Origin: a virus
Length of the DNA: 30,986 bases
Virus record (IMG/VR): IMGVR_UViG_3300038548_000122
Span: 1 to 30,986 of that record
Strand: one strand, 5' to 3'
Shown: positions 1 to 30,986 of the stretch, piece after piece
How positions within the stretch are numbered: the first letter of the stretch is position 1
Layout of the letters: each line of letters starts with the position of its first letter
Notes under the pieces: generated by a model
Seen by the model: the letters and a program-made list of their open reading frames with translations, nothing else
What the model was told of the DNA's origin: nothing
The model's database searches: none
Translations under genes and position numbers: made by a program

Positions 1-1
1 C

Positions 2-181
2 CGCATCGAGCGCGTACGCATGGGCGTCCTAGCGGCGTTGGATGCCGGGGTGCGTGTCGAGCTGCATGGCTGGCCTACCCATGAACGGCGTCGGCCCATC
101 GTTCGCCCGGTGACACTGGCCGAGCTACCCGAGCTGCTACCCATCGAGCCCATCGAGCGTGATGGCTGTCTCCCGTTCTGA
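2..181 (+). CDS. C-terminal end of an unknown protein (left-truncated)
   Basis: A reading frame is open from the left edge and ends at TGA 179-181, giving the last 59 residues of a protein whose start lies outside the window. The visible part is rich in Arg, Pro, Leu and Glu (it includes VELHGWPTHERRRPIVRP and ends in DGCLPF). I do not recognise a family. It looks coding because the frame has a regular GC-rich third position and no rare-codon runs, and because it is followed by a hairpin and a gene-free region. No function is proposed. It could still be a chance open frame, since only 180 bases are visible. Confidence 0.45.
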   Translation, partial: RIERVRMGVLAALDAGVRVELHGWPTHERRRPIVRPVTLAELPELLPIEPIERDGCLPF

Positions 182-313
182 TCGACTGCCGGCCCGAGCA
201 GCTGCGAAACCTCGGGCGGGATCCCCGAGCTGGCCGACCTGGTGCAGTCCGGCCGAACCGATCTCCGGCGTCCCAGGCCCAGCCGCGGCCCGTCCTTCTC
301 TTACAGCGCGCGA

Positions 314-332
314 CCCCCGCCCCCACCCGCCC
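314..332 (-). other. G-quadruplex motif on the minus strand
   Basis: On the + strand there are four C tracts (5, 5, 3 and 3 bases at 314-318, 320-324, 326-328 and 330-332), each separated by exactly one base. The minus strand therefore has four G tracts with three single-base loops, the arrangement known to give very stable parallel quadruplexes. It lies about 70 bases left of the repeat cluster. Whether it folds in the cell is unknown. Confidence 0.55.
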
Positions 333-400
333 GCGGCCCGCGCGCTCTTGGGACTCAGCACCATCAACCCACACATAGGGCCGCAGATTTTTTTGGATCC

Positions 401-475
401 GTGAGTAACGCTTTTTTTCTTCCGTGAGTAACGAGTGAGTAACGTTTTGGGGTATCGTGAGTAACGTGAGTAACG
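401..475 (+). repeat. Five direct repeats of GTGAGTAACG (iteron-like cluster)
   Basis: Exact copies of GTGAGTAACG lie at 401-410, 424-433, 435-444, 457-466 and 466-475; the last two share one base. Start-to-start distances are 23, 11, 22 and 9 bases, so most copies fall on the same face of the helix. The first two share the longer TCCGTGAGTAACG. All copies have the same orientation. Such clusters are typical of iterons bound by a replication initiator, or of multimeric operator sites. The cluster ends 39 bases before the start of the gene at 515. The binding protein is not identifiable here. Confidence 0.75.
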
Positions 476-514
476 GCGGCTGAGAGAGCGCCGATCTGGA
501 TTTTTGGAGGGACG

Positions 515-772
515 ATGGAACTGGTGGACACCGGGACGACGATCCGGCTGAAGTATTTGCAGCTGGAGGGGATGGAGCAGGGGGATCGCATTCTTGAGCT
601 GGAATGGGAGGCGGGTTGGTCGAGGTTAATTTTGGGCGGGGCGTTTGAGAGGCTCGACGAGCTTGAGGCGCGGTTGACGGATCTTTACGCGAAAAATGCG
701 CTGATTGTGGGTCACTTGGAAGATGCGCTCGAGCATGACGACGAGCCGGCCGGTGGGTACTACAAGATATGA
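515..772 (+). CDS. Small acidic phage protein, function unknown
   Basis: An 85-residue protein with an excellent Shine-Dalgarno (GGAGGG, 507-512) just before ATG 515. It is acidic, and its second half looks helical (a Leu/Glu-rich stretch around residues 42-72, with FERLDELEARL and HLEDALEHDDE), ending in GGYYKI. There is no signal peptide or membrane segment. Its stop overlaps the next start (ATGA at 769-772), so translation of the two is coupled. It is the first gene after the repeat-containing control region and therefore the likely first gene of that transcript. I do not recognise a family. Confidence 0.8.
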   Translation: MELVDTGTTIRLKYLQLEGMEQGDRILELEWEAGWSRLILGGAFERLDELEARLTDLYAKNALIVGHLEDALEHDDEPAGGYYKI

Positions 773-1002
773 CGGATGTGGTGACGGGAGTATTTGGGGA
801 TGCGTTGACGCCGACGCAGCTTTTGATTGATGCGATGAAGATGACGGATGGGGCACAGGTGTTGCTGGTGGTGATAGCGGACAAGGATGGCGATATCGTG
901 ACGGGATGGAGCAGCAGCAACCCGTTGGAGCGTTTGGGCATGTTGGAGGTTTCCCAGGCTCAGATCATCGAGGCATCGTTTCGGGAGAAGGATGATGGAT
1001 AA
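769..1002 (+). CDS. Small conserved-type phage protein, function unknown
   Basis: A 77-residue protein starting at ATG 769 inside the stop of the gene before it (ATGA overlap). The middle reads as two short beta strands around a charged turn (VLLVVIADKDGDIVTGWS), followed by a helix (LERLGMLEVSQAQII). This pattern of a hydrophobic strand, a DG turn, Ser-rich residues, then a Leu-rich helix recurs in small phage proteins of unknown function, but I cannot name the family. The end overlaps the next gene by 11 bases. The tight packing and the match in codon use to its neighbours support a real gene. No function is proposed. Confidence 0.78.
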   Translation: MTDVVTGVFGDALTPTQLLIDAMKMTDGAQVLLVVIADKDGDIVTGWSSSNPLERLGMLEVSQAQIIEASFREKDDG

Positions 1003-1285
1003 GCCGCTGTGCCGGATCTGCAAGGGCCGACACAATTCCGATGAAGCGCACCAGTGGGTCGAGCAGAAGACGGCCGATCTGTCGCATCTGGCTCCGAAGT
1101 CGCGCCAGCCGGCCAAGCGCATAACGATCACCGAGGGGGCGTTGAAGGCTCAGACGGCGGCGCAGCGTCAGGCGCTATGGCGCAAGCGCAACCGGGACAA
1201 GCACGCCGAGCTTCAAAAGGCCCATCGCGCTAAGATCCGCGCATCGAAACCAAAAGGGGAAGACGATGGACCGCACGCAGCCTGA
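992..1285 (+). CDS. Small basic protein with N-terminal zinc-finger pattern
   Basis: A 97-residue protein. A strong Shine-Dalgarno (GGGAGAAGG, 983-991) stands just upstream. ATG 995 has better spacing than ATG 992, so the true start may be two codons' choice apart (M1 or M2). Near the N-terminus, C7-x2-C10-x3-H14-x5-H20 could bind one zinc ion. The rest is strongly basic and helical (runs such as LWRKRNRDKHAELQ and ending in KPKGEDDGPHAA), as in small DNA- or RNA-binding proteins. It overlaps the gene before by 11 bases, and the next gene's GTG follows its stop directly. Nucleic-acid binding is inferred from charge and the Cys/His pattern only. Confidence 0.7.
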   Translation: MMDKPLCRICKGRHNSDEAHQWVEQKTADLSHLAPKSRQPAKRITITEGALKAQTAAQRQALWRKRNRDKHAELQKAHRAKIRASKPKGEDDGPHAA

Positions 1286-1642
1286 GTGACCGTCGGAAAA
1301 ACTAAAACAGTTATTCCGAGCGTGTTTTCGGAGCATGTAGTGAGCTGGTGCGTGGCAGGGGTTCTATCTCTCGCAGCATTGGGCGCGCTGGCGTACATGG
1401 ACATTCGGCACGTTCAGCGCGAGGAATTCCGCCAGGCGCTACACATTCACCAGCAGGACCGCTTGCTCGACAAGATCGAGGATGCGGATGCTGAAAGCTC
1501 GAGATTGAAGCTGTACAACCGCCTTGGCTCGCCAGCGAACAAACTGGCTCGAGATCAGGTGATTGAGGACACCGACAAGCGCAAGGAACGATGGACGATG
1601 CAACTCAAACTACTTTCGGAGCAGAGGGCGGCGAATGAGTGA
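1286..1642 (+). CDS. Single-pass membrane protein with cytoplasmic or periplasmic coiled coil
   Basis: A 118-residue protein that begins at GTG 1286, directly after the TGA of the previous gene, with no clear Shine-Dalgarno, so it probably depends on reinitiation. Residues about 18-38 form one transmembrane helix (core AGVLSLAALGALAYM), and the rest is a highly charged helical domain (EEFRQALHIHQQDRLLDKIED and onward). One N-terminal helix plus a charged coiled coil is the architecture of i-spanin-like and some holin-accessory proteins, but there is no endolysin or o-spanin partner beside it, so a lysis role is only a possibility. The last eight bases overlap the next gene. Confidence 0.65.
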   Translation: MTVGKTKTVIPSVFSEHVVSWCVAGVLSLAALGALAYMDIRHVQREEFRQALHIHQQDRLLDKIEDADAESSRLKLYNRLGSPANKLARDQVIEDTDKRKERWTMQLKLLSEQRAANE

Positions 1643-1886
1643 CGACGAAACGTTTGCAGCGACACGGCCCACGTCGCAGCAGATCCGGTTCTCACCGACG
1701 CCGGCGCTGATGGGCGGGGTGTCAGCTTACTGTCCGGATTGTCCGATCGACTACACCACGACCATGCTGGTCACGGCAATTTCACCAGACGAACCTGTGC
1801 CGCATTTGGAGTGCATGAAGTGTGGTTCGGAATTCTCGATGCCAATGATCGAATTGACACGGCGGGATGCAATCGACGGTGGCTAG
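1635..1886 (+). CDS. Zinc-ribbon protein, function unknown
   Basis: An 83-residue protein. The start chosen is ATG 1635, inside the end of the gene before it (ATGAGTGA), after GGAGCAGAGGGCGGCG, which offers Shine-Dalgarno-like GAGG. A longer frame begins at 1563, but its extra N-terminus is the shadow of the upstream gene. Two CxxC knuckles, C33-x2-C36 and C60-x2-C63, are about 23 residues apart with beta-prone sequence between them: a classical four-cysteine zinc ribbon. The function is unknown; a nucleic-acid or protein-binding role would be usual for the fold. A 50-base gap containing a small hairpin follows. Confidence 0.72.
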   Translation: MSDDETFAATRPTSQQIRFSPTPALMGGVSAYCPDCPIDYTTTMLVTAISPDEPVPHLECMKCGSEFSMPMIELTRRDAIDGG

Positions 1887-1898
1887 GTGTACATTCCG

Positions 1899-1919
1899 GC
1901 TCACCACTTGCAAGTGAGC
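1899..1919 (+). other. Small hairpin between genes
   Basis: GCTCAC (1899-1904) pairs perfectly with GTGAGC (1914-1919) across a 9-base loop. An overlapping 12-base perfect palindrome, CACTTGCAAGTG, is also present (1905-1916). There is no T run, so it is not a typical terminator. It lies upstream of the Shine-Dalgarno GGAG for the gene at 1937 and could be an RNA-processing or protein-binding site. Function unknown. Confidence 0.35.
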
Positions 1920-1936
1920 TAACCGGAGTCAAATCC

Positions 1937-2224
1937 ATGGACAAGAACGACGCCCCGATCAACAGTCGGGCAACCAACTCCAACGCGACCAAGCCGCAAA
2001 CCGAGCGCGGCAATCAGCGCAGCAGCAGCATGGGCGGCTATGCCGGTCATGGTTCGAAAGCATCCCGGCCCGAAGGCCGCGGCAACTACGGCGCAAACGC
2101 CTCTCCCTCCCCGTCGATGTCCGACAAGGGTGGATCCAAGACCGAAGGCGTGGTGGGCTCGATCCGCGACGACTCGGCCGGTCCTGTCCTGTCCCACAAC
2201 CCGTACCCGAACGGGATGGCATGA
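1937..2224 (+). CDS. Low-complexity Ser/Gly/Asn-rich protein, function unknown
   Basis: A 95-residue protein starting at ATG 1937 behind a good Shine-Dalgarno (CCGGAG, 1923-1928). The same frame is open upstream to 1739, but that part is the shadow of the zinc-ribbon gene. The whole sequence is Ser-, Asn-, Gly-, Lys- and Pro-rich with almost no large hydrophobic residues (for example SSSMGGYAGHGSKASRP), so it is predicted to be disordered. The C-terminus, SHNPYPNGMA, is less simple. Its stop overlaps the next start (ATGA 2221-2224). No family is recognised. It could be a flexible virion or scaffold-like accessory, but nothing proves it. Confidence 0.65.
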   Translation: MDKNDAPINSRATNSNATKPQTERGNQRSSSMGGYAGHGSKASRPEGRGNYGANASPSPSMSDKGGSKTEGVVGSIRDDSAGPVLSHNPYPNGMA

Positions 2225-2451
2225 AGCGCGGCCGACACGGATCGCAGGGCCAGGGCAAGCCAGGGATTGCGAAGGTCAATCGCGTAGGGAATTCGCTGCG
2301 TGAAGACGGCCTCAAGACCAACAAACGGTCGATGCCGAAAAGCGTGGGACTGCAAGCCCAGGCAACTCCCGGCGTTGAGGTCAGTGGCGAACCAAATCCC
2401 GAGCGGTTGAGCATTGCTTCACCGCCGAGATACCCCCACGGACTCGCGTAA
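2221..2451 (+). CDS. Small basic protein, function unknown
   Basis: A 76-residue protein coupled to the previous gene by an ATGA overlap. It is rich in Lys, Arg, Gly and Pro with a basic N-terminal half (MKRGRHGSQGQGKPGIAKV) and a Pro-rich end. No domain, membrane segment or metal site is visible. It resembles its partner at 1937-2224 in composition, so the two probably act together. It is the last gene before the terminator at 2472-2509 and thus closes the run of small genes. Nucleic-acid binding is possible from its charge, but this is only inference. Confidence 0.6.
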   Translation: MKRGRHGSQGQGKPGIAKVNRVGNSLREDGLKTNKRSMPKSVGLQAQATPGVEVSGEPNPERLSIASPPRYPHGLA

Positions 2452-2471
2452 CCCCGTGGATCTGAGAGTTA

Positions 2472-2509
2472 GGCTGGTGTGTGTCACTCCCGAGCGCACC
2501 AGCCTTTTT
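2472..2509 (+). terminator. Intrinsic (rho-independent) terminator
   Basis: GGCTGGTGTG (2472-2481) pairs with CGCACCAGCC (2495-2504) to give a 10-bp stem with one G-T pair and a 13-base loop, followed at once by TTTTT (2505-2509). It closes the run of small genes. The small terminase ATG at 2511 comes two bases after the T run, so late transcription that enters the packaging genes from upstream must read through it. Confidence 0.85.
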
Positions 2510-2510
2510 C

Positions 2511-3050
2511 ATGGCTGATCCCCGAAAAACCACCGCCAAGACCCCGCTGACGCCGTTGCAACATCGGTTCGTGATTGCCTACACGTCACAAGACTGGCTC
2601 TACAATGGCATGGCTGCGGCGAAAGCCGCTGGCTACAGTGGCAACGACCGCACCCTTGCGTCCCAAGCAAATCAGGCCATGCACAAGCCGAACGTATGGT
2701 CAGCGATCGAACGCCGGCTGAACGCGATCTACAACCGTGTGGGCCTGACGATCGAAAACGTCCTACGCGACCTCGAAATCACCCGCCAGGGCGCGATCCG
2801 CGATCGACGATGGGACACCGCGGCGCGCTGCTCTGAGTTGCATGGCAAATATCTGAAAATGTTTGTCGATCGGGTCGAACACATCCGCACCGTGGACGAT
2901 GCGACGACCGACGAGCTCGTGGGGCTGTTATCGCAACTGGTGGACAAGATAGATGGCTTCCCTGTCGTTGAGCGTATTGGAAGAATTGGGCCAATCGGAC
3001 CCGCTGAAAGCGGCGATGTTGGTGGCTCAGGAACTTCAACGACGCACTGA
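2511..3050 (+). CDS. terS: Terminase small subunit
   Basis: The protein (179 residues from ATG 2511) recognises phage DNA and hands it to the large terminase for packaging. Residues about 12-60 match the Terminase_2 pattern: LTPLQHRFVIAY, then a helix-turn-helix-like AAAKAAGYSGNDRTLASQAN and a short KPNVWSAIERRL. The C-terminal part is variable, as in this family, with a helical stretch (TTDELVGLLSQLVDKI). GTG 2481 would add ten residues, but it lies inside the terminator stem, so ATG 2511 is preferred. Neither start has a good Shine-Dalgarno, which is odd. The last 98 bases overlap the large terminase ATPase gene, an unusually long overlap that makes coupling of the two likely. Confidence 0.85.
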   Translation: MADPRKTTAKTPLTPLQHRFVIAYTSQDWLYNGMAAAKAAGYSGNDRTLASQANQAMHKPNVWSAIERRLNAIYNRVGLTIENVLRDLEITRQGAIRDRRWDTAARCSELHGKYLKMFVDRVEHIRTVDDATTDELVGLLSQLVDKIDGFPVVERIGRIGPIGPAESGDVGGSGTSTTH

Positions 3051-3690
3051 AACCCACGGCCTCGACTCTCTGTACCCCGAAGAAGGGCCACTTCGACGTG
3101 AGCTATACGTCAAGCATTTGCTCATGTTCGAAGCCGGCGCGATCCACAACGAACGCATCTGCATGGGCGGCAACCGGGTGGGCAAGACCTTCTCGATCGG
3201 CGGCTACGAAACCACCCTGCATCTGACGGGCCTTTACCCTGATTGGTGGAAGGGCCGCGTTTATGACCATCGCATCTTGAGTTGGGCCGGTGGCACCAAG
3301 GCAACCAAGGTGCGCGACGTGAACCAGCTATTCCTGGTGGGCAAGATCCTCGCCGATCGGCAGCTCGCCGGGGGTCTGATTCCGCAGCATCGAATCAAAC
3401 GCTATACGCGCAAGACCGGCATTGCCGACGCGATCGACCAGCTGACCATCAAGCACGTCAACGGCTATGACAATACGCTGATGTTCAAGTCCTACGAGGA
3501 AGGGCGCACCAGCTTTGAGGCCGAGGCCGTCGATTGGATCTGGCTCGATGAGGAACCGACCAGGGCGATCTACGATGAGTGCATGATGCGGCTGTTGACG
3601 GCGCGCGGCTCGATTATGTCCACGTTGACGCCGGTTGAAGGGATCACCGAAACGATCATCGGCATGCTCGAGGAAACGGATTTTCTATGA
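2953..3690 (+). CDS. terL: Terminase large subunit, ATPase half (split gene)
   Basis: A 245-residue protein carrying the packaging-motor ATPase domain and nothing else. Visible motifs are Walker A GGNRVGKT (72-79), Walker B WIWLDEE (195-201, with catalytic acid E200) and the coupling motif STLTPVEG (223-230). The N-terminal sequence EEGPLRRELYVKHLLMFEAG is typical of P22/T4-like large terminases. A normal relative continues into an RNase H-like nuclease domain for a total of about 450-500 residues. Here the protein stops at TGA 3688-3690, right after the ATPase core, and the nuclease appears as a separate gene at 4763. The stop overlaps the start of the first cassette gene (ATGA). The 245 + 242 residues of the two halves add up to a normal whole, so function as a two-chain enzyme is likely. 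Confidence 0.92.
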   Translation: MASLSLSVLEELGQSDPLKAAMLVAQELQRRTETHGLDSLYPEEGPLRRELYVKHLLMFEAGAIHNERICMGGNRVGKTFSIGGYETTLHLTGLYPDWWKGRVYDHRILSWAGGTKATKVRDVNQLFLVGKILADRQLAGGLIPQHRIKRYTRKTGIADAIDQLTIKHVNGYDNTLMFKSYEEGRTSFEAEAVDWIWLDEEPTRAIYDECMMRLLTARGSIMSTLTPVEGITETIIGMLEETDFL

Positions 3691-3917
3691 AACGACCGTT
3701 GTATCCGTATCGGAACAAATGTCAGGATTGCGGCCTACCACTCACGCGAGGGGATATCGTCAGTGCAGAAACCATTTGCGAGGCATGCGCGGGGATCCGC
3801 CTTGTCAAGTCAGCTCATCATCGCCAGGCTCGCGGAATACTCAGTAGCCCACTCCGGAGAGAGGTACGTGATCAGTCTGGAAACGGAGGCGGCGGAATTG
3901 CTGATGGCGATGTGTGA
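3687..3917 (+). CDS. Zinc-ribbon-like small protein in the terminase-splitting cassette
   Basis: A 76-residue protein whose ATG overlaps the stop of the ATPase half (ATGA at 3687-3690). C12-x2-C15 and C31-x2-C34 form a compact zinc-knuckle pattern (NKCQDCGLPL ... ICEACAG). The rest is basic, then Gly-rich, and the last 50 bases overlap the next gene, so the C-terminal tail may be under little selection. It is the first of four genes in the insert. Its function is unknown; the two knuckles suggest binding to nucleic acid or to a partner protein. Confidence 0.6.
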   Translation: MKRPLYPYRNKCQDCGLPLTRGDIVSAETICEACAGIRLVKSAHHRQARGILSSPLRREVRDQSGNGGGGIADGDV

Positions 3918-4101
3918 GGGCGTAAAGATCAAATCCGCCCAGGTCAAAGACAAGGCTGAACGGTTGCAAATGTTGCAGATCGGCAACCAGTTCAAGCGCC
4001 AAGCAGCAAACGGGATGGCGATGGAATATTGCGTCACCAACTTCACCGAGGGCTTGGAGGTTCACGGCGTCGAGATCGACTTCGAGCCGACCATCCATTG
4101 A
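3868..4101 (+). CDS. Small protein in the terminase-splitting cassette, function unknown
   Basis: A 77-residue protein. I chose GTG 3868 because GGAGAGAGG (3855-3863) is a strong Shine-Dalgarno at ordinary spacing. The frame is open further upstream (TTG 3802, ATG 3763), but that part overlaps the zinc-knuckle gene heavily. The sequence has a helical middle (KDKAERLQMLQIGNQFKRQA) and an acidic end (HGVEIDFEPTIH). No motif or family is recognised. The stop overlaps the next start as TTGA (4098-4101). The packing shows it is translated as part of the insert. Confidence 0.6.
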   Translation: MISLETEAAELLMAMCEGVKIKSAQVKDKAERLQMLQIGNQFKRQAANGMAMEYCVTNFTEGLEVHGVEIDFEPTIH

Positions 4102-4598
4102 TCGTCGTTCCGACAGTGCCCCACACAGGCACGCGCTTCATGCGCGATCACCTGTTCGCACGCCTGGAAGATGTCTACGTGGAACACCTGTGGCCGCGCG
4201 AAATAGACAAGTTGAACAAGGCGATGGACACCGCAAAGGCGATCGTTGTTCCGATGCGCCACCCGATCCGCGTGGCTGAGTCGTGGAAGTCGCGCAGCAA
4301 GCTCGAGAGCCCCGGCACCTGGGAGAACCTCGAGGGCTTCTGGTCACGGCTGTTTGAACACGTTGTCCCGCGGGAGGGTGTGTATTATCTGCCGCTCGAT
4401 CTGTCACTCGAGGCGCGACACAGTTGGTTGCAAAGGATCAATGCGGGTCTGCAAATGTCCATCACGACGACCTGGCCGATCGTCAGCGATGGCACGGCGG
4501 CGCTGTTTGCGCTGACCCTCGATCAAAAGGAAAAACAACGTGCCCAATGTATCGTTGATGCTGAACGGCCCTTCTTTGCCCAATTTGGCTATGACTAG
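4098..4598 (+). CDS. Sulfotransferase-like P-loop protein inside the split terminase
   Basis: A 166-residue protein starting at TTG 4098, which overlaps the previous stop (TTGA). ATG 4029 is an upstream alternative, but its extra residues are the shadow of the gene before. The N-terminus, IVVPTVPHTGTRFMRDHLF (2-20), matches the 5'-phosphosulfate-binding loop of sulfotransferases (PxxGTxxF-like). VPMRHPIRVAESWKSR (51-66) matches their 3'-phosphate-binding motif (RxPxRVAxSWxSR). The length is below the usual 250-300 residues, so it is a minimal form. In the family these motifs bind PAPS and transfer sulfate to a sugar, lipid or protein; the substrate here cannot be told. Possible roles are modification of host surface or nucleotide pools. 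The assignment rests on the motifs only. Confidence 0.6.
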   Translation: MIVVPTVPHTGTRFMRDHLFARLEDVYVEHLWPREIDKLNKAMDTAKAIVVPMRHPIRVAESWKSRSKLESPGTWENLEGFWSRLFEHVVPREGVYYLPLDLSLEARHSWLQRINAGLQMSITTTWPIVSDGTAALFALTLDQKEKQRAQCIVDAERPFFAQFGYD

Positions 4599-4770
4599 CG
4601 GCATGAAAAAGGCGTGCGTGCCGTGGGGCTCGTGGAACCTAAACACGGGCGTTTGGCATCACAACCCGCTGCTTGGCGCAACACGCGAAGCACAGCACCA
4701 CGAAAACCTGTTGAACGGCTACTCATGCCCACACGAATACCTCCCGTCGATGTGTCTGATCTGTGAGTAA
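4540..4770 (+). CDS. Small Cys/His-rich protein in the terminase-splitting cassette
   Basis: A 76-residue protein from GTG 4540 with AAAGGA upstream at good spacing; ATG 4594 is a possible shorter start. Its first 59 bases overlap the sulfotransferase-like gene. The second half is distinctive: PWGSWNLNTGVWHHNPLLG, then C63-x-H65 and C72-x2-C75 at the very end (YSCPHEYLPSMCLICE), a likely zinc site. The stop TAA lies inside the start of the nuclease half (GTGAGTAA, 4763-4770), so ribosomes leaving this gene can restart on the nuclease gene. Function unknown. Confidence 0.65.
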   Translation: MPNVSLMLNGPSLPNLAMTSGMKKACVPWGSWNLNTGVWHHNPLLGATREAQHHENLLNGYSCPHEYLPSMCLICE

Positions 4771-5491
4771 ATACGTCGATATGATCGCCTGGGAGGATGC
4801 TCCACATCTGATGCCGCCGAACATTCCCACGGAGGAACTCGATGCCCTCGAAAAGTCGATTCTGCCGCATCAAAGGCAAGCGCGGCGCACCGGCCGGCCA
4901 GCGTTGGGGGCTGGTGCTGTCTATCAGGTCGAGGAAGATTCGATCCTGATCGACCCTGTGCCGATCCCTGATTGGTGGCAACGCGCATACGGGTTCGACG
5001 TCGGCTGGAACCGCACCGCGGCGATATGGGGCGCGCGAGATCCGGACAGCGGCATCTACTACCTGACCCACGAGTATTACGAGAGTGAGCAGCAACCCAT
5101 CGTTCACGCGCACTCGATCAAGATGATTGGCGAGCCCTGGATGGTCGGCGCGATCGACCCGAGCGCCGAGGGATCGAATCAGAAGGATGGGACCAAGCTG
5201 AAAGATGAGTACGAAGACCTGGGCCTCACGCTCGAGAAGGCCAACAACGCAGTCAATTCAGGGATCTTGCGCGTGCTGACGCTGATGCAGGGCGGACAGT
5301 TCAAAGTGTTCCGCACGCTTCCGAATTGGCTCAAGGAATTTCGACTCTACCGCCGTGACGAGAAAGGCAAGATCATCAAGAGCAACGATCACCTGATGGA
5401 CGGCACGCGGTACATGGTCAACACCGACATTGTGTGGAATGCACCACCCGTGGATCACAGCGCGACCGCGATGAAAACCGGAGATTGGTAA
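4763..5491 (+). CDS. terL: Terminase large subunit, nuclease half (split gene)
   Basis: A 242-residue protein that corresponds to the linker and RNase H-like nuclease domain of a large terminase, which cuts DNA at the start and end of packaging. MIAWEDAPHL (7-16), the basic PHQRQARRTGRPALGAGAVY (35-54), YGFDVGWNRTAAIWGA (76-91, metal ligand D79), AIDPSAEG (130-137, D132) and HLMDGTRYM (210-218, D213) are the expected nuclease landmarks, with all three acidic ligands kept. It starts at GTG 4763, overlapping the previous stop. The missing ATPase part is the gene at 2953-3690. The TAA at 5489-5491 overlaps the portal ATG (TAATG). Confidence 0.92.
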   Translation: MSKYVDMIAWEDAPHLMPPNIPTEELDALEKSILPHQRQARRTGRPALGAGAVYQVEEDSILIDPVPIPDWWQRAYGFDVGWNRTAAIWGARDPDSGIYYLTHEYYESEQQPIVHAHSIKMIGEPWMVGAIDPSAEGSNQKDGTKLKDEYEDLGLTLEKANNAVNSGILRVLTLMQGGQFKVFRTLPNWLKEFRLYRRDEKGKIIKSNDHLMDGTRYMVNTDIVWNAPPVDHSATAMKTGDW

Positions 5492-7980
5492 TGAGCCGTC
5501 ACATCGACACGGGCAAGACAAACGTAATCACCAACGAAGTCCCTGAGAGCGCGGTCGTAGTCCCGAGTCCCGACGAAGACCTCGACGAATTCATGCGGAT
5601 GGCGCGGGTGCGCTACGACGTCATGGTTACGGCCTGGAACCAGAACCGCAACGATGCACTCGACGACGACAAGATGCTCGCGGGTGATCAGTGGGACGAG
5701 ATCATCGTCAAAGAGCGCACCGAGGAAGGCCGGCCGATCCTGACCTACAACCTGCTCCTGACGTTTTGCAATCAGATCGTCAACCAGGTCCGTCAAGACT
5801 GGCCGCAAATCAAGGTCAAGCCCGTGGACGCCAACGCCGGCCCGACGCAGATGATCGCCAATCTGCAAGGCAACAAGGACTACTCGATGGCTGAGGTCTA
5901 CATGGGCATCATCCGCAACATCGAGCATATTTCGCGTGCGGACCATGCGTACATCACCGCGCTCGAGCATCAAGTCCAGCACGGGTTCGGGTTCTTCCGC
6001 GCACAGCCGGTCTACACCCGCGACGACTCATTCGAGCAAGAAATCCGAATCTGGCGGATCAAGAATAGTTACTCCGTCCTGGTCGATGCCTCCGCGCAGG
6101 AAGCCGACTTTTCGGATATGCAGGATGCGTTCATTCACACGATGGTCCGCAGGGACCAGTTTCAACGAAAGTGGCCTGACGCGCGTGCGGTGAGCTTTGA
6201 ATCGAACGAGCAGGGCAACTCTTACGAAGGCTGGTACGACAAGGAATTGCTGCGAATTGCCGAGTATTTCTACATCGCCTACAAGCAGGACGAAGTGATC
6301 CAGCTCAACAACGGCATGGTTGTCTACGAAACCGACGTCAAAGAAGTCCTCGACGATATGAAGCGCGACGAAGGCATCTACGTGGTCAACTCGCGCAAGG
6401 TCAAGCGGCCCGTGTGCCGCTGGCAGAAGATGACGGCTCACGACATCCTCGAGGGGCCGGTCGATATCCCGTGTAGCTACATCCCGATCTTTCCCGTGCT
6501 TGGCAAAGAACTCATGCGGCACGGCGAAACGCGCTACAACAGCGCGATTCGTGACGCCAAGGACGCGCAACGCGCATTCAACTACTGGCAGACCGCCGCC
6601 AGCGAAACCGTTGCCCTGGCTCCGCGTGCGCCGTTCATCCTCACGCAGAAGCAGGTTGCCGGCCACGAAACGATGTGGGAGCAAGCCAACCGCAAGAACT
6701 TTCCCTACCTGCCCTACAACGCTCAAGAGAACGTCCCGCCGCCGCAGCGCCAGTACGCCGACGCCGGCGCGATCGCGGAGCTGCAACAGGCTGAATCGCA
6801 GAAGATGGTCATGCAGGACATCATTGGCATGCACGAAGCCAACGTGGGTGCGAAGTCCAACGAGCGATCCGGCGTGGCCGTGCGCGAACGCGCGCAGCGT
6901 GGCGAGCTGGCGACGTATGTGTTCCTCGACAATCTCTCGAGATCAATGGAACACCTGGGGCGCTGCTTGATCGAAATGATCCCGAAGGTCTACGACAGCC
7001 AGCGCATCTTGCGGCTGCGCCTCCCTGACGACAGCGAGGATTTCGTCGAGATCAACAAAGCCGTCCTCGACGAAGACACTGGCAAAACGGTTTATGTCCA
7101 CGATCTGACCTACGGCAAATACGACGTCGTGATCTCGACGGCCCCGAACTTTGCCACGCAGCGCGAGGAAGCACAGACCAACATCCTCGAAACGATGCAG
7201 CGGCTACCGCCCGACAAAGCGTCGATGGTCGTTCACCTGCTTGTGAAGAACATGGACTACCCCGGTGCGGACGAGGTTTACGAAGTCCTCCGGAAGATGC
7301 TGCCCGACGACTTCAAAACGCCTGACGAGCGCGCACGCGATCTGCCGTCTGGAATCACGCTGGACGACAACAACCAGCCCGTTGATGAGCAGGGCCAACC
7401 CTGGCAGAAGCCGCTATCCGCGCAAGAGCAGATTGCGATGGCCGAGCAAAACGCCGAAACCAAGAAGCACGAAGCAACCATCGAGAAAGCCAAGGCTGAA
7501 ACCGCCAAGGCCGCGGCGACCCTCGCGGAAGCGCAAGGCGAGATGGCTGCGCTGCAACAGGGTGGCGAGCAGGGCCAGGATGGAGCGGCTATGCAACAGC
7601 AAGGCGAGCAGATGACGGCTCAGATCATGCAGGAAGTTCAACAGCTCGTCACCGAACTCGTCGAGGCCGCGATGGAGCAGCACGAGGATCGCCCTGGCGC
7701 GCACGAAGCAATGGGCGTGGACGACAAGATCACAGAGGCGATGGTGGATGCGCTGCGGCGCGTGAAGAAAGTCTACGACGCTAAACTGGCCGATCTTGGA
7801 CCGGCGCTCACCGAAGCCAAGGTAGCGCAGCAGTCAGCGGGTGGTGACGGTGGTGGTTCGCCGGTCCAAGTCGAGGTCAACGTCCAGGGCACGCGCGTCG
7901 AGTCGATCGAGATCGAGCGCGGCGAGGATGGAACGTTGCGTGCCGTGCCCCAATACGAGGCTGAAACCGGGGCCGACTGA
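5491..7980 (+). CDS. Portal protein, P22-like
   Basis: An 829-residue protein forming the twelve-subunit ring at one capsid vertex through which DNA passes. The start is ATG 5491 (TAATG overlap with the nuclease gene, GGAG upstream); the frame is open from 5434, but that part is shadow. Typical features are an N-terminal AWNQNRNDALDDDKMLAGDQW, the RPILTYNLL strand and the FGFFRAQPVY wing region. NSAIRDAKDAQRAFNYW and AKSNERSGVAVRERAQRGE match the crown/clip helices of P22-like portals (P22 gp1 has 725 residues). Residues about 650-735 form a Gln/Glu/Ala-rich coiled coil, probably the extended barrel. It is followed without a gap by the decoration block (TGATG). Confidence 0.93.
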   Translation: MSRHIDTGKTNVITNEVPESAVVVPSPDEDLDEFMRMARVRYDVMVTAWNQNRNDALDDDKMLAGDQWDEIIVKERTEEGRPILTYNLLLTFCNQIVNQVRQDWPQIKVKPVDANAGPTQMIANLQGNKDYSMAEVYMGIIRNIEHISRADHAYITALEHQVQHGFGFFRAQPVYTRDDSFEQEIRIWRIKNSYSVLVDASAQEADFSDMQDAFIHTMVRRDQFQRKWPDARAVSFESNEQGNSYEGWYDKELLRIAEYFYIAYKQDEVIQLNNGMVVYETDVKEVLDDMKRDEGIYVVNSRKVKRPVCRWQKMTAHDILEGPVDIPCSYIPIFPVLGKELMRHGETRYNSAIRDAKDAQRAFNYWQTAASETVALAPRAPFILTQKQVAGHETMWEQANRKNFPYLPYNAQENVPPPQRQYADAGAIAELQQAESQKMVMQDIIGMHEANVGAKSNERSGVAVRERAQRGELATYVFLDNLSRSMEHLGRCLIEMIPKVYDSQRILRLRLPDDSEDFVEINKAVLDEDTGKTVYVHDLTYGKYDVVISTAPNFATQREEAQTNILETMQRLPPDKASMVVHLLVKNMDYPGADEVYEVLRKMLPDDFKTPDERARDLPSGITLDDNNQPVDEQGQPWQKPLSAQEQIAMAEQNAETKKHEATIEKAKAETAKAAATLAEAQGEMAALQQGGEQGQDGAAMQQQGEQMTAQIMQEVQQLVTELVEAAMEQHEDRPGAHEAMGVDDKITEAMVDALRRVKKVYDAKLADLGPALTEAKVAQQSAGGDGGGSPVQVEVNVQGTRVESIEIERGEDGTLRAVPQYEAETGAD

Positions 7981-8726
7981 TGCAGGTCAGCCGATCCCAA
8001 AACCCAACCTTCGTTGATACGGTGACGGGGGGCGGTCTGCTCTCTGCTGAATACCGTTTCAGCTCAAGCACGGTGGCGGCTGACCCTGGCGTGGGGCGCT
8101 TCCGCTTCGACACCGCAGACTATTCGACCGTCACGGAAATCTTCATCGACGATGTGACGGACAACGGCGTAGACATTTCCAACCTGCTCGCTCTGATCTC
8201 GGCGGGTGATCGGCTCTACTTCCAGGTCAAGTCTGAGGCCAACAAGTTCGTTATCTTCGATGTCATAGGCGTGGCCGTTGACAATACGGGCTGGTTCACG
8301 ATCCCCGTCGAAGAAGTCTTGAGTGGGGATTTCTTCGGCAACCTCAACAAATGCCTGATGATCTGGTCCGTTGGCGGGGCCAACTTGCTTCCGGATCTCG
8401 ACACGCGCGGCATCTCTGTTGAAACGCCAGTCGTAGATGACAACTTCACCATATTTTTCACCGACGTCGAGATCACGATTCAGCAGATCAACTTTGTTCT
8501 GCAAGGCAGCACTGACGTCACGGTGTTTGTGAATTTCGATTCAGATAGAAGCGCGGCCGGCACCAGCGTCATTACTGCGGGAACAGTCGTATCGAACACA
8601 ACGACCGGCCAGGAAATCACGTCATTCGATGAAGCCGTCATACCAGCTGGTAGTTGGGTGTGGGTGGAGTTCACCGCCGTCACTCTCAACCCCGATGAGG
8701 TCAACGTGTCGCTGGTCTACAGGTAA
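7980..8726 (+). CDS. Probable virion decoration or fibre-like protein
   Basis: A 248-residue beta-rich protein starting at ATG 7980 within TGATG. Residues about 40-115 (GRFRFDTADYSTVTEIFI, then SAGDRLYFQVKSEANKFVIF and NTGWFTIPVEEV) match a small beta domain that recurs in phage fibre and baseplate proteins. Residues about 150-248 form a second beta-sandwich ending in PAGSWVWVEFTAVTL. It has no signal peptide or enzymatic motif. Its place between portal and scaffold, where P22 has nothing, and its coupling to four similar genes suggest a structural or surface protein. The exact role is unknown. Confidence 0.7.
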   Translation: MQVSRSQNPTFVDTVTGGGLLSAEYRFSSSTVAADPGVGRFRFDTADYSTVTEIFIDDVTDNGVDISNLLALISAGDRLYFQVKSEANKFVIFDVIGVAVDNTGWFTIPVEEVLSGDFFGNLNKCLMIWSVGGANLLPDLDTRGISVETPVVDDNFTIFFTDVEITIQQINFVLQGSTDVTVFVNFDSDRSAAGTSVITAGTVVSNTTTGQEITSFDEAVIPAGSWVWVEFTAVTLNPDEVNVSLVYR

Positions 8727-8929
8727 TGCCCACGCGGGAGGAAACCTTCATCGAGGACTCGAGACAACCAGACCTGGTGCGTCCGGTGATCGCTGACCGC
8801 GCGGCTTTTCGTAGGCTGAATTTGGCGGACGTCAATATCACAGAGACTTTGCGGATCGTCGCGTTGTTGGCCGCAGTCTTTGCGACGTTGCCAGAAAACA
8901 CGCCATTTCCGGTGAGGCTGAGAGAGTAA
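8726..8929 (+). CDS. Small protein of the decoration block, function unknown
   Basis: A 67-residue protein coupled on both sides by TAATG overlaps (8724-8728 and 8927-8931). The N-terminal half is charged; residues about 41-55 form a hydrophobic helix (LRIVALLAAVFATL), too short and too close to polar residues to be a certain membrane anchor. It ends in PFPVRLRE. No family is recognised. The tight coupling between two structural-type genes argues that it is real and acts with them, possibly as a small connector. Confidence 0.6.
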   Translation: MPTREETFIEDSRQPDLVRPVIADRAAFRRLNLADVNITETLRIVALLAAVFATLPENTPFPVRLRE

Positions 8930-10113
8930 TGGCCGTCGTCACGGACTCGTTTCAGGAAGTGAACGACTATTGGGCGACCTGGACGCATCCCTTCCAAAGC
9001 AACAACCTCACATTCTCGGGATTCGATGTTCGCCAGATTCAAGGTAACTTTTTCATTGGTCTGCAAGGGCAGACGATGAATGCCTTTAACACTCAGATTC
9101 CCCCTGGCGCAAAGATCGACTCCGCGACGATGGACGTCATCGCGTTTGCGAATTCGGCGGCTGGCACGCACACCTCCACGATCAATTCACCAGAGCGATC
9201 ATTTGGTAGTCAGCTCTTGGACCCGTTTCAAACGCCATTCATCCCGTTCACAGGCTGGCGCAGAGATCAGTGGTCAAACCAAGAGATCGCGGTGGTCAGC
9301 ACGACGTTCACGTTCATTGCTCAACCGATCGGGTTTAGCGTCGGGAATACGTCTTGGGAAATGAATGCACTGGCGGTGGCCGGCAGCACGATTGCGAACC
9401 GGGATCTGATTGGACAGAAGATCACGGCAGGGAGCGCCAACACGACGGTCAACTTTATCTCGTACCAGATGCAGCGATTCGGCAATCCAACGGGCAACAT
9501 CATTTGCCACATTCAGGGCATTACGACCGATCGAGGCGTCACGATTCCAGACGGCACTGATATCTCTGGCGGGACGAGTACGCCGGTCGCGGCCAGCACC
9601 CTGTCGAACACGGGCCTAAGCGGAGTCATCTTCTTCTTCCCAAGCAACCCGACGCTGGTGTTCGGGCAAGACTATTTCCTGGTCATTGAGGTTGAATACG
9701 CGACCAGCTTCGTTGACTTCATCCGGATCGGGCACCTGAACCAGTTTCTTCAAGATGGTCAGCTCTACCACTTTGGCGAGGGGCTCGGAAACGATTGGCA
9801 GAACGCCCCAGGCGATGTGGATGCGAACCAGTGGCATACCGTGGCTGGACCGAACGTGGCACCCGATACGGATTGGGATATGCCGCCTTTCGTGACCGGC
9901 GTGACCTACAGCACTCCCGACATCACGGCGCTTGTTCAAGCGCAGATTGACGATCCTGGCTACACGGCTGATGCTGGCATCATCATCAGTGTTGCCCGAA
10001 CGCAGACTGATACGTTGCTGAATCGAATCTGGCGCAGCAACTTGTTTGCCGGGAATGCCGATGGGCCGGTGCTGAACATCAGCTACCGCGAAAGAAGGAT
10101 CATGGTCACATGA
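8929..10113 (+). CDS. Probable virion surface protein with beta-sandwich domains
   Basis: A 394-residue protein, ATG 8929 with GAGAG upstream and a TAATG overlap. The first ~140 residues resemble a DNRLRE/CBM-like jelly roll (DVRQIQGNFFIGL, then PPGAKIDSATMDVIAF), and the same fold seems to close at the end (YSTPDITALVQAQIDD and DAGIIISVAR). Between them (about 150-260) is an inserted beta domain (GQKITAGSANTTVNFISYQM, then LVFGQDYFLVIEVEY) that looks like a second carbohydrate-binding-type sandwich. No catalytic motif is seen. In context it is likely to decorate the capsid or tail and to bind glycans. That role is inferred from fold-like patterns, not proven. Confidence 0.68.
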   Translation: MAVVTDSFQEVNDYWATWTHPFQSNNLTFSGFDVRQIQGNFFIGLQGQTMNAFNTQIPPGAKIDSATMDVIAFANSAAGTHTSTINSPERSFGSQLLDPFQTPFIPFTGWRRDQWSNQEIAVVSTTFTFIAQPIGFSVGNTSWEMNALAVAGSTIANRDLIGQKITAGSANTTVNFISYQMQRFGNPTGNIICHIQGITTDRGVTIPDGTDISGGTSTPVAASTLSNTGLSGVIFFFPSNPTLVFGQDYFLVIEVEYATSFVDFIRIGHLNQFLQDGQLYHFGEGLGNDWQNAPGDVDANQWHTVAGPNVAPDTDWDMPPFVTGVTYSTPDITALVQAQIDDPGYTADAGIIISVARTQTDTLLNRIWRSNLFAGNADGPVLNISYRERRIMVT

Positions 10114-10547
10114 GCATTGACGTTCAAACTCAGGTCACGGTCGGTGGCGTTCCAACCAACGGCATTGCTGATGATCCAGAGATTGAGATTGTTCGCACCG
10201 ACACCGGGGCGATCGTCCAGGCCGCGGTTGCCATGGTCGATCTGTCCATCGGTGGCCTATACCACTTCGTCTTCACGCCAAGCATTGCGAACCTGTCGTA
10301 TCAATACAGCATCGACAAAGATCCGAACGTGACGAACCAGGTGCAGCCAGGGGAACGGTTCGCCTGGGGCGGCTTCGACGACGAGCTGGACGAGCTATAT
10401 CGAATCCGCGGCCTGGATGCGCCGAACAAGACTGTCACGGAAAATACGCCCGACGTCGATTACACCGAAGCAGAAACGGGCGATGGGGCCGACATCACTC
10501 TCGATCACGTCAAGGTCGCAGGGGTCACGACCGTCACGCGATCATAA
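10110..10547 (+). CDS. Small beta-rich virion protein, function unknown
   Basis: A 145-residue protein starting at ATG 10110, overlapping the previous stop (ATGA), with AAGGA (10095-10099) upstream. The sequence is beta-rich with an Ig-like feel (DDPEIEIVRTDTGAIV and GLYHFVFTPS), followed by an acidic stretch (FDDELDELYRI) and a Thr/Asp-rich tail. No motif for a known family was found. The stop overlaps the following ATG (TAATG). It is probably a minor structural protein of the same decoration block. No Cys is present. Confidence 0.62.
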   Translation: MSIDVQTQVTVGGVPTNGIADDPEIEIVRTDTGAIVQAAVAMVDLSIGGLYHFVFTPSIANLSYQYSIDKDPNVTNQVQPGERFAWGGFDDELDELYRIRGLDAPNKTVTENTPDVDYTEAETGDGADITLDHVKVAGVTTVTRS

Positions 10548-11044
10548 TGGGCTACGTTCTCGACCCAATTTGTATCTCAACTGAGGGGCAAGTGTCGCAA
10601 ACGGTCCTGCAAGACTTCGCGCTATCGACTGTCGGGATCGTCTGCTCGCCAGTGGCCGAAGGCGGCGGCACCCCCGAAGGCTCCTGGGACCGACGCAAAC
10701 GGGTGATCGAGGCCCGACGCCGGCAACTCAGAAAACCTCGCACGCTCAAACCCGGCGACGACAAGCGATTCGAGCTCGAGGTTGCGGAAATGGATGCCGT
10801 GATCGTCGATCTCGAGAGCGATCGCCAGTATCAAGAGCAGCTCCAAGCTGTCGAACTCGAGGACATTGCCAAGATCAGCCGCGACCTGGCCGCGCGTGAG
10901 CGCGTGGTCTTCATCGAGGCTGCTCGAGCAGAACGTAAGCTCGAGGAATTGGCGGCACTCATCGAACAGGCCAAGCAGCTCCGCGAGGAACTCGACATCG
11001 AACTCGCGTTGATCCTGGCGGTGTTCGCCATCTTTTTTCACTAG
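10547..11044 (+). CDS. Coiled-coil protein with hydrophobic C-terminal tail
   Basis: A 165-residue protein coupled by TAATG, with no Shine-Dalgarno of its own. Residues 1-45 include a short hydrophobic, Cys-containing segment. Residues about 48-150 are a long charged helix (WDRRKRVIEARRRQL, then AARERVVFIEAARAERKLEEL) expected to form a coiled coil. The protein ends in LALILAVFAIFFH, a 13-residue hydrophobic stretch that could insert in a membrane or into a capsid pocket. This tail-anchored architecture is unusual for a virion decoration gene. It is the last gene before a 55-base gap. Function unknown. Confidence 0.65.
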   Translation: MGYVLDPICISTEGQVSQTVLQDFALSTVGIVCSPVAEGGGTPEGSWDRRKRVIEARRRQLRKPRTLKPGDDKRFELEVAEMDAVIVDLESDRQYQEQLQAVELEDIAKISRDLAARERVVFIEAARAERKLEELAALIEQAKQLREELDIELALILAVFAIFFH

Positions 11045-11099
11045 GGAGTCACGAACCGGCCAAACGGCCAAATTTGAAATGTAAGAGGAAGCGAGTACG

Positions 11100-12041
11100 A
11101 TGCAGAAATCAGCCGTGTCTGAGAAAGACACGCCTCGGGATCCGCCCAAGATAAACGTGGTCACTGAGGAAAGTCCGGAAACACTAGGTCCGGACCACCG
11201 ACCCGCCGAGCCATTGGTAGACGATGAGCCAAAGCAGGACGCCTCGGCAGCGCCCAAAGACGACGACAGCCAAGGTAGCGACGACAAATCGAAGTCTCGC
11301 AAGCGGAGTAGGAACCGACCGGCAGAACGCAGGGTCAAGGCTCTCACCCGTAAGCTCGAGGCAGCGACCGCCAGCGCAGACGCAAGCGTGGCGCAGATCG
11401 ACGCTCTGACGCGCGAAGTCGAACAGCTCAAGACGCACGCCCCGCCAACTGTGCCAAAGCCCAAGATGAAGGACTTTCAGTCAGCGGAGCTATTCGGTGA
11501 AGCCTGGGCCGAGTGGAAGAAGTCGCAAGAAGCACCCGCGGCACTCCCCAAACAACCCGACGCAGCACCGAGCGCGCACCCCAAACAGGTCGAGATCGAC
11601 GATCTCACCGATGCCGGGGTAGATCAGTTCGGCGAAGAATTCACCGAGGTCTTCAAAGACGACACCCTCCCTCTCTCCGCGACGATGGCGGAATACGCTT
11701 TCGAATCAGACCGTGGAGCCGAGGTGATCATGTGGATCGACGACAACCGCCGTGCAGCCCGCAAGATTTTCAGGATGGACGCAGAGGACACCGAGGAAGC
11801 GTTAGACAAGATCTTAAAAGACCTACCGAAGCATGAAAGTCGTGCTGCTGCTGACCCCGACCCCGACGACGACCCCGACCCTGACCCGACGGATCGTCGC
11901 GTGACCAAAGCCTCCACGCCGCCAGGTGCGCCCGTAGCCGGGACCGACGCTGGCGACACAGGAGAAATTAAAGAGGGTCTTTCAATGGACGACTACGCCA
12001 AGCGAAGGCGAGCGCAAATGTTGAGGGACCGAGTTAGATAG
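11100..12041 (+). CDS. Scaffolding protein
   Basis: A 313-residue, very polar protein just before the coat gene, with a good Shine-Dalgarno (AGAGGAAG, 11084-11091). It has the hallmarks of podovirus scaffolds: an acidic disordered N-terminus, a coiled coil (residues about 79-120, VKALTRKLEAATASADASV and onward), an Asp/Pro repeat tract near residues 250-263 (DPDPDDDPDPDP), and a basic helical C-terminus (SMDDYAKRRRAQMLRDRVR) of the kind that binds coat protein. Scaffolds guide coat assembly and leave before or during DNA packaging. A 55-base gap with a short GGCC-AAAC-GGCC hairpin (11059-11070) separates it from the decoration block. Sequence identity is low in this family, so the call rests on position and architecture. 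Confidence 0.82.
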   Translation: MQKSAVSEKDTPRDPPKINVVTEESPETLGPDHRPAEPLVDDEPKQDASAAPKDDDSQGSDDKSKSRKRSRNRPAERRVKALTRKLEAATASADASVAQIDALTREVEQLKTHAPPTVPKPKMKDFQSAELFGEAWAEWKKSQEAPAALPKQPDAAPSAHPKQVEIDDLTDAGVDQFGEEFTEVFKDDTLPLSATMAEYAFESDRGAEVIMWIDDNRRAARKIFRMDAEDTEEALDKILKDLPKHESRAAADPDPDDDPDPDPTDRRVTKASTPPGAPVAGTDAGDTGEIKEGLSMDDYAKRRRAQMLRDRVR

Positions 12042-12053
12042 CGCCCGGTGGCA

Positions 12054-12086
12054 AGCCATCGGTTCGCTTAGGAGCTACCGATGGCT
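12054..12086 (+). promoter_or_regulatory. Start-codon hairpin of the coat gene
   Basis: AGCCATCGGT (12054-12063) and ACCGATGGCT (12077-12086) are perfect reverse complements. The 10-bp stem contains the coat start codon ATG (12081-12083), and the 13-base loop carries the Shine-Dalgarno TAGGAG (12069-12074). Ribosomes must therefore open the stem, or bind at the loop, to start coat synthesis. It is a clear candidate for translational control. What opens it is unknown. Confidence 0.8.
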
Positions 12087-13310
12087 AACACCCTAATCAC
12101 TCCCTCGATCATCGCTCAAGAAGCGTTGTTCCAGTTGGAGAACAACACGGTGATGGGCGATAAGGTTCATCGCCAGTACAAAAACGAGTTCGTCAAGATC
12201 GGCGCGAGCGTCACAATCCGGCGTCCGGTGCAGTTCGTTGTTTCTGATGGCGCTGTGCGCGTCAACCAGGACATCATCGAGCCGACGACCTCCATCACGA
12301 TCGACCAACGCAAGCACGTTTCGTGGCTGTTCTCGGCGCAGGACTTGACCCTCACGGTCGAAGAATATTCCGAGCGTTACATCAAGCCGGCCATGATCCA
12401 GCTCGCCAACAACATCGACGTTGCGCTCGCACTCGAGGGCGCGAACGAGTTTTTCAACGCTGTTGGAACCCCTGGCACCACGCCATCCGCATTCTCCGAC
12501 CTGGGTGATGTCGCGCAGCGCATGGACGAGTTCTCCATCCCTGACGACTACAACCGTTGCTTGGTTCTGAACCCTGCGGCACGCTGGTCGATCGCTGACG
12601 GCCTGGGCGCGGTGTTCAACGCCGAGATCACGGGCGACACGATCCGCAAGGGTCGCTTGGGTGAGATCGCCAACTTCAACATCTATGGCGATCAGAACAT
12701 CCGAACGCATCTGGTTGGCACGCACAGTGGCACGCCGCTGGTCATGGGCACCATCGTCAACTCAGGTCCGCCATCGGCGTCAACGACCACCACGGCGGTT
12801 CCGTTCGATGCGATGGTCGGCACCGTGACGGGTGCGTTGCTTGTAGGTGACGTGTTCACCATCGACGGTGTGAACTCTGTCAATCCGGTGTCGAAGGACG
12901 ATTCCGGCGTACTGCAGCAGTTCGTGGTCACGGCCGACGTCGATACCACGGCCGGCGCGGGTACGGCCCAGGTCTATCCGATTATGAACGACGGCACGGA
13001 CGCGGCGACTGCAGGATTCCAGACTGTCTCGGCGCTTCCTGCGAACAACGCCGGCATCAACATCCTTGGTGCGTCAGCCGCGACCTACGTGAACAACCTG
13101 GCTTTCCACACGAACGCCTTGGCCCTGGTCACGGTTCCGCTCGAGCTGCCTGATTCGGCAACGTTCAAGGCACGGGCCGACTGGCGTGGGTACTCGATCC
13201 GCGTGATCAAGGACTACGACATCACGAACGACGAGGAAATCATCCGCCTCGATATCCTGTATGGCGTACAGGCCATCTACCCCGAGCTTGGCGTAAGAAT
13301 GCTTGGGTGA
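12081..13310 (+). CDS. Major capsid (coat) protein, P22 gp5-like
   Basis: A 409-residue protein that builds the icosahedral shell. The N-terminus, MANTLITPSIIAQEALFQLE, and the block VKIGASVTIRRPVQF, then EPTTSITIDQRKHVSWLFS, are typical of the P22 coat family, which has the HK97 fold (P22 gp5 is 430 residues). LTVEEYSERYIKPAMIQLANNID is the family's spine-helix region. Residues about 235-320 (Gly/Thr/Val-rich) fit the inserted surface domain of P22-like coats. It follows the scaffold by 39 bases. Its start codon lies in a hairpin, and a second hairpin with a GCAA loop follows the stop, so its expression is probably controlled at both ends. Confidence 0.92.
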   Translation: MANTLITPSIIAQEALFQLENNTVMGDKVHRQYKNEFVKIGASVTIRRPVQFVVSDGAVRVNQDIIEPTTSITIDQRKHVSWLFSAQDLTLTVEEYSERYIKPAMIQLANNIDVALALEGANEFFNAVGTPGTTPSAFSDLGDVAQRMDEFSIPDDYNRCLVLNPAARWSIADGLGAVFNAEITGDTIRKGRLGEIANFNIYGDQNIRTHLVGTHSGTPLVMGTIVNSGPPSASTTTTAVPFDAMVGTVTGALLVGDVFTIDGVNSVNPVSKDDSGVLQQFVVTADVDTTAGAGTAQVYPIMNDGTDAATAGFQTVSALPANNAGINILGASAATYVNNLAFHTNALALVTVPLELPDSATFKARADWRGYSIRVIKDYDITNDEEIIRLDILYGVQAIYPELGVRMLG

Positions 13311-13314
13311 GGTA

Positions 13315-13346
13315 GCATGCGGGGCAGGGCAACCTGCCCCTGATGC
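13315..13346 (+). other. Stable hairpin with GCAA tetraloop after the coat gene
   Basis: GGGGCAGG (13321-13328) pairs perfectly with CCTGCCCC (13333-13340) across a GCAA loop (GNRA type). Below a 2x2 internal loop, GCAT (13315-13318) pairs with ATGC (13343-13346). There is no T run, so it is not a standard terminator. It sits between the coat stop and the next Shine-Dalgarno and could protect the coat message from decay or reduce read-through to later genes. Confidence 0.75.
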
Positions 13347-13360
13347 CACAGGAGAAAACG

Positions 13361-13537
13361 ATGGCGAAGAAAGACCGCGAAGCTCAGGCTTGCCGCGAAA
13401 TGCTGTATCACGCAGAGCTTGGGAGCAAAATCTTCCTGACGGATCTCGATGTCGAAGCTGCGCTTGCGGCTGGTTGGCAAGACAGGCCGGTTGACTCACC
13501 GCCCGATCCCGAGCCGGCTGAGATCGACCCCGAGTAG
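13361..13537 (+). CDS. Small acidic-tailed protein after the coat gene, function unknown
   Basis: A 58-residue protein from ATG 13361 with a strong Shine-Dalgarno (AGGAG, 13350-13354). An in-frame ATG at 13343 lies in the hairpin before it and is less likely. The N-terminal half is basic and helical (MAKKDREAQACREMLYHAEL), and the C-terminal half is Pro/Asp/Glu-rich (DSPPDPEPAEIDPE). It lies where P22-like phages often have tiny head-completion or decoration genes. No family is recognised. Confidence 0.68.
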   Translation: MAKKDREAQACREMLYHAELGSKIFLTDLDVEAALAAGWQDRPVDSPPDPEPAEIDPE

Positions 13538-13539
13538 CA

Positions 13540-13641
13540 ATGCCTGGGTATCACGGGAAGAAAGCGAAGCGCCGCACGCCGCCGCGCAAGACGGATAGGC
13601 GGAAGTCGAAGAAAACGCCGATTCCACACAAGACGTATTAG
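13540..13641 (+). CDS. Very basic 33-residue peptide
   Basis: ATG 13540 opens two bases after the previous stop and runs to TAG 13639-13641. The peptide starts MPGYHGKKAKRRTPPRK and contains 13 Lys/Arg and 2 His in 33 residues. Small Lys/Arg-rich peptides right after the coat gene are common in podovirus genomes and may neutralise packaged DNA, but I cannot assign a family. No strong Shine-Dalgarno is seen; coupling to the previous gene is likely. It is too short to be certain. Confidence 0.55.
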   Translation: MPGYHGKKAKRRTPPRKTDRRKSKKTPIPHKTY

Positions 13642-13659
13642 CTTCGCGGAGGGTAGCCC

Positions 13660-14763
13660 ATGTTAGCGAGTACGTTGATCGCTCGTTCGTTGCGTCTGAT
13701 CAATGCAGTCGGCCGTGGCGGTACGCTGTCCAACGAGGACGAGACAGCCGGATTCGACGTGCTGCAAGAGATCCTCGACTCCGAATCCGTGTCGAAGATG
13801 TTTCAAACTGGCATCCGTCGCCATTTCTTTGCGACCGTGGCATCCGAACACATCTACAGCTACGGCGAAGGTGGGCAGTTCGACTCGCTCGACTTCGACG
13901 ACCCCGCGCCGATCCGCATCGAGGATGCCTACATTCGCGTGGGCTCGACGATTCAGAACAACGAGCTGGTGGTCAACGACCGATTCGACGACTCAAGCGC
14001 CTGGACACAAGGCGTGGGCTGGTTGATCGTCAATGGCACGGCAGAGGCCACCGCCGCGACCGGCACGCTGCTACAGCTTCTTGCCGGCCTTACGATCGGT
14101 GTCACGTATCGCGTGAAGGTGTCGGCAGAAGTGTTTGCCGGCGACGTGACCCTGACAATCGACACGTTGACGATGGTGATCGACAGCACGGGTGATTACG
14201 ATTTCACCTACACCGCAACCACGGCCACGCCAACGATCACGTTCACGCCCAATGCGGTGACGTTCTTCACGGGCACGATCGACGATGCCTCGGTGCGCGA
14301 CATCGACAGCGCAGAACGGACGGAGCTGATCGGCAACGGGTCTGACTACCAGATCGACGTGATCGACCAGTACCACTACAACATCCGATTTTCGAAAGGC
14401 ACGGGTGGGCGTCCGTATCAACTTCTTTACTCGAGGAACTTTCCACTACCGGAGATTCGCTTCGACAACGCAAGCCCAGGACCGTCTGACATTCTTGTGA
14501 TGGACGTCACCATCAACCGGATCTCGCTCTCCGACCCAAGCCAGGAAATCCGGATGCACCCTGACGCGCGGAAGTGGCTGCGCTATGCGATTGCTTACGA
14601 GATCGCGCCTGAGTACGGCAAGGAACTCAAGCCATCGTCCGTCAGAGTGATGAATGAAGCCTGGGATCGTCTGGTGGCTGGCAACACAAGAATCAACTCT
14701 CTCCGCATGGATCAGGCACTACGCAAGCGGCAGAGCTTCGACATCAACCGCGGAGATCCATAG
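13660..14763 (+). CDS. Head-to-tail adaptor, P22 gp4-like, with inserted beta domain
   Basis: A 367-residue protein, ATG 13660 after GGAGGG (13648-13653). P22 gp4-type proteins (about 166 residues) form the ring below the portal that closes the head after packaging. Residues 1-98 (ASTLIARSLRLINAVGRG, then TAGFDVLQEILDSES) and 215-367 (GGRPYQLLYSRNFPLPEIRF and MHPDARKWLRYAIAYEIAPE) match this family. Residues about 101-214 are an insertion with the pattern of a carbohydrate-binding-type sandwich: VVNDRFDDSSAWTQGVGW, then LTIGVTYRVKVSAEV, ending FFTGTIDDASVRD. That makes it more than twice the usual length. The stop overlaps the spike gene start (TAGTG). Confidence 0.85.
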   Translation: MLASTLIARSLRLINAVGRGGTLSNEDETAGFDVLQEILDSESVSKMFQTGIRRHFFATVASEHIYSYGEGGQFDSLDFDDPAPIRIEDAYIRVGSTIQNNELVVNDRFDDSSAWTQGVGWLIVNGTAEATAATGTLLQLLAGLTIGVTYRVKVSAEVFAGDVTLTIDTLTMVIDSTGDYDFTYTATTATPTITFTPNAVTFFTGTIDDASVRDIDSAERTELIGNGSDYQIDVIDQYHYNIRFSKGTGGRPYQLLYSRNFPLPEIRFDNASPGPSDILVMDVTINRISLSDPSQEIRMHPDARKWLRYAIAYEIAPEYGKELKPSSVRVMNEAWDRLVAGNTRINSLRMDQALRKRQSFDINRGDP

Positions 14764-16445
14764 TGGCCCTGTTCAATCTGCTCAACCTCCGTGAAACCAT
14801 CCTCAAGCGCAATGGCACCGTGAATCGCGGCGGCACGATCGACGTATTCGAACCTGGGACGGCCGTGCGGATCACGACCTACGAAGACTCCGCGCTCACG
14901 AATGAAAACGCGAATCCGGTTGTGCTGAGTGCTGGCGGTCAAGCGAACATTTGGATTGCTCGCAACTGCGATATGGACGTCTACGACGTCGATGGCAACA
15001 TCATCAGCTCAGAGCAAAGCGTCAACCCCGACCAGCTCGGCGTCAGCGAAGCATCCGGCCTGGTGCCCAACGGTTCATTTGAGATCGACACGGATTCGAA
15101 CGACGAGCCGGATGGCTGGACGCGCACCGACGAAGCTGGATCGACCAACACCCTCGACATCACGCAATCGACCGATGGCGCTCAGTCGATGCAGTTCATA
15201 TCTGTCGGCAACGGTGGCGGCGATATCGTCACTGACGAATTCTTTGTGGTGAACGACGTCGATGATCTGTCGGTGCATTTCGATATCAAAAGCTCCGTCG
15301 TCGATGTGCGGAACATCGTCCGGATCGAGTGGTACGACTCCGACCAGATCACGATTTCGAACGACGACGTGTACGACAACGCGACAACGAATCCCCTGGT
15401 CTTCACCGAACAACAGACGATCACCACGCCACCCGCCAACGCGCGATTCGCCAAGCTGAGATTGATTGGCTGCTCGCCACTGGATGCGACCCCAGGCAAT
15501 ACCAACTTCGACCGCGTGAGCGCGTTCTACCCCCTGGTCGTCGATGGTCAGTTCGACAACATCAAGATTCAGAACAACGAAATCATTTCGACGAATGTGA
15601 ACGGCAACGTCGAGATCAACCCGAACGGTACGGGCGAATTTCAGGCCAAGTTCAACGCCCTGGTCCGCATCCTCGCAGACGCAAACGCCGTGCGGATGAA
15701 CAGTGATTTAACCGGGGTCATCGCGCGCCTTATAAACGAAGGGCCACCCGGCTTCGATGCAAGTTTCACGCAGTTTGCCGACAACGGCGGTCACATATTG
15801 GTGATTGACGAGGTTGCTGGCGTCACGGAATTCCGCCAAACGAGCAACGTAGGTGCGATTGAAGACAACATCTGGCAGCACACCCGCAATGGCGCGTGGC
15901 GGGTCTACGACAACGGCTTACTGGTCGGCCGCACGCTGACGTCACCCCTCGGCAGCTTCGAGATCAACAACTCTCTGACCGGCGTTGGATTCCGGCGCGT
16001 GCTGACCGAAGGTGACGCGCTCACGGACGTACTGTTGTCTGATTTCGCCGTACCAGCCGTCACCTTTGTCACCCCCCTCGCCATCCAGGTCGAGGCCAGC
16101 CGACAGTATGCGATCACCGGATTTATCATGCTGGACGTTCCCGACGCCGGGGATGATTCGAGTTGGCGATGGAATGGGCCTGCCGGCGCTACGGGGGAGA
16201 TTCAATTTTCTGGCATTGATCAAGTCGGAGCCACTACCAAACGAACCCCCATAGGCGGACTTTTTCTGTCCAACGACGACGGGACGGTAGTGCCTACGAG
16301 CTACGCCCTCTCCGGATACATCATCGTTGCCGGAACGCCCGGCGATCTGATCATTGAGATCGCAAAACAGCTCGACGTCGGCGGCGATGCCCAGGTGTTG
16401 CAAGGCTCGTGGATCAAGTGTGTTCCCGTTCAGGTAGCGCCATAA
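14763..16445 (+). CDS. Tail spike or fibre protein with glycan-binding-type domain
   Basis: A 560-residue protein starting at GTG 14763 (TAGTG overlap, GGAG upstream). Residues 1-90 resemble the head-binding domain of podovirus tailspikes (GGTIDVFEPGTAVRITTYED, then NPVVLSAGGQANIWIA and DVYDVDGNIIS). Residues about 100-262 form a CBM-like sandwich beginning PNGSFEIDTDSNDEPDGWTR. Residues about 265-410 are beta-repeat sequence (VEINPNGTGEFQ), as in fibre shafts. Residues about 420-558 form a C-terminal domain ending LQGSWIKCVPVQ, which is related to part of the fibre at 17918-19234. No hydrolase motif is seen. It probably attaches through its N-terminus to the tail and binds the host surface through the later domains. 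Confidence 0.8.
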   Translation: MALFNLLNLRETILKRNGTVNRGGTIDVFEPGTAVRITTYEDSALTNENANPVVLSAGGQANIWIARNCDMDVYDVDGNIISSEQSVNPDQLGVSEASGLVPNGSFEIDTDSNDEPDGWTRTDEAGSTNTLDITQSTDGAQSMQFISVGNGGGDIVTDEFFVVNDVDDLSVHFDIKSSVVDVRNIVRIEWYDSDQITISNDDVYDNATTNPLVFTEQQTITTPPANARFAKLRLIGCSPLDATPGNTNFDRVSAFYPLVVDGQFDNIKIQNNEIISTNVNGNVEINPNGTGEFQAKFNALVRILADANAVRMNSDLTGVIARLINEGPPGFDASFTQFADNGGHILVIDEVAGVTEFRQTSNVGAIEDNIWQHTRNGAWRVYDNGLLVGRTLTSPLGSFEINNSLTGVGFRRVLTEGDALTDVLLSDFAVPAVTFVTPLAIQVEASRQYAITGFIMLDVPDAGDDSSWRWNGPAGATGEIQFSGIDQVGATTKRTPIGGLFLSNDDGTVVPTSYALSGYIIVAGTPGDLIIEIAKQLDVGGDAQVLQGSWIKCVPVQVAP

Positions 16446-16448
16446 GCC

Positions 16449-17918
16449 ATGCCGCGGCGGATCACGGTCCCATTCGTTGGCGGTAGCGCCCAGGCGCGGC
16501 GCGTCAGCGTCAACACGCAACGCACCGTGAACTTCCAAGTCGAGAAAAAAGGCGAAGGCGCGAAGTCTCCGTTCATTCTCGAGACAATCCCTGGTCTGAC
16601 GGATCGCGGTGTGGCCGGTGATGGGCGCTTACGCACGCCGCAGATGCCGAAGTGGATCGACCCGGCTGGCAACGAACGACTGTACGGGGTGTGGGGCACC
16701 AAGCTCGTATCCATCGACGATACGTTGACGCCCACGAGCGTTGGCACCCTGAACAACTCAACGGGCGTGGCGCGGATCGCGCGGGGCCGCGACTTCATTT
16801 GCATCGTCGATGGTGATTTCGGCTACACCTGGGACGGCACGACTTTCTTGGAGATCACCGACCTCGATTTTCCGGCCAACTTCGTGCCAGCCGGCGACGT
16901 CACGCACGTTGTCTATCTCGATGGCTTTTTCATCATCAACGATGCCTCCACCGACAACTTCTACATTTCCGCGCTCGAGGATCCGACCAGCTGGAACGCG
17001 CTGGACTTCGATGCCGCATCCGTCGCGCCCGACAACGCGCTGGCGATCGCCGCGTCCGAGTCGATCCTTTACATCGTGGGCGACGAAACGATGGAGCCGT
17101 ACTACAACTCAGGCAATGCCGATTTTCCGTATGAGCTTTATCTACAGTCGGTGGCCGAGTACGGCATCCTGGCGCCGCAGTCGATCGCGGAATCTGACGC
17201 CGGCGTTTTTTACATCGGGACCACGCCGGAAGGTGGCCGTTTCGTGGTCCGCATCCAAGGCACGACGTCGCAAATCATCAGCGAGGACGAACAGGAAAAC
17301 GATCTCGAGGCGCTCATCCAACCCGAAACGGCATACGGGTATATCTATCAGATCGGGACCAAAGCCTTTTACGTGATGCAGCTCGACCCGAACATCGACA
17401 GCAACTCCACGCTTGTCTACAACATCAAGGCTGGCACCTGGGAAAACCGGGCCATGCAGGATGGATCCGCATGGCGCAATGCCGGCCATGGCGTGATCGG
17501 CAACTTCAATGTCATGGGTTCACGCTTTGAAGCACGCATGGGCACCCTGGACGACGAGGTGTTCTTAGATGCGAACGACACACTGATTCGGCGTCGAGTG
17601 ACACAGATCTTTCACACCGACAACATGCTGATGGACTGGTGGCAGATCGTGATCGACCTCGATTCCGGCGTCGGCAAAGCAGCGGGGTTAGATGCAGACA
17701 CGGACCCGATGATTCGGTTGCGCTACTCCGACACCAACGGCGAGTCCTGGTCGAACATTCTTGAAGCGCCAGTGGGGAAGCAGGGCCAGTTCGAACGCCG
17801 CGCGGTGTTCAACAACCTGGGCCAATCGCGTCAGCGCATTTGGGAGATCGAGTATTCCGCTGACACATCGTTGACCATCATCAACGCACATGCGGTGGTC
17901 GAAGTTCTGGACGACTGA
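16449..17918 (+). CDS. Packaged-DNA stabilisation protein, P22 gp10-like
   Basis: A 489-residue protein. P22 gp10 (472 residues) forms the hexameric tail hub that plugs the portal-gp4 channel and keeps DNA inside. The length fits, and so does the sequence: the N-terminus VSVNTQRTVNFQVEK, the ILETIPGLTDRG block and repeated beta blades (ERLYGVWGTKLVSIDD; GDVTHVVYLDGFFIIND; SESILYIVGDETMEPYYN). ISEDEQENDLEAL and KAGTWENRAM are also typical. ATG 16449 lies three bases after the spike stop. Its TGA overlaps the next ATG. Its position after the adaptor and spike fits the tail-hub role. Confidence 0.88.
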   Translation: MPRRITVPFVGGSAQARRVSVNTQRTVNFQVEKKGEGAKSPFILETIPGLTDRGVAGDGRLRTPQMPKWIDPAGNERLYGVWGTKLVSIDDTLTPTSVGTLNNSTGVARIARGRDFICIVDGDFGYTWDGTTFLEITDLDFPANFVPAGDVTHVVYLDGFFIINDASTDNFYISALEDPTSWNALDFDAASVAPDNALAIAASESILYIVGDETMEPYYNSGNADFPYELYLQSVAEYGILAPQSIAESDAGVFYIGTTPEGGRFVVRIQGTTSQIISEDEQENDLEALIQPETAYGYIYQIGTKAFYVMQLDPNIDSNSTLVYNIKAGTWENRAMQDGSAWRNAGHGVIGNFNVMGSRFEARMGTLDDEVFLDANDTLIRRRVTQIFHTDNMLMDWWQIVIDLDSGVGKAAGLDADTDPMIRLRYSDTNGESWSNILEAPVGKQGQFERRAVFNNLGQSRQRIWEIEYSADTSLTIINAHAVVEVLDD

Positions 17919-19234
17919 TGGCGCGCATCAATCCCTATCGTTTTCTGGCAGGGGAGATACCAGACAAGCTCGGTCGCTGGCTCGAGGAATTACGCCGGCA
18001 ACTCAATACCAACACGCTTGCTGCCGAACCCGCCAACGAAGACACCGGGAGCGTCGGTAGCGAATTCATCATTTTCAAAGAAGAAGACACGGCGCGCGAC
18101 ACCACGATTGTCTCAACCGCTGATCCCGAGCTCACGGCCGGCCTCCTGGGTTCGTCGCTGTACGGCATCGAAGGCGAGATCAAAATCGCAAGCTCTGACG
18201 TACAGGGATTTCGCTTCACGATCGACGGCCCCCTGATCGCCAGTTGGGAGTGGTCAACGACCGATGCGGGTGGCGTTCACAACACCGGCCTGGGCGCGAA
18301 AGGTGTCGATCAGGTCTTCACTGAAACTGACGCCAGCCAAACGATTCGCTTTGGCGGCATGTGCAAGACCACCGTGGCCGCTACGCTGGCGTTCGCCTGG
18401 GCGCAAGAAACGAGTGACGCCGGCAGCACGTCCGTTCTCCAAGGAAGCTGGATGCGAATCACGCGGCTGACCGTCGAAGGACCACCCGCCGCGGCCGACA
18501 TCGCTGATTTCATTGCCAGCCTGGGCACGGCCGTCACCCATCGCTGGAAGCACGATGAAGTAGCCGTGCCTCTGTTGGACACCGGCGACGGCTCCGCGAT
18601 CGACCTGACGGAAGTTGGAACGATGGGCGGTTTTGAGCTAGGCGGACCAGACGATTCAACGGAGTCGATCGACTACGCCAGCTCGTCTACATTTGTGAGG
18701 AACACCAGCGTAGGGTTCTCGAGCGCAGCGACGGGCACTGTGCTGGCTTTCGTTAAGAATTTCGGCACCACCGTTACCGTCGTCTGCAACTCGAATACCG
18801 TCAATGAAGCCTTTACGTTTTCCTTCGGCATGAACCCACAGGGCACCGGGACGCCGAATCGAATCGGTGCGTCGATGTTCCTCGCCAATCTGTTCAACCG
18901 CAGGCAATGGATCGGCAGCACGGATACAACATCGTGGAGTGCAGACGGCTTATGGCATCTGATCGGTTGGGTTGCTGATGGGTCGGGAACGATGCGGATC
19001 AACGTGGATGGCGTCGAAGACACCGTTTCAGAGGCGACACTAGGGACGCCGCCAGCATCAAGCGCATGGTTCACCGATGTCGCACAAGCGAACAGCCGTG
19101 GGGTATTGGGGAATAACCGCTTCTCGTCAGGCTCGGGCAACATGACAGGGGAGGCATCCGAGGTTCTCATCCTCGATGGCGTGGAGCTGACCGAGGCGCA
19201 GTTCGCTGAATTGTTCTCGCTGATTACGAATTGA
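17918..19234 (+). CDS. Fibre-like protein with LamG/concanavalin-type C-terminal domain
   Basis: A 438-residue protein starting in TGATG (17916-17920). A short N-terminal helix (PDKLGRWLEELRRQLN, 15-30) probably anchors it in the tail. Residues about 45-187 form a beta domain ending VLQGSWMRITRL that is similar to the C-terminal domain of the spike gene. Residues about 200-438 match a LamG-like jelly roll: ALDTGDG-type strands, GLWHLIGWVADGSGTMRINV and the closing GEASEVLILDGVELTEAQF. LamG-type domains usually bind glycans, so receptor recognition is likely. No chaperone or peptidase is seen. It is followed by a 37-base gap with a small hairpin. Confidence 0.78.
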   Translation: MARINPYRFLAGEIPDKLGRWLEELRRQLNTNTLAAEPANEDTGSVGSEFIIFKEEDTARDTTIVSTADPELTAGLLGSSLYGIEGEIKIASSDVQGFRFTIDGPLIASWEWSTTDAGGVHNTGLGAKGVDQVFTETDASQTIRFGGMCKTTVAATLAFAWAQETSDAGSTSVLQGSWMRITRLTVEGPPAAADIADFIASLGTAVTHRWKHDEVAVPLLDTGDGSAIDLTEVGTMGGFELGGPDDSTESIDYASSSTFVRNTSVGFSSAATGTVLAFVKNFGTTVTVVCNSNTVNEAFTFSFGMNPQGTGTPNRIGASMFLANLFNRRQWIGSTDTTSWSADGLWHLIGWVADGSGTMRINVDGVEDTVSEATLGTPPASSAWFTDVAQANSRGVLGNNRFSSGSGNMTGEASEVLILDGVELTEAQFAELFSLITN

Positions 19235-19244
19235 CGATAGGATA

Positions 19245-19257
19245 CGCGCCATGCGCG
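19245..19257 (+). other. Small hairpin before the first ejection-protein gene
   Basis: CGCGC (19245-19249) pairs with GCGCG (19253-19257) across a 3-base loop (CAT). It stands directly before the Shine-Dalgarno GGAG (19260-19263) of the gene at 19272 and has no T run. It may keep the ribosome site open or tune reinitiation. This is a weak call. Confidence 0.35.
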
Positions 19258-19271
19258 ATGGAGATTGAACA

Positions 19272-20570
19272 ATGGGTTTGAAGGAAATCGTCACGACGGC
19301 TGCCACGGGAGCCAGCGGTGGCTGGGTGGTTCCTCTCGCCATGGCCGTATCGTCGGGCCTTAGTGCTTACTCAAGCGCCCGAACCGGCCAGCAAGCAGCG
19401 GAGGCATCGGTAGAAGCCACCCGGCTACAGGTCGATGAGCTGCGCCGACAGTTCGATTATCAGCAATCGGTCTTGTTGCCTCGGATACAGTTGCAATACG
19501 CCGCGTCGGGTGCGTTTGCCGATCTCCTGGGCATTGGCAACAACAACCAGGTCGGCAGTCCCACGTTCAATGCCAGCGCACCACCGACGCCGGGTGTCAC
19601 GTCTGGTGGTGTCCCTCTCGGCGGCGCTGTCACCGCGCCGGGACAGCCGGGGCCGTCAACAGGCGGCACGAACTACGTTGGTGGGCCTCGAGTCGGGCCA
19701 ACAACGCCGGCAACAGGCGGCAGCAACTACGTTGGTGGGCCGCGAACGGGACAACCTCCACCGGGGGGGATACCGGGACAGCCTCCTGCAATGGCGCTGC
19801 CTTCGGGTGGTTCGGCCGGCGCGCGAGCTGCGGCAAATTATGCGACGAGTCCGCAGGGTGTGTACGAAAGTCAGGTGGCTGGCATACCGCCTGGGGGTCA
19901 AGCGCCACAGACCGTCCCGACGAACTATCCACCTGGCGTGTCGCCAGGACCGGACGATCCAAATTTTACGATCCCGAGAGGCGAAACCAACTTCGTTCGT
20001 GATCCGGGCACGGGCTATTTCATCGACCCGAATGTGAACCCTCGAAACCTCGAGGATCTCGCGCGAGAGAACGAAATCTTTGGTCCGGACTTCACCGAGT
20101 CACCGGGCTATCAATTCCAAGTCGAGGAAATGAACCGCGCGCTGGATCGACGACAAAGCGCGGGTGGCAACTACGGTGGTCGAGCGGTGATCGAAGCGCA
20201 GCGCCGCGGACAAGGGGTTGCGGCGGGTGATTACTATAATTGGGCCGCAGGACGCGAGCGCGAAGTCGGGCGGATCGAGCAAGGCGCATCGCGCGATCTC
20301 GCGCGGGACGATCAGTCGTATCAAAACTATCTGGCGAACCTTCGTGCGATGGCAGGATTCGGTGACGTGGCAGGTCAGGCCGTGAGCAGCTCGGCAGCAA
20401 CGGCGGGAGGAATCTCATCGGCGATCGGCGCGGGTGGTCAGCGCAGCACGGACATCATCACGGGCACTGGCACGAACATTCACAACGCCATCGTTTCGGG
20501 TCAGGAGAATGTCGCGGCCTACTATATGTCTCAGCGACCGCAGACACCGCCGCCCGAGGGGTTCTACTAA
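19272..20570 (+). CDS. Probable DNA-ejection (internal virion) protein
   Basis: A 432-residue protein, ATG 19272 with GGAG upstream. Residues about 17-40 are hydrophobic and Ala/Ser-rich (GGWVVPLAMAVSSGLSAYSS). Next is a helix (EATRLQVDELRRQFDYQQSV), then about 150 residues of Gly/Pro/Thr low-complexity linker that includes a tandem TGG-S/T-NYVGGPR repeat. The C-terminal third carries the characteristic block ESPGYQFQVEEMNRALDRRQ, then GGRAVIEAQRRGQGVAAGDYY. I recognise this from podovirus proteins annotated as DNA-transfer or internal virion proteins. They leave the particle with the genome and help form the channel across the envelope. The stop overlaps the next ATG. Confidence 0.78.
   Translation: MGLKEIVTTAATGASGGWVVPLAMAVSSGLSAYSSARTGQQAAEASVEATRLQVDELRRQFDYQQSVLLPRIQLQYAASGAFADLLGIGNNNQVGSPTFNASAPPTPGVTSGGVPLGGAVTAPGQPGPSTGGTNYVGGPRVGPTTPATGGSNYVGGPRTGQPPPGGIPGQPPAMALPSGGSAGARAAANYATSPQGVYESQVAGIPPGGQAPQTVPTNYPPGVSPGPDDPNFTIPRGETNFVRDPGTGYFIDPNVNPRNLEDLARENEIFGPDFTESPGYQFQVEEMNRALDRRQSAGGNYGGRAVIEAQRRGQGVAAGDYYNWAAGREREVGRIEQGASRDLARDDQSYQNYLANLRAMAGFGDVAGQAVSSSAATAGGISSAIGAGGQRSTDIITGTGTNIHNAIVSGQENVAAYYMSQRPQTPPPEGFY
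19657..19741 (+). repeat. 31-base tandem-type repeat coding for TGG-x-NYVGGPR
   Basis: Two copies, 19657-19687 and 19711-19741, are identical at 29 of 31 bases with a 54-base period. Both lie in frame in the linker of the ejection protein. They look like a recent in-frame duplication in low-complexity coding DNA. Confidence 0.8.
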
Positions 20571-21493
20571 TGGCCGAAATGAAATTCTTTAACTACTCGA
20601 AGATCGTCAAGGACGCAGACGAACATCGACTTGCGGGACAGCGAAACCAGCTCAACGTCTTCAAGCTCGAGGAAGCCAAACGCCTCAGTGATAAACGCAA
20701 GAAATTCGACGCGATCGAAAAGCAGTACGAAGACACTCCCGCACGCATCCTGGCGCTCGAGGAAGCCGGGTTGTACGCCCAGGCCCAAGAGCTTGCGGAT
20801 AGTCACGTCAAGATCGCCAGAGGGACGATCGAGGTGATGAGAGCTGACGCGCTCAAGGTGGATGCAAAGAATTGGGACGAATACCGTTGGGAGAAAATCA
20901 ACCAGGACGGCGTGCCGTCGTGGGTGCTGCCTGTCAAATATGACCCGTCGTGGATGGAAAGCCAACTCAAGGGGGCCGCTGGCGCGGTCAAAACCAACAC
21001 GTTCAAGTGGGGCGATCCTGACGATCCAAACCGCGTGCTGGCGCAAGATACCGTCCGCGATGCGGCGGGGAACATCATCCGACAAGGCACCCCGTACAGG
21101 CCGAGCGGCACGAGCGGTCAGGCAGGTGATCTGCCGCCTTCAATCATCAACAAGATCAACAACCCGATAGAGGCAGCGTTTGGCGGTGGCGTCCACCCGA
21201 TCACGGGAAGGCTGACGATTTTGGAGCCGCAGGTCCGCATGCAAGTCGTCCAAGCGCAGGAGCGAGCGCAGTATCTACTGAAAACTGGTGAAGCGCGCAC
21301 GCCGGGGCAAGCTGTCGCAATAACGCTTCGACAAATGGGGATGACGATTCCGAATTTAACCAACGATCCAGTCGGCATCAGACAGCCCCGCGGCGGTGGT
21401 GGTGGTGGCGGCGGTGGTGGTGGCGGTGGTGGTGGCCCAAGTATTCAACAGCAGTATGACGCCGCTGGTCGTCCGCTACCTTCGCAGCGATAA
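20570..21493 (+). CDS. Probable internal virion/ejection protein with poly-Gly linker
   Basis: A 307-residue protein starting at TAATG, with AGGGG upstream (20556-20560). Residues about 10-100 are a charged helical coiled coil (LEEAKRLSDKRKKFDAIEKQYED, read in two parts around residues 32-54). The centre has mixed character (ADSHVKIARGTIEVMRADAL; VPSWVLPVKYDPSWME), and residues 220-260 are again helical (VRMQVVQAQERAQYLLKTGE). A run of 15 Gly (GGN codons 21392-21436) precedes the last ~20 residues. It sits between an ejection-type protein and the giant internal virion protein, so it is likely to belong to the same ejected set. No family is named with confidence. Confidence 0.7.
   Translation: MAEMKFFNYSKIVKDADEHRLAGQRNQLNVFKLEEAKRLSDKRKKFDAIEKQYEDTPARILALEEAGLYAQAQELADSHVKIARGTIEVMRADALKVDAKNWDEYRWEKINQDGVPSWVLPVKYDPSWMESQLKGAAGAVKTNTFKWGDPDDPNRVLAQDTVRDAAGNIIRQGTPYRPSGTSGQAGDLPPSIINKINNPIEAAFGGGVHPITGRLTILEPQVRMQVVQAQERAQYLLKTGEARTPGQAVAITLRQMGMTIPNLTNDPVGIRQPRGGGGGGGGGGGGGGGPSIQQQYDAAGRPLPSQR
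21392..21436 (+). repeat. In-frame (GGT/GGC)15 microsatellite encoding poly-Gly
   Basis: Fifteen consecutive glycine codons (GGT or GGC) form a trinucleotide repeat near the 3' end of the gene at 20570. Because the unit is three bases, slippage would change linker length without a frameshift. Confidence 0.9.
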
Positions 21494-21496
21494 GGT

Positions 21497-24400
21497 GTGG
21501 CAGAGGAACAAACCAAGCTCGATATTTACCGAAAGCGCAACCCGCGCTTCGATGATGTCTCAGACGATATCCTGGTCAACAACCTGTGGGAGAGCCACTA
21601 TCAGGACATTGATGCGGACGTCTTCCGCGAGATCATGGGTGTTGGGGATTTTGCAACCACCCGCGAAGGTGAGTTCCAAACCGAGATCATTCGTCCAGGT
21701 CAGAAACCTTTTCGCACCAAGCTCGACGACGTACTGACCGACCCTGAGAACCAACTAAAAGACCAAGCCCCCGACGACCTCGGCTCGGCGCTTGATGAGT
21801 TCGACACCCCACCCGATCACATGGCCCCTTTGCGCGCCCATGCTCAACGCAACATCGACCGTGGAACCTTGGCTAATACGCCGGAAGGGATGGCGTCGGT
21901 GCGTAGCGGATCGGTCAACCACGAGCTGCTCAACGACGGTCGAACGACGCTGATCCCGTTTCAGTGGGATGGCGAGATCCTCGATCCACGCGAAGCGACA
22001 CAGCGAGCGATTGACTCCGGTATTCAATGGCCGGCGTTTGACTCCATCGACGAAGCAACCGCGGCATCAAAGCAGTTGAGCGGCAGTCTCGAATTAAACC
22101 TGCGCGTCGGCCAAGGCGCATGGGCCGACCCCGAGCGACCTGGCTACTTCTCCAACATTGCTCGACGCGGCGGCGAGCGTATGGCGGGGCTGGTCGGCAG
22201 CGTGCTCACCACAACTTCGACGCTGACCGAAACCACTGGCCGCGCGGGTGATGTGGCGCTCGCGGAGTGGTGGTACGACCCAGGGCTCGAGCGCGACGTC
22301 GCCGTGAACTACGCGAAGACCCGACCCAACTTCTTCGCCACGTTGGGCGAACACCTGCAAAACGTCGATTACGGTTCGGTCGAGAACTACGGCAAAGAGA
22401 AGATCGAGGAAGCCTGGGACAAAGGCGAATACCTGGGGATGACGGGCGAAATCATTGCCTGGGGCATTGAGGAAGGGGCCGCGTCGATCCCCGATATGAT
22501 CGGCGTTATGTACGCCTTGCCGTCGTACATCACCGCACGCTCCGGAGAGATGGGCACGGAACGCGCGAAGAACGACGGCCGCGATCAAGCGACGACGACC
22601 GACATCATCACAGCTATCCCGGCCGCGATCGGTTCTGCGCTGTTCGAACGATGGGGTGCCTCGTTCATCATCAAGCAGATGCAAAAAGCGGGAATGGCTT
22701 TCAAGAAGGATGCGCTCGAGACAGCGGAAGATCTCGGACGAAATCTGATCCAGCGGGTGTGGGAAAGCGTCAAAGGTGCTGGCAAAACTGCCGGCATGGA
22801 AGGGTTCACCGAAGCCGTGCAGGAAGGGGTGTTCGAATACCTGGGCGAGACTTGGGGCACGGACGTCGAGCTGTCGGCACGTAAGGCAGCAATCCGTGGA
22901 TTTTGGGGTGCGCTCGCCGGTTTTGTGTTCGGTGGCACAGCGGGTGGCCTGAGTACCGCGGCGAAAGAGGCCGGCCATGCGATCAGTGCGCTGGACGCCA
23001 TCCCCGAAGAATTCCTGACGGATCCCGATATGCGTCCGGACCCTGACGGACCAAGGCCAGATCCACCGACGCGGCCGGGAGAGGAAGGGCCACCGATCGA
23101 GGAACCACCAGCTGATATCGACGCAGACCTGGCGCAGCAATCCGAAGTCGCAATGGGTGAGGTCGCGCGTCTTGAAGATGAAGTGGCAAGCCTTGAAAAA
23201 GAGATCGACCAGCTCGATCCAGCCGACACCGAAGCGCGCCTCGATGCAGGTGGATTGCTCGCGGGGGCCGAGGCTGACTTGCAAACAGCTCGAGCGAATC
23301 AGACGCGGATCGACAAAGAGATCGAACGGCGTAAGTTCGGGCCACCGCCCGAGCGCCCACGCGACCTACCGTTCGAGGTTGAAGAAGATCTCGAGAAATC
23401 AAACGCCGAGGTCACTCGTCTTGAAGGTGAATTGGCGACCCGCGAACAAGATCTGAAAGACGACCGTTTGCTCCAGACCCTCGGCCGGGTGACACGTGCC
23501 GACGTCGAGGCCAGCGAAAGACGAGTCAGTGAGGCGCAAGCTGAGTTGGACGCGGAGAGAACCAATCAGACAGAGCTTCAAGAAAGGCTCGACAACTTTG
23601 TTATCGAAGACATTTCCGAACTGACGCAGGCCGACTTGAAGGCGCTGTGGGAAGAAAGCAGCCGGAAATGGCAAGCAGCCGAGGAAGCCGGCGACGTCGC
23701 ACTCGCGGCCACGCTTAAAGCCGAACTCGACACGGTGCAGGATGAGGTCTTGCGCCGCGAAGCAGCCGGCGAACTCGAGCCAGCGCCAAGCGAGACATTC
23801 CCGCCACCGGACTACACGCCCACAACAGAGGCGGAAACGCTGCTCGAGGATATACGACTCGAGATTATCCAACTCGAGTTCCAGAACAACGAGGTGCGCG
23901 AGCAGCTCGACGCATTGACGCCCGAACAGCGAGCAAACATTCCCCCGGCAGAGTGGCTTAACTACGCCGAGCTGTTCGCCTCATTCGAGGAACGCCGCAT
24001 CGACTACGTGCGGCAAAAAGCAACCGTCGAGCAGCTCCGCGCCGACCGCCAGCGCCCAGGTCGAGAGGTTGACGAAGCACTCGCCAAAGACATCATGGAC
24101 GTCTTGCGTTCGATTCGAGACTTTGGACCGAACGTCGATATTGCCGTGAACGCCGAAGAAATGGCCGAAATGGTTGCTCGAGCGCAGCGAGGGGAGAACC
24201 TCGAGGCTATCGCGGCGGCGTTCTGGCGCGGGGAACTCGAGAGCGTTGGCGGTTTCGACGTCGAAGCCGAAAACGCCCGCATCGAGGCAGAAGACGAAGC
24301 GGAGCGAGAAATCCAACGCGAGCGATTGGGTCCAGAATTTCGCGCCTACGAAGCTGCCACGCGCGAGCTGCAGGAACTTGTCGCGCAGCTTTCGAAGAAG

Positions 24401-27400
24401 TACGGGGAGTGGGAACGGTTCGACTACGACGAGCGGATCGGCACGGAGATCGACACGCTCAAAGAACAGTTTGACGAGCTGGACGCGGAACGCGACAGGT
24501 TGAAAGCTCTGTGGCAAGCCGCGAGCCCTGTGGTCCGCACCAGCTTTGCCGGCACCTACGAAATGGCCGGCCAGGAATTCGAGTTCGAAAACGCGCTCGA
24601 CGTCAACCCTCAAACCATGCAGCTAATCATGGAACGCATGTCTGAGGCCGGGATGGACCCCACCAGCCGGGACGCGGACGATGAGTCCGTCTACGGCCGT
24701 CAGGACTTCCACCAATACGCCGAAGAACACGGCTACGACGGGATCATCTTCCACGGTTGGCCCCAACGGGATTTCGAGATCGCGTCGGATATGGGCTTCG
24801 ACGAAGAACTGATGGATGAGTCCGTCGAAGACATCGCGCGTGAAGTTCCGCCGCCCACGCCGCCCACGGACATCACGCCGCCTCCGGAGGTCACGCCGAC
24901 CGCGCGTGATTGGCGGTACGTGGATCCGCGTATGAAGCGCCAGAAGTTTCGTGATTTCCTCCGGGGGCTCAAAGAGGAATTCCAATCCGGCAAGGGTGTG
25001 GGTTCGATCGTTCGGGATCCAATTAGCGGAGAGGTCACGGGCCGCATCACCAGCCCGAATCCGCTATGGGTTCAGGAGTACCTCTCTGAAACCGGCATGA
25101 CGGTCGAGCAGGTTCACAACGCGATCGACAAAGCCCTGGCCGGCCAACGCCTGGGGCATCGTCAGGAAGCATTGGTCAAATCGCTGCTCGACAAGATCAG
25201 CGACGATCGCCAGGAAAAATACATCGACGCCGCACGCAAAGAACTCAAAAAAAGGCGGGACGAGCGGCGAAATTTTGGCGGCGATCCGGACGCAAGGATC
25301 GAGGACGAGTTTTACGACAAGCTCGGCGAGAACTTCGCCGAGTCAGACTATTGGAACTTCGACGATCAGGAACGGATCATCAACGATCTGGCCTATCGGC
25401 TCGTTGAGCTTGGCCTTGACCCCGACCCGATCCTCGCACGCTCACGGAATGACGAAGAACTCATCAGGCGCTTAGAGGAAGCTCTATATGACTACGAAGC
25501 GGGGACGCGCGGTCTTGAGGCGGATGCGGGAGAACAAGCGGACGGGCCACAAGCCGGCGTGGAAGCATACGTTGAAGCCTTTGAAGCAACCGGATGGCGA
25601 GTCGAAGGATTAGCTCCCGATCAGATCTACACCGATGCGGAGGCTGCTTATCCGATATTCGGACCAGCCGGGTATTTCTTCTTCAATGAAGCAGATGCCG
25701 GCAAGTTTGCGGAAGACCCCATCCGCGACTATCCAGAGGCGCAACCCGAGATCACGTCAGAGCCCGTGGTCATTGCGAGTCCCTACCGCATCCGCACTGA
25801 CGCCGAATACAAGGCGCTCGTCACCGCGTCTGGATGGGACGGCTTTCCCAACCCAATGCAGATGCAAGGCACGCCAGAAGAACGGTTGGCGAAGTATCAG
25901 GAGTTCGCCAACGGCATCCGCGAGTATCTAGCCACGCACGGTTTCGATGGCGTCGTGATTGAATTCCACTCCGGCGTCATGGATGTAGACGTTGCGGGCA
26001 ATCCGATCTCGTTGATACGCGACGTGTTCGATACGCCGCAGATGATCGTGTTTGCCCCGTCAGATGAAGCCCTGGCCGGCGCTGACGACCTGGCTGGCTA
26101 CATCGGCGCGAGGATCTTTCACGAAGGCGTGTTGGCCGAGTACACGGGCGCGACCCGAGTGATTGATGGTGACGTGCAATACGAGGTGCTTTTCCTCGCG
26201 GGTGGTCGCCGGGACACCACGGCATGGCTACCGGGCGATCCGATGGAACGCCTCCGTGCCGACCAAGCCCTGGCCGATGAGAAAAGCCGTAAAGCGCGGG
26301 AACTCGAGGGCGGGGAAACCGATCTATCAGATACGCCGCTGTTCGGTCCTGACCAGGGCGACATCTTCGATCTCGAGGGCGTCGAAACCGGAGCGTTGGA
26401 ACAGGTCAGACGTAAGGCGCAGATCCGGCTTCGAGCAGATCGGACCATGGAAACGCTAGGCGAGCAGCTCGGCGAAGACTTCTTGCTGATCGACGACGCA
26501 ATGCTGGACGAGTTCATTCAACGCATGGATGAGGAATTCGCTGGCGACCTGACCGAAGCCCTGGACGACTTCTACGAGCTGACTGCCGCCGAACGCTTGT
26601 TGCTCGACGCGATCATTTCCCGAATCGACACAACGGGCGAGCGGCGCGGCAACACCGAGGCCGAATCTCGCCGCCGCGAAGTCATCGACGCCATGACGCA
26701 CGAACAACGACTGGCGGCGATCTACACCGACGAGCTGACCGGCCTGGGCAATAAACGTTTGCTCAACGAAAACATTATGGATGCGCCTTTCGTCCTCGCT
26801 TTCGATCTGGACAACTTGAGTGTCGTCAACGACGAGCTCGGCCGTGACGTGGGAGACAAGCTGCTGCAGGCCATGGCCGACGTGATCAAGCGGAACGTGG
26901 ACGAGGGCTTCCATACGTCAGGCAGTAACTTCGTGATCCTGGGTGACGATCTTCAAGAGCTGTCGGAGATTGCCGCCGAGATCGAAAAGGACTTGGCCGA
27001 AGCTGCGGTGGGAGGTGAGCGTGGCGAGCTGCGTGGACTCAAAGCGAATTGGGGCGTTGCGCCTGATTTGCGTACGGCTGACCAGGTGGCTCGACTTCAA
27101 AAGCAGAGAAAGCTCGACTCTGGCGAGCATTACCCGCGCGGCGTAGTCCCGCCGAACCTGACCCTGGCCGGCACCACCGATCCCGAGATCGACGCCGCCA
27201 AAGATCCGATGGCCGAACCCGGCGACAACTACATTCCGATGATCGGCAAGACGGGTGAGCTGCCGCTGGATCAGGACAACAACTACGTGCTATCGGATGG
27301 CCGGCGCGTTCGAATTCCCAAAAAGGCGGTACGCAAGGCACACATCATCCGCTACATGAAGGACGTCTTTGGCCTGCAAATCTACACCGGGCGCGTCAAA

Positions 27401-30400
27401 GGCAAGACCTGGCTCGGCTTCTATCGCAAGAGAATCGGTGAGATCCGGACCAAGTTCCAAAACGATCTCGAGGTGACGGCGCACGAAGTCGGTCACTGGT
27501 TCGACGACCGATACAACTACTCAAATCTGTACGAGGCCCACAAGAAAGAGCTGAACGACGTCAGCTACGACTCATCGAAGACCAACGAGGGTTTCGCGGA
27601 GTTCTTCCGTTTGTATCTGACGCAGGAACACGAAGCACAAAAGCGTGCGCCATTCTTCTTCGAAGTCTGGAAAAACCACCTCGACGAGATGAGCGAAAGC
27701 GACCTCAAATCAGATCGGGAAATGGCCGCGGGGTTGCGTGACGTGCAGGAAATGATGCACGCCTGGTATCTGCAAGGCGCGGGGAAACGGTTGGATTCGA
27801 AGATCGGCAATCCCAACTTGCCGCTGTCGATCCGCTTCCAAGAATTCCGCGTCCAGGCCGCTGACTATGTAATCCAAAAGACGCTCGACCAGCTCCGTTC
27901 GTTCAAGCAAGTCGCACGGACGCTTGGTGTCTGGAACGAGCTTGGCGGGTTCTATCAGGACTTCCGCAAAGCCAAGGTCAGCAACGAAGTGGCGATGGTC
28001 TTTATCACGAAGGGCACGGGGATTCGAACCGAAGTCGCGGGCGAGGCGATGCCTGGGCAGTTGAAGCACACCGGCGACGAGCAGGTTGGCGATATGCAAT
28101 GGACCGGCGAGGCGCTTAACGACATCTTCCGCGACGTTGCCGACAACATGGACAACTTCGTTCGCTACATGGTGGCACGCCGCGGCCGTGAGCTTTACAA
28201 CCAGGGCCGTGAACATCACCTGCGCCCCGATGAGATCGTCTTTGGCCTCAAGTTCGGCGTTGCTGATGAGCGTTTCGAGGGTGTGTTCGATCGCTACCAA
28301 GCGTGGAACTCACGGATGATGGATTACTACGTGCAAAGCGGCATCGTCAGTGAAAGCAGCCGTCAGCAGATGGAGGCGATGAACCACGACTATGTGCCGT
28401 TCAACAGGATCATCGACGCCTTAAACTCCAACACCGTGCAGCGCGGCACGAGAACAACGCCCTTCCAACGTTTGCGCGGCGGCACGGCGAACCTCAACGA
28501 CGTGATGGACAACATCCACACCAACACGTCGTTCTTGGTTCACATGGCAATGGTCAACCAGGCCAAGCGTGGCCTCTACGACGCCATCGACAACGCTGAA
28601 GACCAGGCCGGCGCGATGTATGCCGTGAGGATCCCGCGTGAAGTGAAATCGACCATGATTCCGCGGGAGCAGGTCGAGCGCGCCGTCGTGCATGGTTTTG
28701 GTTTGACCATGCGCGAGTGGCGACACATGACCGATGGGGTTGGAGTTGTGGACGAGGCGGAAGCTCAAATGGTCGAGCGGATCAACGCCGCCTTCGACAC
28801 ATTCGAGCCATTCGTACAGTTTTGGCAAGTGGGCGTGGAGCCGACGTCGGGCAAGGGCGACCAGCTGGTGGATTTCGTGTTCCGCAACGGACGCAAGGAT
28901 TTCTACGAGATCATGGACCCGATGCTGATGGATTCGATCAATCACGTTGGTCCGCAAGCACACAACCTGGCCGTGCGGATCTTGGGTGGCTTCTCCAATC
29001 TGCTGCGCCGCACCGTGACGTCGTTTCCGCTATTTCAATTTAGCAACTGGATCCGCGACACGATGCAAGCCTGGACGCTCACGAAGGGTCGCGCGATCCC
29101 GATCGTGCCAGCAGTCAACGCCCTGTTCGAACGCATGTGGGACGACACACACTATTGGGAATACGTCCTCAACGGCGGCGGCATGGCAACCATCGCCCAG
29201 GCCGAAGGCATCAACGCCGACCACATCATCGACTTCAACAAGCCGGCGCGGGGGCTTTGGGAGAAATCGAAGCGCATGTGGCGGGCCTACGACCGCGCCC
29301 TCTCGACGCTCGAGTACGCCAACCGACTTGCGGAGTTCAAGGAACTTCGAAGGTTGGGTTACAGCAAGCAGGAAGCAGCGTTTGCCGGCCGTGAGATATC
29401 CACCGACTTTGCGATGCGCGGCAGCTCCGACGCGATGCGCGTGATCACGATCTCAATTCCGTTTCTCAACGCCAGGATGCAGGGTGGCTATCGGCTCGCA
29501 AGAGAGGCTTACGCGAAGGGACCAGCCGAATCAGTGGGTCACATCCGATGGCAAAGCGCCATGAAATACGCGAGTCGAGCCATGATCGGCATCACGATCC
29601 CGACCATCGTTCTGTACTTCATGAACAAGGACGACTGGAGATATAAGGACATGCCCGATTGGATGCGGGACATGAATTGGGTGATCTTTTACGGGTGGGG
29701 CGAAGACGACTACGTTTTGATGCCCAAGCCGTTCGAAACCGGCTTGGCCTGGGCGACCGTGCCGGAACGCACCATCGAATATATGTATACGAACGACGAG
29801 GGGGAGCTGGCCGACGCGCTTGGTTGGATGTTCATGGAGACATTTGCCCTGGACGTGCGCCCACAAGCGTACAAGCCCATCGACGAGATCATCCGCAACA
29901 AAAAATGGACCGGAGCCCCGGTGGTTCCTGCATACCTCGAGGACGTGATTGCCTCGCAGCAGTACAAGCACTACACGTCCGACGCGATGGTGGCGCTTGG
30001 CAAGAAGATGGGGATTTCGCCGCTCAAGGCCGAGCATTTGGTGAGTGGCTACGCAGCACAATTAGGCCAGTATTCGCTGGCGGTTGCCGACTTCATCGTG
30101 GGTGATACAACCAATGGCGGTCAAAAGGTCGCGCCTTTTGGTCGGGAGGTTGACGACCAGGCGCTATTCGAACTGTGGGGCCGCGAGTTCTACGCAGACC
30201 TTCCCGAAACGATCTTCGATTCAGTGTTCTTGCAGCGGATCAAGGCTCAAGGCCCGTTGCGCCGCACGCGCAGCGAGGAAGATTTTTACGACCTACTGAA
30301 AGCTGCACGCACGACCGCCAACACCGTCCAGTTGATGAAGCTCCGCGACCTCGAGGGGCTACGGGAATATCTGAGCCGGGGCAAAGAAGCGACGTTCTAC

Positions 30401-30676
30401 GGGCTCGCATCGACGCTCGAGGAACGATCGCGGGAAGTGAACAAGATCAACTCGCGCATGGATGCGGTGGCCGTCAACCCCGATATGACGGGCGTGGAGA
30501 AGCGCGACACACTTAACGAGCTGCAACGCTTCAAAAACCAAATTCACAGGGCCACGATGCAACAGCTCGACGTCGAACAACTCGAGGAAATGGAAGCACT
30601 GATGGAACAAGCCTACGTGCCGCCAGAGCCCGAGTCCGAGGCCAGCCAAACTCTGGACGCCTTGCGACAACAGTGA
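21497..30676 (+). CDS. Giant polyvalent internal virion protein (3059 residues)
   Basis: One frame of 9.2 kb, GTG 21497, three bases after the previous stop. In order: an N-terminal region (IYRKRNPRFDDVSDD); a hydrophobic Gly/Ala segment near 468-485; a long coiled coil about 545-760; an ART-like fragment about 1015-1100 (HGYDGIIF, 1078-1085); and a second ADP-ribosyltransferase-like region about 1355-1525 (GPAGYFFFNEADAGKFAEDP, then HGFDGVVIE and QMIVFAPSDEAL). These are followed by a GGDEF-like domain about 1742-1830 with a broken active loop; a metallopeptidase with HEVGH (1996-2000) and E2031/E2035; an LPD38-like region about 2490-2680; and one membrane helix near 2690-2708. This is the architecture of phage polyvalent proteins, which are packaged and ejected with the DNA. 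No lytic transglycosylase motif was recognised. Confidence 0.85.
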   Translation: MAEEQTKLDIYRKRNPRFDDVSDDILVNNLWESHYQDIDADVFREIMGVGDFATTREGEFQTEIIRPGQKPFRTKLDDVLTDPENQLKDQAPDDLGSALDEFDTPPDHMAPLRAHAQRNIDRGTLANTPEGMASVRSGSVNHELLNDGRTTLIPFQWDGEILDPREATQRAIDSGIQWPAFDSIDEATAASKQLSGSLELNLRVGQGAWADPERPGYFSNIARRGGERMAGLVGSVLTTTSTLTETTGRAGDVALAEWWYDPGLERDVAVNYAKTRPNFFATLGEHLQNVDYGSVENYGKEKIEEAWDKGEYLGMTGEIIAWGIEEGAASIPDMIGVMYALPSYITARSGEMGTERAKNDGRDQATTTDIITAIPAAIGSALFERWGASFIIKQMQKAGMAFKKDALETAEDLGRNLIQRVWESVKGAGKTAGMEGFTEAVQEGVFEYLGETWGTDVELSARKAAIRGFWGALAGFVFGGTAGGLSTAAKEAGHAISALDAIPEEFLTDPDMRPDPDGPRPDPPTRPGEEGPPIEEPPADIDADLAQQSEVAMGEVARLEDEVASLEKEIDQLDPADTEARLDAGGLLAGAEADLQTARANQTRIDKEIERRKFGPPPERPRDLPFEVEEDLEKSNAEVTRLEGELATREQDLKDDRLLQTLGRVTRADVEASERRVSEAQAELDAERTNQTELQERLDNFVIEDISELTQADLKALWEESSRKWQAAEEAGDVALAATLKAELDTVQDEVLRREAAGELEPAPSETFPPPDYTPTTEAETLLEDIRLEIIQLEFQNNEVREQLDALTPEQRANIPPAEWLNYAELFASFEERRIDYVRQKATVEQLRADRQRPGREVDEALAKDIMDVLRSIRDFGPNVDIAVNAEEMAEMVARAQRGENLEAIAAAFWRGELESVGGFDVEAENARIEAEDEAEREIQRERLGPEFRAYEAATRELQELVAQLSKKYGEWERFDYDERIGTEIDTLKEQFDELDAERDRLKALWQAASPVVRTSFAGTYEMAGQEFEFENALDVNPQTMQLIMERMSEAGMDPTSRDADDESVYGRQDFHQYAEEHGYDGIIFHGWPQRDFEIASDMGFDEELMDESVEDIAREVPPPTPPTDITPPPEVTPTARDWRYVDPRMKRQKFRDFLRGLKEEFQSGKGVGSIVRDPISGEVTGRITSPNPLWVQEYLSETGMTVEQVHNAIDKALAGQRLGHRQEALVKSLLDKISDDRQEKYIDAARKELKKRRDERRNFGGDPDARIEDEFYDKLGENFAESDYWNFDDQERIINDLAYRLVELGLDPDPILARSRNDEELIRRLEEALYDYEAGTRGLEADAGEQADGPQAGVEAYVEAFEATGWRVEGLAPDQIYTDAEAAYPIFGPAGYFFFNEADAGKFAEDPIRDYPEAQPEITSEPVVIASPYRIRTDAEYKALVTASGWDGFPNPMQMQGTPEERLAKYQEFANGIREYLATHGFDGVVIEFHSGVMDVDVAGNPISLIRDVFDTPQMIVFAPSDEALAGADDLAGYIGARIFHEGVLAEYTGATRVIDGDVQYEVLFLAGGRRDTTAWLPGDPMERLRADQALADEKSRKARELEGGETDLSDTPLFGPDQGDIFDLEGVETGALEQVRRKAQIRLRADRTMETLGEQLGEDFLLIDDAMLDEFIQRMDEEFAGDLTEALDDFYELTAAERLLLDAIISRIDTTGERRGNTEAESRRREVIDAMTHEQRLAAIYTDELTGLGNKRLLNENIMDAPFVLAFDLDNLSVVNDELGRDVGDKLLQAMADVIKRNVDEGFHTSGSNFVILGDDLQELSEIAAEIEKDLAEAAVGGERGELRGLKANWGVAPDLRTADQVARLQKQRKLDSGEHYPRGVVPPNLTLAGTTDPEIDAAKDPMAEPGDNYIPMIGKTGELPLDQDNNYVLSDGRRVRIPKKAVRKAHIIRYMKDVFGLQIYTGRVKGKTWLGFYRKRIGEIRTKFQNDLEVTAHEVGHWFDDRYNYSNLYEAHKKELNDVSYDSSKTNEGFAEFFRLYLTQEHEAQKRAPFFFEVWKNHLDEMSESDLKSDREMAAGLRDVQEMMHAWYLQGAGKRLDSKIGNPNLPLSIRFQEFRVQAADYVIQKTLDQLRSFKQVARTLGVWNELGGFYQDFRKAKVSNEVAMVFITKGTGIRTEVAGEAMPGQLKHTGDEQVGDMQWTGEALNDIFRDVADNMDNFVRYMVARRGRELYNQGREHHLRPDEIVFGLKFGVADERFEGVFDRYQAWNSRMMDYYVQSGIVSESSRQQMEAMNHDYVPFNRIIDALNSNTVQRGTRTTPFQRLRGGTANLNDVMDNIHTNTSFLVHMAMVNQAKRGLYDAIDNAEDQAGAMYAVRIPREVKSTMIPREQVERAVVHGFGLTMREWRHMTDGVGVVDEAEAQMVERINAAFDTFEPFVQFWQVGVEPTSGKGDQLVDFVFRNGRKDFYEIMDPMLMDSINHVGPQAHNLAVRILGGFSNLLRRTVTSFPLFQFSNWIRDTMQAWTLTKGRAIPIVPAVNALFERMWDDTHYWEYVLNGGGMATIAQAEGINADHIIDFNKPARGLWEKSKRMWRAYDRALSTLEYANRLAEFKELRRLGYSKQEAAFAGREISTDFAMRGSSDAMRVITISIPFLNARMQGGYRLAREAYAKGPAESVGHIRWQSAMKYASRAMIGITIPTIVLYFMNKDDWRYKDMPDWMRDMNWVIFYGWGEDDYVLMPKPFETGLAWATVPERTIEYMYTNDEGELADALGWMFMETFALDVRPQAYKPIDEIIRNKKWTGAPVVPAYLEDVIASQQYKHYTSDAMVALGKKMGISPLKAEHLVSGYAAQLGQYSLAVADFIVGDTTNGGQKVAPFGREVDDQALFELWGREFYADLPETIFDSVFLQRIKAQGPLRRTRSEEDFYDLLKAARTTANTVQLMKLRDLEGLREYLSRGKEATFYGLASTLEERSREVNKINSRMDAVAVNPDMTGVEKRDTLNELQRFKNQIHRATMQQLDVEQLEEMEALMEQAYVPPEPESEASQTLDALRQQ

Positions 30677-30865
30677 AGAAACCCGTCGCGCCTTGATGGT
30701 TCAGGCCACGGGCTGTAGGCGTCCGTTAGCGCCCACCACGGAAACGTTAGATCCTTTTTCGATTTCGATTTCGAGCGAACGCGATCATCGTATATCGTGG
30801 GCGCGCACACGTTCGAAGTCGTCGACACGTCCCGACCTTTCCAGTTTTGAAGGTCAGCAGCACGA
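30677..30865. other. Convergent intergenic region
   Basis: These 189 bases separate the end of the + strand virion genes from a minus-strand gene. They hold three tandem TTTCGA units (30758-30775) after a T5 run (30756-30760), and a 6-bp hairpin, GACCTT (30834-30839) with AAGGTC (30850-30855). No clean terminator with a stem followed at once by a T run was found in either direction, although one would be expected between convergent genes. No gene is seen here. Confidence 0.5.
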
Positions 30866-30986
30866 TTAAAAGAACTCCGGTTTGGCGATCGCGCGGGTGA
30901 GCGCCATGAAGCCCTGTTGTAGTTGGGTCGCGCCGATCGCCAGCCACCGTTGATCGTGCTGGCTTTGATCCCGCATCACATCGACC
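30866..30986 (-). CDS. C-terminal part of an Acb2/Tad1-like hairpin protein (right-truncated)
   Basis: On the minus strand a frame enters from the right edge and ends at TAA (30866-30868), giving 39 residues: RWLAIGATQLQQGFMALTRA followed by IAKPEFF, preceded by VDVMRDQSQHDQ. The pattern WLAIxxTxLQQGFMALxRAIxxP is one I know from small phage proteins of the Acb2/Tad1 hairpin group. Members of that group soak up cyclic oligonucleotide or cADPR-type signals and so block CBASS or Thoeris defence. The assignment is from memory of the motif; not all proteins with this motif are proven sponges. It is the only minus-strand gene seen and faces the virion genes, so it belongs to another (probably early) transcript. 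The start is outside the window or, less likely, at one of the codons near the edge. Confidence 0.55.
   Translation of the reverse strand, partial: VDVMRDQSQHDQRWLAIGATQLQQGFMALTRAIAKPEFF

Follow-up and report, generated by a model that had tools for sequence, protein, structure and literature searches.

How does a tailed virus provide a DNA-packaging motor when its large terminase (TerL), which to our knowledge is taken to be a single-chain marker universal among tailed phages, is encoded in two pieces? The question is raised by the window analysed here, the whole 30,986 bp of the linear IMG/VR record IMGVR_UViG_3300038548_000122. On its + strand a small terminase subunit gene (terS, 2481..3050; Pfam Terminase_2, E 1.4e-9; PHROG 51, E 9e-17) is followed by an ATPase ORF, four small ORFs, a nuclease ORF and a P22-type portal gene (5491..7980; Pfam P22_portal, E 2.8e-155), and a P22-type coat protein is encoded further on (12081-13310). 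The true start of terS may lie further in, and its 3' part overlaps the ATPase gene.

The ATPase gene, terL-A (2953..3690, + strand, ATG..TGA), encodes 245 aa comprising a large-terminase ASCE core with Walker A (GGNRVGKT), Walker B (IWLDEE) and motif III/coupling motif (TLTP), all largely invariant in alignment with relatives. It matches Pfam Terminase_6N over positions 1-152 of 215 (E 2.3e-7; 31.1 bits, cut-off 22), is 44-65% identical to relatives L002-L006, and stops just past the coupling motif; searches of bacterial and archaeal genomes returned no relatives of this split ATPase. The nuclease gene, terL-B (4763..5491, + strand, GTG..TAA), encodes 242 aa comprising the ATPase lid, a linker and an RNase H-like nuclease. 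It matches Pfam Terminase_6C (E 9.2e-16; 58.6 bits, cut-off 22.6), from residue 48 onward it aligns with the solved P22 nuclease, 4dkw (E 1.4e-23), and the three acidic metal ligands that the initial annotation had described as intact are indeed kept, as D79, D132 and D214. Core, lid and nuclease are thus not on a single polypeptide: the two ORFs lie in different frames, 1072 nt apart. The proposal that ATPase and nuclease are separate proteins holds, the Terminase_6N and Terminase_6C ORFs being apart here and the break recurring in 20 other contigs, as does the proposal that the halves make one whole terminase—245 + 242 = 487 aa, compared with 473-509 aa for full-length intact relatives, with which each half separately aligns end to end. 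A second intact terL elsewhere would have undermined this interpretation; none, and no second ATPase, is present within the 30,986-bp record, nor was a second TerL found in 13 other split records, 12 of which show a single nuclease match, most contigs being fragments, so that in some viruses a TerL may lie elsewhere.

In one respect the initial annotation was mistaken. It had placed the break exactly in the linker between ATPase and nuclease; the break is instead within the ATPase domain as defined by Pfam. It follows the coupling motif and precedes the lid, at the boundary between the lid and the ASCE core, about 35 residues short of the inter-domain linker. In 6 split genomes the nuclease chain carries the remaining Terminase_6N positions, about 155-214, and on a profile of intact TerLs the start of the second chain maps to residue 197 of the TerL of D6E, whose lid includes Y213, M216 and R224 and whose inter-domain linker spans 230-241 (PMC5727402). 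The lid accordingly falls within about the first 47 aa of terL-B. Since the break follows the coupling motif, the lid of the ATPase becomes part of the nuclease chain, and since it lies at the core-lid boundary, both chains must meet for the ATPase to be complete. Intact relatives have at this point a loop, flanked by ..FLPDG and ..KFVVMATWDD, whose length varies by 5-20 residues among them; that the break is tolerated and recurrent can be attributed to its position in this variable surface loop.

The reading we favour, with a probability of roughly 0.82, is that this is a stable TerL in pieces: the two chains reconstitute the motor at the contact between core and lid, and the junction serves as a cargo site. 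The operon terS, terL-A, c1, c2, c3, c4, terL-B, portal (c1-c4 being the four small ORFs) would be translated by coupling through overlapping stop and start codons, terL-A supplying the ASCE core and terL-B the lid and nuclease. The chains would most likely bind each other where core and lid naturally meet and would work as one TerL, force passing from core to lid through a non-covalent contact in place of the peptide link. In some lineages the split probably began with a homing-type nuclease gene, whose insertion is a plausible origin there, or with a simple stop-restart change, and the junction would later have come to be used for cargo, which in the window's clade would comprise c1 and c2 as fixed genes and changing extras, including anti-defence genes. 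We infer chain association and packaging activity, like the homing-nuclease origin and the roles of c1-c4, from sequence; the direction, fission rather than fusion, we likewise infer, on the premise that the known intact TerLs are ancestral.

The 1072-nt insert between the halves is 100% within four overlapping ORFs (3687-3917, 3763-4101, 4098-4598 and 4540-4770), and the ATGA, TTGA and GTGAGTAA junctions initially reported are real, as is the description of the insert as full of overlapping genes; terL-B and the portal gene are joined in turn by a TAATG overlap. Neither a sigma-70 promoter-like site nor a forward terminator-like one was found between 2300 and 5600, weak evidence consistent with one transcript for the operon. 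The first insert gene, c1 (3687..3917, + strand), overlaps terL-A by ATGA and encodes a small CxxC...CxxC zinc-ribbon-like protein with four invariant Cys and a weak match to Zn_ribbon_8 (E 0.03). A possible derivation of c1 from the zinc finger of a homing nuclease was considered and is not supported, profile comparison having matched the CxxC only (probability 5.7% and 0.5%). The second, c2 (3763..4101, + strand), overlaps c1 in a different frame, by some 150-190 nt, and encodes a helical protein of about 112-115 aa with a C-terminal beta-hairpin (AF2 mean pLDDT 84) that matched nothing in Pfam, PDB folds or viral folds. The third, c3 (4098..4598, + strand), begins at a TTG in the TTGA overlap with c2 and is common to the window and L003, L086, L088, L137 and L302 at 33-36% identity; it belongs to no sequence family found, and its P-loop sulfotransferase-like character is suggested by weak fold matches (AF2 pLDDT 85.7; many Foldseek matches are sulfotransferases, E 0.006-0.1). 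The last, c4 (4540..4770, + strand), the weakest-supported ORF of the four, is a 76-aa orphan without a Pfam or PHROG family match, beginning with GTG 8 nt downstream of a Shine-Dalgarno-like AAGGA and ending in the GTGAGTAA overlap with terL-B.

Do relatives share the break and the cargo? The break is common to 20 further contigs and the cargo is so in part, as c1 and c2. A scan with the ATPase half gave 80 loci, and each of the nearest four (60-65% identity) is split by an insert of roughly 0.6-1.8 kb; profile scans added more loci. Some of the 20 are near-identical, and one (L135) is without the ATPase end. Their halves, 48-65% identical to those of the window, end and start at essentially the same residues: the ATPase C-terminus is ..LLEGSDFL, then stop, or equivalent in most, and a start codon (ATG/GTG/TTG) stands at the nuclease start in each relative read. 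An apparent reassortment of halves was set aside, the recombinant ATPase seen on comparing L090 with L091 switching inside the gene near a contig end, where it could be a chimera.

Both c1 and c2 are present in all 21 clade contigs, always between the halves, and their HMMs match no other fetched locus; that of c2 scores E 2.6e-40 in the window and 5e-11 or better at each clade locus. A search of 50,697 phage records gave no c2, and viral contigs scanned in addition yielded it only where terL is split. The smallest clade inserts, 413-425 nt, consist of exactly c1 + c2 with short overlaps on both sides. Other cargo turns over: one insert (L005) holds a PHROG 1544 gene with holin-like hydrophobic segments, and another (L086) a Tad2-like gene (E 2.8e-24) together with an Acb2/Tad1 hairpin-domain gene (E 3.9e-15). 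The four-gene cassette need not have caused the split: cargo does lie between the halves, but only c1 and c2 of it are conserved, and many relatives are split without any insert.

The constancy of c1 and c2, against such turnover, raises the possibility that one or both belong to the motor, perhaps as a clamp between the chains, in which case the cassette would have a function and not be passive cargo; the idea is compatible with a TerL in two pieces. We consider it possible, if doubtful: other split lineages do without c1 and c2, both evolve faster than the terminase halves, and c2 has no fold match. Further along the same line, a true multi-chain motor might be imagined in which core and lid-nuclease are exchangeable subunits aided by c1/c2, with a non-covalent and possibly regulated core-lid joint; this we hold to be unlikely and offer as speculation.

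The initial annotation had thought a stable two-chain arrangement carrying cargo unusual. That it is heritable and conserved stands; it is not unique, being a recurrent state in many relatives. Loci with both halves numbered 67 split and 206 intact entries, counted before removal of redundancy and of a few frameshifts elsewhere in the gene; five with frameshift-like breaks elsewhere (L185, L022, L055, L132, L133) were left out of the tree. In the maximum-likelihood tree of 101 non-redundant TerLs, 43 are split near the window's break and 58 intact, a proportion (43%) that reflects sampling biased by the queries and is not a natural frequency. The split and intact states require 12 changes on this tree, and well-supported branches make at least 6 of these unavoidable; the window's clade is split in 10/10 members (support 100/100) and a second group in 11/11. 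Many splits outside the window's clade are bare overlaps of 1-17 nt, such as ATGA, without cargo, and at one (L217) TAA is followed directly by ATG. In three other lineages the gap carries a nuclease of homing type (HNH in L103, endonuclease VII in L207, T5orf172/GIY-YIG-like in L144); the gap of the window's clade contains no homing endonuclease gene. Start codons at the break are enriched over all split loci (24/39 vs 10/32, p 0.017), only modestly, since in many lineages the start lies a few codons before it.

The two chains might instead act apart, terL-A as a motor on its own and terL-B only as a headful nuclease separate from it, as with ATPases of the phi29 type. Packaging ATPases without an active nuclease do exist (phi29; PMC7672431), but the lid needed by the ATPase sits on the nuclease chain, and both genes remain in one operon in every relative, which makes separate action improbable.

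Strong purifying selection on each half indicates that both are working genes: comparisons of close relatives give a dN/dS of 0.10-0.22 for terL-A and 0.05-0.17 for terL-B, against 0.2-0.6 for c2 and 0.3-1.0 for c1. Spliced terL genes are documented in other phages, ICP1 and Jug (PMC10448857; PMC12363816), and the insert could be imagined as a self-splicing intron or intein from which one joined TerL is made. The observations run strongly against this, and we rate it very improbable. In line with the initial claim that there is no room for a ribozyme, the insert is all coding, no Rfam intron family was detected in the window, six clade relatives or ten other split loci, and the smallest clade inserts are wholly covered by their two conserved ORFs. 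In many lineages the same break has an overlap of 1-8 nt, too short for an intron, and neither edge of the insert shows intein residues. Splicing would, moreover, need to begin before the stop codon and end after the start codon, both conserved in the clade, and an in-frame exon junction with a group I/II fold was not found. Assembly error, frameshift or gene decay, of which the frameshift-like loci left out of the tree are possible examples, is almost certainly not the explanation here, given the identical break in 21 contigs and several other clades and the purifying selection on both halves.

Split phage enzymes, and terL genes that are spliced or carry inteins, are already known. Among T4-like phages NrdA of Aeh1 (with mobE), the T4 topoisomerase (gene 60) and gp43 of phage 25/44RR are encoded in pieces, and two of these three, Aeh1 NrdA and phage 25 gp43, were shown to be active and so provide working precedents (PMC2988022). 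As in those cases, neighbouring genes, separated by a gene or spacer, here encode the two chains of an essential phage enzyme. Unlike them, the enzyme is the packaging motor, and the split recurs at one loop over many lineages; in the window's clade two conserved genes and variable cargo, which in L086 includes anti-defence genes, occupy the gap rather than one homing nuclease, such a nuclease being present between the pieces in the Aeh1 and T4 cases though not in all. The terL genes of ICP1 and Jug-phage are interrupted by introns and that of Marshall by an intein, and a T5orf172 gene adjoins ICP1 terL (PMC10448857, PMC12363816, PMC3853055); the locus described here resembles them in its interruption by foreign sequence, but in them splicing restores one chain, whereas here no splicing element was found and each half has its own start and stop. 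The open-access literature yielded no account of a terminase divided between two genes at the core-lid boundary, repeatedly and with conserved cargo.

In current models ATP hydrolysis in the ASCE core moves a covalently attached lid. A motor cut naturally and repeatedly between core and lid offers a system for testing the need for that covalent link, and suggests that a highly conserved viral motor can function in two pieces. Phage cargo, anti-defence genes among it, can also be sought at the terL junction, and gene callers built to expect a single TerL will miss or mislabel such phages. Among the nearest named relatives of the halves are EBPR podovirus 1 and MW202785.1 (Podoviridae sp. ct2G2228), at 41-49% identity and with the same terL-portal order. 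The first has one intact TerL, unlike the window; the second, a complete circular genome, has a split terL with a 133-nt gap, and its GenBank entry lists, without comment, two adjacent 'large terminase protein' genes.

The two halves of the split large terminase (TerL) gene in the window are each matched by a different family of the phage family library: the ATPase half (2953-3690) by PHROG 31467, an ATPase-sized family of 261 positions labelled as of unknown function, and the nuclease half (4763-5491) by PHROG 5653, a nuclease-sized terminase family of 199 positions. The split may hide TerL from annotation. Among related loci, the TerL of L010 is intact, with about 30 additional residues (L010:1490-1608) in the loop that is the split site of other TerLs; in L217 the halves are separated by a single TAA followed directly by ATG in the same frame (L217:4998-5003), and readthrough of this TAA would yield a joined TerL.

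Among the small genes lying between the halves, c1 and c2 overlap in different frames for about 150-190 nt (window 3763-3917; related contig L090:777-964), an unusually long dual-coding stretch. The c3 family (window 4098-4598; also in the related contigs L003, L086, L088, L137 and L302) carries the motif P-x-T-G-T-H/R-F and has a predicted sulfotransferase-like fold; searches of c3 against Pfam and PHROG returned no family. The terminase gap of L086 also holds Tad2-like and Acb2/Tad1-hairpin genes (2634-2876 and 2717-3130), which overlap each other in different frames and whose products are predicted anti-defence sponges of signalling nucleotides. On the minus strand of L003, positions 342-405 give a weak match, under the gathering score, to the sR28 C/D box RNA.

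Comparison of L090:1-700 with L091 revealed about 100 differing sites in the ATPase gene, up to nt 503, beyond which the two are near-identical over 3.6 kb; this switch reflects either recombination or a chimeric contig end.

Two domains were recognised in the 3059-aa protein encoded at window 21497-30676: LPD38 (E 7e-38) and one of GGDEF type (E 2e-9). The protein resembles the large polyvalent proteins of phages. Its GGDEF signature apparently reads SGSNF, and the diguanylate-cyclase domain is possibly degenerate.

Follow-up and report, generated by a model that had tools for sequence, protein, structure and literature searches.

A candidate three-part RNA switch at the scaffold-coat junction in a clade of uncultured P22-like phages

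How tailed phages set the ratio of scaffold to coat protein, and the order in which the two are made, is a long-standing question that has mostly been studied in P22. We met it in the whole IMG/VR virus record IMGVR_UViG_3300038548_000122 (30,986 bases; hereafter the window), where the start codon of a P22-type coat gene lies in the stem of a hairpin just downstream of the scaffold gene. The question raised by this locus is what such a hairpin does in front of the gene for the most abundant virion protein, and whether the hairpin is the whole of the element.

The scaffold-coat junction

The coat gene was assigned by family models, and its coordinates are listed with those of the other features in Table 1. 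The upstream gene itself matched no family model. However, the profile built from this gene across the clade described below hits proteins annotated as capsid scaffolds in public phages (hhalign E 2e-19), and its position in the gene order is that of the scaffold genes in those phages. A gap of 39 nt separates the scaffold stop from the coat ATG.

Table 1. Features of the scaffold-coat junction in the window. Positions are those of the record; the rightmost column gives the basis of the assignment.
Feature	Position	Strand	Description	Basis
Scaffold gene	11100..12041	+	313 aa; stop TAG at 12039-12041	Clade-profile match, gene order
Segment A, CCGGTGG	12045..12051	+	Partner of B; pairing is predicted to open the coat start	Stop-to-SD fold
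Segment B, AGCCATCGGT	12054..12063	+	5' arm of the start hairpin; 12056-12062 also the partner of A	
Loop with Shine-Dalgarno AGGAG (12070-12074)	12064..12076	+	13 nt	
Segment C, ACCGATGGCT	12077..12086	+	3' arm; contains ATG (12081-12083) and codon 2	
P22-type coat protein gene	12081..13310	+	409 aa	Pfam PF11651, E 2.5e-57; PHROG 283

An earlier note, made from the letters of this DNA, had described the start hairpin as two 10-base arms that are exact reverse complements, with the Shine-Dalgarno (SD) sequence in the loop, the ATG in the 3' arm, and a 5' arm that is non-coding. This geometry is correct in every respect, the upstream open reading frame ending before the 5' arm begins (Table 1). 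We refer to the two arms as B and C. Positions 12030-12110 fold at -30.1 kcal/mol (z -3.3), and 0 of 200 shuffles were as good; the start hairpin taken without the upstream segment A reaches z -5.3. Its 33-mer is present once in the window, which rules out a repeat element. An intrinsic terminator was also rejected, as no terminator-like site was called at the hairpin and its stem is followed by AACACC with no U-run. Rfam covariance models gave no match at gathering threshold in the window, and none at E<=1 in 11950-12250.

Another hairpin, on the + strand at 13321-13340, lies just past the coat stop and is a perfect 8-bp stem (GGGGCAGG-gcaa-CCTGCCCC). Hairpins at this position are common in the P22-like family, with z<-2 in 58% of the members outside the clade, and are sometimes followed by a U-run (L147, L148). 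They do not correlate with the start hairpin, so the two were rejected as one linked feature.

Conservation of the start hairpin in one clade

Coat homologues were collected from viral contigs, one genome collection, and public phages. The coat of the window falls in a single branch with 98% support, in a tree holding 13 clade rows. Clade coats share 59-70% protein identity with that of the window, and all members come from metagenome contigs of uncultured P22-like phages; the closest public phage coat in the collection is at most 38% identical to the window. There are 14 distinct coat starts (the window, L147, L148, L149, L150, L153, L154, L155, L156, L157, L167, L168, L170, and L376), with L151 and L152 being near copies of L150. 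The scaffold-coat gap is 33-47 nt in every clade member, whereas the median over 84 other phages is 17.5.

Folding of the region from -40 to +15 around the coat start gave a mean z of -3.44 for the clade, as opposed to +0.09 for 102 other SD-bearing gene starts from the same loci (Mann-Whitney ~1e-9; L152 was counted separately and L376 left out, and because the clade sequences are related, combined p-values overstate their independence). When positions from -300 to +300 were scanned, the strongest signal coincided with the coat start, and did so in the clade only. The B:C pairing without segment A has a mean z of -3.47 and p<0.04 in 13 of the 14 members, the exception being L376 (z -0.14). 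The B:C pattern had already been stated when four entries (L149, L150/L152, L154, and L376) came to light; their layout fits it, with weak B:C in L376.

The arms are mostly unalike between clade members, and the pairing is nonetheless kept. Substitutions are compensated even within the coding arm: the first base of the start codon pairs as A-U, but as G-C in L376, which has a GTG start; coding base 5 is matched in the non-coding arm as C-G, or as T-A in L155; coding base 6 faces its non-coding partner as T-A, C-G, or T.G; and coding base 9 as T-A or C-G. Selection for pairing, which had been offered as the simple explanation of the hairpin, thus holds up, since the pairing is kept and compensated in the clade and chance is excluded by the comparison with other gene starts. 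Within the clade we encountered no member with the same coat start in which the pairing was neither conserved nor compensated.

Outside the clade the pattern disappears. The mean z is -0.26 for 90 other P22-like coats and -0.42 for 32 further coats, mostly more distant, and ten public phages have no coat-start hairpin on average (z -1.5 to +1.5). The 90 other coats and the ten public phages rule out a feature common to P22-like coats as a family. Start hairpins of other kinds were seen in distant groups. Two P22-like coats with 33% identity to L168 (L258, ~766-785; L261, ~2480-2500) carry a start hairpin, CGTAGC/GCTACG (z -3.5 and -2.6), whose loop contains an SD-like sequence and which may be of independent origin. 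Another coat group (L192, L193, L200, and L093) has hairpins of the GGCCTAACC/GGTTAGGTC type just upstream of the ATG (z -1.7 to -2.4), and no significant counterpart in this group was found for the A:B hairpin described in the next section. In L031 (~4974-4996), the coat SD is buried in the stem of a 10-bp hairpin, GTCTCCGGCG/CGCCGGAGAC (z -3.7).

What the hairpin closes is the start codon. Opening the AUG costs 4.9 kcal/mol in the clade vs. 2.0 in controls (p 5e-6), and the SD is no more occluded than in controls (5.5 vs. 5.1 kcal/mol, p 0.86). In the common layout the SD is largely in the loop and the start in the stem, and the first base of the start codon is paired in 13 of the 14 locked folds. 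L148 and L153 depart from this layout by having the SD within the stem, and in L148 it is the SD that is paired rather than the AUG.

This layout bears on a timing mechanism known from phage T4, where RBS-sequestering hairpins stand at the starts of soc, e, 39, 25, 26, and I-TevI on polycistronic RNA, hide the SD, and in the case of I-TevI give it up when a late promoter is used (PMC2988022). By this precedent, the hairpin would be present in RNA read through from upstream, and a shorter mRNA begun at a late promoter near B would have a free start. The likeness is a hairpin at a phage gene start on polycistronic RNA. Unlike the T4 cases, the SD here is usually in the loop and it is the AUG that is paired, an alternative hairpin exists that the timing mechanism would leave unexplained, and we found no promoter-like (sigma-70-like) site near 12000-12060. 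A shared promoter upstream of coat finds no support across the clade either: the sole motif held in common upstream is the scaffold coding motif MDDYA, with no shared non-coding motif. We therefore regard control by promoter timing as very improbable.

The same alignments bear on control by a protein, which the earlier note had considered with coat or scaffold protein as the trigger. Free scaffold or coat would bind one fold and so set coat translation by autoregulation. P22 scaffold controls its own synthesis post-transcriptionally, and the element lies between precisely the two genes concerned, both of which fit such a role. Another parallel is the MS2/R17 coat operator, a start-codon hairpin in phage mRNA that serves the balance of capsid proteins. 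Unlike that operator, however, the hairpins of this clade lack a conserved motif in loop or bulge that a protein could recognize. Their arms and loops have no sequence in common beyond the SD, which disfavors recognition of a conserved loop motif and means that a protein would have to read shape. A protein-operated switch is accordingly a distinctly unlikely explanation.

A second pairing of the same arm

The 5' arm has a second partner that the earlier note did not see. In the window, segment A (Table 1) can pair with CCATCGG, at 12056-12062 within B. Segment A begins +2 to +5 nt past the scaffold stop in every clade member, and A:B is present in 14 of 14; for the window alone the pairing has z -1.8. 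Its sequence varies between members, for example GCCAAGG/CCTTGGC in L147, CCGAGGAT/ATCCTCGG in L148, GGGAGCC/GGCTCCC in L153, GGGGCTGAC/GTCGGTCCC in L155, and GGGACC/GGTCCC in L168. The fold from the stop to the SD, which includes neither the SD nor the start, has a mean z of -2.95 in 13 members vs. -0.43 in 24 comparable non-clade gaps; A:B was first spotted by eye in the same sequences that were later scored, so that L376 is the only test on unseen data. L376, the member found last, keeps the pairing as GGGGTC/GGCCCC, with the outer A-U of L154 changed to G-C.

Two members have weak A:B pairing (L156, z -0.8; L157, z -1.2), and shuffling A alone gave a weak result (Fisher p 0.0014), which can be traced to the few distinct shuffles that short segments allow. 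The B core TTGGCCC is invariant in L149, L150, L154, L167, and L376 while its surroundings vary, which would be expected if the segment has to pair with two others. Taken across the clade, the comparative evidence gives good support to the view that selection has kept and compensated both pairings.

The two pairings have 4-9 bases in common in all 14 members and are thus mutually exclusive. We also tried a loose yes/no test for such triads (shared bases plus a paired AUG), and dropped it, as about a quarter of shuffles (~25%) and 9 of 43 other gaps passed. GC-rich gaps often give some alternative pairing, and the case for two competing folds is therefore built from energies and covariation only. 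The layout of a translational switch that had been read from the hairpin is in this respect supported, by conserved and compensated pairing, and at the same time incomplete, the 5' arm being part of a two-state element made of A, B, and C.

Of the two pairings, B:C is the more stable in every member, by 2.3-9.3 kcal/mol. Equilibrium thus favors the locked state by 2-9 kcal/mol, and an open state would need kinetics or an effector. In calculations for growing transcripts, the probability of A:B is 0.90 when the 3' end of the RNA is at -8 and 0.00 when it is at +19; it climbs back to 0.52-1.0 once a 30S subunit occupies the start (these probabilities, like the masking costs below, are equilibrium calculations on one strand). 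In most members, the predicted ON fold leaves the SD or the AUG partly paired.

The stability of B:C suits a simpler reading, in which this conserved hairpin acts as an inhibitor that either lowers coat translation or makes it dependent on S1 or on standby binding to the exposed SD. A:B would then be a stem of its own, serving for example to insulate coat from ribosomes that have finished the scaffold gene, and would share bases with B:C only by accident. The SD is indeed exposed while the AUG is locked, and published screens tie structure right after an upstream stop to less coupling (PMC12548453). Against such a static brake, A:B is independently conserved, always begins +2 to +5 past the stop, and in every member draws on the same bases of B; a lock of many kcal/mol would also be odd for a gene needing the highest expression. 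We consider the static brake together with its insulating variant unlikely.

Masking calculations address the part that ribosomes on the scaffold gene could play. When 6-12 nt past the scaffold stop are masked, the coat start becomes more costly to open, the mean rising from 11.6 to 15.5-16.7 kcal/mol, and this mean falls below the unmasked value only with at least 18 nt masked. Classical translational coupling, in which a ribosome ending the scaffold gene would open the hairpin for coat, has in its favor the gene spacing of 33-47 nt, which is within the range where some coupling persists (PMC12548453). Closely spaced gene pairs with an inhibitory structure at the downstream start are also known from coupling by unfolding in phage f1 (VII/IX) and MS2 (coat/lysis; PMC12548453). 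Unlike those pairs, the 5' arm here is outside both the upstream open reading frame and the stop-codon footprint, with B starting ~12 nt past the stop in the window. Masks of 0-12 nt past the stop fail to open the start, those of 6-12 nt tighten the lock, and relief needs at least 18 nt. The masking result contradicts simple coupling by melting and favors attenuator-like logic; coupling is, in our estimate, the least probable of the explanations weighed here. It likewise disfavors the suggestion in the earlier note of a brake released by ribosomes, insofar as the ribosome finishing scaffold was to melt it.

Working model and related systems

The interpretation that we find fairly probable is that the 39-nt scaffold-coat gap acts as a three-part bistable, co-transcriptional, ribosome-responsive RNA switch for coat translation. 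The most abundant virion protein would then probably be under a built-in RNA on/off control; the trigger and the direction of the switch we infer from the folding model. In a growing transcript, A:B is predicted to form first, at which stage most of the coat start would be accessible. B:C is predicted to take over as soon as the first coat codons are present in the RNA; the start codon would then be paired, and the SD would in most cases lie in the loop or close to it. A 30S subunit on the coat start is predicted to let A:B re-form. New transcripts would thus offer a time window for ribosomes to load on coat, after which loaded messages may be held open through A:B and idle ones may fall into the lock. 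Because a ribosome on the scaffold stop would hide A and favor the lock, scaffold traffic would oppose coat initiation until cleared.

A more specific version of the switch, which is possible but rather doubtful, is a cis-acting attenuator with the scaffold gene as the sensed frame: the terminating ribosome would cover A and bring on the lock, and when traffic is over, A:B would open coat. If true, scaffold would be made before coat from one mRNA without a regulatory protein.

In its working, the proposed element would most resemble bistable RBS switches such as lambda cIII, together with ribosome-controlled attenuators. In lambda cIII, RNase III relieves the inhibitory structure. Its start is inhibited in one mRNA conformation and open in another (PMC2777011), and the predicted likeness is a phage gene start closed in one fold and open in the other. 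The differences are the class of gene and, here, a third segment placed directly after the stop codon of another gene. In the trp leader and in erm/cat attenuation, competing hairpins are chosen by a ribosome near a stop codon. Our competing hairpins are predicted to be placed for a similar choice, and an analogy to ribosome-controlled attenuators is also drawn in PMC12548453. Unlike those systems, by analogy the sensed open reading frame would be a full structural gene and not a leader peptide, with the start codon of the next gene as the output. In the open-access literature searched, no paper described a coat-gene switch for P22-like phages.

The element is a compact RNA located at exactly the scaffold-coat junction, compensated across a whole clade and absent from its cousins. 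If the direction of the switch is confirmed, it would mean protein-free timing of capsid protein synthesis, and its segments are short enough to be broken and restored one by one.

Two further loci in the window were recorded, both on the + strand. The large terminase is split into Terminase_6N and Terminase_6C open reading frames (2953-3690 and 4763-5491), which are ~1.07 kb apart; the two small open reading frames between the halves have no Pfam match, and the split could reflect an insertion, an intron, or an error of assembly. Nearly a third of the record (21497-30676) is taken up by an open reading frame of 3059 aa, in which residues 1743-1856 match a GGDEF (diguanylate cyclase) domain and residues 2715-2868 an LPD38 domain. 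A GGDEF domain within a giant phage protein looks unusual.

Follow-up and report, generated by a model that had tools for sequence, protein, structure and literature searches.

Why should a P22-like phage close its block of head genes with a gene for one polypeptide of 3059 residues? The question is raised by IMGVR_UViG_3300038548_000122, an environmental virus record of 30,986 bases that is classed as linear and is probably a fragment; the whole of this stretch is called the window here. The initial annotation described the product as an ejected multi-enzyme protein joining coiled coil, ART-like, GGDEF-like, metallopeptidase, LPD38-like and membrane segments, and it proposed a domain-by-domain profile search and structure prediction as a check. 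These approaches recovered an LPD38 domain, a zincin metallopeptidase and a GGDEF fold, but not an ART domain. Rather than a multi-enzyme, the protein is most likely a phage polyvalent ejection protein, the ends of which form a conserved delivery frame while the middle is replaceable and mostly unrecognisable cargo.

The giant gene and its neighbours

Pfam and PHROGs scans identify the genes of the window as a P22-like morphogenesis block, with a terminase small subunit (PF03592), a P22-type portal (PF16510, E 3e-155), a P22 coat protein (PF11651, E 3e-57) and an Hc3 head-closure gene. The virus is a short-tailed, P22-like bacterial virus. The giant gene stands at the end of this head and ejection gene block, and the order of terminase, portal, coat, Hc3, ejection genes and giant gene is the same in Vibrio phage 41E34.2. 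No near-identical DNA was found among 50,697 phage records, and a defence-system library gave no match. The block ends with the following genes:

19272..20570, plus strand: candidate ejection or internal virion protein, Gly-rich (weak match to PHROG 805 'internal virion protein', E 0.02; place and order as in the related locus L006)
20570..21493, plus strand: candidate ejection protein, directly 5' of the giant gene (homologs likewise placed in L003, L006 and L066)
21497..30676, plus strand: the whole giant gene, 3059 aa, GTG start, no internal stop

The single gene that had been proposed, covering about 30% of the window (29.6% by our count), is real. Its conserved stretches recur in about 80 independent loci, so that a chance reading frame is not at issue, and the GTG start, 3 bases past the stop of the preceding gene, is credible because the N-terminus lines up with those of homologous phage proteins. 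The gene is phage-encoded and lies near virion genes, with the P22-like portal, coat and Hc3 genes upstream, and its product joins at least two unrelated domains of the published polyvalent set (LPD38, GGDEF and zincin) in one polypeptide.

Two further observations concern the same block. The terminase large subunit is split into 2953-3690 (Terminase_6N) and 4763-5491 (Terminase_6C), which lie in different frames and are separated by about 1.07 kb without a match in Pfam, PHROG or Rfam; the split is a candidate intron, insertion or assembly error. The gene at 17918-19234 separates Hc3 from the candidate ejection genes and matches no family; the second half of its product looks by eye like a LamG/concanavalin-type fold, so that the product is possibly a fibre and not an ejection protein.

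Conserved ends and an exchanged middle

The principal new finding is how the protein is built: the C-terminal 1,000+ residues are conserved across 81 homologs, residues ~216-495 occur in a subset only, and the middle is exchanged. The parts are as follows:

21497..21706, plus strand: short N-terminal motif (YRKRNPRFDDVSDDILVNNL...), residues 1-70; 30-37% identity in some relatives (blastp/phmmer)
22142..22981, plus strand: N-terminal frame module, Gly-rich (GALAGFVFGGTAGG), with a possible membrane-active segment, residues 216-495; in 17-28/81 homologs
22994..27217, plus strand: variable cargo region, residues 500-1907; residues 501-1700 matched by 0-1/81 homologs, other domains in the homologous slot
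22997..23146, plus strand: Pro-rich linker (26% Pro by composition) at the border of frame and cargo, residues 501-550
24674..24781, plus strand: putative ART-like motif 1 (HGYDGIIFHG), residues 1060-1095; motif only
24887..25270, plus strand: unnamed domain, residues 1131-1258, common to one other frame-bearing phage protein, L038 (38-39% identity)
25634..26086, plus strand: putative ART-like region 2 (GFDGVVIEF ... MIVFAP), residues 1380-1530; motif only
26723..27064, plus strand: GGDEF-fold domain (PF00990) of the phage YuA-gp44 type with the degenerate signature SGSNF, residues 1743-1856
27218..27796, plus strand: zincin metallopeptidase, residues 1908-2100, opening the C-terminal frame (motif, fold and homolog alignment)
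27482..27496, plus strand: HEVGH zinc-binding motif, residues 1996-2000 (alignment of homologs)
27797..30673, plus strand: mostly helical C-terminal frame, residues 2101-3059, one conserved unit with the zincin (58-80/81 homologs over 1901-2900)
29567..29623, plus strand: conserved hydrophobic helix, residues 2691-2709, the sole Kyte-Doolittle peak above 1.3
29639..30100, plus strand: LPD38 domain, residues 2715-2868 (PF18857, E 7e-38)

Searched with a C-terminal profile, viral contigs yielded 165 relatives, 80 of which were kept, and bacterial genomes of alpha-, beta-, gamma- and deltaproteobacteria, Campylobacterales, Bacillota and others yielded 37. Counted by residue over 81 proteins, coverage is 17-28 homologs at residues 201-500, 0-1 at 501-1700, 4-9 at 1701-1900 and 58-80 at 1901-2900. 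The N-terminal module (phmmer E down to 1e-37; match to PHROG 15406) was found with a profile built from its hits in 28/81 homologs, and in 27/72 of those with a complete 5' end. Since most relatives have no detectable N-terminal module, the C-terminal part alone is regarded as the general frame and the module as belonging to a subset. A contig of a Sulfurimonas endosymbiont holds two frame copies (L097 and L102); in L102 the N-terminal module matches a 501-aa open reading frame that lacks a C-terminal frame, pointing to a split gene or a frameshift.

Between the two conserved parts, the gap ranges from 170 to 2577 aa with a median of 1292 (n=27), and its content differs between proteins with similar frames. 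The frames of L017 and L059 are 88% identical, yet 1584 and 635 aa, respectively, lie upstream; those of L023 and L064 are 70% identical, with 9% of what precedes them alignable, and those of L024 and L067 are 65% identical, with an upstream part that is wholly unalignable. Pfam domains in the cargo slot of relatives include ddrB-ParB, RadC, N6 methylase, Eco57I, SNF2/helicase, GNAT, inorganic pyrophosphatase, ART-PolyVal and GGDEF.

The LPD38 assignment holds, with 131 bits against a curated cut-off of 27. Catalogues list LPD38 as a domain of fewer than 200 residues with unknown function; here it sits at one end of a unit exceeding 1,000 residues that begins with the zincin, and this unit stays constant while the cargo before it varies, even among close relatives. 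An AlphaFold2 model of residues 1900-3059 from 45 sequences reached a pLDDT of 77.6. It matched no PDB chain at E<=0.001, and in BFVD many predicted phage polyvalent proteins match it over the full length with a TM of ~0.6. Over the ~950 residues past the zincin the fold matches were generic helical bundles only and were set aside; we consequently claim nothing on the fold there.

Other structural elements named in the initial annotation fared less well. Membrane segments come down to the one moderate hydrophobic helix at 2691-2709 and the Gly-rich stretch in 216-495, which are weak candidates at best. The coiled coil is a weak candidate as well: in a crude test, heptad periodicity appears only at about residues 547-595, with no more windows than expected by chance.

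Cargo, zincin and their possible roles

It is probable, in our judgement, that the protein combines a delivery frame with exchangeable cargo and that the zincin releases the latter. The conserved ends, namely the Gly-rich N-terminal module and the zincin followed by ~950 residues of helical LPD38 region, would serve to package the protein in the head and to pass it through the tail together with the adjacent ejection proteins. Residues ~500-1900 in the middle would be the cargo handed to the host at entry. Lying directly after the cargo, the zincin would probably cut the polypeptide and free the cargo, either before packaging or after entry, and the freed cargo may then act on host processes.

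What the cargo might do is best considered from its one assignable domain. The GGDEF fold that had been suspected is present (PF00990, E 2e-9, 37.9 bits against a cut-off of 23.8; NCBIfam TIGR00254 scores just under its cut-off, 33.7 against 37.4), but its catalytic motif is not. The signature reads SGSNF in the window, as opposed to (S/A)GDEF in YuA gp44, CN1 and PaSz-4, SGDEF in L032 and GGDEF in L039, and it departs from the GG(D/E)EF motif of active diguanylate cyclases. The domain keeps FDxDxxxxxND and GD, not the catalytic acids, and in the closest relative, L006, nearly every conserved GGDEF residue is gone. In GGDEF enzymes, the D/E positions of the signature are essential for synthesis. 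Because SGSNF is without them, the domain should not make c-di-GMP; on this sequence reading, cyclase activity is unlikely whereas nucleotide binding may persist, and the domain is probably a non-catalytic remnant or a nucleotide-binding module. The stand-alone YuA gp44-type proteins belong to the same subfamily, sharing 28-32% identity and the tail ADxxxxxxKxxRxxSGxRxxRGxxPP, but their signature is an intact SGDEF or AGDEF, while the copy in the window is degenerate and part of a giant protein. In phages of the YuA, CN1 and PaSz-4 type, the stand-alone GGDEF gene lies directly 5' of an annotated anti-restriction gene (L133 2983-3941, L134 1989-3137, L135 1983-2958), a recurrent pairing.

The claimed ART-like domains could not be substantiated. 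ART-PolyVal (PF18760) has no match at E<=10 in the record, although it does match L038 and L066. When the ART-like regions were aligned by hhalign with five ART or ART-like domains of related loci, they beat all 100 shuffles, but only over stretches of 14-24 residues around GYDG/GFDG in hydrophobic surroundings; the comparison is biased since the regions had been picked for holding the motif, and it does not count as evidence for an ART. A single-sequence model of region 2 was unusable (pLDDT 36.5). With no family match and similarity confined to a GYDG-type motif, both regions are treated as putative ART-like segments.

The remainder of the cargo is equally solitary. Pieces of 541, 82, 73 and 98 aa gave no accepted match in searches for related loci, tblastn with the ART-like and linker pieces gave nothing significant, and Pfam and PHROGs scans detected no polymerase family. 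A 34-residue match to an unrelated 198-aa protein was rejected as pattern-selected. The unnamed domain of ~125 aa has the pattern GxxTGRxxSxNPxWxQ ... KALAGxxLGxR, a copy at ~7130-7500 in L038 and no family match. Judged by its sequence, the present cargo is unusual in that no anti-restriction enzyme is recognised in it. The suggestion in the initial annotation that the protein disarms host defences at entry is for this reason an extrapolation: cargo of the anti-restriction type occupies the slot in relatives, but none is recognisable here.

Perhaps the protein is mainly structural or mechanical, building or anchoring a DNA-entry channel in the manner of analogues of N4 vRNAP or T7 gp16, the middle being a spacer with remnants of former cargo and no effector activity. 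We regard this as a less likely but serious possibility. The loss of the GGDEF catalytic residues, the complete erosion of the domain in L006 and the missing ART family match all fit such a role, as do L055, L059 and L067, which have a similar frame with only 170-300 aa between the frame modules and in which the cargo is evidently dispensable. However, it would be costly to keep 1400 aa of cargo in one open frame for such a purpose, and recognisable enzymes occupy the same slot in relatives.

A delivery frame with releasable cargo remains our preferred reading, and the zincin is the part of it that looks catalytically intact. The metallopeptidase had been called correctly. H1996, E1997, H2000, E2031 and E2035 are invariant in 45/45 aligned homologs, position 2003 is Asp in 37/45, and the domain unites HExxH, a downstream Glu ligand and a zincin fold. 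Several zincin families top the list of fold matches (VIA-align Z 6-7.6, where Z <8 is weak taken alone), including lethal factor (Z 7.6 over 141 residues, rmsd 6.8, or Z 7.5 over 125 residues, rmsd 3.2) and PPEP-1 (Z 6.9 over 120 residues, rmsd 3.3). We accept the fold despite these values because different zincin families lead the list and the catalytic residues agree. Membership in Pfam ATLF, the lethal-factor-type peptidases, was rejected since scores of 15.9 and 19.9 bits fall below the 27.4-bit cut-off; the resemblance is no more than that, and the protein is called a zincin rather than a lethal-factor family member. A zincin group with HExxH plus Asp three residues on has been described in phage polyvalent proteins (Iyer et al., 2017; PMC5512222), and HEVGH with D2003 fits this group, having the same spacing. 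L014, L029 and L073 show no HExxH, the frame being read short there; L014 and L073, which probably represent broken or truncated frames, were excluded from the argument. In L008, the cargo of the giant protein contains a second HExxH at residue 1031 (THELIHAATSY) like the N4 vRNAP zincin motif HELIHAAT.

It is also conceivable, if rather unlikely, that the zincin is itself the effector and cleaves a host protein after entry, the remainder serving in targeting. Its zinc site is intact, its structure resembles effector zincins, and this alternative is listed by Iyer et al. (PMC5512222). Yet the zincin is a constant part of the frame irrespective of the cargo carried, and this is easier to reconcile with a general role in processing or structure than with a host-specific target. 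More daring is the scenario in which the degenerate GGDEF domain enters the host ready to bind guanine or cyclic dinucleotides and dampens c-di-GMP signalling or a defence based on nucleotide signals, residues 500-1700 hold new effector folds and the LPD38 frame is a general delivery vehicle for nearly any cargo; we consider this combination quite improbable. Least probable is a multi-enzyme with working diguanylate cyclase and ADP-ribosyltransferase domains that would reprogramme signalling in the host and modify its proteins, for although the GGDEF profile exceeds its cut-off and two GYDG-type motifs are present, SGSNF lacks the acidic metal and catalytic residues kept by YuA gp44, CN1, PaSz-4, L032 and L039, and ART similarity ends at the motif. 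The term multi-enzyme was thus an overstatement: with the GGDEF catalytic residues lost and an ART domain not demonstrated, only the zincin keeps an intact catalytic motif and no multi-enzyme activity can be claimed.

If the protein does deliver exchangeable cargo, the LPD38 unit would be a natural phage protein-delivery frame, the role of which in packaging, ejection or cargo release is directly testable, and reading cargo slots would be a systematic route to entry-stage effectors.

Relation to known systems

That the product is a virion-borne polyvalent protein, as initially annotated, is well supported by its domains, its gene position, its homologs and published mass spectrometry of JC1 gp69 (PMC9144972). 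In CsCl-purified virions, JC1 gp69 was detected with 51 unique peptides and a score second to the major capsid protein (PMC9144972), and by homology this is the strongest indication that the protein of the window would be packaged. JC1 gp69, which is grouped with the Bcep22 DarB-like protein and is 4515 aa long, aligns with the frame profile at 3722-4512 (740 positions, E 1.7e-59), carries LPD38 and is likewise encoded by the last gene of its morphogenesis block. In contrast to the giant protein of the window, its cargo is lysozyme-like, methylase/helicase and LPD3, and neither the N-terminal module nor the zincin part of the frame profile is detectable in it.

The BA3-like podoviruses (Vibrio 41E34.2, Shewanella X14, Thalassomonas BA3 and Vibrio VvAW1) encode a giant 'DNA methylase/DarB-like' protein at the same gene position. 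The C-terminal frame of these proteins is 27-33% identical to that of the window and the N-terminal module ~35% in 41E34.2 and X14, but the middle differs and is annotated as methylases.

A similar plan exists in N4 vRNAP (gp50), which comprises a membrane-binding N-terminal domain, the enzyme, an HExxH domain C1 and a helical C2 of ~1100 residues, and is ejected as beads on a string (PMC12633501), but its cargo is an RNA polymerase. The C-terminal frame of the window showed no significant similarity to the N4 vRNAP CTD by single-sequence, profile-profile or subdomain comparison, nor any hmmsearch match at E<=10. Cleavage by the zincin is not certain, because N4 vRNAP, which also bears an HExxH domain, is packaged uncut according to work cited in PMC5512222.

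Iyer et al. (2017; PMC5512222) described both the polyvalent class and the single domains found in it; they propose that the zincin processes these proteins and that delivery accompanies the DNA, and their examples include an Acetonema longum prophage protein that joins GGDEF, SNF2 ATPase, methylase, zincin and ART (PMC5512222). Like these proteins (PMC5512222), the one in the window unites unrelated domains in one giant chain, with LPD38, a zincin of the HExxH plus Asp type, GGDEF and a structural gene neighbourhood; unlike them, it carries no methylase/helicase, ParB or other enzyme recognised in the cargo, its GGDEF domain is degenerate and most of residues 500-1700 are unmatched. The combination that the initial annotation thought might be new is so with regard to this cargo, but not with regard to the class or the single domains. 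What is new is the cargo and how clearly the frame can be delimited, within a class of system that is already known.
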